Source: Tardiphaga sp. 709
GTDB lineage: Bacteria > Pseudomonadota > Alphaproteobacteria > Rhizobiales > Xanthobacteraceae
Length of the DNA: 64,000 nt
Direction of reading: 5' to 3'
Assembly: GCF_032401055.1 (NCBI RefSeq)
Contig: NZ_CP135529.1
Span: forward strand, 2,294,001-2,358,000
Positions within the stretch are counted from its first letter, which is position 1, and every line of letters starts with the position of its first letter. The notes below the pieces were generated by a model, which ran no database searches, was not told the DNA's origin, and saw nothing but the letters and a program-made list of their open reading frames with translations. Both the position numbers and the translations under genes were made by a program. Below are positions 1-64,000 of this stretch, piece after piece.

Positions 1-47
1 ACCGTGTCGACGCCGTCTATGTCGTGTCTTATCGTTTCGAACTTCAC
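1..47 (-). CDS. 5' end of a gene running off the left edge (possible enoyl-CoA hydratase family)
   Basis: A strong AGGAGG ribosome-binding site (plus-strand 53-58) precedes a GTG codon at 47-45, followed by 15 open codons to the window edge. The encoded start (MKFETIRHDIDG...) resembles the N-terminus of crotonase-fold enoyl-CoA hydratases, but this is too little sequence to assign. It would be the third gene of an operon with the flavin monooxygenase and FMN reductase on the same strand, 38 bp downstream of the reductase. Confidence 0.42.
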   Translation of the reverse strand, partial: MKFETIRHDIDGVDT

Positions 48-85
48 ATCTACCTCCTAGCGGATCTGCCGCGCGATGCGCCCAA

Positions 86-700
86 CTATGGTCCGGCTGC
101 GGAGATCGCCGGAGGTGACCAGGCGATCTCCCTACCGGCATGCCGCATGTGAACGAACTCGATGACTTGGTGCCCGACCGTCTCGAGCTGACGCTGGGTC
201 GCCATATCGGTGCAGTTGCCTTCGGCATCGAACAAAGCCGTGGATGTGTTCAACGTCGCGCCGAAGGGGGTCGGCCAGCCCCGCAAAGAATGGGCAATTG
301 TCCGCAGCGCTCCCAGTGTCTGCCCGACCGCCTGCCATCCGCCGGCGCATGCGATACAGCCGACCGGAATTCCATCGAGATAGGCCCGGGTGTCCTTCCT
401 CAGCTCTTCGGCATAGTCCAGAGCGTTCTTGATCAATCCCGATATCGATCCATGATAGGCTGGTGACGCGATGATGATCCCGTGGCATTCACGAAGTGCC
501 GTCAGGAGTCGTAGTGCCTGGTCGGAATGCGGCTGCCCAGGAGCGTACATCGGCAGGCACAGCTCCGCTCCCGAGAGAAGCATCGTCCTCGCGCCATTTT
601 CCTTGGCCGCACGGAGACTGATCGCGAGCGCCCGTTCAGACGACGAACCGGGCCGCGGGGTGCCGCCGATGCCGACGATGAGCGGCCTGTCTTCGATCAT
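86..700 (-). CDS. NADPH-dependent FMN reductase family protein
   Basis: About 204 residues with a flavodoxin-like fold. The N-terminal phosphate-binding loop reads GGTPRPGSSSE, and SPAYHGSISGLIKNALDY is the second flavin-binding segment; both are typical of NADPH:FMN reductases. The start is placed at 700 rather than the upstream ATG at 715 because AGGAG lies seven bases before it. It follows the luciferase-like monooxygenase gene by about 100 bp on the same strand. This suggests it supplies reduced flavin to that enzyme as a two-component monooxygenase. The substrate is unknown. Confidence 0.88.
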   Translation of the reverse strand: MIEDRPLIVGIGGTPRPGSSSERALAISLRAAKENGARTMLLSGAELCLPMYAPGQPHSDQALRLLTALRECHGIIIASPAYHGSISGLIKNALDYAEELRKDTRAYLDGIPVGCIACAGGWQAVGQTLGALRTIAHSLRGWPTPFGATLNTSTALFDAEGNCTDMATQRQLETVGHQVIEFVHMRHAGREIAWSPPAISAAGP

Positions 701-799
701 CTTGTGCTCCTGCATTTCGAGAAGATCTCTTCGCGGCGCGGGCGATACGCCAACCGCCTGACTTGAGGCCGCTGGCGGTTGCGCGACCGAACGGGTGGA

Positions 800-1840
800 T
801 CAACGGATCCGAGCTTCCCGCATTTGCGGCAAGACCTCCTCGCCGAAAAGCGCGAGAGATTCCCGGCGACGCGGTGAACTGCTCCTGCCAAGCATCGCAA
901 GGAAGTGGCCTGCACCGCATCTACGGCATTGATCGATGATCTGTTCGGCAACTTGCGACGGTGTGCCCGCGATGTAGTCGTCATCGTGAACCGTGAAGCC
1001 CGCTCCGGCGCGCGGAGCGTCGAGCAGAGACGAGACTCGCTCGACGACGCGCGGGTCGCCAGCCACGATCTTCAGCGTAGCCTCCCTTGCGGCCCGGGCC
1101 TCCTCTCTTGCCTCGGAGGGATCACGCGAAATCGAGATATTGCGTCGGATCGCGAGCTGCTCGGGGAGTGCCGGTCGTCCCAGTTCGACGCATTCGTTCC
1201 TATAGACATCGAAGATCTCGGATATCCGACCGACGGATTCAAAACCCGTGCAGATTTTGGATTGTCGTTGCGCCGATTTCCTAGCCGATCCATCGCTTAC
1301 GACGGTCGTCCATTTGGGTGGTGCGGGTTGCCGGAACACGCCCGGCATGAGGCTCAACTTCTCGATCTTCCAGTACTTCCCGCTATGGCTGATGACGGGG
1401 TTCGTCAGAGCAGCGTCGAGTATCTCGAGAGCCTCGTTGAACCGCTCGCGGCCTTCCTCCATTCCGAGGCCGATCCGCTGCAGTTCCTGAGGAACGCCGG
1501 CCGCGAAGCCGATTTCGAGGCGTCCATTCGTCAGATGGTCAAGCATTGTCAATTCTTCGATGATGCGCCACGGCTCGTAGAACGGCACGACCAACCCCAT
1601 CGTTCCTAGCCGAAGCCGGCTGGTTTGGGCGGCAATGGAGGCGATCAGAAGATTAGGAGATGGGCTCAACGAGTGACCGAAGTGATGCTCGCTGAAGAAG
1701 ATTCCCTCGAATCCGAGCCGTTCGGCTTCGAGCCAGAACGCGTTCCCATCCTGGAATACGGCGCTCACTAAACCCGGTAGAGCGGCCCCCTCGTCAGGAG
1801 TTGGGGCCTGCATGAACTCGAAGATCCAAGGTTTGATCAA
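800..1840 (-). CDS. LLM-class flavin-dependent monooxygenase (bacterial luciferase-like)
   Basis: 346 residues, the usual length for the luciferase-like (F420/FMN) TIM-barrel family. Family features include the N-terminal KPWIFEF strand, SEHHF (about residues 50-55), the RLRLGTMGLVVP segment and a C-terminal GTPSQVAEQI stretch. There is no ATG in a suitable place. The frame starts at a TTG at 1840 with AAGGAA eight bases upstream, and starting at the later ATG (1813) would remove the first conserved strand. Such enzymes use reduced FMN from a partner reductase, and a reductase gene follows directly. It is divergent from the NodD-like regulator at 1968, its probable controller. Confidence 0.9.
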   Translation of the reverse strand: MIKPWIFEFMQAPTPDEGAALPGLVSAVFQDGNAFWLEAERLGFEGIFFSEHHFGHSLSPSPNLLIASIAAQTSRLRLGTMGLVVPFYEPWRIIEELTMLDHLTNGRLEIGFAAGVPQELQRIGLGMEEGRERFNEALEILDAALTNPVISHSGKYWKIEKLSLMPGVFRQPAPPKWTTVVSDGSARKSAQRQSKICTGFESVGRISEIFDVYRNECVELGRPALPEQLAIRRNISISRDPSEAREEARAAREATLKIVAGDPRVVERVSSLLDAPRAGAGFTVHDDDYIAGTPSQVAEQIIDQCRRCGAGHFLAMLGRSSSPRRRESLALFGEEVLPQMREARIR

Positions 1841-1930
1841 GATGCGTTCCTTCCCGAGCGTATTCTTTTTTGAAGGCGTTAGGGCCCTGCAACTTCGTTA
1901 CTCGGGGTTCCGGGATTTGAAAAATCGATT

Positions 1931-1947
1931 ATATCTATCCGTGATAT
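1931..1947. promoter_or_regulatory. Inverted repeat, candidate LysR operator
   Basis: ATATC, seven bases, GATAT: a perfect 5-bp inverted repeat between the divergent monooxygenase (start 1840) and LysR (start 1968) genes. It contains the ATC...GAT pairing typical of LysR sites, but the spacing is not that of a canonical nod box. Its position suggests autoregulation and divergent control. Confidence 0.42.
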
Positions 1948-1967
1948 TTGCAGAATGGATATGACCG

Positions 1968-2906
1968 ATGCGTTTCGAAGGGTTGGATCTCAATCTCCTC
2001 ATCGCTCTCGATGCGATCCTCGAAGAGCGGAGCGTCATTGGCGCCAGTCGCCGTCTTCACCTCAGCCAACCGGCGACCAGCGCTGCCATCGGCCGATTAC
2101 GTGAATATTTTAACGACGAGATCTTCACGATATCGCAGCGGAAGCTCGTCCCCACGCCGTTGGCGCAATCTCTCGAAAAGCCCACCCGAGAGATTCTGCT
2201 GCAAATTCGGGCTAATCTGATTTCCCGCCCTAAATTCGACCCGGCGAGTTCGGAGCGACGTTTTCGTCTGGTCGTTTCAGATTATGCGAGCATCGTGCTG
2301 ATGCATCCCGTGATGAAGCGTATCTATAACGCCGCGCCGGGCATTCGCCTCGAGATTCTTCCGTTCAGCGACAGCGTGGACGATCAGCTTCAGCGAGGAG
2401 AGGTCGATTTCGCAGTGGTCCCAGATACCAATCTGATCGAAGGTCATCCGAGCCAACCTTTGTTCACCGACGAATTCTGCTGCGTTGCCTGGCAAGGAAG
2501 CCGACAGATAGGCCGTTCGATCTCGCTCCGACGCTATCTTCAGGCTGGGCACATTACGGCTCAACTCGGATTGATGGGGGGAATATCGTTCGATGAACGG
2601 GCGCTTGTGCGACTTGGTCACAAACGGCGGATCGAGGTCATCGCGCCTAATTTCACCGCGATGGCGGCTATGGTAATCGGGACCGACCGTATCGCGACGA
2701 TGCATCATCGGCTCGCGGCGATCTTTTCGCGAAACTTTCCCCTCAAGCTTTTGCGCGCACCGATACGCATCCCCGCATTTCGGGAGGCTCTTCAATGGCC
2801 GGCATCTTTTCACACCGATCCGGCGCTGGTTTGGTTACGCGAAATAATCATCGATGTCGCTTCCGAGGTTGAACGGACCCCAGCTTCACAAATGAAAATT
2901 GGGTAG
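1968..2906 (+). CDS. LysR-family transcriptional regulator, NodD-like
   Basis: 312 residues. The N-terminus (MRFEGLDLNLLIALDAILEE) closely follows that of NodD proteins, and the winged HTH is ASRRLHLSQPATSAAIGRLR (about residues 27-46). The rest is a periplasmic-binding-protein-like effector domain, with HTDPALVWLREII near the C-terminus as in NodD/NahR relatives. No nodulation genes lie nearby. The divergent monooxygenase/reductase pair is the obvious target. NodD/NahR/LinR-type members respond to flavonoids or aromatic acids, so an aromatic co-inducer is plausible but inferred. Confidence 0.92.
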   Translation: MRFEGLDLNLLIALDAILEERSVIGASRRLHLSQPATSAAIGRLREYFNDEIFTISQRKLVPTPLAQSLEKPTREILLQIRANLISRPKFDPASSERRFRLVVSDYASIVLMHPVMKRIYNAAPGIRLEILPFSDSVDDQLQRGEVDFAVVPDTNLIEGHPSQPLFTDEFCCVAWQGSRQIGRSISLRRYLQAGHITAQLGLMGGISFDERALVRLGHKRRIEVIAPNFTAMAAMVIGTDRIATMHHRLAAIFSRNFPLKLLRAPIRIPAFREALQWPASFHTDPALVWLREIIIDVASEVERTPASQMKIG

Positions 2907-3112
2907 CCTCTTTCCGTATCCGGCTGCGTCTCGCGACGCTACGCTTGGCTCGTTGCCCAGGCCGTGCAGATAACTTCCCAGGGCGTGATGCCGCGCGGGG
3001 TCTTCAAGCGCCTGCCCTTGCCTGCAGCCTATTAGCGCTCGACAAATTTGCTCAGGCGGCCGCCTCGGCCTGCCTCAGCGCGTCTCTGGATCGGAGCTTG
3101 TGCAAGCACGAC

Positions 3113-3670
3113 CTAGTCCGCCTGGCGTAAAGAGTCGTGTCGGACGGCGTATTTTGCCAACCCAACCCTGATGCTTTCGAGCCTTGGCTGGCCGATTTCG
3201 TCGCCCATTTCCAACTCAGCCTGGTCAACCGCTTTTCTGAACGCATCAAGCCATTCGAGACCGGCCTTGGTGAACCGGACCGTGCGAGCGCGACCGTCCG
3301 CTGGATCCGGCACGCGCTCGACGAGCCCCATGAGAACACACTGATCCACAAGCTCGCCCATGGCCTGTTTAGTCATCGCGGAACGTTTCGCCAATTCGGT
3401 GACCCGGGTGCCGGGCCGATCAAGGTTTCGAGTCAAATTGACGTGGGAAATACGGGTATCTCGGTAACCGGCGTCCTTCATGATTTCGAGCACGCGGGCT
3501 TCAAAGCGCCGAATCGCACTGTTCATCAGGCGGCCGACATTATCGTGGCGCCAACTATCAACATCGCGGGGCGACTTTGTTGCCCGCATCTTGACCGGCA
3601 CTTGTTTCGTTGAAGTAAGACGCGCTGGTGCACGCCTGAGGAGTTGTACGACTTCTTTTTTGATGCCCAC
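3113..3670 (-). CDS. MarR-family transcriptional regulator
   Basis: 185 residues; the start is a GTG at 3670. A central winged-helix domain carries RVTELAKRSAMTKQAMGELVDQCVLMGLVERVPDPADGRARTV, the MarR recognition helix and wing with its D-x-R-G/A-R motif (here DPADGRAR). The first 45 residues are basic and poorly conserved. It is divergent from the aromatic hydroxylase at 3792 with only about 120 bp between start codons, so it probably represses that gene and itself. Confidence 0.88.
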   Translation of the reverse strand: MGIKKEVVQLLRRAPARLTSTKQVPVKMRATKSPRDVDSWRHDNVGRLMNSAIRRFEARVLEIMKDAGYRDTRISHVNLTRNLDRPGTRVTELAKRSAMTKQAMGELVDQCVLMGLVERVPDPADGRARTVRFTKAGLEWLDAFRKAVDQAELEMGDEIGQPRLESIRVGLAKYAVRHDSLRQAD

Positions 3671-3738
3671 GTCATTCAGCCTTTCAACGACAATCTGAAA
3701 CGAACTTTAGAGCCCCGCATTCTCGCGCAGACAAGAAC

Positions 3739-3770
3739 TTGACAGAATAGTCATGCTACCTTCCTATATT
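3739..3770 (+). promoter_or_regulatory. Possible promoter of the aromatic hydroxylase gene
   Basis: TTGACA at 3739-3744 is a consensus -35 box. TATATT at 3765-3770 is a plausible -10 box but with a 20-bp spacer, longer than ideal. It lies between the divergent MarR and hydroxylase genes. It implies the hydroxylase starts after 3770, which rules out the in-frame ATG at 3753. Confidence 0.35.
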
Positions 3771-3791
3771 GTCGGTCGTGAGGAAATGAGG

Positions 3792-5468
3792 ATGCCCGCA
3801 GAAATTTGGTCCGTATTGATCGTTGGCGGTGGGCCGTGTGGCTTAATGCTTGCGAATGAACTGGGTAGGCGGGGAATAGATGCGATCCTGGTCGATGCCA
3901 AGCCGACAACGGCCTTCAACCCACAAGCCAATGCGACCCAGGCTCGAACGATGGAGCACTTCCGCAGATTAGGATTTGCCGATGAGATTCGTGCCCTCGG
4001 GATGCCTCCGGAATTCCCAACCGACATTGCCTATTTTACAAGGTATGCAGGGCACGAGCTTGCTCGATATAAACTGCCTTCGGCCAATCAGGCACGTGCT
4101 CAGGTAAGTGGCCTGTCCGGTTCGTGGAGTGCGGCGGAACTCCCCCACCGCGTGTCACAGAAATACGTTGAGGCGACCCTCCGTACGCACGCGGAGAAAT
4201 TGCCCGGTATCTCTGTGAACTATAGTTGGAAACTTGTATCGTTCCATGATGAAGGCAGTCACGTCGATGCCGTGATCGAAAGCATTGCGGATGGACAGCG
4301 TAAAGAGGTGACGGCGAAGTATCTCGTTGGTGCCGACGGTCCACGAAGCATGGTGCGCGATCAACTCGGATTTTCCTATCAGGGCGAAACTGGCGTTATC
4401 CGCGACTTCATGGGCGGGCAGATGTATGCGATCTATCTGCGCGCCGTCGAATTCTATAATCTGGTTCCGCACCCGCCGGCGTGGATGAACGTCACCTTCA
4501 ATGCCGATCGTCGCGCCTTCATGACTGCTGTCGATGGTAAGGGCGAGTTTGCCTTCCACACGCAGCTGCGCGCCCATGAGCATCCCGACACCATCACCGA
4601 CGCCGACGCACTGGCGATGTTCCAGGCAGCTGTCGGCGCGCCGGTGCAGGCCGAGATTCTGTCACGCGGCAACTGGACCGCCGGGCACGCGCTTGTGACC
4701 GATCATTTTCAAAAGGGACGCGTTTTCCTCGGGGGGGATGCCGTCCACCTGTTCACGCCGACCGGCGGGCTCGGCTACAACACGGCTGTTGAAGATGCTG
4801 TCAATCTGGGATGGAAGCTGGCTGCAACATTGAAAGGTCAAGGTGGCCCTGATTTGCTTGCGACCTACGAGGTCGAGCGACGGCCGGTGGCGATCCGGAA
4901 CACGGGCTATGCGCGCAGATTAGCGGATTCCCTGGGCCTGTTTCTGCCGGTCCCGGAGATCGAGGTAGATGAGCCTGAAGGTGCCAAGGCCCGTGAGATC
5001 GCGGGGGCTCATCTTGAAGCTCACGCTCGAGCTGAGTTCAATATCCCCGGCGTGACCTTTGGCGGGCGCTATGACGGGTCGGCCATTATCATCGCCGATG
5101 GTACGCAGCCGCCGCCCGACACGGCCAACCTCTACGTACCGACGGCTTGCCCCGGTGGCCGCGCGCCACATATCTGGCTGGATCAAAACAAGTCGTTGTT
5201 CGATGTCTTCGGCTTTGAATGGACGCTACTGCGTATGGGACGTGACAATGCCGCGAGCTCCGGGCTGATCAGTTCCGCGCGGACCGCAGGCCTCGAACTA
5301 GAAGTGGTGGACATCGCCGAACCGGCAGTGCGCGAACTTTACGAGGCAGATTTTGCACTAGTCCGTCCAGACCAGATCGTTGCTTGGCGCGGAAATTCTA
5401 TTCCAGATCCGACTGGGCTACTCTCGACAGTCACCGGCCATCCTGTCGATATGCCTGCGATCGCCTGA
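3792..5468 (+). CDS. FAD-dependent aromatic hydroxylase (PheA/TfdB/MhpA-type)
   Basis: About 558 residues, a single-component flavoprotein monooxygenase. The ADP-binding GGGPCG motif is near residue 12, the GADGPRS (DG) motif near 180, and the GGDAVHLFTPTGGLGYN (GD, FAD/flavin) motif near 314. A C-terminal thioredoxin-like domain is typical of phenol/3-(hydroxyphenyl)propionate hydroxylases. The start at 3792 is preferred because GAGGA sits seven bases upstream; 3786 is an alternative. It would add one hydroxyl to a phenolic ring using NAD(P)H and O2. No ring-cleavage gene is adjacent, so the substrate cannot be stated. Likely control is by the divergent MarR. Confidence 0.9.
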   Translation: MPAEIWSVLIVGGGPCGLMLANELGRRGIDAILVDAKPTTAFNPQANATQARTMEHFRRLGFADEIRALGMPPEFPTDIAYFTRYAGHELARYKLPSANQARAQVSGLSGSWSAAELPHRVSQKYVEATLRTHAEKLPGISVNYSWKLVSFHDEGSHVDAVIESIADGQRKEVTAKYLVGADGPRSMVRDQLGFSYQGETGVIRDFMGGQMYAIYLRAVEFYNLVPHPPAWMNVTFNADRRAFMTAVDGKGEFAFHTQLRAHEHPDTITDADALAMFQAAVGAPVQAEILSRGNWTAGHALVTDHFQKGRVFLGGDAVHLFTPTGGLGYNTAVEDAVNLGWKLAATLKGQGGPDLLATYEVERRPVAIRNTGYARRLADSLGLFLPVPEIEVDEPEGAKAREIAGAHLEAHARAEFNIPGVTFGGRYDGSAIIIADGTQPPPDTANLYVPTACPGGRAPHIWLDQNKSLFDVFGFEWTLLRMGRDNAASSGLISSARTAGLELEVVDIAEPAVRELYEADFALVRPDQIVAWRGNSIPDPTGLLSTVTGHPVDMPAIA

Positions 5469-5743
5469 AAACGCTGGGGCGACTCCCCAAATAAGGCCAC
5501 GCTGCCCCCGCGCGCTTCACGACGTCGGAGATACGCGAACCCAATGGCGTTCTGTCGCAAGCACCTGAGTGAGCGGATGGCGCCCGCGACGCTGGAGAAC
5601 TCCAGTTGTCGGCGATCGGTACCGTACCGGCCAAACGCCGCCTAGTCGGCTTCGTCGTTACGGCTGCGGTCTGCCGGTGTGGCAAAATGAATAATAGCAT
5701 AGTATTGTGTGACTTAATTAGAGACGGAAACAGGAACAATTGG

Positions 5744-6538
5744 GTGAAAAGCTCTAAGGTGCAACGCGTGCCGGTTACGGCAGCGCCTCTTCGACAACAA
5801 GTCGCCAGCAATCTACGGACCGCGATCATCGAGGGCAGATTTCGGCCAGGAGAGCGGCTTAAGGAGGCTGAGCTCTGTTCCTGGACCGGCGTGAGCCGAA
5901 CTGCCGTGCGCGAGGCTCTGAGGCAGTTAGAGGCTGAAGGAATTGTAGACAACATCCCCAATCAGGGACCAGTCGTTGCACAGGTTTCGCCCGACGAAGC
6001 TCGTCAGCACTACGACGTGAGAGCGGTTCTGGAAGGATTAGCAGCGAGAAGCGTCGCGGAAGAGATCACAGAACCGCAGATCAAGGAATTGCTCAAACTA
6101 AAACGCGAACTTGATCGGGCGTTTAAGACCGGCAGTGTCGAAAAGGTCCTTGGCTTCAAAAATCTTCTCGATGAATTCTTGATGAGCATCTGCTCGAATG
6201 TCGTTGCAAAGGGCTTCGTGGACGTTATCCGAGCTCGCTTGAGCTATCTGCGGCCAATCGTTCTCTCACAACCCGAACGGCTCCGCGAAAACGCCGTTGA
6301 GGTTCACGCAATCATCGATGCGATTGTCAAAAAGAACCCACAGGCAGCGTGGAACGCGGCAGTCAATCATGTCAACAAAGGTGCGGAAGCGACTCTGAAA
6401 GTGTTGGAGCAACTCGCAGCCGCTTCGACGCGTCAGGCTGCGCTCGATGCCGAGGCGGCTCTGCGTGCCAAGCGGCCTCGGGGACGTCCGAGGCGAGATC
6501 TGCAGCCAAGCAATCCTGTGGGACGGGTGACCGTGTAA
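5744..6538 (+). CDS. GntR-family regulator, FadR (FCD) subfamily
   Basis: About 264 residues. The N-terminal winged HTH includes LRQQVASNLRTAIIEGRFRP and TGVSRTAVREALRQLEAEGIV. The C-terminal all-helical FCD effector domain follows (QHYDVRAVLEGLAARSVAEE). The start is set at GTG 5744, with AGGAA seven bases upstream. An upstream in-frame ATG (5687) would add 19 low-complexity residues over an AT-rich, promoter-like stretch. FCD regulators usually sense organic acids. Its target could be the convergent Bug/amidohydrolase/ALDH operon or the ThDP enzyme further on. Confidence 0.9.
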   Translation: MKSSKVQRVPVTAAPLRQQVASNLRTAIIEGRFRPGERLKEAELCSWTGVSRTAVREALRQLEAEGIVDNIPNQGPVVAQVSPDEARQHYDVRAVLEGLAARSVAEEITEPQIKELLKLKRELDRAFKTGSVEKVLGFKNLLDEFLMSICSNVVAKGFVDVIRARLSYLRPIVLSQPERLRENAVEVHAIIDAIVKKNPQAAWNAAVNHVNKGAEATLKVLEQLAAASTRQAALDAEAALRAKRPRGRPRRDLQPSNPVGRVTV

Positions 6539-6567
6539 CAATCGAAATCAATCTTTCCAGGTGAATA

Positions 6568-7536
6568 TCATCCCCCTTCGGCCCTGAGGCCGTTATCCCG
6601 GACTACCTGGCCCCAGACATGTGCCTGCTTCGTATAGAAACGTCGCATGTATGCAGGATCGCTTGCCACTATCGTGAGCCCCATGGCCTTTAGCTTCTGC
6701 GCAACGCTTTCTTCCTTGAGAGCAGCAACCATCTCAGCATTGAAGCGCTGAATCATCAGCGTCGGTGTTTTGCCAGGCGCATAGAGGCCCCACCACGGCG
6801 TCGCATCCAGATCGGGATAACCGCTTTCAACGAGCGTTGGCACATCGGATAGGGTCGGGTGTCGCGCGGCCCCCGTTTGGGCGAGTGGACGCAGCATCTT
6901 GGATTCGATCTGACTGTTGAGCACCGTTGTCGCAGCAATGATCATATCGACGTGACCGCCAATCGCGTCGTTCACCGCAGGAGCAGCACCCTTGTAGGCC
7001 ACGTGCGTCCATTGAGCGCCAGAACGTTTGGCAAGCTGCAGCATGGTCAGATGGCCAAGGCTAGCAGTTCCTGCTGATGCGAAGGTGAGCCCACCTGACT
7101 TAGCTTTCGAGGCGGCAATGAGTTCGGCCAGCGTTTGATATGGACGCGAAGGCCCGCACGCCACGATGTTAGGGGCCGTGCCAACTAGCATAACTGGATC
7201 GAGATCTGTCTCGGAATCAAACGGCATTGGCTGCATTGCCGGGTTGGTCGCATGCGTGTCGAACACAAACAGCCAGGTTCGACCATCCGGTGGCGATTTA
7301 GCTGCCGCAGCAGCACCGATACTGCCAGCAGCGCCAGCACGGTTTTCAATAATGATCGTTGTCCCTAGTCGCTGCTGCAATGCAGGCTGGACCAACCGCG
7401 CGATCGCATCGAGCGTTCCTCCCGCAGGAAATGGAACGATAAACTTCATCTGGCCTGAAGGCCACTCTTGGGCTTTGGCGGCGAAGGGCATCGTCAAAGC
7501 CCCGGCAATTACGGCACGTCTTGTCAATTTTCCCAT
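6568..7536 (-). CDS. Bug/TctC-type tripartite tricarboxylate transporter substrate-binding protein
   Basis: 322 residues. A signal peptide of twin-arginine type (LTRRAVIAGALTMPFAAKAQ) is followed by the Bug-family core: KFIVPFPAGGTLDAIARLV, IIENRAGAAGSIGA and WWGLYAPGKTP. These periplasmic proteins capture carboxylates for TctAB permeases. No tctA or tctB gene is in the window, so this is an orphan receptor. It is the last gene of a probable operon with the amidohydrolase and aldehyde dehydrogenase upstream on the same strand. Confidence 0.92.
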   Translation of the reverse strand: MGKLTRRAVIAGALTMPFAAKAQEWPSGQMKFIVPFPAGGTLDAIARLVQPALQQRLGTTIIIENRAGAAGSIGAAAAAKSPPDGRTWLFVFDTHATNPAMQPMPFDSETDLDPVMLVGTAPNIVACGPSRPYQTLAELIAASKAKSGGLTFASAGTASLGHLTMLQLAKRSGAQWTHVAYKGAAPAVNDAIGGHVDMIIAATTVLNSQIESKMLRPLAQTGAARHPTLSDVPTLVESGYPDLDATPWWGLYAPGKTPTLMIQRFNAEMVAALKEESVAQKLKAMGLTIVASDPAYMRRFYTKQAHVWGQVVRDNGLRAEGG

Positions 7537-7632
7537 ACGTTCCTCCCCAGGACTGGTCTTGAGAACGGCGCTTCTGCAAGAACAAAAGCGGCAACGGGCT
7601 AGAACCCTTTTTATTGTCGCTGTCCGCCCGTG

Positions 7633-9018
7633 TTATCGTTGTGCAAACGTCCCAATAGAGGCCGCAACCGGCCGACCGCGATGCCAGACTGCTGCGATCT
7701 TATGGGCGTTGCTGATGTCAGTTGAAGGGTCCGCGTCCAGTACGACGAGATCAGCAAGCCTTCCGGCCTTCAGGACACCACGATCATCGAGCTTGAGCAG
7801 TTTCGCAGCACCGCTGGTCGCAATCGTCAAAGCTTGCAGGGGCGTAAGGCCCGCCTCAACCATCAGATCAAGCTCACGATGCTCGGCAACGCCAGGGAAG
7901 CGAAGGCCGACGCCGGAATCTGATCCAAAGCCAATATTGATGCCGGCCTTATACAGTGTCATCAGGTTCTTCTGATTCATCGCCAGCGCCTTGCGTGCAC
8001 GCTCCGATCCCGGAGCATCGTGAACCTTCTGTTGCCACGCGGGATCTTCCAACTGCGTCTTGACGGTCGGATCCAAAGCCCGGTTTACAAATGGGTCGGC
8101 CGTGACCTTTGGCCTGTCGGCAAAGATGAAATTGGAGTCGTCTAGTGCCAGCGTCGCGACGTACCAAGTTGACCTCTTCTTCATGAGGTCGATCGTAGAA
8201 GCGTCAACCTCCTTGTCGCGGATGCCGTGTGCGATAATGTCTGCGCCAGCCTTCAAGGCTTCCCGTGCGTCCTCCAGATCATTGATATGGAAGGCGACGC
8301 GTAGCTTGTTCTTATGAGCCTCGTCTACCGCCGCCGCATAAACCTCAGGCTTCACCTTGACCGGTAGCATCTTTCCGAAATCATCGAGCCATATTTTGAT
8401 CAGATCAGTCTTGCGCGCCGCCATTTCCGCAACGGCTGCCCTCGCGGCCTCCGGTGTATCGGGACGATAGATCTGACTTGGTCCAACCGGCACGATCGCC
8501 GCCGGTGGAGCACCCATAGCAACACCGATCCCGCGGTCTGCTCCGAAAACATCCGCTCCAGGTGCCTTACCGGAGTGCAGCTCCGCTCTCAGATCGTAGA
8601 ATTCCGGTGCGTTCAGACCAAGCGAAGTGACCGTGGTCACTCCATAGGCCTCCCACTGCCGGAGTTGCGACAGGATATAGTCGCGATTGTAGTTGTCCGG
8701 GCCTGCCTTCAGCCCCCTCACGATACCAATGTGAGAATGGTTAGAGATCATGCCAGGCATGATCGTCTTGCCTTTGAGATCGACAACCCGGGCACCCGGC
8801 GGCGTCTTCACAGATTTCGCGCTACCGACAACCGTGATACGTCCATCCAGTATGACGAGAACGGAAGCCGGTATGGGCTTCCCACCCAGGCCGTCAATTA
8901 AGGTTGCCCCCTTTAACACGATGGGCTTGGTTGCCTCCTTATTCTGCGCCTGTACCGGCGCTTGACAAAGAACCAAGCACGACATCGCAATGGCCACGGC
9001 CGAAGCTGCTGCTCTCAT
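7633..9018 (-). CDS. Secreted metal-dependent amidohydrolase (imidazolonepropionase/prolidase-like)
   Basis: About 461 residues starting at 9018 with a clear Sec signal peptide ending near VQAQ (residue 25). The earlier in-frame start at 9072 would bury the signal. The TIM-barrel amidohydrolase motifs are present: NHSHIG (HxH metal ligands), AFHIND, IAHGI and GFGSDSG. Loop GRLADLVVLDADP marks the C-terminal composite beta-sandwich. It would hydrolyse an amide, ester or cyclic amide in the periplasm. The neighbouring Bug protein could then bind the carboxylate released. The substrate is unknown. Confidence 0.88.
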   Translation of the reverse strand: MRAAASAVAIAMSCLVLCQAPVQAQNKEATKPIVLKGATLIDGLGGKPIPASVLVILDGRITVVGSAKSVKTPPGARVVDLKGKTIMPGMISNHSHIGIVRGLKAGPDNYNRDYILSQLRQWEAYGVTTVTSLGLNAPEFYDLRAELHSGKAPGADVFGADRGIGVAMGAPPAAIVPVGPSQIYRPDTPEAARAAVAEMAARKTDLIKIWLDDFGKMLPVKVKPEVYAAAVDEAHKNKLRVAFHINDLEDAREALKAGADIIAHGIRDKEVDASTIDLMKKRSTWYVATLALDDSNFIFADRPKVTADPFVNRALDPTVKTQLEDPAWQQKVHDAPGSERARKALAMNQKNLMTLYKAGINIGFGSDSGVGLRFPGVAEHRELDLMVEAGLTPLQALTIATSGAAKLLKLDDRGVLKAGRLADLVVLDADPSTDISNAHKIAAVWHRGRPVAASIGTFAQR

Positions 9019-9152
9019 GGTGTTCTCCCTATATATTCTTATGCGACCGCTCGGGTTGATCCCGCCGGTCATTTTCGTTGATCAGTTCATCTACAGTACT
9101 CGGGCAGTTCGCATCTTTCGCCTAGTAACTGGCATTGTACTTGTTGCATGAC

Positions 9153-10631
9153 CTAGCGGAGTACGAACGGATACGGCTCCTCGCCAGTGCTCATCCAGAC
9201 GGTCTTAGTCTGCATATACTCGTTGATCGCCTCGATGCCGTTTTCACGACCGAGACCGCTTCGCTTGTAGCCGCCGAACGGAGCCATATAGCTCACCATG
9301 CGATAGGTGTTCACCCAGATCATACCGGCCTTGAGCCGATCGGACATGATATGGGCCCGCTTCATGTTCTGCGTCCAGACGCCAGCTGCGAGGCCGAACA
9401 AGGTGTCGTTCCCGATTTCGATAGCTTCCTCTTCGTCGTGAAAAGGTATTACCGAGAGGATTGGTCCGAACACCTCTTCTTGTGCAATGCGCATGTTGTT
9501 CTTGACGCCCGTGAAGACAGTCGGTTCGATGAAAAGTCCCTTGCCACATTCGGGCCGATAGGAGCGCTCGCCCCCGATCGCGAGATGAGCACCGTCTTTC
9601 TTGGCAATATCGAGATAGGACAGCACCTTGTCGAATTGCGGAATGTTAGCGACAGGTCCGACTTGGGTTTCGGCGAGCATGGGATCGCCCATCTTGATGG
9701 CGCGCGTCGCTTTCAGAAGCTTTTCGACGAATGCATCATGCACGGACTCCTGGACCAGCATTCGCGAGCCCGCAATGCACGCCTGCCCCACCGCCGCGAA
9801 GATGCCAGCAATAGCGCCATTGACGGCGTTGTCCAGATTAGCGTCATCGAACACGATGTTGGGTGATTTTCCGCCGAGTTCAAGGCTGACGCGCTTCAAG
9901 CCACGAGCCGCACTTTCATAGATCTTCTGGCCAGTAGCGTCGGAGCCAGTAAAGGCGACCTTCGCAACTTGCGGGTGCTCGACCAGCGTCGGCCCCACCT
10001 CGTTGCCGAAACCGGTCACAACATTGATGACGCCGGGCGGAAATCCGGCCTGCTCTACCAGCGACATCATTTCCAGGAGCGATGCCGATGTGAACTCGGA
10101 CGGCTTCAATACCACTGTATTTCCGGCGGCAAGCGCCGGAGCGAGTTTCCACGCCACCAGCATGAGTGGCGAGTTCCAAGGAATAATGCCAACCACCACG
10201 CCTATTGGCTCATGCTTTGTGTAGGTAAACATGTTCGGCTTATCGATCGGGAGGACAGACCCCTGGATCTTGTCCGCTAAGCCGCCGAAATAATAGTACC
10301 ACTGCGGTATGTAATTGAGCTGCCCCCGCATTTCGCTGATCAGCTTGCCGTTGTCCTTTACTTCGATCTCGGCAAGTCGCTCGGCATTTGCCGCAATCAG
10401 ATCGCCGAGCTTGCGCATCAAGGCGCCGCGCTGGGTAGCATTCAGCTTCGGCCACTCCCCTACATGCATTGCACGATGCGCAGCCTGTACCGCACGTGCT
10501 GCATCATCCGAGTTACCGCGCGGGATCAGCGCCCAAGGCTCGGCGGTATAGGGATTGAGTGTTTCGAACCATTCGCCTGAGCTCGGGTTCTCCCACTTTC
10601 CTCCGATGTACATTTGATATTTTTTCACCAT
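9153..10631 (-). CDS. NAD(P)+-dependent aldehyde dehydrogenase
   Basis: About 492 residues, the usual length for this family. Conserved features are FTGSDATGQ (NAD binding), LELGGKSPN with the general-base Glu near residue 253, and GQACIAGSR with the catalytic Cys near residue 285. The EEVFGPILSVIPF motif is also present. The start at 10631 gives a normal N-terminus (YQMYIGGKW); an extra start at 10658 would add nine residues. It oxidises an aldehyde to an acid. Divergence from a ThDP-dependent enzyme at 10892 suggests decarboxylation of a 2-oxo acid followed by aldehyde oxidation. Confidence 0.93.
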   Translation of the reverse strand: MVKKYQMYIGGKWENPSSGEWFETLNPYTAEPWALIPRGNSDDAARAVQAAHRAMHVGEWPKLNATQRGALMRKLGDLIAANAERLAEIEVKDNGKLISEMRGQLNYIPQWYYYFGGLADKIQGSVLPIDKPNMFTYTKHEPIGVVVGIIPWNSPLMLVAWKLAPALAAGNTVVLKPSEFTSASLLEMMSLVEQAGFPPGVINVVTGFGNEVGPTLVEHPQVAKVAFTGSDATGQKIYESAARGLKRVSLELGGKSPNIVFDDANLDNAVNGAIAGIFAAVGQACIAGSRMLVQESVHDAFVEKLLKATRAIKMGDPMLAETQVGPVANIPQFDKVLSYLDIAKKDGAHLAIGGERSYRPECGKGLFIEPTVFTGVKNNMRIAQEEVFGPILSVIPFHDEEEAIEIGNDTLFGLAAGVWTQNMKRAHIMSDRLKAGMIWVNTYRMVSYMAPFGGYKRSGLGRENGIEAINEYMQTKTVWMSTGEEPYPFVLR

Positions 10632-10656
10632 ATCCCTCGCAATCGATCTCAGCGCC

Positions 10657-10692
10657 ATAAATAATATGCTCTCGTAATATCGTATTATTTAT
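10657..10692. promoter_or_regulatory. AT-rich inverted repeat, candidate operator
   Basis: Perfect 10-bp arms (ATAAATAATA and TATTATTTAT) separated by 16 bases. It lies just upstream of the aldehyde dehydrogenase start and within the gap to the divergent ThDP-enzyme gene. The position fits a binding site controlling the divergent pair; the GntR regulator at 5744 is one candidate. Confidence 0.45.
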
Positions 10693-10783
10693 TTATTCGC
10701 GTCAATCGAGAAATGAAGAGGATGACAGAATTTCGGCAGGAACAGCTTTTGCACTGCAGCGGAACGCAAATACTGCTCTTGGT

Positions 10784-10811
10784 TTGACAAAATAAATTGC
10801 TTCAGTATTAC
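10784..10811 (+). promoter_or_regulatory. Sigma-70-type promoter for the ThDP enzyme
   Basis: TTGACA at 10784-10789 and TATTAC at 10806-10811 with a 16-bp spacer, 81 bp upstream of the ATG at 10892. AAGGA lies about eight bases before that ATG. Confidence 0.5.
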
Positions 10812-10891
10812 GGTACTACGTCTTTTTTGGAGGACGCGAATTCACATCATGCCGCCTGTCGAAGGCGACGACTGACTCCAAGGACAATAGA

Positions 10892-12571
10892 ATGACAAAC
10901 AATGTCGCCACCGATATCGCAGCGTCCCTAAAGACCGCCGGCGTCGAAAACTTCTTTCTTCTGACAGGCGGAGACCAGCCACTCTGGATCGCACTTCGCG
11001 ATGCCGGAATCCGAATGGTGGTGGGCCGCAGCGAAGCCAGTGCTGTTTATATGGCGGACGGCTATGCTAGAGCGAGCGGACGCGTAACTCCTACCTACGG
11101 GCAGGCGGGTCCAGGGGCCGCGAACGTTGCGGCCGCTTTGGCCGACTCAGTTTGGGCTCAATCGCCCGTTTTTGCACTCACGGGCGCAACTGCCACACAA
11201 GCAGTGCACATGAACGAGTATCAGGACCTCGATCAACACATCATTTTCGGTCCCGTGACCAAGTGGAACGGCGCCGTCGCGGATCCGGGCACGGCCGGCG
11301 ACCTTGTGTGGCAGGCTTTACAGATTGCAGCCACGCCTACTCGCGGTCCGACGCATCTCGACATTCCAAAGAACTTCTTCGGAATGCCCGGCGCTCCTGA
11401 CACGCCAAGAGCAGGTTCGCGACGCAACATTGCCGAACCGAGCAAGATTCGTCCGCTTGCTTCCGAAATCGAAGCGGCCGTCACCTCGCTGAAGAATGCT
11501 CAGCGGCCCGTCCTGTTCGTCGGTGAAGGTGTCAGGCTCGCTAGCGCGTGGACCGATCTCGCGCTGCTATCCGATCTCGCCGGTATCCCGATTGTCGCAA
11601 CCGCGGGCGGAAAGCCAGCCGTTCTCGCGTCCCATCCAAATTTCTGCGGCGTCGTCGGTCGGTATTCGTCGGTCACGGCTAATGCGCTTTTGGCAGAAGC
11701 CGATTGTGTTCTCGCTCTGGGAACACGACTGGGTGGCCTGGCAACAAACGGCTACTCCCTGCCCAATCGGAGCGCCACCGTCCTGCAGATCGATCATGAC
11801 TCTCAGGCGCTGGTAAACGCCTATGCGCTTTCACTTGCTATCAGAGCAGATCTAGGGATTTCTCTAGCTGACATCCTGAATGTCGTGAAACAGAAGGGAA
11901 TGATGGCTTCCCGCGATTGGTTGACACATTGCAGGACCCAAGTGGAAGGGTGGACCGTTCACCACAAGCAACAGATCAAGGCTGTTGCAGACAACGCTGC
12001 GCTTTCACCGCTTTCAGTCCTCGACGAGCTGTCTCGTTATGCCACCGAAGTTACGCTCGTTGCCGACACCGGATACATGGCTGCATGGACCGGCGTGCTC
12101 TACCCTATTGCTCGGTACGATAGCTTCTTCCGTGCGATCGGATCTCTTGGATGGGCGCTGCCCGCGTCGCTCGGGGTCCAAATGGCACGTCAGGAAAAGG
12201 TCGTTTGCATCACAGGTGACGGCGGTATTGGCTATCATCTCGCGGACATCGAGACGGCCGTACGCTATCAATTGCCGGTGGTGATCCTTGTCATGAACAA
12301 CAGCGCGCTCGCATTCGAATATCACGAGCAGAAGTATCGGTGGAACGGAAACGTCGTCGCCGAGGCTAACGACTTCGGGAAGATCGACTTCGCAATGGCG
12401 GCAACGGCCCTTGGCGCACAGGGAGCAAAGGTCAACAACAGAGAGGAATTCTCTGCTGCTTTAGCCCAAGCAATGAAAAGTTCGGTTCCGTTTGTCATCG
12501 ATGTGACAATCGATAAGGAAGCATTTCCGCCTGTCACGAACTTTGATGCAGTGATGGAGCGAAAACTCTAG
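10892..12571 (+). CDS. Thiamine diphosphate-dependent enzyme (acetolactate synthase/decarboxylase-like)
   Basis: 559 residues with the three-domain ThDP layout: Pyr domain with the activating Glu in GRSEASAVY (Glu48), central Rossmann-like domain (about 190-330), and a PP domain with GDGGIGYH (about residue 442) and MNNSA completing the GDG-to-NN cofactor motif. The family includes acetolactate synthase, benzoylformate decarboxylase and related carboligases; sequence alone does not separate these. There is no regulatory-subunit gene, which argues against a biosynthetic acetolactate synthase. The neighbouring aldehyde dehydrogenase favours a catabolic 2-oxo-acid decarboxylase or lyase. Confidence 0.88.
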   Translation: MTNNVATDIAASLKTAGVENFFLLTGGDQPLWIALRDAGIRMVVGRSEASAVYMADGYARASGRVTPTYGQAGPGAANVAAALADSVWAQSPVFALTGATATQAVHMNEYQDLDQHIIFGPVTKWNGAVADPGTAGDLVWQALQIAATPTRGPTHLDIPKNFFGMPGAPDTPRAGSRRNIAEPSKIRPLASEIEAAVTSLKNAQRPVLFVGEGVRLASAWTDLALLSDLAGIPIVATAGGKPAVLASHPNFCGVVGRYSSVTANALLAEADCVLALGTRLGGLATNGYSLPNRSATVLQIDHDSQALVNAYALSLAIRADLGISLADILNVVKQKGMMASRDWLTHCRTQVEGWTVHHKQQIKAVADNAALSPLSVLDELSRYATEVTLVADTGYMAAWTGVLYPIARYDSFFRAIGSLGWALPASLGVQMARQEKVVCITGDGGIGYHLADIETAVRYQLPVVILVMNNSALAFEYHEQKYRWNGNVVAEANDFGKIDFAMAATALGAQGAKVNNREEFSAALAQAMKSSVPFVIDVTIDKEAFPPVTNFDAVMERKL

Positions 12572-13080
12572 CTGAGTACGGGCATTCAAAGCTCGGCCGG
12601 TATTGCTGACCAGCGCCGGCCATTATGCTCGCTTACAACTGGGCCAGATGTAAGCATCGAAGCATTGTATTGGCCAAAAGAAAGCGACGCGGCGATCTTA
12701 GTATCAACTTTGGTACGACCTCTAGAAAACCGTCGTACTCCCTGCCACTCTCTTCCAGTTTCGACATAACGAACTAAAATTCCAGCCCGTTGATTCAGCC
12801 AACGGCTATTAGCAATTTTGGGCCGCGTATAAAACGCCCTCCGGAGCCGTCCATAGAATGGACGGCAAATAAAGAGGCCCTCCGCCGAACGAATGGAACG
12901 CCGTCGCCACCGAAATCTGCAAGTGGATGCTCGCTCTGACGCATTTGGACGACGCGATTGGTGGAGTTATCGTTGCGGCGATATCTATCGCGGCTAGCCT
13001 GCAAGTTCGGCACTTCAAACGGCGGCGACTCCGGCGACGCACGGGTCTCGATGAGCTGCCGACTCTGACGAAGGCGACAG
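12572..13080. other. Intergenic region between convergent genes with two hairpins
   Basis: About 510 bp without a convincing gene. It holds a GGCCGG/CCGGCC stem at 12595-12621 just after the ThDP-enzyme stop, and a perfect hairpin GCCGTCCAT-AGA-ATGGACGGC at 12846-12866. Neither is followed by a T-run. Short open frames on both strands lack recognisable domains and ribosome-binding sites. Confidence 0.55.
12846..12866. repeat. Perfect 9-bp inverted repeat (hairpin)
   Basis: Arms GCCGTCCAT and ATGGACGGC around a 3-bp loop, in the gap between two converging operons. It could end transcription from either side, possibly with Rho since no U-tract follows, or it may be a remnant repeat. Confidence 0.5.
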
Positions 13081-14247
13081 TCAGCCGCCAGGCCCCCTAT
13101 CGGCGATCTTCTTCCAGTTCATATAGTCCTGCGCGAACTGGGGACACGTCAAAACAAGACGGTCTGGATCCACCCGCCCCGACCGACTGATATATTCGTG
13201 CGCGAATTCAAGCGGCGGAAGCTTCATCCTCTGATCAAAATGTTCGTACCACTCCGCGCTTTGGGCAGCGGCGGAGAGCAGTTTATTTACGATCGGCTTC
13301 CGCCGTTCTTCATATAGAGCGAGCGCCGATGGAATATCGCCGTTCGTCCCGGCAATTGCACCGATGAGCGCCTGCACATCTTCCAACGCAAGCCGCGTTC
13401 CGGATCCGATCGAGTAGTGGGCCGTCCGCAGAGCGTCGCCCACAAGAACCATATTCTTGTGCGACCAGCGTTCGTTCGTGATCTTTGGGAACTGACGCCA
13501 GATCGACCGATTTGTCAGTAGATTGGCTCCCTCCAGAACCTGAGTGAATAGTTTCTGTGAGAAGAGGCGCGACTCCTCTTCAGAGAACTTCTGAAGCCCG
13601 AGCCGCTCGAAGTTGTCGGCAGTTGTCTCCACCAGGAATGTGCTGTGCGTTTTGGAATAACGATAGTGGTGGGCGTTAAACGGGCCCTCTTCCGTTTCCA
13701 GGAAGGTCTGTGTTAGCGCGTCGAACGGGCGTGCAGCGCCGAACCAGGCGAACCAGTTTGTGAGATTCTCGACCTTCGTTCCGAACGCCTCCTTATGCTC
13801 GTTCCGAACCAGAGAATTTACGCCGTCGGCACCGATGACGAGATCGGCATTGCGGAATTGGGAAAGATCCCCAAGGGACTTACCATAGATCGGCTGCAAA
13901 CCGACCTCGCGGACTTTCGCGTGAAGGATACGTAAAAGTTCGAGGCGGGCGATGGCCGTGAACCCGATGCCATCGATGCGAACGCGGTCTCCGCCGACCC
14001 TCACCTCGATGTCCTCCCAAGCTTCCAATCCGCTGGAGATCGCCTGAACGAGTTCAGGATCGTCGCCCGCAAGAAATTGAAGCCCTTGCGCCGACAGGAC
14101 GACGCCGAAGCCAAAGGTGACGTCTTGCGGATTCTGCTCGACGATCATGATGTCGGAAGACGGCAGGAGGCGCTTGAGCCGGTATCCAGCATAGAGACCG
14201 GCCGGACCTGCGCCAAGAATTCTGATCTTGATGGGTGATTTCGCCAT
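13081..14247 (-). CDS. FAD-dependent aryl-CoA monooxygenase, salicylyl-CoA 5-hydroxylase-like
   Basis: 388 residues. The GAGPAG dinucleotide motif is near residue 12, GADGVNS near 139, and GDALRTAHYSIGSGTRLALED near 269. This GD-type sequence is characteristic of the anthraniloyl-CoA/salicylyl-CoA monooxygenase group. Only the monooxygenase half is present; the old-yellow-enzyme-like reductase domain of the bifunctional ~770-residue relatives is absent. It is predicted to convert salicylyl-CoA to gentisyl-CoA. It is the third gene of an operon after the FAH-family hydrolase and thioesterase, with GAGGAG overlapping the thioesterase stop as its ribosome-binding site. A close paralogue lies at 32869. 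Confidence 0.82.
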   Translation of the reverse strand: MAKSPIKIRILGAGPAGLYAGYRLKRLLPSSDIMIVEQNPQDVTFGFGVVLSAQGLQFLAGDDPELVQAISSGLEAWEDIEVRVGGDRVRIDGIGFTAIARLELLRILHAKVREVGLQPIYGKSLGDLSQFRNADLVIGADGVNSLVRNEHKEAFGTKVENLTNWFAWFGAARPFDALTQTFLETEEGPFNAHHYRYSKTHSTFLVETTADNFERLGLQKFSEEESRLFSQKLFTQVLEGANLLTNRSIWRQFPKITNERWSHKNMVLVGDALRTAHYSIGSGTRLALEDVQALIGAIAGTNGDIPSALALYEERRKPIVNKLLSAAAQSAEWYEHFDQRMKLPPLEFAHEYISRSGRVDPDRLVLTCPQFAQDYMNWKKIADRGPGG

Positions 14248-14248
14248 A

Positions 14249-14680
14249 CTACTCCTCGGCCTCGGAGACTTTTCGAGCGTTTAAAAGGTCGATCACGGGC
14301 TGCGGCAGCGGACTCTTCCGGAGACCCCCGTCTACGTGCAAGGCCCATACGCGGCTGTCCGTCAGCTCCGCGTAAGTACCCCCCTCACCGGTGAAGCGGT
14401 GCCGGACGGTGAAGGATGTTGTGCCGATTCGGCTGACGGAGATCTCATGCGTGATCGATGCGTGAAGTTTGGGTGCATCAAAGAATCGCATGTTGAACTC
14501 TACACAAGGTAGGCCCTCTGTGGAGCCGTCGGCCCTTCTAATGTTGGGCGTATAGCCGCCGGCATGGAACATCTCGTTGAGGCCATCCACCGCCCATCGG
14601 GCGTAGGTCGGAAAGAATACGATTCCGCCGGGGTCGCATTCGCTCCAACTCAACCGTCTCGTATAAGCGAACGCGTTCAA
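14249..14680 (-). CDS. Hotdog-fold acyl-CoA thioesterase (4-hydroxybenzoyl-CoA thioesterase family)
   Basis: 143 residues. The motif WSECDPGGIVFFPTYARW carries the catalytic Asp of the Pseudomonas-type 4HBT family. The start is a TTG overlapping the stop of the upstream FAH gene (TTGA), with GAGGT six bases before it, so the genes are translationally coupled. In context it would hydrolyse gentisyl-CoA to gentisate, linking the CoA-level hydroxylation to ring cleavage by gentisate dioxygenase encoded across the divergent promoter. A broken paralogue is at 27925. Confidence 0.88.
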   Translation of the reverse strand: MNAFAYTRRLSWSECDPGGIVFFPTYARWAVDGLNEMFHAGGYTPNIRRADGSTEGLPCVEFNMRFFDAPKLHASITHEISVSRIGTTSFTVRHRFTGEGGTYAELTDSRVWALHVDGGLRKSPLPQPVIDLLNARKVSEAEE

Positions 14681-15528
14681 GCGGTCACCTCACCGACTTT
14701 GATGGCCAGCTTGCCGACGCGTTCGACTTCGACGTCGAGGGTATCACCCGGCACGATCGGACCAACACCTTCGGGCGTGCCCGTCATAATGACGTCGCCG
14801 GGATGAAGTGTGTAGAACGACGACGCGTACTCGATCAGGCGCGCTACGCCGAAGATCATCATGCGCGTATTTGACTTCTGCTTGATCTGGCCGTTAACGC
14901 TGAGCCACAGGTCGAGCGCGTCGGGATCCGGAATCTCGTCCGCGGTCACGATCCACGGACCGAGCACGCTGTACGTATCCGGCGACTTGCGGAAGCCCGG
15001 GAACTCCTTGCCGCGCACGGTAATATCGAGGCCGACCGTGTATCCGTAGATGTAGTCGAATGCGTTCTCGCGAGAGACACGGTTCGCCGTCTTGCCGATG
15101 ACGATCGCGAGTTCGACTTCATGGTCCGTGCGTCGATCGGCGAAACGCGGACGGATGACCTCCGAGGGGCCGATGAGCGAACTGCCCGCCTTCAAAAACA
15201 GACCATATTCGTCGAGCTGCGTATAGGTCTTGCCCTGATTGATCTCGCGGTCGGCATTCGCTTCATCGATATGGGCCTTGTAGTTGATCGGCGCGCCGAT
15301 GATTTTCCCTGGATTCGCGATCGGGCTGTCCAGCCGAATGTCCGATAGCGGCAAGCTCTTCGCACCGGCAAGCAGATCGCTGCTATTTGCCGCTGCTAAC
15401 TGGGAAACGACCCAATCACCGGGCGGAAGTGGCCATGTCGGATTAAGATCAAGCTTGTTGGTGATGTCCTTTACCGTATCACCCTCGATGACACCCACAC
15501 GATTGGAGTTGAACCTGCAGATCTTCAT
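14677..15528 (-). CDS. Fumarylacetoacetate hydrolase family protein, probable fumarylpyruvate hydrolase
   Basis: 283 residues. C-terminal FAH-domain features include IGAPINYKAH, DHEVELAIVIGK (Asp/Glu metal ligands), YTVGLDITVRGKEFPG, and GDVIMTGTPEGVGPI near the end. The family hydrolyses acylpyruvates. With gentisate 1,2-dioxygenase encoded divergently, cleavage of fumarylpyruvate (or maleylpyruvate directly) to pyruvate and fumarate/maleate is the likely role. No maleylpyruvate isomerase of the usual glutathione or mycothiol type is in this cluster; the GST-fold protein at 50603 is distant. It is the first gene of the leftward operon. Confidence 0.88.
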   Translation of the reverse strand: MKICRFNSNRVGVIEGDTVKDITNKLDLNPTWPLPPGDWVVSQLAAANSSDLLAGAKSLPLSDIRLDSPIANPGKIIGAPINYKAHIDEANADREINQGKTYTQLDEYGLFLKAGSSLIGPSEVIRPRFADRRTDHEVELAIVIGKTANRVSRENAFDYIYGYTVGLDITVRGKEFPGFRKSPDTYSVLGPWIVTADEIPDPDALDLWLSVNGQIKQKSNTRMMIFGVARLIEYASSFYTLHPGDVIMTGTPEGVGPIVPGDTLDVEVERVGKLAIKVGEVTA

Positions 15529-15557
15529 TTGCGCCTCTCCCTGGCAGAGTTTATTGA

Positions 15558-15582
15558 TGCATTTGCATTTGTTGCATATGCA
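15558..15582. promoter_or_regulatory. Paired TGCATNTGCA sites between divergent salicylate operons
   Basis: TGCATTTGCA (15558-15567) and the perfect palindrome TGCATATGCA (15573-15582), 15 bp apart. They overlap a rightward promoter-like pair (TTTGCA at 15562, TATATT at 15584). A leftward TTGACC is read on the minus strand at 15596-15601. The arrangement suits one regulator controlling both operons; the MarR protein encoded at 19674 is the natural candidate. Confidence 0.55.
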
Positions 15583-15651
15583 GTATATTGATTAAGGTCA
15601 AGCCGTCGATGAACGGCAGTGCCAAGTGAAACAAATGAACCGGAGGGAACG

Positions 15652-16875
15652 ATGTACAGAAAATTGGTAGCAGCGGCTTTTTGCAGTGCGATAGCGATGT
15701 CAAACGGCAGCGCACGAGCCGACATCTCGGGCGGCGTCGTTCGGGTTGGCGTGCTCAACGACATGTCTGGAATTTTCCAGGACACCAACGGGCCGGGTTC
15801 GGTGGAAGCCGCGCGGATGGCCGTCGAGGACTTCGCCGGCGGCGGCAAGGATCTAAAGGTCGAAATCATATATGCCGATCATCAGAACAAGCCCGACGTC
15901 GCGACGGCGATCGCTCGCCGGTGGCTTGATGTCGAGGGCGTCGACGCGATCGTCGATGTTCCCAACTCGGCCGTCGGCCTCGCGCTGAATTCGCTGCTGC
16001 GCGGAACAAAGATGACGCTTCTCGCATCCAGCACGGCGACGTCGGACATGACTGGACAGTTCTGTTCGCCGAACACCGTGCAATGGGTCAATGACACTTG
16101 GGCGTCTGCCCGTGCGACGACGTCTGCGATGGCGAAGCGCGGCGGCAAGAGCTGGTATTTTCTCACCGCTAACTTCGCGCTCGGCATGGCCCTGGAGAGT
16201 GAGGCAACGTCCTTCATCGTGGCCGAGGGAGGCAGCGTCAAAGGGTCAGCACGTCATCCGTTCGCGACGGCCGACTTCTCATCGTTTCTGCTGAGTGCTC
16301 AAGCTTCGAAGGCAGACGTTGTCGGGCTGGCGAATTCGGGAACGGATACGATCAACGCGATCAAGCAGGCCGACGAGTTTGGCGTGAGCCGCGGCGGCCA
16401 GTCCCTGCTCGCCTTTCTGATCTTCATCAATGATATTCATTCGATCGGACTAAAGACAGCGAGCGGCCTTCTGCTCGTCGAGTCGTTCTACTGGGATATG
16501 AACGACGAAACGCGCGCCTTCGCGAAGCGCTTCGCGGCGCGGATGGGCGGCAAAGTCCCGAGCGCGAACCATGCCGGCGTCTATTCGTCCACCCTCGCTT
16601 ATCTGCGCGCGGTCGCAGCGGGCGGATCGGACGAGGCGAAGGTCGCCGTTCCGGAAATGAAACGCGCTCCGATCAAGGATTCGCTTTTCGGCGAAACGAC
16701 GGTGCGAGCCGACGGCCGCGCCGTGCATCCTATCTATCTTTTCCAGGTCAAGCGGCCGGAAGAAAGCCGCTACCCCTTCGACTACTACAAACTCATCGAT
16801 ACCATTTCGGCCGAGGCTGCGTTCAGGCCTCTCAACGCCGGAAACTGTGCCTTGGTCCAGGGGGCCGCGAAGTGA
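15652..16875 (+). CDS. Periplasmic binding protein of a HAAT-type ABC importer (orphan)
   Basis: About 407 residues starting at 15652, where GGAGGG sits eight bases upstream. A Sec signal peptide ends at SARA. The mature protein is a type I periplasmic binding fold of the LivK/Peripla_BP_6 kind (VGVLNDMSGIFQDTNGPGSVEAARMAVED). No permease or ATPase genes follow; the ligase gene comes next. It probably captures the aromatic acid that starts the pathway and would need permeases encoded elsewhere, perhaps those at 36961-40582. Confidence 0.9.
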   Translation: MYRKLVAAAFCSAIAMSNGSARADISGGVVRVGVLNDMSGIFQDTNGPGSVEAARMAVEDFAGGGKDLKVEIIYADHQNKPDVATAIARRWLDVEGVDAIVDVPNSAVGLALNSLLRGTKMTLLASSTATSDMTGQFCSPNTVQWVNDTWASARATTSAMAKRGGKSWYFLTANFALGMALESEATSFIVAEGGSVKGSARHPFATADFSSFLLSAQASKADVVGLANSGTDTINAIKQADEFGVSRGGQSLLAFLIFINDIHSIGLKTASGLLLVESFYWDMNDETRAFAKRFAARMGGKVPSANHAGVYSSTLAYLRAVAAGGSDEAKVAVPEMKRAPIKDSLFGETTVRADGRAVHPIYLFQVKRPEESRYPFDYYKLIDTISAEAAFRPLNAGNCALVQGAAK

Positions 16876-16886
16876 GAGGACCACGA

Positions 16887-18557
16887 GTGCCGTTAGAGGG
16901 CGTCGTCTATGCGAATGCCGCCGCGGCCGAACGCTTCATCCGCGACGGCGCGTGGATCGACCGGCGTATCGACGAGCAGCTTGGAGAGTGCTGCGAGCGT
17001 TACGGAGATAAGACGGCATTCGTCTGCGACGACGTGACGATGACGTTCGCAGAGCTCGGAATGCGGTCGGATGAGCTTGCCCGTATTCTGGTGGAGTGCG
17101 GGCTGCTACCAGGCGACCGCGCTCTTTTCCAGATGGGCACGACCATCGAGACCGTCGTGTCCTTCTTCGCTTGCCTCAAGGCTGGCGTAATCCCGGTCTG
17201 CACCATTCCGCAGTACCGGGAGCTGGAGATGCACAAGCTGGCGGATATCACTCGTCCGTCGGCCTACTTCGTGCAGAGCGGAGAAGGCACGTTCGATCTC
17301 GTGCAATTCGCCAAGGATGTCGCGCGGGAGAAATCCATTGCCCACGTGATCGCGTTCAGCCGGCCCTCCGAACGGCAGGGCCACCACATCACGTCCTACA
17401 AGAAGTCAGACGCCCTGACTGCGGTGACGGGACGGTTGGCGACATCCGGCCAGGATGTTGCGGTTCTGCAGCTGTCCGGCGGTTCGACGGGCGTGCCGAA
17501 GGTGATCCCGAGGTTTCACGCGGAGTATCTGGGACACGTGCGGCAGTGGTGTGACCGCTACGACATGCAGCCCGGCGATGTCGGGATCTGGGCACTTCCG
17601 CTCATGCACAATGCCGGCATGATGTTCGCGTTGCTCCGGACAGTCCTCTACGGTTGCTGTACCGTGCTCGTTCCGCGCTGGGATCCCGAGCAATTCCTCA
17701 CGCTGATTGAGCGCTGGAAGGTCAATCACGCCTTCACGATCGGTCCGCACGCACCTGCTATCGCTTCGTTCGACGGCGTCTCCCGGTTCGATCTCTCCAC
17801 TTTGCGCTTTTTTCTCACGCTCCAGGGCGCAGCTTCGATCGAGCGCACGACCGGTGTCGCGACCACGAACATGTTCGGCATCACGGAAGGTCTTGTCCTG
17901 ACCGGCCATCCCGATGACCCGGCTTCGGTCCGGCATGCATCGGTAGGCGCCCCCTCTTCGGCCTTCGACGAAATTCGCCTGCTTCAACCGGGCACGGAGG
18001 ACGAAGTCGCGGATGGCGAGGTCGGAGAACTCTGCTTTAGAGGGCCCTCCTCGCTCAGAGGCTATTTCGCAGCGCCCGAACTGTCCGCCGAATGCTTGAC
18101 GAGTGACGGATTCTTTCGCACTGCCGATTTGATGCGACGCGTTCAAATCGATGGCCGAACGGCTTTCGTATTCGAAGGACGGATGCGGGACAACATCAAC
18201 CGCGGCGGAGAAAAGTTCGGCACCGAAGATATCGAACATCTGATCGCCCAGCACCCGGATGTCGTGGACGGCAAAGTCGTGGCGATGCCTGACCCGACAT
18301 ATGGCGAGAAGGCTTGCGCTTTCATCATTCCTAAGCCGGGCCGCCAACTGATCACCCTCGCCGAAATCGCCCGATTCCTCATCGCCAAGGGGCTAGCGAA
18401 GTTCAAACTACCCGAGCGAATCGAACCGATCGATTCCTTCCCCGTGACGCGGGTGGGCAAGCTGGATCGCGCCGCTCTGCGCTCGATCATCGCTAGCCGG
18501 CTCGCGGATGAGACCGGGCAGAACGAAGAGACCGTTTCGCGAAAGGAAATCAAATGA
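16887..18557 (+). CDS. Aryl-CoA/aryl-AMP ligase, probable salicylyl-CoA synthetase
   Basis: About 556 residues of the adenylate-forming superfamily, closest in motif style to DhbE/EntE aryl acid activators. LSGGSTGVPKVIPR (phosphate loop) is near residue 195, NMFGITEG near 328, FRTADL near 410, and RVGKLDR with the catalytic Lys near 521. The start is placed at GTG 16887 because AGAGGA lies about seven bases before it; a GTG at 16872 overlaps the preceding stop and is an alternative. It sits between a binding-protein gene and gentisate dioxygenase (4-bp overlap). Activation of salicylate to its CoA ester is the expected role. Confidence 0.85.
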   Translation: MPLEGVVYANAAAAERFIRDGAWIDRRIDEQLGECCERYGDKTAFVCDDVTMTFAELGMRSDELARILVECGLLPGDRALFQMGTTIETVVSFFACLKAGVIPVCTIPQYRELEMHKLADITRPSAYFVQSGEGTFDLVQFAKDVAREKSIAHVIAFSRPSERQGHHITSYKKSDALTAVTGRLATSGQDVAVLQLSGGSTGVPKVIPRFHAEYLGHVRQWCDRYDMQPGDVGIWALPLMHNAGMMFALLRTVLYGCCTVLVPRWDPEQFLTLIERWKVNHAFTIGPHAPAIASFDGVSRFDLSTLRFFLTLQGAASIERTTGVATTNMFGITEGLVLTGHPDDPASVRHASVGAPSSAFDEIRLLQPGTEDEVADGEVGELCFRGPSSLRGYFAAPELSAECLTSDGFFRTADLMRRVQIDGRTAFVFEGRMRDNINRGGEKFGTEDIEHLIAQHPDVVDGKVVAMPDPTYGEKACAFIIPKPGRQLITLAEIARFLIAKGLAKFKLPERIEPIDSFPVTRVGKLDRAALRSIIASRLADETGQNEETVSRKEIK

Positions 18558-19603
18558 ACCAACAGAACATCTTGAAAAATAGCGTCGATCGCAGCGAATT
18601 CTATCAGAAGCTCGATTCCCTCAACCTAGCGCCTTTATGGGAGGTGTTGAAAGGCCTCGTTCCGTCCGATCCTCGACCGACGGCGACACCTTACGCCTGG
18701 CATTGGTCGATCGTCCGCCCGCAGTTGCTTGCGGCAGGCTCGTCCATCAGTGCCGAGGAGGCCGAGCGGCGCGTCTTGGTGCTCGAAAATCCTGCGCTGC
18801 GCGGACGCTCGCAGATCACCGATACACTTTATGCCGGATTGCAACTCATCCTGCCTGGCGAAGTCGCCCCCGCCCACCGTCACACCCAATCGGCGCTGCG
18901 GTTCGTCCTAGAAGGTGACGGCGGGTATACCGCGGTCGCAGGCGAGCGGACCATGATGCACCGTGGCGATCTCATCCTGACCCCATTCTGGACCTGGCAT
19001 GATCACGGACACGACGGCGACGGTCCCGTGATCTGGATGGACTGCCTCGACGTACCGCTCGTCGGCTTCCTGAAGACGGGCTTCCGCGAAGAGCACCAGG
19101 ACTCGGCTCAGGCCATGACGCGCCCGGAAGGATATTCCGAGGCGCGCTTCGGAAGCGGGCTGCTTCCGGTCGAATATCGTCCGGAATCATTGACCTCGCC
19201 GATCTTCAACTATCCTTATGCGCGGACGCGCGAAGCTCTGCACCGCCTCGCGGGCACCGGCGAGATCGATCCCCATCACGGCATTTGCCTCCGATACGTC
19301 AATCCGGTGAATGGCGATTGGGTCATGCCGACCTTGGGACCGACCATGAGGCTTCTTCCGGCGGACTTCTCGACGGCAAAATATCGTTCGACCGACAGCG
19401 CAGTCTTTGTCGTGCTCGAAGGCGAAGTCGAGATCGCTGTCGAGGGCCGTCCGCCCGAGATCCTGCAAGAGAATGGCGTGTTCTCGATGCCAGGCTGGAG
19501 CCCCTACACGATCCGCGCGCTCAAAGGCGACTGTGTTCTGTTCTCGTTTTCGGATCGACCGGTTCATGAGAAACTGGGCCTGTTCCGCGAGGAAAAACAC
19601 TAG
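18554..19603 (+). CDS. Gentisate 1,2-dioxygenase
   Basis: 349 residues, the normal size of bicupin gentisate dioxygenases. The first cupin contains PAHRHTQSALRFVLEG (about 105-120), giving the His-x-His Fe(II) ligands, and a later third His is in WTWHDHGHD. The second cupin spans about residues 260-340. It opens the ring of gentisate with O2 to form maleylpyruvate. ATGA overlap with the ligase stop shows coupling, and AAGGAA precedes the start. The CoA ligase, FMO and thioesterase nearby mean gentisate is made by a CoA-bound route. Confidence 0.93.
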   Translation: MNQQNILKNSVDRSEFYQKLDSLNLAPLWEVLKGLVPSDPRPTATPYAWHWSIVRPQLLAAGSSISAEEAERRVLVLENPALRGRSQITDTLYAGLQLILPGEVAPAHRHTQSALRFVLEGDGGYTAVAGERTMMHRGDLILTPFWTWHDHGHDGDGPVIWMDCLDVPLVGFLKTGFREEHQDSAQAMTRPEGYSEARFGSGLLPVEYRPESLTSPIFNYPYARTREALHRLAGTGEIDPHHGICLRYVNPVNGDWVMPTLGPTMRLLPADFSTAKYRSTDSAVFVVLEGEVEIAVEGRPPEILQENGVFSMPGWSPYTIRALKGDCVLFSFSDRPVHEKLGLFREEKH

Positions 19604-19650
19604 GCTCCGGTAGAGAAACCGACTTGCCTCTCCTGCACCCCAAGAATAGT

Positions 19651-19673
19651 GTGCGGCTTTGCAAAAGTCGCAC
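19651..19673 (+). promoter_or_regulatory. Imperfect palindrome/hairpin abutting the MarR start codon
   Basis: GTGCG-G-CTTT, GCA, AAAG-T-CGCAC. The arms pair at 9 of 10 positions in DNA and all 10 in RNA (one G.U). It ends exactly at the ATG at 19674, where no Shine-Dalgarno sequence is visible. It could be a MarR operator for autorepression or an RNA hairpin that limits translation. Confidence 0.55.
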
Positions 19674-20162
19674 ATGAAGAAGCTGAACTACGCCCTCGAA
19701 GAACGCATTCCCTATCTGACCAACAGGCTTGCGTCGGCCGTCAACGACATCTTCTCCCGTGACTTGGCCGCGCAGAAGTTGACGATCGCCCACTGGCGCG
19801 TCCTGTCGGTCCTGCATGACATAGGCGATCAAAAGCTGATCGAGCTCTCGATCCACACCAGCATCGACTCCTCGACCCTCTCCAGGCTTACCGAAGGGAT
19901 GCAGCGGCGGCGCCTGATCGAGAAGAAGCGCTCCAAGCTGAGCAAGCGTGAGATCACTGTCACCTTATCGCGCCGCGGCAAGGAATTGGTCGAAGAGCTA
20001 ACCCCTGCCGCTCTCGTTTATGAGAAGATCATCGTCGCGGACTTCTCCACAGAGGAGATCGAGACCATGCGCCGGCTCCTCCGCGAGATGTATCATCGGA
20101 TCATGGACTTCAAGGATATGCAGCCGGCGCCAAAACCCGGGTCGACGAAAGCCAGGAGCTGA
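19674..20162 (+). CDS. MarR-family regulator of the salicylate module
   Basis: About 162 residues. The winged helix includes KLIELSIHTSIDSSTLSRLTEGMQRRRLIEKKRS and a basic wing (KLSKREITVTLS). The ATG at 19674 replaces an in-frame TTG at 19659 that would lie inside the hairpin. It follows gentisate dioxygenase by 70 bp on the same strand. It resembles the MarR protein at 40775, which closes the second CoA cluster. The aromatic acid or its CoA ester is a likely ligand, by analogy with other CoA-pathway MarR proteins. Confidence 0.9.
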   Translation: MKKLNYALEERIPYLTNRLASAVNDIFSRDLAAQKLTIAHWRVLSVLHDIGDQKLIELSIHTSIDSSTLSRLTEGMQRRRLIEKKRSKLSKREITVTLSRRGKELVEELTPAALVYEKIIVADFSTEEIETMRRLLREMYHRIMDFKDMQPAPKPGSTKARS

Positions 20163-20276
20163 CGAAGAGTCCTCTTGCGAGCTCCGCGGATCACCAAGGT
20201 CCATGTGCCGTTCGACGCACTTACACTGGATGCCCCGCCACATCTCGATGCGCATCCGTGCTTCGCCCGTCTCTCG

Positions 20277-20309
20277 CAAAAAACTTCGGCCGTCTCGAAG
20301 ACGGCCGAA
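20277..20309 (-). terminator. Rho-independent terminator of the MHS transporter transcript
   Basis: On the minus strand, 10-bp arms (TTCGGCCGTC/GACGGCCGAA) around a 5-base loop are followed by GTTTTTT. It lies about 37 bp after the transporter stop codon. Confidence 0.85.
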
Positions 20310-20345
20310 CGCCTGGGCCAGCGGTCTGGCACCGAGCGACTTCCG

Positions 20346-21668
20346 TCACTCGTTGAGCGCACTTTTCGCGGTTTCGCGGGCCATGGCCAGTGCGATGCCT
20401 CCGCCCACGGCCAAGATGATGAAGTAGACGCTGATCGCAGTGGTCGTTCCGAAACGTGCATATAGAGTAGCCGCAACCAACGGCGCGATGCCACCGCCGA
20501 GGACGGTACCAAATTGTTTGCCGATCGAGACGCCACTGAAGCGAACGGATGTCGGGAACAATTCCGGAAAGAAGCTCCCTTCCGGTCCGAACATCATCGG
20601 ATGGATGATGCCGGCCGTAATGACGATCGCGATCGTCAGATAGGTCACGCTCCCCATCGCCAATACGTCGTAAAACACCAGCATGGATACCGCTGCGAGA
20701 ACGAGTCCGGTTCCGTAGACAGGCCGACGGCCGACCCGATCGGAAAGCGCTCCGAAGAACGGCACGAAGAATAGTCCGCAGATATTCGCGATGAGCACCG
20801 CCTGGGCAAGTGTACCGCGTGCCACGCCGAGCGTTTGCGTTGCGTAAGAGAGTGTATAGATGGCACTGAGGTAGAAGAACGAGGTCTGCGCCAGCTCGAT
20901 GAAAAAAACGATCAATATCTGCTTCGGATACTTCTTGATGGCTTCCACGGCGGGGCGCTCTGTCGTAGCCGCCGCCTTGAACAACTTCGATTCCTCGATG
21001 CCGTAGCGCAAATAGAGGCCGACGGCGACCAGCACGCCGCTGGCCGCGAATGGGATACGCCACCCGTAAGACAACAGGTCGGCTTCCGGAAGCCTGGTAA
21101 TCAGAAGCACAGAAAGCGATGCCAGCACGACACCGATCGGGCCTGCGGCCTGAATGACCGCGCCCGACAATCCGCGCGAATTCTTGCTCGCCGTCTCGAC
21201 GGCCATTAGGCCGGCAGCCGTGGCCTCACCGCCCAGAGCGAAGCCCTGCAGAAACCGCAAAAACACCAACGCCACCGTGGTCGCGACGCCGGCCGCTTCG
21301 TAGGTGGGCAATAGGCCCATAGTCATGGTCGCAAGCCCCATGATGAGCATCGTCGATAGAAGCACCGACTTTCGGCCCACCACATCTCCGAAGTGACCGA
21401 AGATCACTCCGCCAAGGGGGCGGGCGAGAAAGCCAACCGCAAAAGTCGCAAAGACCGCAATTGTCGCAGTCGTGGGATCGAATTTTGGAAAGAAGAGACG
21501 CTCGAAAACAAAGGGGGCGATTAGTCCATAAAGGAAGAAATCGTACCACTCGATCGTCGTCCCGATCGCTCCGGCGACCAGAAGCTTGCGATGTGCGGCC
21601 TGCTCTGATTTGGTCTTCCGCTCGGATTGAGGCGTAATCGCCGCGGTGGTCGCGTGCTCATTCATCAT
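20346..21668 (-). CDS. MFS transporter, metabolite:H+ symporter (MHS) family
   Basis: 440 residues with about twelve hydrophobic segments. IGTTIEWYDFFLYG at the first membrane helix is diagnostic of the MHS group (ShiA/KgtP/ProP-like), and GHFGDVVGRKSVL is the loop 2-3 motif. GGAGGGAACATC precedes the two adjacent ATG codons. These symporters import carboxylates, often aromatic or 2-oxo acids. It lies 157 bp downstream of the fused oxidoreductase gene on the same strand, so it may import that enzyme's substrate. It could alternatively serve the salicylate cluster. Confidence 0.92.
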   Translation of the reverse strand: MMNEHATTAAITPQSERKTKSEQAAHRKLLVAGAIGTTIEWYDFFLYGLIAPFVFERLFFPKFDPTTATIAVFATFAVGFLARPLGGVIFGHFGDVVGRKSVLLSTMLIMGLATMTMGLLPTYEAAGVATTVALVFLRFLQGFALGGEATAAGLMAVETASKNSRGLSGAVIQAAGPIGVVLASLSVLLITRLPEADLLSYGWRIPFAASGVLVAVGLYLRYGIEESKLFKAAATTERPAVEAIKKYPKQILIVFFIELAQTSFFYLSAIYTLSYATQTLGVARGTLAQAVLIANICGLFFVPFFGALSDRVGRRPVYGTGLVLAAVSMLVFYDVLAMGSVTYLTIAIVITAGIIHPMMFGPEGSFFPELFPTSVRFSGVSIGKQFGTVLGGGIAPLVAATLYARFGTTTAISVYFIILAVGGGIALAMARETAKSALNE

Positions 21669-21825
21669 GATGTTCCCTCCGTTTGATGATCCGAGTTGAT
21701 TGTCGATCCGCTTTGCGCCTCGGCACGCAAGCAGTTCAATTCGATCGTCAAATTCGACTGCAGATACGATTGGGGCATCTGCGAATTATGGGGCGGACTT
21801 CGACCGCACGGCGCCCCGCTGCCGG

Positions 21826-24800
21826 TTAGGCAAGCTCAGGTGCGGCCTCTTGAACTCGTTTCGCCGGAGGCGCTGTGAGCGATGAAAGAAGTGTGGCCGC
21901 CCGCTGCTTGGTCTTGGTTACGGAATCCGATTTGATGTGCTCGTAGCCTCTGATCTCCGCAGGCAGCGATAGGATCTCGTCCACCTTACCGAGCGTGTCT
22001 GATCGCAATAGCGGCAGCGCGACATCAAGAAGCTGAAGATACCAATGAATGAGCTCTCGCTCTTCGCGGCGGGATTCCAACCGACCGAATGGATCGAACG
22101 GTGTTCCGCGCAGGAATTTCAGTCGCGCCAGCACGACCATGAGCGGCCTGAACCAAGGACCGAGCCGAACTTTGCTGGTTACGCCAAAATGCCGGGCCAA
22201 CGGGGGCTGTAGATTGTAATTGATGCGTACTGGCCCATTGAAGCTGCCGCGCAAGCGGGCTTCGAAGGAATTACGGGTCAGCAGACGTGCGACCTCATAC
22301 TCATCCTTGTACGCCATGAGGCTGTGCAGATTGCGGGCCACGGTACCGACCAGCGACGCGTCGAACGATCCATCCATGGCGGCGCGCTCCGCATCCGCAA
22401 CTCTCAGTACGGCATCGATATATTCTTGGGCATATCGCAGGCCCTGATAATTCGCCAAGTCCGCGAAGCGCTTCGAAATGAGGTCCTTCGTTAATCCGCT
22501 CATCCAGGCATTTGCGGCGCAGACCCCGTTCAGAGCGCGGCTCACGGGTCCACTCGTCAATGTATCAAGCCGGTTTGCCAGCAATTGCGGCCGCGGCTGG
22601 ATCATGGCGCTCATCCGCTTGGGGTCGCACTGCCACAGGCGCCCTGCCCGGAATGCGAGAAGATTGGCGTTGACCTGAACCCCGTTTAGTTCGATCGCCG
22701 TCTCGATCGACGGTCCAGAGATCGGCAGCCACCCCGCCTGATACGCGGCTCCGATGGCCACCATATTGGTCATCAGATAATCCCCGAGCAGCGCTTCGGC
22801 GATCCGCCGCGCATCAAGGGCGACCGCAGCGTCTCCGTTCGTCGCTCCGGCGATCCTGCGGCAGAGTTCTTCGATGGGCGCCTTGATCCGTACGTCCCGG
22901 ATCATCTCTCCGTTCGGAAGGACGCTCACATTCATGACGGATTTCGTGCGCCCCACGTCGCAGCGGGCAAGGTTCGCAGGCTCCACCGCCGCCAGTAGAT
23001 CGAGCGCCAGATAAAGATCCGCCTTCGCGCGGCCGACCGTATTCGTCAACGGAACCGTGCCAGAAGGAGCAAGCACCAGGCTCGACAGGACAGGGCCCCA
23101 CTTCTGGGCGGCTCCCGTCTGATCGTATGTCTTCACCTCGAGACCGTCGAGCGCTGCCGCTTGGGCGAGCATCGCGCTTGCGGTCAGAACCCCGGTGCCG
23201 CCAAGTCCAGGAATGTAGATGCTGTAAGTCTGCGTAATCGGCGCATAGACCGGCTCGGTCAGCCAAGATGTGTCGAGTTCTGCGGCGGACGGTTTCTTTA
23301 AGGAAACACCGTCGCTCACCTCCACCGTCACAAAGGACGGGCACTCGCCGACGACGCAAGCCTGATCCTGATTGCATGACGACTGATGGATCTGGGTTTT
23401 GGGCCCGAAATCCGTGTCGACCTTCTGCAATGACATGCAGTTGGCCTTGACGCCGCAATCTCCGCAGTTCTCGCAGACATCTTCATTGACGAAGGTGAAC
23501 TTGGTCGGTGCCGGAAGAAGCCCACGTTTTTGACGACGCCTGCGCTCGTTGGCGCACATACCGTCATATAGAACGATAGTCACCCCCGGCACAGTGGCCA
23601 ACTCGGCCATGGTAGCTTCCAGTTTCGAGACATCGCGCAGCTCCACCATCGGAGGGAGCTTCACAGCGCGATAGCGTTCGGGCTCTTTACTGATCAGTAC
23701 GATCCTGGCAACCCTGTCCAAGGCCAAGTGGGTCAGTAGATCGGCTACGGTCGCCGTCGAGACCGGTTCTTGCCCGCCGGTGTTCGCGAGCACGCCGTTG
23801 AACAGGATCTTGAACGTGATGTTGACCCCCGTCGCAACGGCATAACGGATGTTCTGGTAGCTTGAATGGAAAAGAGCGCCGTCACCGAGGTTCTGCACGA
23901 TATGGCCACGGCTGGTGTACGGCGACAGGCCGATCCACGGCAGTCCCTCTCCGCCTAGCTGCGTAGTTGCTTCGACCCGCTTTTGTGGATTGTCCATCAA
24001 GGCCGCGAAGAGATGACAGCCGGGTGCACCCCATGCCATCTGCCCCGGCGCGAGAAGCGTCGAGGTATTGTGAGGGCAGCCCGAGCAGTAGTTCGGAGTT
24101 CGCTTCGTGTGTATCTCGGCGTTATTGCCGGCAGCAGGTGTCGCAGCGGCTGGCACTTTCGTCGTCGACGGCAGAACCTTCGCCAACCGCTCCGCGATGA
24201 GGTCGCTGTTCATTCCGCCGTGAACGGGAAACAGGATCTCGCCGCTTCGGTCTCTTTTGCCAAGCACTTCGACCACGGTAGTACCGATCGCCGCCGCTGC
24301 GATCTGCCGTTCCAGGAAATCGCGCTTTTCCTCGACGACGATGATCGTCTTCAGACCCTGCGCGAACCGCTGGACGAACTCCTTATCTAGCGGACAGACG
24401 AGCCCGATCTTGGCCAGTCGGATGCGAGCCGCAGGCAGCTTGCCGGATAACCCCAGATCATCGAGCGCCTGCAGAGTATCGGACCAGCTTTTGCCCGCAC
24501 TGATGATGCCGATTTCGTCTTCCGGGCTGTCGACCACGATCCTGTTGAGCTTGTTTGCCCGGGCGTAGACGAGAACCGCGGCATGCCTCTCCTCGTAGAG
24601 CTTCCGCTCTGTCTCGACGTTGACGACGGGAAAGAACCTGTGGTTCGCGACCTTCGCGAAAGGACCGGCCGCCGTCTGGATTTGCGGTTTCTCGATGGCG
24701 ACGCCGTCGCGATGGACCTGTACGACCTCGCCGCCGTCGCAGAGCGTCCCAACGAGCTTCAACGCCACCCAGCATCCGCTGAATCTGGACAAACCCGCGG

Positions 24801-25368
24801 CGTGCAGCCCCAGATCCAGAAACTCCTGAATGTCTGCTGGATAGAGCACGGGGATGCCGTGGTGCTCGAAGGCGAATTCCTGCTGATAGGGGACGGTCGA
24901 GCTCTTGGCTTCGTGATCCTCACCGCTGAGGATGACGACCGCGCCGTTCTTGCTTGTGCCGGCGAAATTACCGTGTTTGAGCGCGTCCCCAGCCCGATCC
25001 AGACCAGGACCCTTGCCGTACCAATAGCCGACGACGCCGTCGACGTCGTCGTGCGGATGCTCGTCGAGCATCTGAGTCCCCATGAGGGACGAAGCCGCAA
25101 ATTCTTCGTTTTGAGCCGGCAGATGGGTGATGCCGTATTCAGCGAGATGTTTGCTGGCCTGCTTTAGAGCCAGATCGATGCTTCCAAGCGGCGAGCCGGG
25201 ATAGCCGGTCACGAACGCGCGGGACCGAATTCCGGCGCTGCGGTCGCTCTTCATCTGCTCGATGAGCATCCGAACCAGCGCCTGGTTGCCGGTCAGGAAA
25301 AGACGGCCATCCTCCACGCGATACCGATCGTCCAAAGACGGCCGCCGCTTCGATTGAATCGTTACCAC
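21826..25368 (-). CDS. Indolepyruvate:ferredoxin oxidoreductase, fused alpha-gamma form
   Basis: About 1180 residues. The domain order is pyruvate-oxidoreductase-type Pyr domain, TPP-binding domain (CSGCPHN near 426; GDGALFHSS near 495), two Cys-rich 4Fe-4S stretches (ENCGDCGVKANC near 629; CNQDQACVVGEC near 665), a gamma domain (GLGGTGVLTASAM near 720) and the C-terminal DUF6537-like region. It oxidatively decarboxylates aryl-pyruvates to aryl-acetyl-CoA. The start is set at GTG 25368, giving the usual dozen residues before DDRYRVEDGR; the longer frame from a TTG at 25464 lacks similarity. It is divergent from a LysR gene. Confidence 0.92.
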   Translation of the reverse strand: MVTIQSKRRPSLDDRYRVEDGRLFLTGNQALVRMLIEQMKSDRSAGIRSRAFVTGYPGSPLGSIDLALKQASKHLAEYGITHLPAQNEEFAASSLMGTQMLDEHPHDDVDGVVGYWYGKGPGLDRAGDALKHGNFAGTSKNGAVVILSGEDHEAKSSTVPYQQEFAFEHHGIPVLYPADIQEFLDLGLHAAGLSRFSGCWVALKLVGTLCDGGEVVQVHRDGVAIEKPQIQTAAGPFAKVANHRFFPVVNVETERKLYEERHAAVLVYARANKLNRIVVDSPEDEIGIISAGKSWSDTLQALDDLGLSGKLPAARIRLAKIGLVCPLDKEFVQRFAQGLKTIIVVEEKRDFLERQIAAAAIGTTVVEVLGKRDRSGEILFPVHGGMNSDLIAERLAKVLPSTTKVPAAATPAAGNNAEIHTKRTPNYCSGCPHNTSTLLAPGQMAWGAPGCHLFAALMDNPQKRVEATTQLGGEGLPWIGLSPYTSRGHIVQNLGDGALFHSSYQNIRYAVATGVNITFKILFNGVLANTGGQEPVSTATVADLLTHLALDRVARIVLISKEPERYRAVKLPPMVELRDVSKLEATMAELATVPGVTIVLYDGMCANERRRRQKRGLLPAPTKFTFVNEDVCENCGDCGVKANCMSLQKVDTDFGPKTQIHQSSCNQDQACVVGECPSFVTVEVSDGVSLKKPSAAELDTSWLTEPVYAPITQTYSIYIPGLGGTGVLTASAMLAQAAALDGLEVKTYDQTGAAQKWGPVLSSLVLAPSGTVPLTNTVGRAKADLYLALDLLAAVEPANLARCDVGRTKSVMNVSVLPNGEMIRDVRIKAPIEELCRRIAGATNGDAAVALDARRIAEALLGDYLMTNMVAIGAAYQAGWLPISGPSIETAIELNGVQVNANLLAFRAGRLWQCDPKRMSAMIQPRPQLLANRLDTLTSGPVSRALNGVCAANAWMSGLTKDLISKRFADLANYQGLRYAQEYIDAVLRVADAERAAMDGSFDASLVGTVARNLHSLMAYKDEYEVARLLTRNSFEARLRGSFNGPVRINYNLQPPLARHFGVTSKVRLGPWFRPLMVVLARLKFLRGTPFDPFGRLESRREERELIHWYLQLLDVALPLLRSDTLGKVDEILSLPAEIRGYEHIKSDSVTKTKQRAATLLSSLTAPPAKRVQEAAPELA

Positions 25369-25519
25369 CGCTTCCACCCATGTGCTTCTTCGACCGGTGC
25401 CACAGCCGGCCGCCGGTCGCGAGCGTCTGAGTGGGAGGAAAGGCCAAACTGCCCATTTACGCAATAAAGTTTATAGTATTCGGTATATTCGTTTTACAAA
25501 TATCAGGCGGAGATGAACG

Positions 25520-26434
25520 ATGCGGAACGCACATAGCCTCGACCTCAACCTGATGCGGCTGCTGATCGCGCTTCATCGTCTGCGCAGCGTGTCCAGAGCG
25601 GCCGAAGAACTCGATCTCAGTCAACCCGCGACCAGCCTCGCGTTGGCGCGGCTCAGGAAGGCCATCGGCGACGAACTTTTTATACGCACGTCGCACGGGA
25701 TGTTGCCGACATCGCGTTGCGAGGAACTGGTGGGTGTCGCGGAACAGGCGATCAAGGCGATCGATGTCGCTGTGACAAAGCAAGCCGCATTCGATCCAGG
25801 AACAGCGCGCCGTGAATTCGTATTGACGATGCCGGACGTCGGAGAGATTCACTTTCTTCCGAAACTGGCGGCTCATCTCGCCAAGCACGCACCTTCCTGC
25901 AATCTCCGCTGCGAGCAGATCGCGAACGACCAGATGGAAGCGGCCCTATCATCCGGCCAAGTGCACCTCGCCCTCGGCTATTTCCCCAATCTGGAAGGTC
26001 CCGGATTGCTGAGACGACGACTATTCATGCACTCGCTGGTGTGCCTTGTGAGGGCCGACCATCCGATCGTGAAATCCTCGTCCGTGAGCCTCCCCACCTT
26101 CCTGCAACTGTCGCATGCCGTCGTCCACTCAGTAGGACGCAGCAACGAATTGTTCGAGACGCTGCTCAAGAAGCAGGGACTACGTAGACGCATCCAATTG
26201 CTGTCTTCGCACTTTCTTTCAGTGCCGGCGATCATCGCCGCCACGGACCTCATCGTGACGGTTCCCCGATCCATCGCCGAGTATTACGCCCGCCTGGAAA
26301 AACTGAGGATGGTCGAGCCGCCGATTAACATCAGGCCCTATCCAATCCAGCAATTCTGGCACACGAGGTTCGCTGACGATCCCGCGCTCAAATGGCTCCG
26401 CGAGAGTACCACCTCGCTGTTCGTAGAGAAATAA
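25520..26434 (+). CDS. LysR-family transcriptional regulator
   Basis: 304 residues. N-terminal HTH: LHRLRSVSRAAEELDLSQPATSLALARLRKAIGDELF. The effector domain ends with FWHTRFADDPALKWLRE, a signature of NahR/LinR/NodD-type regulators of aromatic catabolism. GGAG lies upstream of the ATG. It is divergent from the indolepyruvate oxidoreductase gene with an AT-rich gap containing near-palindromic TATAGTATTCGGTATA. It probably activates the oxidoreductase-transporter operon. Confidence 0.93.
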   Translation: MRNAHSLDLNLMRLLIALHRLRSVSRAAEELDLSQPATSLALARLRKAIGDELFIRTSHGMLPTSRCEELVGVAEQAIKAIDVAVTKQAAFDPGTARREFVLTMPDVGEIHFLPKLAAHLAKHAPSCNLRCEQIANDQMEAALSSGQVHLALGYFPNLEGPGLLRRRLFMHSLVCLVRADHPIVKSSSVSLPTFLQLSHAVVHSVGRSNELFETLLKKQGLRRRIQLLSSHFLSVPAIIAATDLIVTVPRSIAEYYARLEKLRMVEPPINIRPYPIQQFWHTRFADDPALKWLRESTTSLFVEK

Positions 26435-26449
26435 CGAGCTTCCCCGGCC

Positions 26450-26739
26450 GGGATTCGAGGACGCTGATCTGCCAGATGAGACATTTCGTGAAGAGCTGGT
26501 TGGTGCGGGGTCTCGCAGATGGACTTAGACGCGCTGGTGCGAAGAGGGGCGACCGCATTGTCGTGATAATGCCGACGGACCAATGGGTCTGCAGGTGCTG
26601 GTCGCGACAAACTACGTCGAAGCAGTCTTCGTTCCGTTCAGTCTGGTGCTGAAAGACTCGCTGTTGCGGCATATCCTATCCGACGCTGAGGCAACGATTG
26701 CGGCTGTCGATAGCTCATGCCTCGGCCAGGTCGTATAGA
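26450..26739 (+). pseudogene. Remnant of an acyl-CoA ligase (N-terminal part only)
   Basis: Three short pieces in shifting frames read as one adenylate-forming-enzyme N-terminus: PDETFREELVGAG (about 26455-26497), then LADGLRRAGAKRGDRIVVIMP (26503-26570), then, from 26590, EAVFVPFSLVLKDSLLRHIL through SDAEATIAAVDSS to a stop at about 26739. These match the region before the phosphate loop in carnitine/crotonobetaine-type CoA ligases. The catalytic loop and C-terminal domain are missing, so it is non-functional. It lies just upstream of the second CoA cluster and may be the ancestral ligase replaced by the one at 34014. Confidence 0.6.
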
Positions 26740-27132
26740 AATGCGCCAGTTTCGCGCTCGTCGGTGCTCTCTGACAACGCGACTGATATCGAGCGCGCCT
26801 TCATGTATGGCCTGGCGACCGCCAGGTCCAGAACACGATCGACGTCTGGTAGGACTTGAGCTTCCGAGCCCTACTCGCAATCTGGACGGCACCAGCTAGA
26901 CCGTCGAGCACCTCATCAAAGGGATTCACCCGTTGCTTGTTGCCCTTGCCGGAAATCTCCGATGCTCGGCCAGCGACCTTGTCATGAGAATGAGATTGGG
27001 CGGCAACCGGAAGTCACGTCATCGACGACATGCTGTTCCGGCGCTCCCATATGTCGCCGACATCATTAGCTTCGACCCAGAAAATGGCGATCAGCGTAAA
27101 TGGATCTACTTCCCCGCATTTGCTGAAAACAC
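26740..27132. other. Intergenic, no gene seen
   Basis: About 390 bp after the ligase remnant. Open frames are short and unrecognisable, for example one ending VADIISFDPENGDQRKWIY... at 27136 on the plus strand. It is probably further decayed coding sequence. Confidence 0.4.
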
Positions 27133-27687
27133 CTAGCGCGCGACGTCGCGCAGCAGCGAAAGCAACTGTGCCCGTTGAGCAGCCGTCAAGCGGACGGCAA
27201 TCTCGGCTTCGAATACGTTCACGCTCAACCGGTATCGCTGAAGATCCTCGACCCCCTTTTTTGTCAGTTTTAGCGCGTGAAGGCGTCCATTGATTTTGTC
27301 GCGCCGCAAGAGGGACATCTTCTCCAGATCATCAAGAACTTTCACCACGCTTGGGGCGGCAATACTCAGCAATTCGCTTAGCTCACGTTGGCTAATTCCC
27401 GGATTGGCACCAACCGTCGACAAGGCGGCAAGTCTCGCCGGCGACACGCCCGGATCGAGATAGCGGAGTAACACTTCGTCGCAGCGAACCTGGGCTCGCC
27501 GGATCGCATAGGCGAGCGACTCTTCCAACAGGTCTTTCTGTTTTGCGCCGACGTCGCTTGCTGCCGGTGAAGAAACACCGCGCGCGCGGCGCGGAGCAAT
27601 TTTCGCAGTCTTTCGTGGTGTCCTCACAGCAGTCCGATTCCCTATTGGCTCATGAATTGTCGCTGGCATTACAAAGCAATGCCGCAC
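27133..27687 (-). CDS. MarR-family transcriptional regulator
   Basis: 184 residues with a basic, low-complexity N-terminal 45 residues. The winged-helix core is ARLAALSTVGANPGISQRELSELLSIAAPSVVKVLDDLEKMSLLRRD, with wing KINGRLHALKLTKKG. The apparent start is a GTG at 27687; an ATG at 27669 is equally possible and neither has a clear ribosome-binding site. It is divergent from the broken thioesterase/BKACE operon, which it probably controls through the palindrome at 27754. Confidence 0.87.
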   Translation of the reverse strand: MRHCFVMPATIHEPIGNRTAVRTPRKTAKIAPRRARGVSSPAASDVGAKQKDLLEESLAYAIRRAQVRCDEVLLRYLDPGVSPARLAALSTVGANPGISQRELSELLSIAAPSVVKVLDDLEKMSLLRRDKINGRLHALKLTKKGVEDLQRYRLSVNVFEAEIAVRLTAAQRAQLLSLLRDVAR

Positions 27688-27753
27688 CGCACATTATCAC
27701 GTTTCAAATTCTGCATCTGAATTGTACTGTTAGCTTGACTAATTGTCGCAAAT

Positions 27754-27763
27754 GAATGCATTC
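27754..27763. promoter_or_regulatory. GAATGCATTC palindrome, candidate MarR operator
   Basis: A perfect 10-bp palindrome in the gap between the MarR gene and the thioesterase remnant. A TTGACT at 27735-27740 is placed so that the palindrome would overlap the -10 region of a rightward promoter. The central TGCA resembles the TGCATNTGCA sites at 15558-15582. Confidence 0.42.
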
Positions 27764-27924
27764 TGAGATCTATAAGGATATAGAGGCCGCTATGGAACAT
27801 TCGGTTGGATGGTCGCGAAAGCGAACGCGCATTGAGGAGCGATACATACGCTGTCGACTATGGTGGTCGATGCGCGACCGCGCACAACGCACCGAATCCC
27901 GCCTGAGATCGCAAGGCATCAAGC

Positions 27925-28379
27925 ATGAGCGCCATGCGTACCTATAGCTATGAGCGTGGGTTGCACTGGAGCGAATGCGACCCGGGCGGGATTGTTTTTT
28001 CCCCGAACTACGCGCGCCGGATCGTCGATGGCCGGAGCGAGATGTTCTTTCTGTTGGGTTTTGACCCCAACAAGATCGATGAAGCGAGAGCGCGTCGAGG
28101 CCTGCCCGTCCTTCGGTTGGTGATGGGACTTCACAGATCCCCGACGCTCCATCAAATCGTGACGCACAAATTCAACGCGAAAATGGGCGGCGACAAGTCA
28201 CTATCCTTTCGCCGCCGTTTTCAACGGTCGGCGATCTGCTGATGGAAGAAGAGGACGTGCGCATCTGGACGGCGCCGGCCTAAGACGATCCCGCCGCGAT
28301 CAAGACGTCGCGTGTCCCCGACGACATTCGCGCAATCCTCGACCGCAACGATCAGCTGCAAACGACACGAAACGCTTGA
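27925..28379 (+). pseudogene. Broken 4HBT-family thioesterase
   Basis: The first ~95 codons encode a hotdog thioesterase start (WSECDPGGIVFSPNYARRIVDG, with the catalytic Asp) like the intact gene at 14249. After SLSFRRR, around 28213, the reading frame is lost. The family C-terminus continues in another frame (VGDLLMEEEDVRIW), hits an in-frame TAA at 28281, then resumes as AAIKTSRVPDDIRAILDRND to a TGA at 28377. One frameshift plus one nonsense codon separate it from an intact gene. It leads directly into the BKACE gene 13 bp later, as in carnitine-type operons where a thioesterase accompanies BKACE. Confidence 0.78.
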
Positions 28380-28392
28380 ACGGAGAGCCAAC

Positions 28393-29274
28393 ATGGCCAG
28401 CAACAAAGTAATCGTCACGATCGCGCCGACCGGAGGAATGGCCAAAAAGTCGCAGAATCCAAATCTGCCGACGCAGCCCGAGGAAATTGCCGAAAGCGTA
28501 CGGCGCTGCCATGACGCCGGAGCGTCGGTCGCGGCTTTGCATGTGAGAAGGCCGGACGACGAGGCAACCTGCAATGCCGACATCTACCGTCGCCTGAACG
28601 ATCTGGTCCGCGAGCGCTGCGACATCGTGATCAACAACTCGACCGGAGGCGGCGTTGACGGCGACATGCTGATCGAGCGTCCCGACGGTCTCTTCGACGT
28701 CAACTTCGACGAGCGCATGAAGGGTCTGGATGGCGGCGCTGAGATGGCGACCTTCGACTGTTTTACCGTGGCAGCGATGCATGGCAAGCGCGAGATGCTC
28801 GTCAGCACGACACCCAGCCAATGCGACAGACTCGCGGCCCGGTTCAGGGAAAAGGGCATCAAGCCGGAATGGGAAGTCTTCAGCCCAGCCCATATCTTGC
28901 AGGACGTTACCCGGCTGATCGCCGCCGGGTGCGACAAGCCGCCGTATTACATCAACATGGTATTGAATGCCGACCGCGGGTTTCAGGGGGCGATGCCTTA
29001 CACCCCGGACATCCTGCAATCGATGGTTCGACTCCTGCCGAAAGACTCCATCTTTTGCGTTTCCGCCATCGGCACCGCCCAGCTTCCTGCGACGACGCAC
29101 GCGATTCTGCTGGGGGGGCACGTCAGGGTCGGGCTTGAGGACAACCTTTACTACAGCAAGGGCGTGATGGCGACGAACGAGATGCTTGTCGAGCGTCAGG
29201 TCCGTATCATTCGCGAACTGGGATTCGAGCCGGCAACTGCGGCGGAAGCCCGAGACATGCTCGGTCTGGCGTAG
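28393..29274 (+). CDS. BKACE family beta-keto acid cleavage enzyme
   Basis: About 293 residues, TIM-barrel family (formerly DUF849, 3-keto-5-aminohexanoate cleavage enzyme). Family segments include the N-terminal TIAPTGGM, NNSTGGGVDG and VGLEDNLYYSKGVMA, whose Glu corresponds to a Zn ligand. The usual VHLHVRDP metal site reads AALHVRRP here (about residues 46-53): the first His ligand is Ala and the following Asp is Arg. The enzymes cleave a beta-keto acid with acetyl-CoA to a new acyl-CoA and a CoA ester. The start is ATG 28393 with GGAGAG upstream. The altered site suggests an unusual substrate or changed chemistry. Confidence 0.88.
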   Translation: MASNKVIVTIAPTGGMAKKSQNPNLPTQPEEIAESVRRCHDAGASVAALHVRRPDDEATCNADIYRRLNDLVRERCDIVINNSTGGGVDGDMLIERPDGLFDVNFDERMKGLDGGAEMATFDCFTVAAMHGKREMLVSTTPSQCDRLAARFREKGIKPEWEVFSPAHILQDVTRLIAAGCDKPPYYINMVLNADRGFQGAMPYTPDILQSMVRLLPKDSIFCVSAIGTAQLPATTHAILLGGHVRVGLEDNLYYSKGVMATNEMLVERQVRIIRELGFEPATAAEARDMLGLA

Positions 29275-29276
29275 AC

Positions 29277-30299
29277 ATGGCGCCGCTCGCTCCACTGTTG
29301 CCGCTTGAAGAGATCGCCGTCGTCGGGCTCGCCGGGGCCGGGTCGGTCGGCACGGCTTGGGCCGCGCTCCTCTTGTACGCCGAGTTCGACGTCGTTGTGT
29401 TCGACCCGGACCCGCAGGCGCCCCGGCGCGTCCGCGCCGGTGTCGAGGCGGCGTGGGACACGTTCCGGCAGCTCCGCCAAGAGGCTCCGGCATCGCCGCC
29501 ATTGGCTCGCCTGCGTTTTGTCGAGACGCTTGAAGCCCTGGCGGCTGACAGTGACCTCGTCCAGGAGAATGTGACCGAGGCCATTGATGTCAAAGGCAAG
29601 GTGATATCGGAGATCGACCGATACCTCGCGCCGGACCGGCTCATCCTGTCCAGCAGTGGCGGCGTTCCCCCGACCCGCATGCAGGAATATTGCGTGCATC
29701 CGGAGCGGCTGGTGCTGGGACATCCGTTTCATCCCGCGCATGTCATTCCTCTCGTCGAAGTACTGGGAGGCGACAGGACCCGTCCGGACGCCGTGGTCCT
29801 GGCCAAGGCCTTCTATCAGAAGCTCGGAAAGCGTCCGATCGTTCTGCTGAAAGAACGCGTCGGACATCTCTCGAACAGATTGCAATTTGCGTTGCTCCGG
29901 GAGGCCATCAATTGCCTCAACGAGGGCGTCGCCTCGGCCGATGACATTGACGCCGCCGTCCGCTGGGGATTGGGCCTGCGTTGGGCGTTGATGGGCCCTC
30001 TGATGACCCTCAATCTCGCGGGCGGAGACGGCGGCATCGAGCAGATCCTGAGCCGATTCAAAGGCGATGTGGAGCTGTGGTGGGCGTCCCTCGGACAGCC
30101 GACGCTCACTCCCGACGTTTGCGAAAGTCTTCGCAAAGGAGTCGAGCAATTGCGTGGCGACCGCAGCAATGCGGAGTGGTCGAAGTGGCGCGACGAGCAG
30201 CTCATCGAGCTGCTGACCTTCCGGCAAGGACATCCGTATCCGGACGAGACGGCGGTCGACCCGTCCGCCGGGAGCGCGAACGTCGCGGTGTCATCATGA
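29277..30299 (+). CDS. 3-hydroxyacyl-CoA dehydrogenase family, L-carnitine-dehydrogenase-like
   Basis: 340 residues. The N-terminal Rossmann NAD site is GAGSVG (about residues 20-25) followed by DPDPQAPRR. LSSSGGVPPTRM and GHPFHPAHVIPLVEV carry the catalytic region typical of carnitine dehydrogenases. The C-terminal dimerisation domain starts near RVGHLSNRLQFALLREA. It oxidises a beta-hydroxy acid or acyl-CoA to the keto form. Immediate linkage to BKACE (2 bp) matches carnitine operons in which this pair makes and cleaves a beta-keto acid. The acyl-CoA genes downstream suggest a non-carnitine substrate here. Confidence 0.9.
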   Translation: MAPLAPLLPLEEIAVVGLAGAGSVGTAWAALLLYAEFDVVVFDPDPQAPRRVRAGVEAAWDTFRQLRQEAPASPPLARLRFVETLEALAADSDLVQENVTEAIDVKGKVISEIDRYLAPDRLILSSSGGVPPTRMQEYCVHPERLVLGHPFHPAHVIPLVEVLGGDRTRPDAVVLAKAFYQKLGKRPIVLLKERVGHLSNRLQFALLREAINCLNEGVASADDIDAAVRWGLGLRWALMGPLMTLNLAGGDGGIEQILSRFKGDVELWWASLGQPTLTPDVCESLRKGVEQLRGDRSNAEWSKWRDEQLIELLTFRQGHPYPDETAVDPSAGSANVAVSS

Positions 30300-32032
30300 G
30301 CGCAGACTACAGATATCATGCTGATGTGATCCGGAGGCATATTGCCCTGGTCCCCGGCTACGACGCCCTCCGTCAACGCCTGTCCGTCGACGTCGACGTC
30401 GGTGCCGATACGCTGGCGCAGGTGCTCGACGCTGCCGCCGTGTTTGCGGAGGACGTCCTGGCGCCCATCAATCGCGCCGGCGATCTGGAAGGCTGCCGAT
30501 TCCAGGACGGCCGGGTGTTGTCGGCGCCCGGCTACAGCGGCGCCTGGAAGCAACTGGCCGAGGCAGGCTGGCTCGCTGTCGACCAGCCGGCCGAATATGG
30601 CGGACAAGGCCTGCCTTCGTTTGTCAACGCTGCGTGTCGTGAGCTGTTCGATTGCGCGTGCATGGCCATCGGGATGCTCAGCGGACCCACGCGGGCCGCC
30701 ACCCAGGTGCTGCTTGAATTCGGCGAGAAGGCAATCTGCGACGAGTGGATCCCGCGTTTCGTGACTGGTGAGTGGTCGGCAACGATTTGCATCTCCGAGG
30801 CCGATGCCGGCTCGGATGTGGGACGCATCCGATCGCGCGCCTTGCCCGCTGGCGACGGCTCGTGGCTCGTGACCGGCGAGAAAATGTGGACGTCGTTCGG
30901 CGACAACGATCTTGTTGAGCGCATCGGGCATTTCCTGCTGGCCAGGACACCCGATGCGCCCCCGGGGAGCGCTGGTCTGAGCCTGTTCTTGGTGCCTAAT
31001 CGCGTACGGGACGCCGACGGTGACTGGGTTTCCAATGGAGTAACCCCAAGGCGCATCGAGGAAAAGCTTGGCCTGCACGGTTCGCCTACCTGTGCCATGG
31101 GGTTCGAGCAAGCACGAGCCCATTTGATCGGACATCCACATCGTGGTCTGTCCCAGATGTTCGTCATGATCCAAGGCATGCGTCTGATGGTGGCAATCGA
31201 GGGCGTCGGCATGGCGTTCGGCGCGGTGCAGATGACGCAATCCTATGCGGAAACGCGAAAACAGGGCGGTGATCCGGCGGTGCCGCCGGTGCCGATCGCC
31301 CGCCATGCGGACATCCAGCGTCAAATTCTTGGCATGGCTTCACGCGTCGAAGTACTGCGCGGGCTCGTATACGAGATTGCGGTGCGGCTCGACGCGGAGC
31401 GGATGGCGGTCGACGAGCCAACCGGGCGAGAGGCGACGCGTTCGCGCATGGTGACGCAGTGGCTGCTGCCGATCATCAAGGCCAGTTGCGCCGAGGCGGG
31501 CTTCGAAGTGCCAAATGAGGGCATTCAGGTGCTGGGCGGCGCCGGCTACACACGCGAGTGGCCCCTGGAACAATGGATGCGCGACGCCCGCATGATGTCG
31601 ATCGCCGAGGGATCAACCGGCATTCAGGCGCTGGACCTAGTGCACCGCCGGCTCAGGCGGGATCGTGGCGAGAGCCTGGCGGCATTCCTGGACACCGCGA
31701 CGGGCGAAATAGCGTCAGCGGATCCAGGCCTGGCGACGTCAGCGCTTTCAGTGCTCGATCGGTTGCGCAAGATCGGCGCGGCATTTCTCGATCCGCAATC
31801 GCGTCCGCGGGACGCCGAAGCTGGAGCGGTGGCCTTTCTGAACGTCGCGATGCTCGCTGCCACCGCGTGGATCGCCGTCCGGCTGGCATCCGACGACAAG
31901 GACGATGCGATTGCAAAACGATTGGCCGCCTGCGGACGGTACTGGCTCAGCGATGTCGATCTCAAAGCCGCTCAGCAAGAAAAACTTGCCCTGATCGGAG
32001 CCGCCCGATTGGCGGAGTACGAATATCTTTAA
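30296..32032 (+). CDS. Acyl-CoA dehydrogenase, long (DmdC/FadE-like) form
   Basis: About 578 residues. An N-terminal helical extension (YRYHADVIRRHI) is followed by the standard domains: AEYGGQGLPSF, ICISEADAGSDVG (flavin/substrate), GEKMWTSFGDND, IEEKLGLHGSPTCAM, then VLGGAGYTREWPLEQWMRDA and SIAEGSTGIQALDL with the catalytic Glu. The start ATG at 30296 overlaps the previous stop (ATGA). It introduces a 2,3-double bond into an acyl-CoA. The product would feed the enoyl-CoA hydratase encoded 13 bp downstream. Confidence 0.92.
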   Translation: MSADYRYHADVIRRHIALVPGYDALRQRLSVDVDVGADTLAQVLDAAAVFAEDVLAPINRAGDLEGCRFQDGRVLSAPGYSGAWKQLAEAGWLAVDQPAEYGGQGLPSFVNAACRELFDCACMAIGMLSGPTRAATQVLLEFGEKAICDEWIPRFVTGEWSATICISEADAGSDVGRIRSRALPAGDGSWLVTGEKMWTSFGDNDLVERIGHFLLARTPDAPPGSAGLSLFLVPNRVRDADGDWVSNGVTPRRIEEKLGLHGSPTCAMGFEQARAHLIGHPHRGLSQMFVMIQGMRLMVAIEGVGMAFGAVQMTQSYAETRKQGGDPAVPPVPIARHADIQRQILGMASRVEVLRGLVYEIAVRLDAERMAVDEPTGREATRSRMVTQWLLPIIKASCAEAGFEVPNEGIQVLGGAGYTREWPLEQWMRDARMMSIAEGSTGIQALDLVHRRLRRDRGESLAAFLDTATGEIASADPGLATSALSVLDRLRKIGAAFLDPQSRPRDAEAGAVAFLNVAMLAATAWIAVRLASDDKDDAIAKRLAACGRYWLSDVDLKAAQQEKLALIGAARLAEYEYL

Positions 32033-32045
32033 CGAAAGCGATCAC

Positions 32046-32822
32046 ATGCAGTCCGACAACCATATCACTTACGAGCTGCGGGGAAACATCGCCCTGATCG
32101 GAATCGATCGGCCCGAGAAGCGCAATGCGATGAGCCAGGTGATGTTTGAAGCGCTCGGTCGCGCAGCGGCGCGCGCTCACGAAGAAGCCCGCGTCGGCAT
32201 CCTGCACTCGCACAACGACAATTTCTCTGCCGGTCTCGATCTTGGTGAACACCTCGGGCGCGACCCCATCGAGAGCATGCACGACTCGCGTGCGCAGCAC
32301 GTACTTCTCAACACCGTCGAGCAGGGGAAAATACCATTCATCGCCGCCCTGCAGGGAGCGACAATCGGTGCCGGCCTGGAGATCGCTGCATCGGCCCACA
32401 TTCGTGTTGCTGACGAGTCGACGTTCTTCGCGCTCCCGGAAGGCAAGCGCGGCATCTTCGTCGGCGGCGGGGGGTCCGTACGCGTCTCGCGCCTGATGTC
32501 GACCACCCGGATGATGGAAATGATGCTCACGGCCCGGGTGCTGAACGTTCAGGAGGCTGCCGGTGCCAATCTCGTGCACTTCATCACGCCCGTCGGAGGC
32601 GCGCTTGCCAAAGCGCTGGAACTGGCCGCCGGTATCGCGACGAACTCGCCGGTTTCGAACTATGCAATCATCAACGGATTGCCGCGCATCCACGATGCGT
32701 CGCATGACGACGGCTTGTTTTTCGAATCTATCCTCGCGTCTTTGACGCTGGTCAGTCCTCACGCCCAGGCCGGGTTGCGCGAGTTCCTGGAAAAGCGCGC
32801 TAAGAGACTCGTCCCGGAATGA
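32046..32822 (+). CDS. Enoyl-CoA hydratase/isomerase (crotonase) family
   Basis: 258 residues with the crotonase fold. IGIDRPEKRNAMS is the first conserved strand, FSAGLDLGEH and GATIGAGLEIA form the oxyanion hole, and ALPEGKRGIF carries a Glu near residue 138 in the catalytic region. It hydrates 2-enoyl-CoA to 3-hydroxyacyl-CoA, the step before the dehydrogenase encoded at 29277. Together with the acyl-CoA dehydrogenase it gives a complete beta-oxidation half-spiral without a thiolase; BKACE may take that role. Confidence 0.9.
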   Translation: MQSDNHITYELRGNIALIGIDRPEKRNAMSQVMFEALGRAAARAHEEARVGILHSHNDNFSAGLDLGEHLGRDPIESMHDSRAQHVLLNTVEQGKIPFIAALQGATIGAGLEIAASAHIRVADESTFFALPEGKRGIFVGGGGSVRVSRLMSTTRMMEMMLTARVLNVQEAAGANLVHFITPVGGALAKALELAAGIATNSPVSNYAIINGLPRIHDASHDDGLFFESILASLTLVSPHAQAGLREFLEKRAKRLVPE

Positions 32823-32868
32823 CTGCGCCAAAACAGCAATTCGACGTCTCCCAATTTAGGCATGCATC

Positions 32869-34017
32869 ATGAAGATCAAGATACTCGGTGGTGGCCCAGC
32901 CGGACTTTACGCTGCCTACCTGATCAAGCGTCAGCGACCAGCGGCTGATGTCGTCGTCTTCGAGCAAAATGCCGCAGGTGTGACCTTCGGGTTCGGCGTG
33001 GTGTTCTCGGACAAGGCATTGGAGTTTCTTGGCGCTGCAGACGCTGAAACGCTGCGCCTCATTACAGAGGACCTTGAAACCTGGAGCGACATCGAGGTCA
33101 GGATTCATGGCGAGTCGATCAAGATCGATGGCGTCGGCTTCACGGCGATCGCCCGATTGAAGCTCCTCGAAATCCTTCGGATGCGCGCCCTTTCCGTTGG
33201 CGTAACGTTGATCGACGAGCGGACGATTTCGGATCTCAGGGAATTGGGAGAGGCAGACCTGATCATCGGTGCGGATGGGGCCAATTCGCTTGTACGCCGG
33301 ACGCACGAGGCGGCCTTCGGCACTGAGGTTTCTCTCCTGAATAATCACTTCGCTTGGTTTGGCACGACCAAGACGTTCAACTACCTCACCCAGACCTTCA
33401 AGTCCCTCCCACAGGGACACTTTAACGCGCACCACTACCGTTACTCGAAGGATATGAGCACGTTTCTCGTGGAGGTCGATCAGTCAACGTTCGATGCCGT
33501 CGGCTTCGGCGGGATGACGGAAGAGCAGTCGCGCGCCTGTTGCGAGAAGGTGTTCGCCGAGGAACTGGACGGGCACCCGCTGGTCACGAACCGATCCCTG
33601 TGGCGGCAATTCCCGAAAGTCAGCAATCGGCACTATTACACGGCAAACATGGTCCTGGTCGGCGATGCGCTGAGGACCGCTCACTATTCGATCGGCTCGG
33701 GGACGCGGTTGGCGCTTGAGGACGTGCAGGCGCTTGCGGCCGCGCTTGTACAACATCCGCATAGCGTATTGGATGCGCTGGCATCGTTCGATGCGAAGCG
33801 ACGGCAGGTCATCGAAAAGATGACCGATGCGGCGGCGCAAAGCGCCGATTGGTACGATCAGTTTGCCGATCACATGGGGCTTGAGGCCTGGCCGTTCGCG
33901 ATGAGTTACATCGGCCGGTCCGGCCGGATAGACCCCGCGCGTTTGAAAGCAATGTCGCCCCGCTTCGTCGCTGGTTACGAACACTGGAAGGGCCGATCGG
34001 CAAAGGTGCGGCAATGA
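32869..34017 (+). CDS. FAD-dependent aryl-CoA monooxygenase (paralogue of 13081 gene)
   Basis: 382 residues, collinear with the FMO at 13081 over its whole length. Both carry VTFGFGVV, IDG-GFTAIARL-LL-IL, FNAHHYRYSK, and GDALRTAHYSIGSGTRLALEDVQAL in the FAD site. GGGPAG is near residue 8 and GADGANS near 130. Like its paralogue it lacks the C-terminal reductase domain of 2-aminobenzoyl-CoA monooxygenase/reductase. It probably hydroxylates an aromatic acyl-CoA. The next gene, a CoA ligase, overlaps it by 4 bp. Confidence 0.83.
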   Translation: MKIKILGGGPAGLYAAYLIKRQRPAADVVVFEQNAAGVTFGFGVVFSDKALEFLGAADAETLRLITEDLETWSDIEVRIHGESIKIDGVGFTAIARLKLLEILRMRALSVGVTLIDERTISDLRELGEADLIIGADGANSLVRRTHEAAFGTEVSLLNNHFAWFGTTKTFNYLTQTFKSLPQGHFNAHHYRYSKDMSTFLVEVDQSTFDAVGFGGMTEEQSRACCEKVFAEELDGHPLVTNRSLWRQFPKVSNRHYYTANMVLVGDALRTAHYSIGSGTRLALEDVQALAAALVQHPHSVLDALASFDAKRRQVIEKMTDAAAQSADWYDQFADHMGLEAWPFAMSYIGRSGRIDPARLKAMSPRFVAGYEHWKGRSAKVRQ

Positions 34018-35591
34018 TCGGATCGGTCATCGATCGCACGAAAGAGAGCGAGCCACCAACAACATTCGGCGACGTCATTCGTCGTCAGCGGAGGCTCGGC
34101 GGAAAGATCGCGTTCTCCGACCCGTCGCGCGAGGTTTCCTTCGCGGAATTCGATGATCGGGTTAACCGCTTGGCCGATGCCTTGCGGTCGAGAGGGCTGC
34201 AGGCCGGCGATCGGATCGCGCTGCTCGGGCGCAACAGCATTTCCCTGCTGGAATACATCGGAACGATGAAGGCGGGACTCATACCGGTCCCGCTCAATTG
34301 GCGGCTGTCGACACAGGAGCTCTCGGTTCTGATCCACGACTGTAGTCCCAAGGCGCTGGTGTGCGACATGGAAGGCGCCATCGTTGCAGATCAGATGGCG
34401 CTGGCATTGATGCCCCTGCGTGTTTGTGTCGATGGCGACCGCCAGGGTTGGCTCAACCACGAGGATCTCATCCGAGCTGGCAGCAAGGGCGAAGCGCATC
34501 TCGTGCTGGACGCGGACGATACGGCGCTCCTCGTCTACACGAGCGGCACGACCGGTGCTCCGAAGGGAGCGATGATCACCCATGGCGGCCTGCTCGCGAA
34601 CTGCGTCGCGTCGGCGGAGCGGGCCATTGAAGTGGATGAAACGGACGTCATTCTGTGCGCGATGCCGATGTTCCATGTTGGCGGGCTTTGTTACTACCTG
34701 CTAGCGGCGTTTGCGGCGGGCAGTACGTCAATCCTGAGGCCAGCGTTCGACGCGGCGGACGTCGTCGCTAGCTTGGAGCGCTTTGCCATTACCAACGTCC
34801 ACCTCGTCCCCACGATGATTGCAGACCTGATTGCGCAGGATGGTGCGGCGGCTGCAGCGCGGTCGCTGCGGCGCATCGTCTACGCGGGATCGTCGATGCC
34901 TCTCGCTCTCTTGCATCGCGCCATGAATACGTTCAGCGAGGTCAGATTCTCCCAATCATACGGGTCGACGGAGGGCGGCCTCATATCGTGTCTGTCCCCG
35001 GACGATCATGCGCTTGCTTCGGCATCCAGAGAGCAAGCCCACCTTCTCCAATCTTGCGGCAACGTCATAGCCGGGTGCGAGATACGCGTCGATAACAACG
35101 AGGGCAGAGAGGCGGCGGAGGGCCAGCTCGGGGAGGTCCTGGTGCGAAGCCCCCGCATGATGAAGGGATACTGGAAATCACCGGATAAGACGGCCAGCGT
35201 GATGAGAGGGGCCTGGCTCTGTACCGGCGACATCGGCTATCGCGACGCGGCCGGCTACCTCTATCTCGTCGATCGCAAGAACGACATGATCGTGACTGGC
35301 GGCGAAAACGTGTTTCCGTCCGAGGTGGAGCAGATTTTGCTGTTGCACCCGGACGTGTCCGAAGCGGCCGTGTTCGGTCTTCCCGATGATCGATGGGTGG
35401 AGAAGGTCGTTGCGGCAGTCGTGTTGCGCGGTGGATCGACGGTCACCGACGCAAGCCTGATCGCATTCACCAAGCGACAACTTGCATCGTACAAGTGTCC
35501 AAAAGAAATTTTCGTGCTGGCGAAACTCCCGACAACGGGCGTCGGCAAGATCTCCCGCAAAATCCTGAAGGACCAAGTCCGGTCACTCTGA
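34014..35591 (+). CDS. Acyl/aryl-CoA ligase (adenylate-forming)
   Basis: 525 residues. LLVYTSGTTGAPKGAMITHG (phosphate loop) is near residue 172, QSYGSTEGG near 314, LCTGDIGYRDAAGYLYLVDRK near 402-420, and TGVGKISRKIL with the catalytic Lys near 507. Motif style is that of the medium/long-chain and aryl-CoA ligases, unlike the DhbE-type ligase at 16887. The start overlaps the FMO stop (ATGA). It would activate the acid imported by the ABC system encoded next. Cinnamate-, phenylpropionate- or anthranilate-type acids are possible; sequence alone does not decide. Confidence 0.9.
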   Translation: MIGSVIDRTKESEPPTTFGDVIRRQRRLGGKIAFSDPSREVSFAEFDDRVNRLADALRSRGLQAGDRIALLGRNSISLLEYIGTMKAGLIPVPLNWRLSTQELSVLIHDCSPKALVCDMEGAIVADQMALALMPLRVCVDGDRQGWLNHEDLIRAGSKGEAHLVLDADDTALLVYTSGTTGAPKGAMITHGGLLANCVASAERAIEVDETDVILCAMPMFHVGGLCYYLLAAFAAGSTSILRPAFDAADVVASLERFAITNVHLVPTMIADLIAQDGAAAAARSLRRIVYAGSSMPLALLHRAMNTFSEVRFSQSYGSTEGGLISCLSPDDHALASASREQAHLLQSCGNVIAGCEIRVDNNEGREAAEGQLGEVLVRSPRMMKGYWKSPDKTASVMRGAWLCTGDIGYRDAAGYLYLVDRKNDMIVTGGENVFPSEVEQILLLHPDVSEAAVFGLPDDRWVEKVVAAVVLRGGSTVTDASLIAFTKRQLASYKCPKEIFVLAKLPTTGVGKISRKILKDQVRSL

Positions 35592-35674
35592 GCGTCTGCG
35601 GCAATTAACTCAAGCCAACAATGTCAATCGCGATAAATGCGAGCATTCAAAAACATCAATCGGAGGATTCGAGC

Positions 35675-36817
35675 ATGAGACATTCGGCAAAGTCGGCGTT
35701 GTACGCCACGGCTACTTTGGTCCTACTGTCAGGGACCGCGACGGCAGACGTCAAGGTGGGCGTGATCACCGGAGCGACCGGCCCCGGAGCGTCCCTCGGC
35801 ATCCCCTACAAAAACACATTCAGCGCCTTGCCAGCCACTCTTGGCGGTGAACCGGTGACGTATATCGTTCTGGATGACGCGACCGATCCGGCGACTGCCG
35901 CGCGCCTGGCGCGCAAGCTTGTCAGCGAGGACCATGTCGATCTGCTGATCGGGTCCGGAAATGTCCCGACCGCGTCGGCAATCAGTTACGTCGCGTCGGA
36001 AACCAAGACGCCTCAGATCGCCCTGTCTCCGCTCAGTGGCGAACCGGCCAAGAACCCGTGGGTCTTCTCGGTGTCCCTGCCAACGACGCTGCAGCTCGGT
36101 GCTGTCGCGGACGACATCAAGGCACGTAACGCAAAAACCGTCGGTTACATTGGCTTCAGCGACGGCTGGGGCGACCAGGTCTACGCGGCGTTGATGAGCC
36201 ACGCGGCGGCGGCCGGCTACACGGTCGTCACGAATGAAAGATACGCGCGGCTCGATACGAGCGTGGTGAGTCAGGCTCTCAAGGTCATCGCGGCAAAACC
36301 GGATGCCGTGGTCCTCGGCGGCTCGGGTACGCCCGGAGCATTGCCACATACGACGTTGGTCGAGCGCGGCTACAAGGGACAGATCTACCACAGCGCTGCA
36401 GTCGTCAACCCCGACTTCCTTCGAATTGGCGGCAAGGCCCTGCAAGGCGCCCTCGTTGCTGCAGGCCCCGTCGTCGTCGTCAGTCAGCTTCCGGACAACA
36501 GTCCCACAAAGAAACCCGGCCTGGACTTCGGCCGTGCCTACGATGCGAAGTTCGGAGCCAACACGAACAATTCGTTCTCCGCCTATTCCTGGGACGCGTA
36601 CCTGATCGCGGACCGGGCGGTCAACGTGGCCCGCGCAAAGGCCAAGCCGGGTACGCCCGAATTCCGGGAAGCCTTGAGAGATGCCATGGAGGGCACCACC
36701 GAGCTTCGGGGCGCGCAAGGCGTGTACACGATGAGCGCATCCGATCACGCCGGCTCCGACAAACGCGCAGTCGTCCTTCTGCGCATCGTGGATGGGGCCT
36801 GGAAACTCGCCCAATAG
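35675..36817 (+). CDS. HAAT-type ABC importer substrate-binding protein
   Basis: About 380 residues. ATG 35675 has GGAGGA upstream. The signal peptide ends near TATA, then VKVGVITGATGPGASLGIPYKN begins a LivK-like type I binding fold. It lies between the ligase gene and the permease genes, so it is the receptor of a complete importer (36961-40582) dedicated to this pathway. The ligand is probably the aromatic or aryl-alkanoic acid that the ligase activates. Confidence 0.92.
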   Translation: MRHSAKSALYATATLVLLSGTATADVKVGVITGATGPGASLGIPYKNTFSALPATLGGEPVTYIVLDDATDPATAARLARKLVSEDHVDLLIGSGNVPTASAISYVASETKTPQIALSPLSGEPAKNPWVFSVSLPTTLQLGAVADDIKARNAKTVGYIGFSDGWGDQVYAALMSHAAAAGYTVVTNERYARLDTSVVSQALKVIAAKPDAVVLGGSGTPGALPHTTLVERGYKGQIYHSAAVVNPDFLRIGGKALQGALVAAGPVVVVSQLPDNSPTKKPGLDFGRAYDAKFGANTNNSFSAYSWDAYLIADRAVNVARAKAKPGTPEFREALRDAMEGTTELRGAQGVYTMSASDHAGSDKRAVVLLRIVDGAWKLAQ

Positions 36818-36960
36818 GCAACGCCGCTCATTGAATTGTCGTTCCGGGAACAATCGCGGGAAATTGGCCTGACCGTGGTCGGGCGTGTGACGCGAAGCTG
36901 GACTTCGCGCAACGTCCGGTCCGAACCATTGCCGATCGTTCTGCTAGATGGAGCCGTGTT

Positions 36961-37998
36961 ATGGATCTGACTGTAGGCTCGATGCTTGCTGTTGACGGAA
37001 TCTCGAACGGCGCGGTGTACGCGTTGATCGGGCTGGCGACCGTGCTGGTTTTCAGCGTGACGAGGATACTCTTTATCGCGCAGGGGGAGTTCGTCGTATT
37101 CGGGGCGATCACCCTGGCGCAAATCAATGCCGGGAGCGTGCCGTCGGCAATCTACCTGCTCGGGACATTGACGCTGGGCTGCCTGTTGCAGGAGCTCTGG
37201 CTGGCCTGGCAACGGCGGCGAGTCGATCGCCGGCTGGCGCGGGAGCTCGCCCGAGTCCTGTTGCCGTCGAGCTTTATTATCGCAGTGACCGTCTTGGCTG
37301 CCCCGGTGGGTCTTCCACTGATACTGCAAGCATTGTTGTCGCTGATGCTGATAGCGCCAATGGGCATGCTTGTCTATCGACTGATCTATCGCTCGATTGC
37401 GGACGCCAGCGTCCTGACGCTGTTGATCGTGTCGGTCGGTGTGCACTTTGCTCTGGTCGGGCTGGGCCTGATCTTCTTCGGTCCTGAAGGCTATCGAACG
37501 TCTGCTTTGTTGGATGTGTCGGTCCAGCTCGGGTCGGTCCCGGTCAGCGGTCAGGCCATCGTCGTGATCGTGACCGCACTTCTCCTGATATCGCTCCTAT
37601 TCTGGTTCTCGACCTGCACCTTTCCAGGAATGGCGCTGCGGGCCGCGGCGGTGAACAGATTGGGAGCGCGCATCGTGGGGCTTTCGAGCGATAGAGCCGG
37701 ACAGACGAGCTTCATTCTTGCCGCCGCGATTGGCGCGTTGTCGGGAATCCTTATCGCCCCGACGACGACGCTGTACTACGACACGGGATTTTTGATCGGC
37801 CTGAAAGGATTTGTGGCTGCGGTCTTCGCGGGCCTGTCAAGCTTTCCAGGCGTCATGATTGGAGCCATCGGAGTGGGCCTTTTGGAGTCGTTCGGCTCGT
37901 TCTGGTCCAGTGCGTTCAAGGATTCGATCGTATTCGGTGCTGTCATCCCGGTTTTGCTGCTGCGCACCATTCTCACGCGGACTCAGGAAGATCATTGA
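36961..37998 (+). CDS. ABC importer permease, LivH type
   Basis: 345 residues, mostly hydrophobic, with the LivH start NGAVYALIGLATVLVFSVTRI and a late GLSSFPGVMIGAIGVGLLES segment. An unusual basic stretch (about residues 80-100, WQRRRVDRRLARELARV) sits between the early and middle membrane helices and makes this longer than the usual ~290. The gap to the binding-protein gene is 143 bp. Confidence 0.9.
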   Translation: MDLTVGSMLAVDGISNGAVYALIGLATVLVFSVTRILFIAQGEFVVFGAITLAQINAGSVPSAIYLLGTLTLGCLLQELWLAWQRRRVDRRLARELARVLLPSSFIIAVTVLAAPVGLPLILQALLSLMLIAPMGMLVYRLIYRSIADASVLTLLIVSVGVHFALVGLGLIFFGPEGYRTSALLDVSVQLGSVPVSGQAIVVIVTALLLISLLFWFSTCTFPGMALRAAAVNRLGARIVGLSSDRAGQTSFILAAAIGALSGILIAPTTTLYYDTGFLIGLKGFVAAVFAGLSSFPGVMIGAIGVGLLESFGSFWSSAFKDSIVFGAVIPVLLLRTILTRTQEDH

Positions 37999-38000
37999 GC

Positions 38001-39842
38001 ATGACCATCGTGACATCTCGATTACTTCGAACCGGACCGCGCCTGCCGTCCGACGTCTGGAGCCGCGCGGCAGTCCGCTGCGTCGGATTTGCCGTGCTTG
38101 GTCTCTTGATCGTGCTGCCATTCCTGCCGATACCTGGATTTGTCATCACGCAGATGAACTACATCGGCATTGATGCGCTGGTGGTCCTGGGATTGGTGCT
38201 GCTGACGGGCGTCGCGGGTCTCACGTCGTTTGGTCAGGCCGCGTTTGTCGGGATCGGCGCCTATACAACGGCCTATCTCTCGACCGCGTTCGGCCTGTCG
38301 CCCTGGATCGGCCTGCTTGCAGGACTGGCTTTAACTACCGTGACGGCCTTGGTTGTCGGCTTCGTCACCCTGCGAATGTCCGCACTCAATCTGCCGCTCG
38401 CTACCATCGCCTGGTGCATCGCACTGTATTATGTGGTGGGAAATCTGGATGCGCTCGGCCGCTACGATGGCCTCGTCAACATTCCGCCGCTCGAACTGGC
38501 CGGCTTCAGCCTGCAGGATGGCAGACGGTTTTATTTCTTGATCTGGGGAATGGCGGTTTTATCGGCGGTGGCGATGGTCCGGCTGCTTGACTCGCGGACT
38601 GGTCGGGTCATGCGCGCGATCAACGTCGATCGTGGAGGTGGGGCCACCATGCCGGAGTCCCTTGGCGCGTCTGTCTTCAGACACAAGCTGTTGGCCTTCG
38701 TGATAGCGGCTCTCCTTGCATCGGTTGCCGGATGGCTTTTTGCACACATGCAGCGAACCGTGAATCCGTCTCCGTTCGGCATCGGCCGTAGCCTCGATTA
38801 TCTTTTCATGGCGGTTCTCGGAGGCGTTGGCCACATCTGGGGCGCGTTCTTAGGCGCGGCGTTCACGACAGTGCTCAAGGATCTGCTTCAGGACTGGTTG
38901 CCCCGCCTGTTCGGATCAGCCGGCAGCTACGAGATCGTTGTTTTCGGCGTCCTTCTCATCGTGGTGCTCAAGATCGCACCCGGCGGTCTCTGGTCGATCG
39001 TGGAGCGAATGTGGCGGTCACCGCGACCCAGGCGGGATTGGGAAGATGCGCCCCCGCTCCTTGATCGGCCGAAGCAAGTCCCCGGCCAAGCGCTTCTCCG
39101 GGTCGAAGCTGTCAGCAAGCGGTTTGGCGGGCTGGCCGCCGTCCAAGATGTCACCTTCACGGTCGGCAGTGGCGAAATCGTCGGCCTGATTGGTCCAAAC
39201 GGCGCCGGAAAGTCCACGACGTTCAACCTGATATCCGGCGTCACACCCTTGTCCACCGGGCGGGTCACCGTAGGTGGCGAACGTGTGGACGGCCAACCGT
39301 CCCGCCGCATCGCCAGGCTTGGCGTTTCTCGCACGTTCCAGCACGTCAAGCTCGTCCCCGACATGACGGTACTGGAGAATGTCGCGATGGGTTGCATCCT
39401 GCGGACGCGCGCAGGGGCATGGTCGTCGATCCTGCATCTGGACCGGGCGGAAGAAAGATCCACGATGAAGGAGGCCGAGCGGCAATTGGCACGAATCGGA
39501 TTGTCGTCGGTGATGTTCGATCTCGCCGGAAATCTTGCTCTTGGTCCTCAACGGCTTGTCGAAATCGCACGCGCCCTGGCGACCGATCCCGTTCTATTGC
39601 TCCTCGACGAACCCGCTGCGGGACTGAGACACGCGGAAAAAGCCAAGCTCGCGGATGTTCTGAGCCAGTTGAAGGACGAGGGCCTCAGCCTGTTGCTGGT
39701 CGAGCACGACATGGATTTCGTCATGCGCCTGGCTGATCGAATCGTGGTGATGGAATTCGGCAAGAAGCTCATCGAAGGAACTCCGGCGGAGGTCCGCGCC
39801 AGTCCGTTGGTAAGAGCAGCTTATCTAGGGACGGATCATTAA
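38001..39842 (+). CDS. ABC importer permease-ATPase fusion (LivM-LivG)
   Basis: About 613 residues. Residues 1-340 are a LivM permease (GLTSFGQAAFVGIGAYTTAYLS, GGVGHIWGAFLGAAF). A linker of basic residues leads to a LivG-type ATPase (about 365-613) with Walker A GPNGAGKST, Walker B LLLLDEPAAGL and the H-switch VEHDMDF. The signature reads NLALGPQRLVEIARAL instead of an LSGGQ-like form. The start is ATG 38001 (AGGAAG upstream); a TTG at 37995 overlapping the preceding stop is unlikely. Such fusions occur in HAAT systems but are less common than split genes. Confidence 0.92.
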   Translation: MTIVTSRLLRTGPRLPSDVWSRAAVRCVGFAVLGLLIVLPFLPIPGFVITQMNYIGIDALVVLGLVLLTGVAGLTSFGQAAFVGIGAYTTAYLSTAFGLSPWIGLLAGLALTTVTALVVGFVTLRMSALNLPLATIAWCIALYYVVGNLDALGRYDGLVNIPPLELAGFSLQDGRRFYFLIWGMAVLSAVAMVRLLDSRTGRVMRAINVDRGGGATMPESLGASVFRHKLLAFVIAALLASVAGWLFAHMQRTVNPSPFGIGRSLDYLFMAVLGGVGHIWGAFLGAAFTTVLKDLLQDWLPRLFGSAGSYEIVVFGVLLIVVLKIAPGGLWSIVERMWRSPRPRRDWEDAPPLLDRPKQVPGQALLRVEAVSKRFGGLAAVQDVTFTVGSGEIVGLIGPNGAGKSTTFNLISGVTPLSTGRVTVGGERVDGQPSRRIARLGVSRTFQHVKLVPDMTVLENVAMGCILRTRAGAWSSILHLDRAEERSTMKEAERQLARIGLSSVMFDLAGNLALGPQRLVEIARALATDPVLLLLDEPAAGLRHAEKAKLADVLSQLKDEGLSLLLVEHDMDFVMRLADRIVVMEFGKKLIEGTPAEVRASPLVRAAYLGTDH

Positions 39843-39844
39843 AG

Positions 39845-40582
39845 ATGGCCACATCGATTCTGGAGGTCGGCGGCCTGTGCGCCGGCTACGGCAAGGCCCG
39901 CGTACTGGAAGGCGTGTCGCTGCGCGCAGGACATGGTCAAATCGTTTCAGTGCTCGGTCCCAATGGCGCCGGCAAGTCGACCCTGCTCAACTCTCTCGGG
40001 GGCGTCATGCCGTCGGAGGGCACTGTAGTCTTCGATGGCGAGGACATTTCGACGTGGCCTCTCGAAGAACGGGTCATGGCCGGTGTGGCGCTGGTCCCGG
40101 AGAAGCGCGAATTGTTCGGGACCATGACCGTCGAGGAAAATCTCTTGCTCGGGGGACAGCGGCCGAGGTCGCTCGGGGACCGTGCCTGGCGCGACGGACT
40201 TGAACCCGTCTACGCGTTGTTTACACGATTGAAGGAACGCAGGCGACAGCAATCGAACACTTTGTCGGGCGGTGAGCGGCAGATGCTGGCGATCGGCAGG
40301 GCGCTCATGAGCCGACCGAAACTGCTTCTTCTCGATGAACCCAGTCTCGGCCTCGCGCCTCTGATCGTTCAGGACATCATGCAGACGATCTCACGTCTTT
40401 GCGGCGACGGCCTGAGCGTTCTGCTCGTCGAGCAGAACGCTCGCGCGGCACTGGAGATCTCCCACTACGGGTATGTCCTCGAGATGGGTAGTTTCTTCGT
40501 GCAGGGAACCGCAGATGTCCTCCGGTCCGACGAAAGGCTCGTCGCGACATATCTCGGCAACGAAAAGCCGACAAGAAATTGA
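39845..40582 (+). CDS. ABC importer ATPase, LivF type
   Basis: 245 residues. Walker A GPNGAGKSTLL, signature LSGGERQMLAIGRALM, Walker B LLLLDEPSLGLAP and switch LLVEQNARAAL are all intact. It starts 2 bp after the fusion gene and forms the second nucleotide-binding subunit of the importer. Confidence 0.93.
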   Translation: MATSILEVGGLCAGYGKARVLEGVSLRAGHGQIVSVLGPNGAGKSTLLNSLGGVMPSEGTVVFDGEDISTWPLEERVMAGVALVPEKRELFGTMTVEENLLLGGQRPRSLGDRAWRDGLEPVYALFTRLKERRRQQSNTLSGGERQMLAIGRALMSRPKLLLLDEPSLGLAPLIVQDIMQTISRLCGDGLSVLLVEQNARAALEISHYGYVLEMGSFFVQGTADVLRSDERLVATYLGNEKPTRN

Positions 40583-40774
40583 CAGGGAGCTTCGCATGCT
40601 TCTTCAACAACGATCGTGTCGGTAGCTATCCGCAACCCGGCTGCCTGAATGATGGATCGGCGCCGGTCGCCTCGAATCGTTCGCGCGTGCCCGGTTCCTT
40701 CGACGGAGATTGACATTTCCCCGGCTCATCGTCATTCAACCTTGGACGTCAAAAGCGCGTGGCTGGTGGGTCGA

Positions 40775-41368
40775 ATGGCTAAGCGGACTGTTGTTGAAAC
40801 AAAAAAACGGCGGGTGGCTGTCGGGACAGCCAAGACCAAATCCACCGACTTTCATCTGAACGAGTTGCTTCCGTACCTCATCAATCGTGTAGCCAACGCC
40901 ACGACTCAGCTCTTCGCCCGAGATATTGCCCCATTTGACCTGAGCGTGCCCATGTGGCGCGTCATTGCAGTGCTTTCAGAGATGGGTGAGCAACGACTAG
41001 TCGATCTTGCGACCATGACGTCAATTGACGCCTCGACGCTCTCTCGATTGGTCGAGACCATGCAAGCCGATAAACTTCTCGCAAAAGTGCGATCAAAGAC
41101 AAATCGACGGGAATTGGTTTTGACCGTTGCGCCACGCGGCAAAGAGCTGTCCAGACTTCTGGCTCCGGTTGCGCAAGCCTATGAGACCCGGTTGACTGCA
41201 GGCCTGCCCGAGTCCGAGCTCGCCACGGCGCGAAAGGTTCTAAAGCATATGTTTCATCAGCTTTCGGAACTCAAAGCGCAGGCGGACCTCGACTCGAGAG
41301 CTACTCGTCGACAAACGCCAGTACTTGCAAAGACCTTGCTTCGATCGAGATCGTCGGCAAAGTCATAA
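40775..41368 (+). CDS. MarR-family regulator closing the second CoA cluster
   Basis: About 197 residues. The start is set at ATG 40775, leaving a basic N-terminal tail (MAKRTVVETKKRRVAV); a longer frame from 40649 adds an unlikely leader. The core (LPYLINRVANATTQLFARD, then SIDASTLSRLVETMQADKLL, then RSKTNRRELVLTV) is collinear with the MarR protein at 19674. The two CoA clusters therefore end with paralogous regulators. Aryl acids or their CoA esters are likely effectors (inference). Confidence 0.9.
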   Translation: MAKRTVVETKKRRVAVGTAKTKSTDFHLNELLPYLINRVANATTQLFARDIAPFDLSVPMWRVIAVLSEMGEQRLVDLATMTSIDASTLSRLVETMQADKLLAKVRSKTNRRELVLTVAPRGKELSRLLAPVAQAYETRLTAGLPESELATARKVLKHMFHQLSELKAQADLDSRATRRQTPVLAKTLLRSRSSAKS

Positions 41369-41857
41369 TAACCATCGTCACATCGGCGTTCAACGCCGCC
41401 GTTCGCGGATTCGATCGACAAGCCGGTGAAAGCCGTGTTGGTAATGATCTTCTACGATATCCTGTGCACGCCAGCATGCGCCAGACGTTGGCAGTATCGC
41501 TGGCGTAAAGAACACGGCGGCCTCATCCCGCTGGTCCAGAATATCCGTCAGGCCAAAAATCTTAGTCGTTACGTGAGCCGGGCTACGCGCGAAGCGGGAA
41601 GACGCCGTTTGAAGGAAGCTCGGCACTTCAGCGCCACGAGTAGTCCACTAGAGCACAAGACGTTAGATGGCTGCCGCACAATATAAGGCTCGCCTGGGTT
41701 CTATACCTGCGTCAGTGGAGTCCCGAAGATCTCATCGTGTCGGATAGCACCAGTCATGATCTTTCGACACGTCCGCGATCGCAGTCGCACAGAAAACCAG
41801 CACGATGCCTCACCGGCGCACGGTAAACTGCTTGTTTCATGCACACGGCTAGTCCCC

Positions 41858-41892
41858 GCACGTAGCCTTGCAGAAATGCCTAATGGCCTCCC
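41858..41892 (+). promoter_or_regulatory. Shared 35-bp element, copy A
   Basis: GCAC, eight variable bases, then GCAGAAATGCCTRATGGCC followed by a pyrimidine-rich end. An equivalent element with identical spacing is at 48358-48392, upstream of the nitrilase gene. Copy A ends 44 bp before the start of the ABC-importer/aldoxime dehydratase operon. A common binding site for one regulator is the simplest reading. Confidence 0.6.
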
Positions 41893-41896
41893 CTGT

Positions 41897-41914
41897 GTGA
41901 GCCGATAGGCTCAC
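41897..41914. promoter_or_regulatory. Inverted repeat GTGAGCC-GATA-GGCTCAC
   Basis: Perfect 7-bp arms around a 4-bp centre, 22 bp upstream of the ATG at 41937 and 4 bp after the shared element. It could be a repressor site or a leader hairpin ahead of the GAGGGAG ribosome-binding site. It is absent from the nitrilase leader. Confidence 0.5.
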
Positions 41915-41936
41915 CTCGGAGATAGAGGGAGCCGTC

Positions 41937-43100
41937 ATGACCAAATCGAGATTGTTATCGTTGCTCGGGGGCGCGATTACGCTGTGCGCGCTAATTGATA
42001 CGCCCGCGGCAGCAAAGGATACGGTGAAGATTGCCTTCATCGGCCCGCTATCGGGCGGTAACTCGGCGCCGGGCCTCGGCGGCCGCAATTCAGCTACGCT
42101 GGCCGTGCAGCAGCGCAATGCAGACCCGGCTGCAAAATACACCTACGAACTTGTGACCTTCGACGACGAATGCAAGCCAAATGTCGGCATACAGGTGGCG
42201 ACCAAGGCCGCTTCCGACAACTCGATCGTGGCCGGAGTTACGCATTATTGCTCCGCAGTCGGTATCGCGACCGTGGACACCTACGCGCGTTTTGGACTAC
42301 CCGTCGTGGTCTGGGGGGCGATCCTGCCTGAGATCACCTATGGAAACGATTTCAAGGAAATACACCGCGTCAATGGTACGATGATCAATGAGGGCAAGCT
42401 CGCCGCCGAATTCCTGACCAAGCAGGGCTACAAGAAGTTCGTGGTCATCCATGACACCACGGACTATGGCAAGGGCCAAAACAAGTACTTCGCGGAGTAT
42501 CTCAAGCCTACCGGTAACGAGGTCATAGCAACCTTTCCGGTAAGCCCGGACCAGCAGGATTTCACAGCCGAACTGACGAAGATCAAGGAATTGAAGCCCG
42601 ATCTGATACTCGTCGGCGGACTGACACCGCTTGGAGTCCGGCTGCGGTCGCAGATGGATCGCGTTGGCGTGACCGCGCAGCTGGCCGGAGTTTCTGGTAT
42701 CATGACAGCCGGCTTTCTCGAAGGCACGGGCGCAGCCGGCGAGGGTACCGTCTCATTCCACAACGGAGCCCCGATCAGCAAATATCCCCAGGGACAGGCT
42801 TTTATCGACGCGTATGCCAAAGCGGGATTTCGCGAAGACCCCGACGCCTACGGACCCTTCGCCTATTCAGCCGCTAGTTTGGTGATCGATGCCATCGAGA
42901 AGGTGGGGCCCGACCGCAAGAAGGTGAAAGCGGTCCTCAACACCACCAAGGGCCATAAGGCGCTGGTCGGCGAGATCAACTTCGACGGGCACCGCCAGAA
43001 CATCGTCAACGCCAATGTCTACGTCGCTCAAGACGGCAAGTGGGTCTATTGGCCGGACAGCGACTATGCCGCTGGCAAGAAGAAACTCGCGAAGAACTGA
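41937..43100 (+). CDS. HAAT-type ABC importer binding protein of the aldoxime cluster
   Basis: 387 residues. A signal peptide ends at TPAAA, followed by KIAFIGPLSGGNSAPGLGGRN, a LivK/amino-acid-type type I binding fold. GAGGGAG precedes the ATG. It heads a six-gene run ending in aldoxime dehydratase. Co-transcription suggests it binds an aldoxime, nitrile or parent amino-acid-like compound rather than leucine; that is inference. Confidence 0.92.
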   Translation: MTKSRLLSLLGGAITLCALIDTPAAAKDTVKIAFIGPLSGGNSAPGLGGRNSATLAVQQRNADPAAKYTYELVTFDDECKPNVGIQVATKAASDNSIVAGVTHYCSAVGIATVDTYARFGLPVVVWGAILPEITYGNDFKEIHRVNGTMINEGKLAAEFLTKQGYKKFVVIHDTTDYGKGQNKYFAEYLKPTGNEVIATFPVSPDQQDFTAELTKIKELKPDLILVGGLTPLGVRLRSQMDRVGVTAQLAGVSGIMTAGFLEGTGAAGEGTVSFHNGAPISKYPQGQAFIDAYAKAGFREDPDAYGPFAYSAASLVIDAIEKVGPDRKKVKAVLNTTKGHKALVGEINFDGHRQNIVNANVYVAQDGKWVYWPDSDYAAGKKKLAKN

Positions 43101-43179
43101 GTTTTCTCGGCAAGGTGGCGGGCATCCACCCTGCCGCCCTAGCCAGCCTCTATCAAATCATTGTTTCGAGGACCATGTG

Positions 43180-44100
43180 ATGGATCTAGGCATTCTCGCC
43201 CAGCAAATTTTCAACGGCCTGATGCTTGGCGTGATCTATGCAATGATTGCGGTCGGTTTCTCGCTGTTTTTCGGCGTGCTGGACATTATCAAGTTCTCAC
43301 ACGGCGACGTTGTCACTGTCGGCGCATTCTCCGGTCTCGGCGCTGTCGGACTTGCGGGAGGCTTAGTCGTGTTCTCGCCGGCGCTTGCACTTGCCGCGGG
43401 CCTCGCCGCCGCCGTAGCTATGGGATCGCTCGCCGGCATCCTGATCGGCCGCTTGCTGGTTATGCCGTTGCGTCACGCGCCAGCCGTCAACGTGCTGCTT
43501 GCGACGCTGATGGCAGGAACCGTGCTACGCGAAACCATCCGGCTCGGCGTGCCAAATGGCGGAAACCCGAAGCCGTTTCCAGCATTGCTGCCAAGCGGTA
43601 CCATAGCGACCGGGTCCTTCAGCGTCGGCATCGATAGCGTAATGATCCTTTGCGCCGGCTTGTCGCTCGTGTTCGCCACGCATCTTCTGATCACGCGGAC
43701 CCGACTGGGACTGTCGATCCGCGCGGTTGCGCAGGATGGCGAGATCGCGCGGTTGTCGGGGATCGACTTTCAGCGGGTCGTGCTGGGGACGTTTGCGTTG
43801 GGCTCCGCGTTGGCTGCTTTCGCCGGTTGCATGCTGGGTCTGTATTACCGTGAGATCAATTTCAGTATGGGCGTTTTGCTCGGAATCATCGGCTTTGCTT
43901 CGGCTGTGATTGGCGGGCTTGGCAGTCTGCTTGGCCCGATCATCGGAGGCTTCCTTTTCGCGGGCGTGCAGACCCTGGTCGTCGTGCTGCTGCCATTCTC
44001 CAGTGCCTACAAGGACGTCGTCGCCTTCGCAGCCATTATTGTTCTCATCGGTTTTTTCCCGACCGGGCTGATCGCCGAACGACGCAGTGAGCGGGTGTGA
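43180..44100 (+). CDS. ABC importer permease, LivH type
   Basis: About 306 residues from ATG 43180. It is hydrophobic, with the characteristic start IFNGLMLGVIYAMIAVGFSLFFGVLDIIKFSHGD and RLSGIDFQRVVLGTFALGSALA in the cytoplasmic coupling region. The frame is open upstream to 43015, but that part overlaps the binding-protein gene and is not coding. Confidence 0.92.
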   Translation: MDLGILAQQIFNGLMLGVIYAMIAVGFSLFFGVLDIIKFSHGDVVTVGAFSGLGAVGLAGGLVVFSPALALAAGLAAAVAMGSLAGILIGRLLVMPLRHAPAVNVLLATLMAGTVLRETIRLGVPNGGNPKPFPALLPSGTIATGSFSVGIDSVMILCAGLSLVFATHLLITRTRLGLSIRAVAQDGEIARLSGIDFQRVVLGTFALGSALAAFAGCMLGLYYREINFSMGVLLGIIGFASAVIGGLGSLLGPIIGGFLFAGVQTLVVVLLPFSSAYKDVVAFAAIIVLIGFFPTGLIAERRSERV

Positions 44101-44101
44101 G

Positions 44102-45310
44102 ATGAGCATTATTCCCGCTTCGGTTCCACGGCTTCCCATGGTGCGATTACAACGCTATCCGCGCATGGTCGTCGTCGTCATCGTGTCGCTACTATTCCTA
44201 GGCGGCGGATTGATGGTGCACGCCGAATCGCAGATCCAGGTGCTCGGACTGCTGGCCGCCTTTCTAGTCGTATTCGCGTTTGCCGACCGCACCGGCGTCG
44301 GCCAGGAGATCTCGGCTATCTGCAGTGACTACGGCGGTTTCGCCAATGCAATCGCCCTGATCGGAGCACTGGCGATAGCCGCAACATTTCGCGAAGAGCA
44401 CTACACGTTGCTAATGCTCGCTACGGTGGCGCTGTTCGCCACCGCCTGCATCGGCCTAAATTTGCAGCTGGCATTTGCTGGGGTCGTCAATTTCGCCGGC
44501 GCCGCTTTTTTTGTCATCGGCTCCTATACGGCGGCCGTTCTGACTGCGTATGCCAGCATCCCGCATCTCGCCATTATCGTCGTCGGCGGGCTTGTCACCG
44601 GGGTGCTCGGCGTCGTCCTGCTGCTGCCGGTGTTGCGCACCCGCGGCCATTATGCGGCGCTCGTCACCATCGCCTTCGGACTGCTACTACGTACATTGCT
44701 GGAGGTGAACGATACGTTCGGTGGTCCGCAGGGCATGAAGATCAGAAGTTTCTCTCTCTTCGGTTTCGATTTCGGCCGCACGACCTCGCTCGGACCTTTG
44801 GACGTCTCCTTCTATCTTCCCTATGCGGTCCTCTCGATCGGGCTATTCGCGCTGGCTTTCACGCTTGTGCGAAGGATCGAACGTTCGTGGATCGGCGTGG
44901 CGCTCGATGCAGTGCGCAGCGACGAGACAGCCGCTTCGGTCTTCGGACTCTCGATCGCGCGCTGGAAGGTCCTCGCCTTCCTGATCGGCAATGCGATCAT
45001 CGGTGCCGCGGGCGCGGTCTACGGCATGATGAATGGCTTTGTGACACCGAACGGCGCCGGACTGGGTGAATCTCTGCTGTTGCTGTCGATCATCGTGCTC
45101 GGCGGACTCGGCAATTTCTGGGGCGCCGTGGTGGCTGCTATCGTCATTCTGGTCATTCCCGAGAAGCTGCAGGCAATCCAGGAATATCGGCTCCTGATTT
45201 TCGCGGTCCTCGTACTGTGCATCTTGCTCTTCCGGCCATCCGGCATTTTGCCGCGTCCGTTGCGGGATCTGTCGCGTTTCACGAGCACGACTGGTGCCGG
45301 GCATGAGTAA
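44102..45310 (+). CDS. ABC importer permease, LivM type
   Basis: About 402 residues. Two extra N-terminal membrane segments (VVVVIVSLLFLGGG, LGLLAAFLVVFAF) precede the LivM core (VNFAGAAFFVIGSYTAAVL, GGLGNFWGAVVAAIVIL). It starts 1 bp after the LivH stop and overlaps the next ATPase gene by 8 bp, so the importer genes are tightly coupled. Confidence 0.92.
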   Translation: MSIIPASVPRLPMVRLQRYPRMVVVVIVSLLFLGGGLMVHAESQIQVLGLLAAFLVVFAFADRTGVGQEISAICSDYGGFANAIALIGALAIAATFREEHYTLLMLATVALFATACIGLNLQLAFAGVVNFAGAAFFVIGSYTAAVLTAYASIPHLAIIVVGGLVTGVLGVVLLLPVLRTRGHYAALVTIAFGLLLRTLLEVNDTFGGPQGMKIRSFSLFGFDFGRTTSLGPLDVSFYLPYAVLSIGLFALAFTLVRRIERSWIGVALDAVRSDETAASVFGLSIARWKVLAFLIGNAIIGAAGAVYGMMNGFVTPNGAGLGESLLLLSIIVLGGLGNFWGAVVAAIVILVIPEKLQAIQEYRLLIFAVLVLCILLFRPSGILPRPLRDLSRFTSTTGAGHE

Positions 45311-46082
45311 CCTATTGCTTGCATGCGCCGGCCTGACCATGCGGTTCGACGGGCTGGTGGCGCTGGACGGTCTCGACATCGATATCCACAAAGGGGAGAC
45401 CATCGGTCTGGTCGGCCCCAACGGCTCGGGTAAGACCACGTTCTTTAACGTGATCACCGGGCTGTACACGCCTTCGGCCGGATCGGTGCACCTTGGGGAT
45501 ATGGACCTGTTCGCCAAGCCACCGCAGATGATCGGACGGGCTGGCGTCGCACGTACGTTCCAGCGCTCTCGATTGATGCTGGATCAAAGCGTGTTCGACA
45601 ACATCGCGGTCGGTGCGCTGTCACGTCTAGACCTTGGCCTTGTGACGAGCCTGTTTCGTCGCGGTCGTTGGCGCACCGAGCTTGACGCCATGATCGGCAA
45701 CGCGCAGGCGCTGGCGTGCCGCTTTAATCCGCACATTGCCGATCGGCTGTTCCAGCCGGCAGGCGCTTTCACCATGATTGATCGTCGCCGCATCGAGATT
45801 TGCCGCGCATTGATCGGGGCGCCGCGCCTGTTGCTGCTCGACGAGCCATCCGCCGGTATGACGCACGACGAGACTCGGCAGCTGATGGACGACCTGTTGG
45901 CGTTCCGCGCCGAGATGCCGGACCTCGCGGTTATTCTGGTCGAACACGAAATGGACGTCATCCGCAGGGTGTCCGATCGCTGCGTGGTCCTGAATTTCGG
46001 GCGCAAGATCTTCGAGGGACCGTTCGATGGTCTCATCGCCAATGCTCAGGTTCAGACAGCTTATCTGGGGGCAAGTGCATGA
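45303..46082 (+). CDS. ABC importer ATPase, LivG type
   Basis: About 259 residues. Walker A GPNGSGKTTF, Walker B LLLLDEPSAGM and H-switch VEHEMDVIRR are intact. The signature region reads AGAFTMIDRRRIEICRAL, without a recognisable LSGGQ/LSYGQ core. ATG 45303 is preferred to a GTG at 45294. The degenerate signature may mean asymmetric ATP sites, with the partner LivF carrying the canonical one. Confidence 0.9.
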   Translation: MSNLLLACAGLTMRFDGLVALDGLDIDIHKGETIGLVGPNGSGKTTFFNVITGLYTPSAGSVHLGDMDLFAKPPQMIGRAGVARTFQRSRLMLDQSVFDNIAVGALSRLDLGLVTSLFRRGRWRTELDAMIGNAQALACRFNPHIADRLFQPAGAFTMIDRRRIEICRALIGAPRLLLLDEPSAGMTHDETRQLMDDLLAFRAEMPDLAVILVEHEMDVIRRVSDRCVVLNFGRKIFEGPFDGLIANAQVQTAYLGASA

Positions 46083-46813
46083 GCACCTACACAGCGGCGA
46101 CCCGCCGCCTCTCGGTGATCGGCTTGACCGCCGGCTACGACAGGGCCGACGTTTTGAAGAACGTCAGCGTGGAGGCCAGACCGGGCAAGGTCACGTGCAT
46201 TCTCGGCGCCAATGGCGCCGGCAAGAGCACGCTTATCCGGACGGTTCTAGGTCTGAACCGGGTGCGGAAGGGTGAGGTCTTTTTCGGCGGCGACGCGATC
46301 GCCAATATGCCGACCCACAAGATCGCCGCTCTCGGAATCGCGACCGTGCCCGAGGGCAACCGGGTTCTGCCGCGCATGACCGTGCTCGACAATCTTAAGG
46401 TGGGCGGTCTTTTGGTGCGCGACAACAGGCGAGTTGCCGCCCGCATGGAAGAGTTATTCGAGACCTTCCCGCGCCTCAAGGAGCGGCGGAGCCAGCTCGC
46501 AGGGACGCTATCGGGAGGCGAACGATCGATGTTGTCGATTGCGCGCGGGCTGATGACGGATCCGGAACTGGTGGTGTTCGACGAACCGTCCCTCGGTCTG
46601 TCGCCGCTTTTCGTTTCAGAAGTATTCGGGATCGTGCGGCGGCTCAAGACGGCCGGGCTATCGATCCTGTTGGTCGAGCAGAATGTACGGCAGACGCTGG
46701 ATGTCGCCGACTACGGCTACGTACTAGTCCAGGGCCAAGTGGTGGCAGAGGGCGACGCGGACGCGCTCAAGCAGAACTCTGAGCTGCATAAGGCTTACTT
46801 CGGTGTGCACTAA
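46079..46813 (+). CDS. ABC importer ATPase, LivF type
   Basis: About 244 residues starting at ATG 46079, which overlaps the LivG stop (ATGA). Walker A GANGAGKSTLIR, signature LSGGERSMLSIARGL, Walker B LVVFDEPSLGLSP and switch LLVEQNVRQTL are all canonical. The last importer gene; aldoxime dehydratase starts 24 bp later. Confidence 0.93.
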   Translation: MSTYTAATRRLSVIGLTAGYDRADVLKNVSVEARPGKVTCILGANGAGKSTLIRTVLGLNRVRKGEVFFGGDAIANMPTHKIAALGIATVPEGNRVLPRMTVLDNLKVGGLLVRDNRRVAARMEELFETFPRLKERRSQLAGTLSGGERSMLSIARGLMTDPELVVFDEPSLGLSPLFVSEVFGIVRRLKTAGLSILLVEQNVRQTLDVADYGYVLVQGQVVAEGDADALKQNSELHKAYFGVH

Positions 46814-46836
46814 GCAAATAGATGGGGAGGAGTAAA

Positions 46837-47889
46837 ATGGGACTTCAAGTTTACGATCGGGTCAATCCGCTGCGGAAGCCCAAAGGGTTCGAGCCAGTGG
46901 TCCAGCGCTGGTCCGCGGGCTTTATGAACAGCTGTGACACACTCTGCGTAGCTTTCCACGGAATCCAGGGCAAGGACGCCGCGAGCGTCTACGCGTCGCC
47001 GTTTTTCCGTTGGATTGAGGACGCGGTCGCGCTGCCGAGCGGCCCCACCGTCCACGACCATGCCTGGTTCATCGATCCGAACGGCCTTTATACGCACATC
47101 GTCGCCGCCTATTGGGTAGATCAGCAGCGTCGCAATACCTGGATCAACGATCCGCTTGTAGCAGGCTGGTGGAGCGACACCGCACGCCTGAAGGAGCCGA
47201 ACGGTTACTTCCGGGAGAGCGTGACGGTGCCGGTGGAAAGACAGGAGACGTTGTACTGGCAGGACTATCCTGCCGGCCTGAGTAGATCCGATGATGTGGC
47301 GGTATACCCAACGCCCTACTGTGGATACTATGGGGCAATGCGCGATCGCATCCCGTTGGCTGCGGTGGATGCCTTAGCGCCGGCCTACGGCGATCTGCCG
47401 GCGTCGAAAGAACGCAGCACTCGCTCGGCGCGGTGGCGCATCGTGACGCCACACAATTTCGCTATGATCCGCTCGGCGGCGTTTTGGGGTCGATGCGATC
47501 CGAGCCAGACCGAGGACTATATGCGCGACCTGCGCGCTCCGCTGGAACGAGGCATGGACTATCTGCGCGAAAGTCCGACAGCGACTGGATGTTGTTCTTT
47601 GCGATTCCAGCAGACATGCGACCCCACAGGCGTTCCCGCACTCGAAACACACGCGCTGGGATATTTTCTGTCGTTGGGCCACATGGAAAACTGGGCCGAA
47701 CGTCATGCTTCCCATGAGGCGATCTTCACGGCCGCGATCGCGCGCTATCGCAAGTATGGCAAAGCCAATCAGCTGCGTACCTGGCATGAGGTCTTCGTGT
47801 TGCCGGAGCAGGGGCAAATCTTTGAGTACGTCAATTGCGCCCCTGGCACCGGAATCTCAGGCTATTTCGAGGCCGAGCAATTGAGGTAG
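46837..47889 (+). CDS. Aldoxime dehydratase (haem-containing, phenylacetaldoxime dehydratase family)
   Basis: About 350 residues, the family length. Conserved segments are QYWxDYPAGL-like QETLYWQDYPAGL, TPHNFAMIRSAAFWGRCDPSQ, HMENWAERHASHEAIF (the His region near 280-293 expected to hold the haem ligand) and TWHEVFVLPEQGQIFEYVNC (His near 317, catalytic region). It dehydrates R-CH=N-OH to a nitrile using ferrous haem. GGGGAGGAG precedes ATG 46837, and the in-frame GTG-like extension from 46822 is not needed. It ends an operon with an ABC importer, and a nitrilase gene lies 580 bp downstream, completing aldoxime to acid. Confidence 0.9.
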   Translation: MGLQVYDRVNPLRKPKGFEPVVQRWSAGFMNSCDTLCVAFHGIQGKDAASVYASPFFRWIEDAVALPSGPTVHDHAWFIDPNGLYTHIVAAYWVDQQRRNTWINDPLVAGWWSDTARLKEPNGYFRESVTVPVERQETLYWQDYPAGLSRSDDVAVYPTPYCGYYGAMRDRIPLAAVDALAPAYGDLPASKERSTRSARWRIVTPHNFAMIRSAAFWGRCDPSQTEDYMRDLRAPLERGMDYLRESPTATGCCSLRFQQTCDPTGVPALETHALGYFLSLGHMENWAERHASHEAIFTAAIARYRKYGKANQLRTWHEVFVLPEQGQIFEYVNCAPGTGISGYFEAEQLR

Positions 47890-48102
47890 TCGACGACATG
47901 TAGGGGATCTTCGGACAAGCTATTGTTCCGCCTACGAGCGATTTCCGGGGGTCGGATGAGCGGCTCGCTCTGCCGACCACCGAGGCGCGACGCAACGAGT
48001 TCATGAGCCTCTGCGCAATTTACCTGACACGGTGGTCGTCGCTGAAGAATCCACCCGACCCGGTAGCGCGCTCATCTGAGTAATGGCGCGCACCTTGAGC
48101 GA

Positions 48103-48320
48103 TTGAACTGGCGCAGAAACGTCAGCCTGCGCGGCGTTCAAGAATCTTTTGGGATAACGGTCGATTACCTATACGATTTGGAAACGATCGAAACAAATCG
48201 CGAAGCCTTCGTCGGAGAGGGCGTGGTCATACGATCGCTCCAGATTGATAGGCTGGTCGCGGACTCGTCGAGACGGGAGTTACTACCTGTGAAGCCCGTT
48301 TGCACCGCGCCACCGGCGAT
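48103..48320 (+). pseudogene. Possible remnant of a LysR-type effector domain
   Basis: An open frame reads ITVDYLYDLETIETNREAFVGEGVV then LVADSSRRELLPVKPV, which resembles the C-terminal quarter of a LysR regulator (the ...NREAFV.EG...LP.KP pattern). No HTH or ribosome-binding site is present. The similarity is weak and by eye only. If real, it may be the decayed original regulator of the aldoxime/nitrilase genes. Confidence 0.3.
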
Positions 48321-48357
48321 TTCCGTTTGCGAAAATTATCCGGGAGGCGGCTTCTGC

Positions 48358-48392
48358 GCACATCCAAGTGCAGAAATGCCTGATGGCCGCCC
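48358..48392 (+). promoter_or_regulatory. Shared 35-bp element, copy B
   Basis: Same layout as copy A at 41858: GCAC, eight bases, GCAGAAATGCCTRATGGCC (18 of 19 identical between copies), then CCC. It ends 79 bp before the nitrilase ATG. Confidence 0.6.
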
Positions 48393-48471
48393 TTTCGCGA
48401 TCGACTAAACTGGTTTCGATAATCCCAGCGCGGACCATTCTTTCCGGTCCTGCCCCCACTAGGAGCGCAGT

Positions 48472-49488
48472 ATGCAATCCCCCGTAAAGGTAGCGGCTGT
48501 CCACGCTGCGCCGGTGTTCCTCGATCGCGCTGCCACTACGGCGAAAGCGATTTCCATCATCAGGGAAGCCGCGAAGGGCGGAGCGCGGCTGATCGCATTC
48601 CCTGAGACTTTCATCCCTGCATTTCCTGTTTGGGCCGCATTGTGGGCGCCGATCGAAAACCACGATCTCTTTGTGACGATGGCCGAGCAGTCGGTCGCCA
48701 TCGACGGACCTGAAATGGCCGCATTGCGCAACGAAGCCAAAGCGCTCGGCGTCACGGTGTCGATGGGCATCAGCGAAAGCTCGCCCGCCAGCGTCGGCTT
48801 GATCTGGAACAGCAACGTCCTAATCGGACCTGACGGCGCATTGCTCAACCATCACCGCAAACTGGTGCCGACGTTCTACGAGAAGCTCATCTGGGCTGCC
48901 GGTGACGGTGCTGGCCTTTGCGTCGTAGATACACCGGCCGGCCGTGTCGGCAACCTAATCTGCGGCGAAAACACCAATCCGCTCGCACGTTACACCCTAA
49001 TGGCTCAGGCGGAGCAGATCCACATTTCGAGCTGGCCCCCGATGTGGCCTACTCGTCGGCCCAGTGCCGGAGGCAATTTCAATAACGTGGCCGCCAACCG
49101 CATCCGAGCCAGCGCCCATTCCTTTGAAGCGAAGGCGTTCGGCATCATCACGGCCGGTTACATGGACGCGGCAATGCGGGATTACCTAGTTGCGCGTGAT
49201 CCGTCGGTCATCGACGTGATTGATCAAACGCAGCGTGCCGCGAGCTTCTTCGTCGATCCGACGGGTGAGATACTCGGCGATTCCCTTCAGGACGAAGAAG
49301 GAATCGCGTACGCCGACTTTGATCTGCGCCGCTGTATCGAGCCGAAGCAATTCCATGACGTCGTCGGGTACTATAATCGGTTCGACGTCTTTGATTTGAC
49401 GGTCAACCGAAAACGCATCGTGCCGGCGACTTTCGTTGATGGTCCTCTTACCCGCTTGGCTGAGCTTGGGCCGCCGGTCGAGCCCTAA
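48472..49488 (+). CDS. Nitrilase
   Basis: 338 residues of the carbon-nitrogen hydrolase superfamily with the nitrilase catalytic triad: Glu45 in FPETFIPAFPVW, Lys130 in HHRKLVPT and Cys164 in LICGENTN. FPVWAALWAP and WPPMWP are typical of aryl/arylacetonitrilases rather than amidases. AGGAG lies six bases before the ATG. It would hydrolyse the nitrile made by the aldoxime dehydratase straight to a carboxylic acid and ammonia; no amidase or nitrile hydratase is nearby. Phenylacetonitrile or indole-3-acetonitrile are plausible substrates. Confidence 0.93.
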   Translation: MQSPVKVAAVHAAPVFLDRAATTAKAISIIREAAKGGARLIAFPETFIPAFPVWAALWAPIENHDLFVTMAEQSVAIDGPEMAALRNEAKALGVTVSMGISESSPASVGLIWNSNVLIGPDGALLNHHRKLVPTFYEKLIWAAGDGAGLCVVDTPAGRVGNLICGENTNPLARYTLMAQAEQIHISSWPPMWPTRRPSAGGNFNNVAANRIRASAHSFEAKAFGIITAGYMDAAMRDYLVARDPSVIDVIDQTQRAASFFVDPTGEILGDSLQDEEGIAYADFDLRRCIEPKQFHDVVGYYNRFDVFDLTVNRKRIVPATFVDGPLTRLAELGPPVEP

Positions 49489-49523
49489 TGCGAGCCGAGC
49501 TGACGATTATCGCGGTGCGGCTT

Positions 49524-49549
49524 GAGGCTTACTGTAAGACCTCGCTTTT
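49524..49549 (+). terminator. Possible terminator after nitrilase
   Basis: GAGGCTTAC/GTAAG-A-CCTC forms a stem with one bulge and a one-base gap, followed by GCTTTTG. It lies about 35 bp after the nitrilase stop. The stem is modest. Confidence 0.42.
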
Positions 49550-49602
49550 GCAACAACTTCTGGATTCTCATTTTATGCAGCGGTGATGGAAGGCTCGTTG
49601 TT

Positions 49603-50592
49603 CTACTGGCCAAAAACGCTGGGGCTCTCGGGCGGCAGGACAAGGTCTGACACAAGCTTCAATCTGAAAGAAAACGCATCTGAGCGCTCGACGATCTTAC
49701 GCGGACGGAACCGCCACGTTCGCTCCGCCCCTCGGGAACGGATAGACGAGCCGGAATTCAGATTCACCTCGGCGTCACCGGTCATTTGCAGCAAGGTACC
49801 ATTCTCAAATGACGGAAAGGTCAGCCCGGCCTTGCCGGTGACGAGAACATTGCCGAGCGTGTTGAAGAAATTGTTGCCCGCGTAGTCGGGTATCGTCAAC
49901 CAACCGTTCCGCGAGACATCGATAAAGCCCGGACATCCACCGCGATGCGATACATCGACCTGCCGTGCGCCATCTTTGCGTTCGCAGTACGACGCCACGA
50001 AGAACGTATCGGCACGTCCAATCATGGCGATATGCCGACCTTCAAGAGCCCTGAAGAACTCCGCCCTCTCATTCACAGGTGGGCTGCCCGCTTGAAGGGG
50101 AAGGTGATCACGCAAACGGATATGTTTCGCACAATTCCCAAAACTATGTTCGATTCCAATATCGAAACCATTGCGCGAGGATTCCACGATCCATCCATTC
50201 GCTCGATTGCGTCGTCCAGTATCGAGCTGGATTCCGAGTGCAGCAACGGCGTTTCCATTCGACAGCCCCGACTGCGCAGGATCTAGGAGCCGCTCATCGG
50301 CCTCGATATGGAGGGTCCGCTCATTTTCGACCCTGATGAACCCGACGCTTCCCTCACGTAAGGTGGACCAGGGCAACCCTTGCCCATCCACCGCGCCTAG
50401 AACGAGATATCGGAGACCGGCAAAAAACTCTCGGTGTTGCCCGGTCAGATGGTCACGGACGACCTGTCGGCCTCGCGATTCCATGCGCTCGGCAACGCCT
50501 AGGGCGCGTTGCAATGCGAGCTCTCCGCCATGCCAGGGCGAACGCCCTAGCCTCTCGAGCATTGTCGTACTCGCCAATGGATGTTCCGACAT
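49603..50592 (-). CDS. Pyridoxamine 5'-phosphate oxidase-like flavin-binding family protein
   Basis: About 329 residues. A split-barrel domain in the C-terminal half contains MIGRADTFFVASYCERKDGARQVDVSHRGG and LTIPDYAGNNFFNTLGNVL, typical of the PNPOx-related FMN-binding proteins often fused or paired with ferredoxin reductases. The N-terminal half is a second, weaker barrel (RYLVLGAVDGQGLPWSTLR). The start is ATG 50592 with GAGGA overlapping the upstream GST stop, so the pair is coupled. The substrate is unknown. Confidence 0.85.
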   Translation of the reverse strand: MSEHPLASTTMLERLGRSPWHGGELALQRALGVAERMESRGRQVVRDHLTGQHREFFAGLRYLVLGAVDGQGLPWSTLREGSVGFIRVENERTLHIEADERLLDPAQSGLSNGNAVAALGIQLDTGRRNRANGWIVESSRNGFDIGIEHSFGNCAKHIRLRDHLPLQAGSPPVNERAEFFRALEGRHIAMIGRADTFFVASYCERKDGARQVDVSHRGGCPGFIDVSRNGWLTIPDYAGNNFFNTLGNVLVTGKAGLTFPSFENGTLLQMTGDAEVNLNSGSSIRSRGAERTWRFRPRKIVERSDAFSFRLKLVSDLVLPPESPSVFGQ

Positions 50593-50602
50593 CGTGCGAT
50601 CC

Positions 50603-51214
50603 TCACGACGGGGTCCTGAGGCCAACCGCAGTTTCTACGAAGGGGAAGAAATTGGGCAGTCCCTCGACGCGTGCTAGCCAAGATTGGATGTGGGGGTAGC
50701 TAGACGTATCGACGTTGCCCTCCGGCGCGCGCGCGATGTAACTGTAGAGCGCTAGGTCGGCCAGGGTCGGACGGTCGAGCGCAACCCACTCTCGCTCCGT
50801 CAGCACGCCATCGATCGTGTTCAACACTTTGTGCGAGTTTTGAATGACCTGCTCAGCGCTTAGCGGGGCTTTGAAGATCGTAATTAGACGGGCAGCGCAT
50901 GGACCGTTCGCGATTTCGTTCGCCGCCACCGAAAGCCATCGTTGGACCGCAGCGGCACCAGTCGCGTCTTCCGGCAGCCAGTCGGTCCTACCGTGCTTCT
51001 TGGCCAGATACACCAGTATGGCGTTCGAATCCGCGATGATTACATCGCCGTCGACCAGTACCGGCACCTGCCCAAATGGATTGATTTTCAAAAACGTGGG
51101 TTCGCGGTTGGCTCCTTGAGCAACAGCGATCAGTTCGCAGTCCTCCCCGATGATCGACAAAAAAAGACGGACCCGGTGGGAATGTCCGGACAAAGGTCGA
51201 TGATACAGTTTCAT
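50603..51214 (-). CDS. Glutathione S-transferase family protein
   Basis: 203 residues. An N-terminal thioredoxin-like domain (KLYHRPLSGHSHRVRLFLS; GQVPVLVDGDVIIADSNAILVYLA, with the cis-Pro and Asp-Ser glutathione site) is followed by an all-helical C-terminal domain with LADLALYSY. It is co-transcribed with the split-barrel protein. It could detoxify an electrophile. A maleylpyruvate-isomerase role (GST zeta type) for the gentisate pathway is conceivable, but the SSCSWRVR-like zeta motif is absent and the gene is 31 kb away. Confidence 0.9.
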   Translation of the reverse strand: MKLYHRPLSGHSHRVRLFLSIIGEDCELIAVAQGANREPTFLKINPFGQVPVLVDGDVIIADSNAILVYLAKKHGRTDWLPEDATGAAAVQRWLSVAANEIANGPCAARLITIFKAPLSAEQVIQNSHKVLNTIDGVLTEREWVALDRPTLADLALYSYIARAPEGNVDTSSYPHIQSWLARVEGLPNFFPFVETAVGLRTPS

Positions 51215-51543
51215 AAATAGCTTCTTCTCATGCTCTGACGTTTTTCGCAGGTAAGAACCATAACCCGAGACGGTCGAGTGCAGAATACCGCCTTAGCGAA
51301 ATGCAGCCTTTCAAAATATGAAAGAATGCAAGTGGGCGGAGACACACCGCGCTGAACGAACGCTGAGCGGACGACGTATCCTGGTTATCTGTACAAATTC
51401 GACATGGTACGCCTGCTTGGCGACCCTGGTCGATCGGTGGACCAGTCGAGCCTGCCCGAGCAGACCAACCGGCTCATCCCTATCTGTTCGACGGACGGGC
51501 TCTCGGATGCGGTGACGCGGAGTCGCCACCTCGCTTGCCCGCG
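51215..51543. other. Intergenic, no gene seen
   Basis: About 330 bp upstream of the GST operon and downstream of the MFS gene. The part nearest the GST start is AT-rich and probably carries its promoter. No recognisable coding sequence or strong hairpin. Confidence 0.45.
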
Positions 51544-52797
51544 TTAGTTGCCCTTTCTATGCGGCCAGCAGATGTTCATCGTCAGGAAAAGCAGGGCGCC
51601 TATGGCCAGACTCGCAGCCGCGGTGCCGAGCGAGAACGCGAAGGCATGTGCATGGGAGAACTCACTCGCTGCAAAGGCGGCTACGGCCGCCGGCCCGAGT
51701 ATCTGTCCCATTCCGAACGCTGCCGTAAGCGCCCCCATCAACGCGGCCGAATGGTGTGGACGTAGATGCTTGGCTTCCTGCATGGCGTAGAACGTGATGA
51801 CCATGAAGGGGATTCCGACGAGAATGCTGCCGGCGATAAAACCTTCGAGCGACGGAAAGAAGAGGGTCAACGCAACCCCGAGTGATTGAATGGCATAGAG
51901 GCCCGCCAATGCAAGGCGGCGGTTCAATGTCCTCGGCGTCAGGATGGAAAGTGCCGAACCGATTGCGGCTCCGAACCCGACCAGTGGCCAGAACAGGTCT
52001 ATCCAAGGCGAGGAGCTCAGCGTGCTCCTGGCAATCACAGGCAGAAACGTAGCTGTGATTATATAGCCAAATCCGGCGAGACCGTATGCCAGAACGAAAA
52101 GTCCGATCTCAATGCTGTTCACCGATGGCTTCGTTGATACAATTGGCTCAACGGTCTCGAAGTGGGGATCGGTGCCCTGAAACGTCGTCCACACGCCCGC
52201 CGTGACTACGGCGCTGAGACCGGCAAAAAAGAGCCATCCGGACCCGGACGTGAAATGATTGCGAGCTAGTGCGCTGGCGGCGAGCCCCGAAATCACGATC
52301 CCGATGCCTGGCCCCATGAAAATTAGGCCGCCCAGCGTAGGTCGGTCATGGCGAGCCAGGTGTGTGAGACACCATCCTGACGTGAAGACGAGCACGTAGG
52401 CACTCCCGGCGCCCGCCAGGAGCCGGAGGGAAAGCCACAGACTCGGCACGGGGAAGGCCATAAGTCCGGTGAGCAGCGTAGTCAGCAACAACCCCCATCG
52501 GACGATACCTGCCGAGGGCGGACTTCGCTGCCACGACAGCCATCTGATGATCGAGGGTTGCGTGGCCGCAACCATCGCACCGAGCAGGTAGCCAACGTAA
52601 TTAGCCGTGGCCAGATGACTTCCGGATTGCAGATCGACCACCCCCTCGTGGAGCATCATCGGAAGCAATGGAGTGAACGCGAACCGACCGATCCCCATTG
52701 CGATCGAGAGGGATGCCCCTCCAACCAAGGCGACGACCCATGCTTTTGGCAAAATCGCTTCGTGCGCTTTCGATTGACTGAACGATGTCGTGGCCAT
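51544..52797 (-). CDS. MFS transporter, YbfB/YjiJ family
   Basis: 417 residues with twelve predicted membrane helices. The N-terminal ALVGGASLSIAMGIGRFAFTPLLPMM segment, with its GxGRFxxTPxLPxM pattern, is diagnostic of the YbfB/YjiJ group. Function in this family is poorly known; some members are presumed exporters or organic acid carriers. It follows the semialdehyde dehydrogenase gene by 123 bp on the same strand. Confidence 0.9.
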   Translation of the reverse strand: MATTSFSQSKAHEAILPKAWVVALVGGASLSIAMGIGRFAFTPLLPMMLHEGVVDLQSGSHLATANYVGYLLGAMVAATQPSIIRWLSWQRSPPSAGIVRWGLLLTTLLTGLMAFPVPSLWLSLRLLAGAGSAYVLVFTSGWCLTHLARHDRPTLGGLIFMGPGIGIVISGLAASALARNHFTSGSGWLFFAGLSAVVTAGVWTTFQGTDPHFETVEPIVSTKPSVNSIEIGLFVLAYGLAGFGYIITATFLPVIARSTLSSSPWIDLFWPLVGFGAAIGSALSILTPRTLNRRLALAGLYAIQSLGVALTLFFPSLEGFIAGSILVGIPFMVITFYAMQEAKHLRPHHSAALMGALTAAFGMGQILGPAAVAAFAASEFSHAHAFAFSLGTAAASLAIGALLFLTMNICWPHRKGN

Positions 52798-52920
52798 CGC
52801 TTCGTCCTTTCGTCGATCCGACAGTAAGTCAAAGATACTTCACGGCTCCGTGAGGAGTTCGTAGGCTTTCTATCCGGGCCGGATATGAGCAATCCGACCC
52901 GGGCGCTTATGGGCGGAGGT

Positions 52921-54438
52921 CTATTTAGCGGTAGGCATCGCAAATTCTGGGCCGTTCGCTGTGCTTTCCGGCCAACGTTGCATGATGGATTTCTGCCGCG
53001 TGTAGAATCGCACGCCTTCTTCGCCATACGCGTGCGTGTCGCCGAATAAGCTTCGCTTCCAGCCGCCGAAGCCATGCCAGGCCATTGGCACAGGGATAGG
53101 CACGTTGATGCCGACCATTCCGACGAGAATGCGACGCGAGAATTCACGTGCCACGTTTCCGTCTCGCGTGTAGCAGGAAACTCCATTTCCGAACTCGTGA
53201 TCGTTGATCAACTGCACCGCTTCGCCAAAATCTTTGACGCGAATACAGGACAGTACAGGTCCGAATATCTCTTCCTTGTAGATCCGCATCGATGGCGTGA
53301 CGTTGTCGAACAGAGAGCCGCCGGTAAAGAAGCCATCCTCATACCCCGGGACCTTATGACCGCGTCCGTCCACCAGGAGCGTAGCCCCCTCATCGACGCC
53401 AATCTGGACGTAACCCTCGATGCGATCGAGTGCCTCGCGGGTGACGATCGGGCCCATCTCCGCCTCGCTGTTCATGCCATTCTCGATCCGTAGCTTTTTG
53501 ACGCGGTCGGCGAGCATGGGTAGTATTCTGTCCGCGACGTCGCCCACAAACAGGGCGACGCTGACGGCCATGCACCGTTCGCCAGCGGAGCCATACCCTG
53601 CGCCAATGAGGGCATCCACGGCCTGCGACAGATCAGCGTCGGGCATTACCACCATGTGATTCTTCGCGCCGCCCAGCGCCTGGACACGTTTTCCGAATTG
53701 CGATCCTTGCTGGTGAACGTAGTGGGCTATGGGTGTGGATCCGACAAAGCTGATCGCTGCGACGTCCGGATGCTTTAGCAAGGCGTCAACTACCGTCTTG
53801 TCACCCTGTACGACGTTGAAGACGCCCTTCGGCAATCCTGCCCGGATCAACAGTTCGGCCAAGAAAAGCGACGGAGAGGGATCGCGCTCGCTAGGCTTTA
53901 AGATGAAACAGTTGCCGGCTGCGATCGCGACCGGAAACATCCAACAGGGGACCATCACGGGAAAATTGAAAGGTGTGATGCCCGCCACGACACCAAGCGG
54001 CTGACGCATGGTCCAATTGTCCATGCCCGTGCTGACCTGATCCGTGAAATCGCCTTTCAGGAGCTGCGGGATCCCGCACGCGAACTCGATGATGTCGATG
54101 CCCCGGGCCACCTCGCCTTGAGCATCACTGAAAACCTTGCCGTGTTCCGCAGTGATCATCGCAGCCAGAACATCGCTGTTTTCGTTCACCAACTGCAAGA
54201 ACCGGTTCATCACACGGGCCCGGCGGATAGGCGGCGTGTCTGACCAGCGCGGGAAGGCCCGTTTTGCGCTCTCAACAGCAGCATCGACGTCTGCCGGGCC
54301 CGCCAGCACAAGGTCTCGTGCGACCTTGCCAAGTGCCGGGTTGTAGATCGGGCGACGTTCGGAGGTCGAACCGGGCACTTTGTCTCCGTCAATGAAGTTG
54401 ACGACATCTTCGTTCGACGTGAAGGGCGTTTGGGTCAT
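52921..54438 (-). CDS. mmsA: CoA-acylating methylmalonate-semialdehyde dehydrogenase
   Basis: 505 residues. Family-specific features are [50 protein letters not shown] and [17 protein letters not shown] with the catalytic Cys near residue 288. MmsA-type enzymes lack the general-base Glu of other ALDHs, as seen here with LGGAKN. They convert (methyl)malonate semialdehyde to propionyl- or acetyl-CoA. There are no valine-pathway genes adjacent, so it may serve another semialdehyde. It is divergent from a LysR gene with a clear operator between. Confidence 0.93.
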
Positions 54439-54516
54439 CGGTCTGCTCCATCGTTAAGTGATGGCTACGAATAGGAGCTCCGGCAATTTCCGGATATGCA
54501 TAAGACGTGGACTAAC

Positions 54517-54534
54517 TGTTCAAAAAAGTGAACA
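54517..54534. promoter_or_regulatory. LysR-type operator TGTTCA-N6-TGAACA
   Basis: A perfect 6-bp inverted repeat around an A-rich 6-bp centre between the divergent dehydrogenase and LysR genes. It includes the T-N11-A pattern of LysR sites. Likely bound by the regulator encoded at 54720. Confidence 0.6.
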
Positions 54535-54719
54535 ATGCCCCGGATGCCTGAGCTACCTTGTTTGTCCGCCAGGGCCTGCCTTTCACGAGCGTCAAAGGGA
54601 AAGCGTCCATTCCGCGTAGGCTGGGTACGAGGAGGCAGTCTCAATGGAATCATGGTGTCGGCGGGTCGATGACGTGCCCCTTCGAGCTGATAGCCCAAAA
54701 ACATGAAGCGACCGCCACG

Positions 54720-55649
54720 ATGAAAACAAAACGGATCGAGGCGTTGTGGTCGCACATGCATTGGCTCGTCGTATTAGCTGATATGGGAAGTTTTACAGCC
54801 GCCGCCGAGCGGCTAGGCGTAAGTAAGGCGGCGATGAGCCATCGCATCGGCGAATTGGAACAGGCTGCCGGGGTGTCACTTGTCCGACGGACCACCCGGA
54901 CGATGCGTCTCACCGAAGCCGGTCAGCAGCTCGTCGATGAAACGCGCGCGCATTTTTCGGATCTGGACCGAAGCTTCGCGTCGGTGAAGGACATGGCCGC
55001 GGCACCGCGTGGTCTGCTCCGCGTCACGGTCCCCGTGGCTCTCGGCCGGCAGCGGATTGCCCCGCTGATCCCTGATTTTCTGCGCATGCATCCCGCCGTG
55101 AGGATCGAGCTAGAACTGTCCGACCATCTTAGTTCACTCGCCAAGGAAGGTTTCGATCTGGCTATTCGGCACGTAGCGAGCGTTCCGGACACGCACGTCG
55201 CTTGGCGGCTTTCGAAAACGAATTCGCTTCTGGTCGCCACACGCGGCTACTTGCGGCGACGTGGCGTGCCTTCCATCCCACACGATCTGACGGGCCATGA
55301 CTGTCTGCATTACATGCGAGGAAACGTGGTGCCCATCTGGACGCTCGAACCCAGGAAAGGCGATGGCGAGCGGATCACGGTTGAAGTCGCCGGAAGCTTT
55401 GCTGCCAATAACAGCGAGGTTCTGCGTGAGGCGGCATTGGGTGGGATCGGTATCGCTCTCCTTCCTGATTTCAGCGCGCAAAGCTACATAGAAGCGGGCA
55501 AGCTGGAAGTCGTGCTGCCGGACTGGCGAGTTGCCGGAGCTTTTGGAGACCAGCTATTTGCGATTCGGCCGTACTCGTCGCACGTCCCGCGAACCGTGCG
55601 AGTGTTCGTAGAATTTCTGCGGAATACCATGAGAAACGGCTTTGGCTGA
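54720..55649 (+). CDS. LysR-family regulator (CrgA/PP-type)
   Basis: About 309 residues from ATG 54720. HTH: FTAAAERLGVSKAAMSHRIGELEQAAGVSLVRRTTRTMRLTEAG, the RRTTRxxxLTxxG form of the CrgA/DsdC-like group. The effector domain ends with HVPRTVRVFVEFLRN, also typical. A longer open frame from 54558 lacks similarity. It is divergent from mmsA, its probable target, and convergent with the next LysR gene. Confidence 0.92.
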   Translation: MKTKRIEALWSHMHWLVVLADMGSFTAAAERLGVSKAAMSHRIGELEQAAGVSLVRRTTRTMRLTEAGQQLVDETRAHFSDLDRSFASVKDMAAAPRGLLRVTVPVALGRQRIAPLIPDFLRMHPAVRIELELSDHLSSLAKEGFDLAIRHVASVPDTHVAWRLSKTNSLLVATRGYLRRRGVPSIPHDLTGHDCLHYMRGNVVPIWTLEPRKGDGERITVEVAGSFAANNSEVLREAALGGIGIALLPDFSAQSYIEAGKLEVVLPDWRVAGAFGDQLFAIRPYSSHVPRTVRVFVEFLRNTMRNGFG

Positions 55650-55698
55650 CAGTGGACCGATTCCCTCCTGCCGAAAGACAGGTTGTAGACCGTTTCGT

Positions 55699-56667
55699 TC
55701 AATGACCCGCGGCAGGAAGAAAGCGCTCGCTATTATACAGTGCCGCATCTTCCGCTCGGTCCACCGCGCCGTTCTGATCGACCTTCGTGATGGATGCACA
55801 TGAACCGACGTTGTTAATGAAGCTTCGCAGGGTAGTCGAAAGATAATCGTTCTTTCTTCGAACGAACACCGTAGTAGCTAGTCCGGCTCCATTGGGTAGA
55901 GCATGCGCGCGGATATGACCGGCATCGATGGCCATTTGGGTTACGGAGATGGGAAGCATCGCAATTCCGATTCCAGCCGCAACGCAACCGATGATGCCGT
56001 CTAGCGTTCCCATCTCCATCCAACGAGCGTCGAATACACCATCGTGCGCCAGAAATGCCTCCATCCGCTTTCGGTACGAGCAACCCGAGCGGAAGGCGAG
56101 CACTTTAGCGCCGCTCTGAACGAATTCAGAACGTAGCTGCTCCCATGTCATGGTCGATGCTTTAGACACGATCACGAGCTCTTCGACCACGACAGGCGTA
56201 ATCTCGAGATCGATATGCTCTACAGGGCCGGAAACGAACGCGCCGTCGATCTTTCGCTCCAGCACGCGTTGGAGCAAATGATCCGTAGGCCCCGTTTCGA
56301 TGTGCACATCCACTGCGGGGTATCTCTGCGCAAAACGTATCAGAGTGGGTGGAAGCCGTAGGGCGGCGGTCGTTTCTAACGATCCGATCCGCAGTTGGCC
56401 TGAAGGAAGGATGTCGTCGGTGACGGCCTTGCGAGCTTGCGCCAGCAGTTCACCGACCTGGACGGCGTAGGGAAGCAGTCTATCTCCCATGTGAGTGAGC
56501 GTCACACCTTTTCGGGACCGATGGAACAGCGGCGCACCTAGCTCGATCTCCAACGCACGGACGCGAGCCGTGACGTTGGACTGGACGGTGTTCAGAACAC
56601 CTGCTGCACCGCAAATGCTGCGAGCATCCGCAACAGCCCGGAAAAACTTGAGGTCTGCGCTATTCAT
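55699..56667 (-). CDS. LysR-family regulator paired with nitronate monooxygenase
   Basis: About 322 residues from ATG 56667. N-terminal HTH: ADLKFFRAVADARSICGAAGVLNTVQSNVTARVRALEIELG; HRSRKGVTLT follows. The effector domain contains RIGSLETTAALRLPPTL, similar to the regulator at 62684 (RVGSMECSVASRLPAPL). It is divergent from the nitronate monooxygenase at 56800 with a strong inverted repeat between, so that gene is the likely target. Confidence 0.92.
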   Translation of the reverse strand: MNSADLKFFRAVADARSICGAAGVLNTVQSNVTARVRALEIELGAPLFHRSRKGVTLTHMGDRLLPYAVQVGELLAQARKAVTDDILPSGQLRIGSLETTAALRLPPTLIRFAQRYPAVDVHIETGPTDHLLQRVLERKIDGAFVSGPVEHIDLEITPVVVEELVIVSKASTMTWEQLRSEFVQSGAKVLAFRSGCSYRKRMEAFLAHDGVFDARWMEMGTLDGIIGCVAAGIGIAMLPISVTQMAIDAGHIRAHALPNGAGLATTVFVRRKNDYLSTTLRSFINNVGSCASITKVDQNGAVDRAEDAALYNSERFLPAAGH

Positions 56668-56695
56668 CTCAACGCTCCATCTCAAAAGCAGATGA

Positions 56696-56717
56696 AAATG
56701 ATCAAATCTAATCATTT
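56696..56717. promoter_or_regulatory. LysR-type operator AAATGAT-N8-ATCATTT
   Basis: Perfect 7-bp inverted repeat, 29 bp upstream of the LysR start and 83 bp from the nitronate monooxygenase start. AT-rich and symmetric, as expected for a LysR regulatory site. Confidence 0.6.
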
Positions 56718-56799
56718 GTAATGTGTCAACGCCAGACTTAAGCCAAGCTGTCAATTTTGAGGCAGTCACAAGAGCTGCCATTTTTGGAGGCAATGCGAT

Positions 56800-57827
56800 A
56801 TGGCAAATACTTTCAATGGGTTTGGCCTACGGACCCGACTAACAGACTTCTTCGGCATCTCGCATCCGATCATCCTCGCCCCGATGACGCCGGCTGCCGG
56901 CGGCGTGCTCGCGTCGGCGGTAAGTGATGCCGGTGCTCTGGGTCTGTTGGGCGGAGGCTACGGCGACCGTCAGTGGTTTGAAGCCGAGTCCGCAAAGATC
57001 AGCCATGACAGGGTCGGCTGCGGCTTCATCACATGGTCCGTCACGCCGGACACCGCTCTGTTCGATCTTGCCCTGGATCAACGTCCGACAGCGATGATGC
57101 TGTCTTTCGGCGATCCTGCGCCACTCGGCGCCCGTGTCAAGCAGCGTGGGATACCTCTCATTTGCCAGGTGCATACGATCGAGCATGCAAAGCGTGCCAT
57201 CGACGTCGGAGCTGACGTCATCGTCGCACAAGGCACCGAAGCGGGCGGCCACGGTTTCGCCGTCCGCTCGACCATGCCGTTCGTTCCGGACGTCGTCGAT
57301 CTTTGTGCCGTACGGTCGCCGCGAACATTGGTGGCGGCCGCCGGTGGCATCGCGGATGGACGCGGCCTTGCCGCGGCTCTCATGCTCGGCGCCGACGGCG
57401 TACTTATGGGCACTCGCTTCTGGGCCACGCAAGAAGCGCTGATCCACGAGGATGCCAAAAGAAAGTCGTCGCCGCGAGCGGCGACGATACCATTCGGACG
57501 ACGGTCTACGACGTCGTTCGTCAGAAAGCGTGGCCGTTCCCATACACGGGGCGCCTGCTCCGCAACAAATTCATCGAGCAGTGGCACGGCCGCGAGACCG
57601 AGCTCGGAAAAATCCAGGCGGATGAGCTGCAGAAGGTCGAAGCGGCCTGCATCTCAGGTGATCACGACACTGCGAACGTCACGGTCGGTGAAGCAATCGG
57701 CCTGGTCCACGACCTGCCAACTGCACGGGAGTTGATCGACTCCGTCGTATCCGAAGCGATAGCACGACTATCTCTGTCGCAAGACCTCATCAAAACCGAC
57801 GCCGCGCCATTGCGTCGAGTGAAGTAG
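56800..57827 (+). pseudogene. Nitronate monooxygenase with a frameshift
   Basis: The first ~220 codons give a 2-nitropropane-dioxygenase-type FMN barrel: IILAPMTPAAGG, GGGYGDRQW, VIVAQGTEAGGHGF, VAAAGGIADGRGLAAAL, GADGVLMGTRFWATQEA. Near 57458-57466, in an A-rich run (AAAAGAAAG), the frame changes. The family C-terminus continues one frame over (VVAASGDDTIRTTVYDVVRQ, then KAWPFPYTGR) to a stop at 57827. One lost base explains it. GGAGG precedes the ATG. It is either a recent pseudogene or a sequencing error; no programmed-slippage heptamer is in register. Confidence 0.75.
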
Positions 57828-57892
57828 AGGACCGCACGCTAGATCTTTGGCGGATATCAGACCCCCTACAACACTCGACAATGGAGCATCAC

Positions 57893-59245
57893 ATGAGCCT
57901 GAACGCAGCAAGTTCCAACACAAAAGACGAACCCGGTATATGGACGGTAGTTCTGGCATCGAGTGCCGGCACGATCATCGAATGGTACGACTTCTATTTA
58001 TACGGCAGCCTCGCCATCTTCTTTTCGACGCTGTTCTATCCCGCGAACGAGCCCACTGCGGCAGTGCTCATCAGCGTTGCGACCTTCGCGACCGGGTTTC
58101 TGGTCCGCCCCCTGGGCGCTTTGTTGTTCGGCAGTCTCGGCGACCGACTCGGTCGGAAACATACGTTCCTGCTGACGTTGATTCTGATGGGAGTGTCGAC
58201 AGCACTCGTAGGGCTGCTCCCGACCTTCGAGACAGCGGGATACTTCGCACCAGTGACCCTGGTGTTGCTGCGATTGATCCAGGGGCTTGCGATCGGCGGC
58301 GAATACGGCGGCGCCGCGATCTACGTCGCCGAACACTCGCCTCCGAACCGTCGCGGATTCTTCACCAGCTTCATTCAGACCACGGCGACCGTCGGTTTCT
58401 TTGTAGCCATTGTGGTCGTGCTGACATGTCGTCTCACGCTCGGTGACGCTGCGTTCAAGGAATGGGGATGGCGCATCCCGTTCTTGTTGTCGTTCCTGCT
58501 CGTTTTCCTCTCAATCTATCTGCGGATGAAACTGAGCGAGTCGCCGATCTTCGAGAAAATGCGACACGAAGGGAAGCTGGCACGATCGCCGGTGAAAGAA
58601 AGCTTCGGAAACCGTGAGAACCTCGGCTTTGTGATGTACGCACTTTTTGGCGCGACCGCCGGATTGGGTTGCGTCTGGTACACCGGCCAGTTCTATGCGC
58701 TTTACTTCCTCCAAAGCGTCTTGAAGATCGATTTCCTCACGGCGAACATCTGTCTCGCTTCCGCACTGGTCATTGGGACGCCCCTGATCGTCGCATGCGG
58801 CGCGATGTCCGATCGGATCGGGCGAAAATCACTGATGGTAACGGGGTTGTTTCTCGCGGCGGTTCTTTACGTCCCGATCTACATGGGAATCGCAAGCGCT
58901 GCCGCCTCACAAAACTTCATTCTTGTGACCGCGCTTATCGTGGCGCAGCTGGTGTTTGTCGCTATGGTTTATGGTCCCAACGCAGCATTTCTGGTCGAAC
59001 TGTTTCCGGCGCGGCTGCGTTACACATCTCTATCCCTACCCTACCATATCGGAACAGGCATATTCGGCGGATTGGTACCACTCATCAGTCTCTCATTGGT
59101 CGCCTGGACGGGCAACATCTATGCTGGCCTTGCTTACCCGATCTCTATCGCCGTCATAACTGCGGTCGTAAATCTCCTCTGCGATCCACGGCGTGCCGTC
59201 TCCGTGAGCCGCGAGACGGTTGCGTCGGCCCGTACGGCGGACTGA
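57893..59245 (+). CDS. MFS transporter, metabolite:H+ symporter (MHS) family
   Basis: About 450 residues. ASSAGTIIEWYDFYLYG marks the first helix of the MHS group, GSLGDRLGRKHTFL is the loop 2-3 motif and GGEYGGAAIYVAEHSP follows helix 4. The start is ATG 57893, with GGAG seven bases upstream; an ATG at 57881 overlaps that site. It lies 65 bp after the frameshifted nitronate monooxygenase and probably shared its operon, importing a carboxylate such as a nitroalkanoate. That substrate is a guess. Confidence 0.92.
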   Translation: MSLNAASSNTKDEPGIWTVVLASSAGTIIEWYDFYLYGSLAIFFSTLFYPANEPTAAVLISVATFATGFLVRPLGALLFGSLGDRLGRKHTFLLTLILMGVSTALVGLLPTFETAGYFAPVTLVLLRLIQGLAIGGEYGGAAIYVAEHSPPNRRGFFTSFIQTTATVGFFVAIVVVLTCRLTLGDAAFKEWGWRIPFLLSFLLVFLSIYLRMKLSESPIFEKMRHEGKLARSPVKESFGNRENLGFVMYALFGATAGLGCVWYTGQFYALYFLQSVLKIDFLTANICLASALVIGTPLIVACGAMSDRIGRKSLMVTGLFLAAVLYVPIYMGIASAAASQNFILVTALIVAQLVFVAMVYGPNAAFLVELFPARLRYTSLSLPYHIGTGIFGGLVPLISLSLVAWTGNIYAGLAYPISIAVITAVVNLLCDPRRAVSVSRETVASARTAD

Positions 59246-59588
59246 AACGTGATCGACTGATTGTTAGCAGGCGCGCCGTCTGTCCGAGACGGCGCGCCTT
59301 GCATTGATGATACCGGCAACTATCGCGCTCTTTTCAGCATTGACGTGACGATGCCATTCAGGTGGTGCGGATTTGCCGCCGCGACTAACTCAAGACGTAT
59401 AGTTGCCGATCCATCTCCATTGAAGATGACCATCATCTTGGATCATGATGCACAATGCGCGTGATCGTGTCGGCGCGATAAGACAACAAATCGATCATGC
59501 CACGACTAGGGAGAAAGGCATTTTTCATACTGTATCGAGACAATGCATGCAGTCAAAGCAACACGCATTTCTAGATTTGGATATAGCT
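59246..59588. other. Intergenic with terminator and chemoreceptor leader
   Basis: About 340 bp. It holds the terminator at 59269-59299; the remainder upstream of the chemoreceptor start has no recognisable gene. No strong ribosome-binding site precedes ATG 59589. Confidence 0.5.
59269..59299 (+). terminator. Strong GC-rich hairpin terminator after the MHS gene
   Basis: Perfect 12-bp arms (AGGCGCGCCGTC/GACGGCGCGCCT) with a 7-base loop, 24 bp after the transporter stop. Only a short T stretch follows. Confidence 0.75.
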
Positions 59589-61271
59589 ATGCCTTTCTCA
59601 TTCGGAATTTCATCGAAGCTCATGCTGATGGTCGGCATTGCTATCGCGGGCATTGTGTTGGTAGCAGGCCTAGGCCTGACCACACTGCGGAGTAGCCTTT
59701 TAGAGGACCGTAAGGATAAGCTCCAGCAGCTCGTCATGTTGGCGAAACAGACGCTCGAGCAGGATTACTCAGCGTCGCGCAAGGCGGGACTTACAGCAGC
59801 GGACGCCAAGGAGCGGAGCAAACAACTTCTGCAATCGCTCCGCTTCGGAAAAGATGATTATTTCTATGCACTCGACGCGAATTCGGTGCTGGTCGCCCAC
59901 CCCAATCCGAAGCTGCAGAACAAAAGTATGTACGATGCCGTCGACGGAAATGGGGTCCTCTTTGCCAGGCGCCAGACCGACTTGGTCAGATCAGCCGGCT
60001 CCGGCTTCGTTGCTTTCAGCTTTCCACGCGTTGGGAATGGTGAGCCGTTACCCAAAATCGCCTATGTCGCCGAGTTCAAGCCCTATGACTGGGCCATCGC
60101 CGGAGGCATCTATGTGGACGACATCGATGAAATATTCATGGCCCAACTGAAGCGGATAGCGGCGTTCATCGCGGCCGTACTTATGTTCGTAGTCATGATT
60201 TCGATGTTGTTGAGCCGCAGCATCACCAAGCCGATATCAAAGCTTACCGTAATGATGCGAAATCTGGCAGGCGGCGATACAACGTCTGCGATCCCGGCGA
60301 TTAAGCGGAAAGATGAGATCGGGGCGATGGCGAGGTCGGTCCACGTCTTCAAAGAGGCGATGAACGAGGCAAGCCGCTTGCGCGCGCAGCAGGATGCGTT
60401 GCAGATTCAATCGCAGGCGGAGAGGAAGGATCTTCTCGAAAAGCTTGCAGCCGAATTCGAGCAAGGTGTTCGCTCATCGCTGGACGTGTTGTCGAGGTCG
60501 GCTTCGACCATGTGCGGTACCTCCGAGGGAATGTCGGAGACTGCGAAGGCCGCGAGCTGTCAGTCCGGCGTGGTCGCGTCGGCTGCCGAGGAGGCCAGCA
60601 CGAGCGTTCAGGCTGTCGCATCGGCTACGGAAGAACTATCAGCCTCAATAGCTGAGATTGGAAACCAGGTGACCCGCTCGACAAGAGTCGCAGGTGAGGC
60701 GGTCGAGGAAGCGAAGCGCACGAATTCGACGGTGCAGGGCCTCGTAATCGCAACGGCCAAGATCGGTGATGTCGTGCAGCTGATTAGCGACATAGCCAGC
60801 CAGACCAATCTCCTGGCCCTTAATGCCACGATCGAAGCCGCTCGTGCTGGCGAGGCCGGCAAGGGGTTTGCCGTGGTCGCAAGCGAGGTGAAGTCGCTGG
60901 CCAGTCAGACGGCCAAGGCGACCGAAGAAATCTCTTCGCACGTTTTGGAAATGCGCGGTGCGATGCGTGATGCAGAGCAAGCCATACAGGGCATCGGAGG
61001 CACGATATCGTCTATGAACGACATCGCAGTCGCAATTGCGTCCGCGGTGGAGGAGCAAGGGGCCGCAACTCGCGAGATCGCTCGCAGCGTCCAGCAGATC
61101 TCCCATGGCACTGAGCAAGTCTCCCACAATATCGTGGGGGTACACGATGCGGCTGATCAGACTGGCAAAGCGGCAAGCCATGTTCTGGTCTCAGCCAGAG
61201 AGCTTGGCCAGCATTCGGAGATATTGAGAGAAGATGTCGACCGCTTCCTCGAACGCGTCCGCGCAGCGTGA
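59589..61271 (+). CDS. Methyl-accepting chemotaxis protein with periplasmic Cache domain
   Basis: About 560 residues from ATG 59589. First membrane helix at about residues 10-32 (LMLMVGIAIAGIVLVAGLGL). A single Cache domain (about 40-185) with DDYFYALDANSVLVAHPNP and WAIAGGIYVDDID follows. Second membrane helix is near 195-215, then HAMP (SKLTVMMRNLAGGD), then the signalling domain with DIASQTNLLALNATIEAARAGE at the hairpin tip. It senses a small molecule in the periplasm, commonly carboxylates for this Cache type, and directs chemotaxis. Catabolic genes around it suggest an aromatic or organic acid attractant (inference). Confidence 0.93.
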   Translation: MPFSFGISSKLMLMVGIAIAGIVLVAGLGLTTLRSSLLEDRKDKLQQLVMLAKQTLEQDYSASRKAGLTAADAKERSKQLLQSLRFGKDDYFYALDANSVLVAHPNPKLQNKSMYDAVDGNGVLFARRQTDLVRSAGSGFVAFSFPRVGNGEPLPKIAYVAEFKPYDWAIAGGIYVDDIDEIFMAQLKRIAAFIAAVLMFVVMISMLLSRSITKPISKLTVMMRNLAGGDTTSAIPAIKRKDEIGAMARSVHVFKEAMNEASRLRAQQDALQIQSQAERKDLLEKLAAEFEQGVRSSLDVLSRSASTMCGTSEGMSETAKAASCQSGVVASAAEEASTSVQAVASATEELSASIAEIGNQVTRSTRVAGEAVEEAKRTNSTVQGLVIATAKIGDVVQLISDIASQTNLLALNATIEAARAGEAGKGFAVVASEVKSLASQTAKATEEISSHVLEMRGAMRDAEQAIQGIGGTISSMNDIAVAIASAVEEQGAATREIARSVQQISHGTEQVSHNIVGVHDAADQTGKAASHVLVSARELGQHSEILREDVDRFLERVRAA

Positions 61272-61285
61272 GACTTCGTCACGCT
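61265..61285. repeat. 7-bp hairpin at the end of the chemoreceptor gene
   Basis: AGCGTGA, seven bases, TCACGCT; the left arm includes the stop codon. No T-run follows, so termination is uncertain. It lies in the ~260-bp gap to the convergent nitronate monooxygenase gene. Confidence 0.4.
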
Positions 61286-61532
61286 ATGCAAGGCGATGAT
61301 GTCTTGCGATGCGGGCAGACCTTTCGGAACCGGCCTCGTCGATCGAAGATTCCAATCGATCTATGCGACGCGACTGCCCGATGCGCCGTCCGTAAAGGAC
61401 GCCGCTGGCGGGTCGCCGCGTACTCATAGCTCGCGGCCCCACTCATCATGACGTCGGGATCCTTGACGGTTCCCCCGTCCGCTTGATTGCGAACGGAAGT
61501 GCGTATCGATCGTCGTCCGCATGGAGGTTCAG

Positions 61533-62606
61533 TCAGCTCCGGATCGATATGGACGAGAGTTCGTCTAAAAGCGTACTGATGAGCTCGGCCGCAGGCATTT
61601 CTCTGGCAAGGGGCGCACCCTGCCCTGCCCACTGAGCTGCGAACTCATGAATATCTTTCTTCCCTGCTGCCGCACCAAGTCGCTTCGCGGCATCATAGGC
61701 GACGGGATAGGAGGCCGGAAGCGGACTACCCAGCGACTCGCCATGCAGAATAAAGCGGTTGACCATTCCGCGGGCTGGCCTTCCAGAAAGAACGGAGGTT
61801 AATCGCGTGGTGTATGCTCTCTCACCCTTCAGACTGCGACGATAAGCAGGGTTGGCCGCCGATTCGGGACAGAGGACGAATGCGGTCCCCAGCTGTGCGC
61901 CTGCGGCGCCGAGCTCCAGCATGGCACTGATGCCTTGGCCGTCCATTATCCCGCCGGCGGCGATGATCGGCAGCTTCGTCTGCCGGGCCAGAAGCCTCAC
62001 GAGGACCGCGGTACTCAGACGCTCATCGACCGCGTCCGGATCGAAAACACCGCGATGTCCGCCAGCCTCAACCCCTTGAGCGACAATACCATCTATTCCG
62101 GCGGCCTCGATCAACGCGGCCTCTCTCAGACTTGTCGCGGTTGCCAGGGTCTTCACTCCCGCAGCTCTGAAAGCGGCGATGCGATCCGCCGTCGGAATAC
62201 CGAAATGGAAACTGACAACGGCTGGTGGATGATCAAGCAGCATCCGAAAAGCATCTTCATCCGTAAGAAACGTTTTGTAGATCTCATCGATCTTCGTAGG
62301 AGCCGATGTTTCCATCTCCTGAAAAAGCGGAGCCAGAAACTGAAGCCATGCAGCTTCTTTCGTCGTGTCGCGCAATGCAGGTTCATGGCAGAACAAGTTC
62401 ACATTGAACGCACGGTTCGTGAGTGAGCGTGTTTTCGCGATCATTTGGCGCGCCTCGTCAACGGAGCTTGCTCCGATCCCGATAGAGCCGAGGCTGCCCG
62501 CGTTCGACACCGCCGCCGCAAGCTCCGGGGTCGAGACCCCTGCCATAGGGGCTTGGATGATCGGCGATGACCAGCCGAAAAGGCTGGATGGATTGAATTG
62601 TGACAC
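61533..62606 (-). CDS. Nitronate monooxygenase
   Basis: About 357 residues, complete FMN TIM barrel of the 2-nitropropane dioxygenase family: SPIIQAPMAGVSTPELAAAVSNAGSLGSIG, FNVNLFCHEP, GIDGIVAQGVEAGGHRG, PIIAAGGIMDGQGISAML, GAAGAQLGTAFVLCPESAA. It oxidises alkyl nitronates to carbonyls and nitrite. The start is GTG 62606 with GAGGG upstream; a TTG at 62672 would add residues inside the divergent LysR promoter. It belongs to a different subgroup from the copy at 56800 and is paired with its own divergent LysR. Confidence 0.9.
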   Translation of the reverse strand: MSQFNPSSLFGWSSPIIQAPMAGVSTPELAAAVSNAGSLGSIGIGASSVDEARQMIAKTRSLTNRAFNVNLFCHEPALRDTTKEAAWLQFLAPLFQEMETSAPTKIDEIYKTFLTDEDAFRMLLDHPPAVVSFHFGIPTADRIAAFRAAGVKTLATATSLREAALIEAAGIDGIVAQGVEAGGHRGVFDPDAVDERLSTAVLVRLLARQTKLPIIAAGGIMDGQGISAMLELGAAGAQLGTAFVLCPESAANPAYRRSLKGERAYTTRLTSVLSGRPARGMVNRFILHGESLGSPLPASYPVAYDAAKRLGAAAGKKDIHEFAAQWAGQGAPLAREMPAAELISTLLDELSSISIRS

Positions 62607-62631
62607 GACGCCCTCATGACTTGAATTGACA

Positions 62632-62680
62632 TATTCACAAATAAAGAATACACATAAAACAATATTCTGCAATCGAGAAT
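62632..62680. promoter_or_regulatory. Clustered ATTC/GAAT half-sites, candidate LysR operator
   Basis: TATTC-N9-GAATA at 62632-62650 and ATTCT-N7-AGAAT at 62664-62680, two overlapping-style inverted repeats in the short AT-rich gap between the divergent nitronate monooxygenase and LysR genes. Confidence 0.5.
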
Positions 62681-62683
62681 CTG

Positions 62684-63634
62684 ATGGATATCGCTCTTTT
62701 GGAGGTGTTCCGGGCCGTAGCTTGTGAGCAAAGCGTCACTAAAGCCGCCGAACGGCTAGGGCGCGTTCCTTCCAACGTCACAACTAAAATCCAGCAGCTA
62801 GAAGCCGAAATCGGAGTCTCGCTTTTTCAGCGAGAAACGAAACGCATGCTGCTGACCCCGCAAGGCGCCACCTACCTCGACTACGCCGAGCGCATCCTTA
62901 ATCTGGCCGACGAAGCACGACAGGCGGTCAATCCTACCCGGCCGACCGGCACCCTTCGCGTGGGGTCGATGGAGTGTTCTGTTGCCAGCCGGCTACCGGC
63001 TCCGCTGACCCGCTTCAATCAAGCTTGGCCCGAAGTCGCGATCGATCTTTCAACGGCACCAACCCGGTCCTTGATAGACGCGGTCCTCGGACATCGTCTG
63101 GATTGCGCTTTGATCGCGGTGCCTGCCGGCGAGTGGTGGCTCGCGCCCGATGCACTGGAGAAGGTCCCGGTCTTCCGCGAGCAGTTGGTCCTGTTGACTC
63201 CGGCCGGCCATCCTGAGGTTCGCACCGCTCAAGATGTAAAGCCGCGGGCTTTGGCGGCCTTTGCACCGGGTTGCACCTATCGCGAGCTCGCGCAGAATTG
63301 GCTGACGGAAAACGGAGGTACGGCGGCTGGGCTGACCTTCCACGAGGTCAAGTCGTATCACGCCATGCTTGCATGCACTGCCGCCGGCGCGTGCATCAGC
63401 GTCATGCCAAAAAGTGTGGTCGAGCTGATGCGTCACGTAGCAGTCGAGACGACCCCTTTTACGACCGTCGATACCTATCTCGCCTGCCGTCCCGGATTTG
63501 CGACGCCGGCATTCCAGGCCTTCCGCGATATCCTGCTGGAGAGTTCGAACATAGCAAGCAACAACGATCAACCGCCCGGCAGCGGCAGTCATAGCGTCGT
63601 CAAACACAACTCTAAGCTTTCCTCAAGCCTGTGA
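62684..63634 (+). CDS. LysR-family regulator paired with nitronate monooxygenase
   Basis: 316 residues. HTH: QSVTKAAERLGRVPSNVTTKIQQLEAEIGVSLFQRETKRMLLT. The effector domain begins GTLRVGSMECSVASRLPAPLTRFNQAWP and is like that of the regulator at 55699, so the two are probable paralogues. It starts 78 bp from the nitronate monooxygenase start on the other strand, making autoregulation plus control of that gene likely. Confidence 0.92.
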   Translation: MDIALLEVFRAVACEQSVTKAAERLGRVPSNVTTKIQQLEAEIGVSLFQRETKRMLLTPQGATYLDYAERILNLADEARQAVNPTRPTGTLRVGSMECSVASRLPAPLTRFNQAWPEVAIDLSTAPTRSLIDAVLGHRLDCALIAVPAGEWWLAPDALEKVPVFREQLVLLTPAGHPEVRTAQDVKPRALAAFAPGCTYRELAQNWLTENGGTAAGLTFHEVKSYHAMLACTAAGACISVMPKSVVELMRHVAVETTPFTTVDTYLACRPGFATPAFQAFRDILLESSNIASNNDQPPGSGSHSVVKHNSKLSSSL

Positions 63635-63749
63635 AGCCCGAGCGCTTCGGACCGCACCTGAAGACTATTGCCGAACACGACACGCTGCTCGCTTTCAAAT
63701 GATTATTCCGCGTGCTTTTGCAACATCGTAAGAACGAAAGGGTCAAACA

Positions 63750-64000
63750 ATGCCGCTACTTCGGTTCAACATTCTCCTAGGTCGAACAGATCCGGAAATT
63801 TCAAGACTGCTGGATGCCGCACATCGTGCCATCGTTACCGCCTTCGGGGTGCCAGAGGGAGATCGATATCAGCTTGTGTCGGAATACCGCGAGGGAACTC
63901 TCACTTTGCTAGATACCGGCCTCGGCATCAAGCGAACGAACAAAGTGACGCTCGTCGAAGTGACGTCCCGGATGCGGCCTGAAGCGCAGAAGAAGCGCTT
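63750..64000 (+). CDS. Tautomerase family protein (3' end beyond window)
   Basis: At least 83 residues, open to the window edge. The start MPLLRFNILLGRTDPEISRLL places the catalytic Pro right after the initiator Met, and AFGVPEGDRYQLVSEY and RTNKVTLVEVTSR follow the Tautomerase_2 (4-oxalocrotonate tautomerase superfamily, malonate-semialdehyde-decarboxylase-related) pattern. It lies 115 bp downstream of a LysR gene on the same strand. Substrate unknown. Confidence 0.85.
   Translation, partial: MPLLRFNILLGRTDPEISRLLDAAHRAIVTAFGVPEGDRYQLVSEYREGTLTLLDTGLGIKRTNKVTLVEVTSRMRPEAQKKR

Follow-up and report, generated by a model that had tools for sequence, protein, structure and literature searches.

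A BKACE-containing operon of Tardiphaga sp. 709 that may shorten ortho-hydroxylated C6-C3 acids for a nearby gentisate module

The locus described here raises the question of which compound is taken up and degraded by an operon that combines an ABC importer, a CoA ligase, beta-oxidation enzymes, a FAD monooxygenase and a BKACE-family enzyme. The window (the whole stretch of DNA analysed, 64,000 nucleotides of contig NZ_CP135529.1) contains eleven co-directional, closely spaced genes at 28393–41368, all on the + strand. They are listed here with the broken reading frame ahead of them and with the basis of each assignment (related loci are numbered with the prefix L).

27925–28242, +, broken 4HBT-type thioesterase (TE2); reading frames and identity to the intact thioesterase TE1
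28393–29274, +, BKACE-family enzyme (PF05853); Pfam
29277–30299, +, 3-hydroxyacyl dehydrogenase (HAD), nearest to L-carnitine dehydrogenase and lambda-crystallin; profiles and PDB matches
30296–32032, +, acyl-CoA dehydrogenase (ACAD), 578 aa; Pfam, start chosen from reading frames
32046–32822, +, crotonase/enoyl-CoA hydratase (ECH); NF006013 above cut-off
32869–34017, +, single-domain FAD monooxygenase (FMO2) of the aroyl-CoA type, salicylyl-CoA 5-hydroxylase-like; profiles and tree
34014–35591, +, acyl/aryl-CoA ligase (LIG); Pfam and best PDB match
35621–36817, +, ABC solute-binding protein (SBP) of the aromatic-acid family; nearest to 7ylt, then to R. palustris proteins
36961–37998, +, ABC permease 1; Pfam
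37995–39842, +, ABC permease 2 fused to an ATPase; Pfam
39845–40582, +, ABC ATPase; by eye from the translation, 74% homologue in L009
40649–41368, +, MarR regulator; Pfam, 45% homologue beside the gentisate dioxygenase in L009 and L010

Pfam matches within the operon were to BKACE, 3HCDH_N/3HCDH, Acyl-CoA_dh, ECH_1, FAD_binding_3, AMP-binding, Peripla_BP_6, BPD_transp_2, ABC_tran and MarR. The most likely starts of BKACE and the acyl-CoA dehydrogenase are 28393 and 30296. Intergenic gaps range from -10 to +66 bp (the -10 becoming -4 with the start at 30296), except that 143 bp separate the first permease from the binding protein. All of the families named in the first-pass annotation are therefore present on one strand with tight spacing, but the reading frame at 27925 is the front of a thioesterase and not the BKACE, and the second permease and an ATPase form one fused gene. 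Profile scans bore out the earlier statement that the operon has neither a thiolase nor a ring-cleavage gene: no thiolase was found among ten scanned operon-region proteins, nor in the ATPase (by eye) or the MarR regulator, and no ring-cleavage gene among the operon genes. A megablast search of the part at 28402–36817 against plasmids gave no match.

The translation of 27925–28242 covers the N-terminal portion of a 4HBT-type thioesterase and shares 43% identity with TE1 over 96 aa, although this piece alone has no Pfam match. Near 28200 there is a frameshift, and the continuing frame then runs into a stop, so TE2 looks like a pseudogene. A thioesterase homologue lies immediately ahead of BKACE in L011 and L012. 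With the operon copy broken, the CoA-release step would rest on TE1 or another enzyme.

TE1 belongs to a set of genes upstream of the operon, which resembles a salicylate/gentisate module.

13081–14247, -, FMO1, 53% identical to FMO2; profiles and tree
14249–14680, -, intact 4HBT-type thioesterase (TE1); profiles
14677–15528, -, fumarylacetoacetate-hydrolase family protein (FAH); profiles
15619–16875, +, solute-binding protein of the module; Pfam
16872–18557, +, salicylate/2,3-DHB-AMP-ligase-like protein (LIG2); best PDB match a salicylate-AMP ligase
18554–19603, +, gentisate 1,2-dioxygenase (GDO); TIGR02272

The dioxygenase, about 9 kb upstream of the operon, scored 465.5 against the TIGR02272 cut-off of 442.1 and is the only match to this model in the 6.36-Mb genome (E <= 0.001). 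Streptomyces WA46 reportedly converts salicylate to gentisate via CoA through SdgA-D, and the module resembles that system in having a ligase of the salicylate-AMP type, an FMO like salicylyl-CoA hydroxylase, a thioesterase and a gentisate dioxygenase. The difference is that the BKACE operon would give a second entry at salicylyl-CoA.

Our preferred reading, held tentatively and at somewhat less than an even chance, is that the operon serves the uptake and side-chain shortening of an ortho-hydroxylated C6-C3 acid from plants, most likely melilotate (3-(2-hydroxyphenyl)propanoate) and/or o-coumarate, and feeds the salicylate/gentisate module. The substrate and each reaction are predicted from the gene families, their order and conservation, the single GDO and the family of the binding protein. 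The ABC importer would take up melilotate or o-coumarate, LIG would ligate the acid to CoA, ACAD would oxidise it to o-coumaroyl-CoA and ECH would hydrate this to the 3-hydroxyacyl-CoA. CoA would then be released by a 4HBT thioesterase or the crotonase, the point of release likewise being predicted, and the carnitine-dehydrogenase-like HAD would oxidise the free 3-hydroxy acid with NAD to salicyloylacetate. In place of thiolysis, BKACE would convert free salicyloylacetate and acetyl-CoA to salicylyl-CoA and acetoacetate. The FMO would carry out 5-hydroxylation of salicylyl-CoA to gentisyl-CoA, TE1 would release gentisate, and GDO followed by FAH would degrade it. Salicyloylacetyl-CoA tends to lactonise to 4-hydroxycoumarin, and a possible reason for the detour through a free acid and BKACE is the avoidance of this loss. 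It is conceivable, though we think it rather doubtful, that this amounts to an undescribed strategy for shortening aryl-propanoid side chains, in which LIG, ACAD and ECH act on CoA esters, CoA is dropped, the free aroylacetate is produced by HAD, and a BKACE clade with an altered active site reloads CoA on the aryl carbonyl, so that no lactonisable aroylacetyl-CoA forms and the aryl-CoA is hydroxylated in place.

BKACE matched PF05853 over the full domain (positions 1–274; 271.3 bits against a cut-off of 24.8). The zinc ligands of Kce are presumably His-x-His and a Glu, and this site is incomplete in the window protein: Ala stands for the first His in 85 of 85 rows of its clade (81 places and 73 distinct sequences, with the window protein counted three times and two loci twice), as against His in all six other aligned BKACEs. 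The second His and the Glu, Arg and Asp of the site are kept. Given the loss of the first His, the protein was filed as a distinct clade and not as a canonical Kce-type enzyme. BKACEs carry a catalytic Tyr145 (CcaKce numbering), and its replacement by Phe in BsfD of flavophos synthesis, a member of the DUF849 family, has been tied to a different, non-cleaving chemistry, acetyl transfer in phosphonate biosynthesis (PMC12871164). The window enzyme shares this Phe with all 85 clade rows; the six other BKACEs have Phe (three), Ala (two) and Tyr (one), so the residue is a warning and not a refutation. Together, the Ala and the Phe mean that canonical chemistry is not assured; acetyl-CoA-dependent cleavage of a beta-keto acid is nevertheless the predicted activity. 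The earlier proposal of BKACE in place of thiolase thus stands as regards the family and the missing thiolase, but has to accommodate two catalytic positions that depart from Kce. A single-sequence structure model (pLDDT 40.9) supports no claim. Clade members were found in 3 of 101 same-family genomes, the source genome included (E <= 1e-60), and the other two have no operon within 19.9 kb each.

Among the matches listed, BKACE, HAD, ACAD, FMO2 and LIG all scored below NCBIfam cut-offs. The best model for HAD was L-carnitine dehydrogenase (NF005471), at 252.3 against a curated cut-off of 414, and its nearest PDB chains were FHMPC dehydrogenase and lambda-crystallin, both of which we take to act on free acids. 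Inspected by eye, ECH has the two Glu residues expected at a hydratase site. FMO2 scored 375.1 against a cut-off of 1078 for the bifunctional salicylyl-CoA 5-hydroxylase NF006101; at 382 aa it falls short of the two-domain length and aligns to the N-terminal half only, and it may act like that hydroxylase without belonging to the equivalog. In a class-wide search of 385 genomes, HAD was matched in ten, the source genome included (E <= 1e-70). Ten other HAD loci (2.6–3.9 kb each) held no second full operon, with HAD either alone or near a distant BKACE homologue.

The first-pass annotation had favoured an aromatic over a carnitine-like substrate, and the importer and ligase are consistent with this. 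The best PDB match of LIG is a feruloyl-CoA synthetase (8wev), and SBP is similar to solved aromatic-acid (B-III) binding proteins (7ylt, 3.1e-106; 3tx6, 1.6e-93; 4jb0, 3e-93). Eight residues are given for the IadK2 pocket (PMC10374108, section 7), and seven of them fit the 7ylt chain at one offset, from which we infer that 7ylt is IadK2; at position 125 the chain reads Ala and the paper Thr. SBP keeps five of the eight (168, 172, 199, 308 and 311) and differs at 104 (Ser to Val) and 126 (Asn to Pro). SBP is nearest to an apparent indole-3-acetate binder, a point against the preferred reading. It resembles IadK2 of the Variovorax iad auxin operon, where the Rieske dioxygenase IadDE acts on auxin (PMC10374108); the window operon has no such dioxygenase, and auxin catabolism was set aside.

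Related loci support the gentisate link. In L009 and L010 (Bradyrhizobium) and L012 (Pseudomonas cuatrocienegasensis), the BKACE-HAD-ACAD-ECH-LIG set has GDO, FAH and a thioesterase at most 8 kb upstream of it, and BKACE also occurs with FMO, GDO and FAH in L032 and L076, whose GDOs (262.2 and 268.2) are under the gentisate cut-off. With a sole GDO over the cut-off and a linkage that recurs, the hand-over to gentisate suggested earlier gains weight. When matches at 30% identity or more were counted at any position within a locus, 80 loci contained a GDO homologue in 5 cases, an FMO in 12 and HAD, ACAD, ECH and LIG together in 4, all lower bounds because contig ends truncate many of the loci; GDO was not found in 8 of the 12 with FMO. 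Both 3-oxoacid CoA-transferase subunits were matched in 4 of the 80 (families checked for L032) and could serve acetoacetate use. The L012 genome has no FMO match (E <= 1e-40), and the locus carries a VanA-type Rieske oxygenase in its place. The side-chain genes are not bound to salicylate, since in L054 HAD-ECH-ACAD-BKACE occurs and both FMO and GDO are missing. Sphingomonad-type clade loci carry a biotin carboxylase cluster (10 loci) and a phosphatase cluster (9), Pfam names being checked for L034 only. This arrangement is similar to the Hpe/Acv genes that act on hydroxyacetophenones (PMC9618137), the next step being performed in SYK-6 by VceA/VceB (PMC9618137, PMC11837543). The neighbourhoods of the clade point to aroylacetates as substrates.

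If the substrate were instead meta-hydroxylated (3-(3-hydroxyphenyl)propanoate or m-coumarate), BKACE would give 3-hydroxybenzoyl-CoA and FMO2, as a 6-hydroxylase, gentisyl-CoA, with gentisate still the end product. We regard this as unlikely but worth serious attention. The FMO tree (omitting four duplicate rows, L032, L010, L009 and L076, and the window's own L089 and L090) has another Bradyrhizobium branch of the same subfamily, L110/L111. Where scanned (L115), this FMO adjoins a GDO and a gene of the benzoate-CoA-ligase family (487.8 bits against a cut-off of 375.25), for which 3-hydroxybenzoate-CoA ligase was the second model. Row L109, the FMO linked to BKACE in L076, is placed on the L110 side (94/94, not starred), on a long and unsure branch. 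FMO2, however, forms a group with FMO1 and with the FMOs from L009 and L010 (L107/L108; four rows, 95/93), which occur with a salicylate/DHB-AMP-type ligase, although its own branch is long (0.46). Somewhat less probable again is a loose neighbourhood, in which another aryl-propanoid, or an aroylacetate imported directly, is degraded and FMO2 and the gentisate module serve a different substrate. Besides L054, HAD adjoins BKACE without FMO or GDO in 15 loci, mostly Methylobacterium (L016-L019, L022-L030, L037, L042), and L076, with BKACE, FMO, thioesterase and GDO, lacks beta-oxidation genes over its 20.9 kb; but FMO2 is set inside the operon, starting 46 bp past ECH and overlapping LIG by 4 bp, and linkage to GDO is seen again in both Bradyrhizobium and Pseudomonas.

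The active-site changes and the BsfD precedent with Phe (PMC12871164) would suit a BKACE that does not cleave, performing acetyl transfer or other Claisen-type chemistry while the chain is shortened elsewhere. This we hold to be very improbable, given the same Phe in half of the other aligned BKACEs and a catabolic context of thioesterases, CoA-transferases and ring-cleavage genes. Aroyl-CoA FMOs of the FMO2 kind include anthraniloyl-CoA monooxygenases, and with a binding protein closest to an apparent indole-3-acetate binder an ortho-amino route might be drawn, from 2-aminobenzoylacetate to anthraniloyl-CoA and its 5-hydroxylation. The anthraniloyl-CoA alternative raised in the first-pass annotation is nonetheless less likely, if anything more improbable still, because the GDO passes the gentisate cut-off and is far below that of 5-aminosalicylate dioxygenase (243.6 against 650); nor is there a Rieske or other indole oxygenase among the operon genes. 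L-carnitine is degraded by carnitine dehydrogenase, BKACE and a thioesterase, and the pairing of HAD with BKACE is the carnitine pattern, with a free 3-hydroxy acid oxidised to a 3-keto acid and BKACE acting with acetyl-CoA. A distant BKACE homologue (28–35%) within about 1.5 kb of HAD in three of the ten further loci from the class-wide search, and the best HAD model, agree with catabolism of carnitine or a similar quaternary amine. We give this scarcely any credence: HAD is far below that model's cut-off, SBP and LIG are nearest to aromatic types, an FMO and a GDO are at hand, and the operon differs from the carnitine system in substrate, ligase, ACAD, FMO and active site.

The preferred reading, an ortho-hydroxylated C6-C3 acid, can be set beside known systems. 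VceA of Sphingobium SYK-6 is presumably a BKACE homologue. With VceB, a vanilloyl-CoA/syringoyl-CoA thioesterase, it takes a hydroxyphenyl-beta-keto acid, vanilloylacetate, to vanillate (PMC9618137, PMC11837543); there the keto acid derives from lignin-derived propiophenones/acetophenones, whereas here it is proposed to be the product of LIG, ACAD, ECH and HAD. The Rhodococcus CouL/CouO and Hpe routes likewise shorten coumarate/ferulate or hydroxyphenyl-beta-ketopropionates without a thiolase, but by a beta-ketoacyl-CoA hydrolase acting on the CoA ester, and the passages of PMC9618137 on them name no BKACE. BKACE-family genes also lie in aromatic catabolic clusters of Methylobacterium and Ralstonia, with a proposed action on beta-ketoadipate after ring cleavage (PMC8963497, PMC6449761) and not, as suggested here, on an aryl keto acid before it. 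On this reading the operon would be a variant of known aryl-propanoid catabolism, new in its gene set; no description of this set was found in the open-access literature searched, which is weak evidence of novelty.

To our knowledge, the known routes from C6-C3 acids to the benzoyl level employ retro-aldol cleavage, a thiolase or a beta-ketoacyl-CoA hydrolase. If the preferred reading is true, the BKACE route would be a further way to such intermediates, and a BKACE clade that handles aroylacetates with an unusual active site would be defined. It would also open CoA-dependent coumarin/melilotate catabolism to genetic study in Bradyrhizobium and relatives.

The first-pass annotation had described the gene set of 27925–41368 correctly in substance, and neither a thiolase nor a ring-cleavage gene was found among the genes of that interval. 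Eleven intact genes were identified in 28393–41368, all on the forward strand, with intergenic gaps of -10 (or -4, depending on the choice of start) to +66 bp and a single exception of 143 bp. These genes, and those of the gentisate module of the window, were as follows:

13081–19603: FMO1, thioesterase TE1, FAH-family protein, binding protein, ligase and gentisate 1,2-dioxygenase (GDO)
27925 onward, ahead of the operon: 4HBT-type thioesterase, broken by a frame shift and then a stop
28393–41368, + strand (Pfam): BKACE, 3-hydroxyacyl dehydrogenase (HAD), acyl-CoA dehydrogenase (ACAD), crotonase (ECH), FAD monooxygenase (FMO2) and AMP-forming ligase (LIG)
28393–41368, + strand (Pfam): periplasmic binding protein and two permeases, one fused to an ATPase
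28393–41368, + strand (Pfam): MarR
28393–41368, + strand (named by translation and homologue): separate ABC ATPase

FMO1 and FMO2 share 53% identity, and the readable part of the broken thioesterase matches the intact TE1 (14252–14680) at 43% identity across 96 aa. The nearest relatives of the module ligase are salicylate-AMP and 2,3-DHB-AMP ligases, and its score is under the NCBIfam cut-offs. The GDO exceeds its curated cut-off (465.5 vs 442.1) and is the sole TIGR02272 match of the whole genome (E <= 0.001). Between both aromatic modules lies a single-chain protein of the indolepyruvate:ferredoxin oxidoreductase family (21826–25464, 1212 aa). At 41937–49488, genes for a haem aldoxime dehydratase (PF13816) and a nitrilase-family protein come after a second ABC importer; together they probably represent an aldoxime-nitrile-acid pathway; a nitrilase-like gene also occurs near the BKACE of locus L076.

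Linkage was examined in 80 named loci carrying a relative of this BKACE, the best 80 of 91. Homologs of FMO were found in 12 of these and of GDO in five, while the HAD, ACAD, ECH and LIG set and both 3-oxoacid CoA-transferase subunits each occurred in four; GDO was not found in eight of the 12 loci carrying FMO. In two Bradyrhizobium loci (L009, L010) the BKACE operon is contiguous with the gentisate module, one full-length FMO1-type FMO being common to both parts (L010 has an additional short FMO-like match, 41%), and a homolog of the operon's MarR adjoins GDO. Locus L032 carries BKACE-FMO-LIG, GDO and FAH with divergent CoA-transferase genes, and L076 carries BKACE, a transporter (by eye), FMO, TE, GDO homolog, FAH and maleylacetoacetate isomerase, with no beta-oxidation genes within its stretch; the GDOs of both score under the cut-off. 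Pseudomonas cuatrocienegasensis (L012) has the succession GDO, FAH, TE, BKACE, HAD, ACAD, ECH, LIG. Its ring chemistry is probably different, since its genome gave no FMO match at E <= 1e-40 and a VanA-type Rieske protein is present instead. This oxygenase and a reductase (by eye) lie directly 5' of GDO (5411–8578) and are a possible replacement for FMO. In eight loci from proteobacterial MAGs, several with marine names (L048, L049, L055, L057, L070, L071, L075, L080), BKACE is paired with FMO amid housekeeping genes and close to a GMC-type oxidoreductase (by eye), with no GDO in these loci. Among the wider kin the clade is rare, occurring in 3 of 101 genomes, including that of the window, and in none of 17 others of the same genus (E <= 1e-60).

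It had been proposed that the operon imports and activates an aryl-propanoid such as melilotate or o-coumarate, with BKACE replacing thiolase and the product entering the gentisate module. This logic is largely supported, the exact substrate is not, and the whole route from substrate to gentisate is a prediction from sequence. Import, ligation, dehydrogenation and hydration would give 3-hydroxy-3-arylpropanoyl-CoA. CoA would probably be removed ahead of the HAD step, because BKACE chemistry requires the beta-keto acid in free form and the dehydrogenases most similar to HAD act on free acids or alcohols. BKACE would then yield aroyl-CoA and acetoacetate, and FMO2, TE1 and GDO would finish the route. 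Melilotate as a saturated starting substrate would explain ACAD; o-coumarate could join one step later. On chemical grounds, a possible gain is that salicyloylacetyl-CoA would be spared lactonisation to 4-hydroxycoumarin, an idea weakened by L054, a locus with HAD, ECH, ACAD and BKACE and neither FMO nor GDO.

The clade alignment comprised 85 rows (81 places, 73 distinct sequences; the window three times, two loci twice). In the HxH zinc motif, all 85 rows carry Ala at the position of the first His, which is kept in the reference enzyme Kce and in 6/6 other aligned BKACEs. The second His and the Glu, Arg and Asp of the site are retained. The Kce Tyr145 position is Phe throughout the clade and in three of the six other BKACEs. 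According to one source, this Tyr is catalytic and present in BKACEs, and the divergent chemistry of BsfD is linked to a Tyr to Phe change (PMC12871164). With Ala for His and Phe for Tyr, the reaction of the window BKACE is putative. Other invariant residues are clade-specific, e.g., Cys57, Trp157 and Asn185 (numbered from base 28402; window and L009–L088).

As to the aryl group, FMO2 falls in a single-domain subfamily, apart from longer two-domain hydroxylases, one of which is also encoded in this genome (L091, 817-aa frame). Within the subfamily, FMO2 clusters with FMO1 and with the FMOs from L009/L010 (95/93), which lie near salicylate/DHB-AMP-type ligases. L110 and L111 fall in another branch. 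L110 adjoins a ligase assigned to the benzoate-CoA-ligase family (487.8 vs cut-off 375.25), with 3-hydroxybenzoate-CoA ligase as its second model, and a GDO lies close by. For FMO2, itself a long branch, these placements moderately favor salicylyl-CoA over 3-hydroxybenzoyl-CoA as substrate. The binding protein of the operon, which may take indole acids as ligands, most resembles 7ylt. This structure is apparently that of the indole-3-acetate binder IadK2, and the operon protein retains 5/8 of the pocket residues named for it, with 104 and 126 changed.

In 10 sphingomonad-type loci, including those of Sphingobium bisphenolivorans and Croceicoccus bisphenolivorans, the surroundings of the clade member include a biotin carboxylase cluster. 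Clusters for biotin carrier, carboxyltransferase and phosphatase, as well as a thioesterase, are also present in most of these loci (L034 was checked by Pfam name). This neighborhood is similar to Hpe and Acv, the gene sets for hydroxyacetophenone carboxylation. In SYK-6, VceA and VceB convert the hydroxyphenyl-beta-keto acid of the hydroxyacetophenone pathway, according to two reports (PMC9618137, PMC11837543). A Methylobacterium locus (L027) has no ACAD but groups thioesterase, ligase, crotonase, HAD and BKACE, and loci of this type look like the same logic applied to an unsaturated cinnamate. In L027, viewed in detail, TE, ligase, SBP and ECH are divergent from HAD-BKACE (4081–11000), and similar Methylobacterium loci exist. 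From the sphingomonad, Hpe/Acv-like and L027 gene contexts, aroylacetates are therefore the likely substrates of this BKACE clade.
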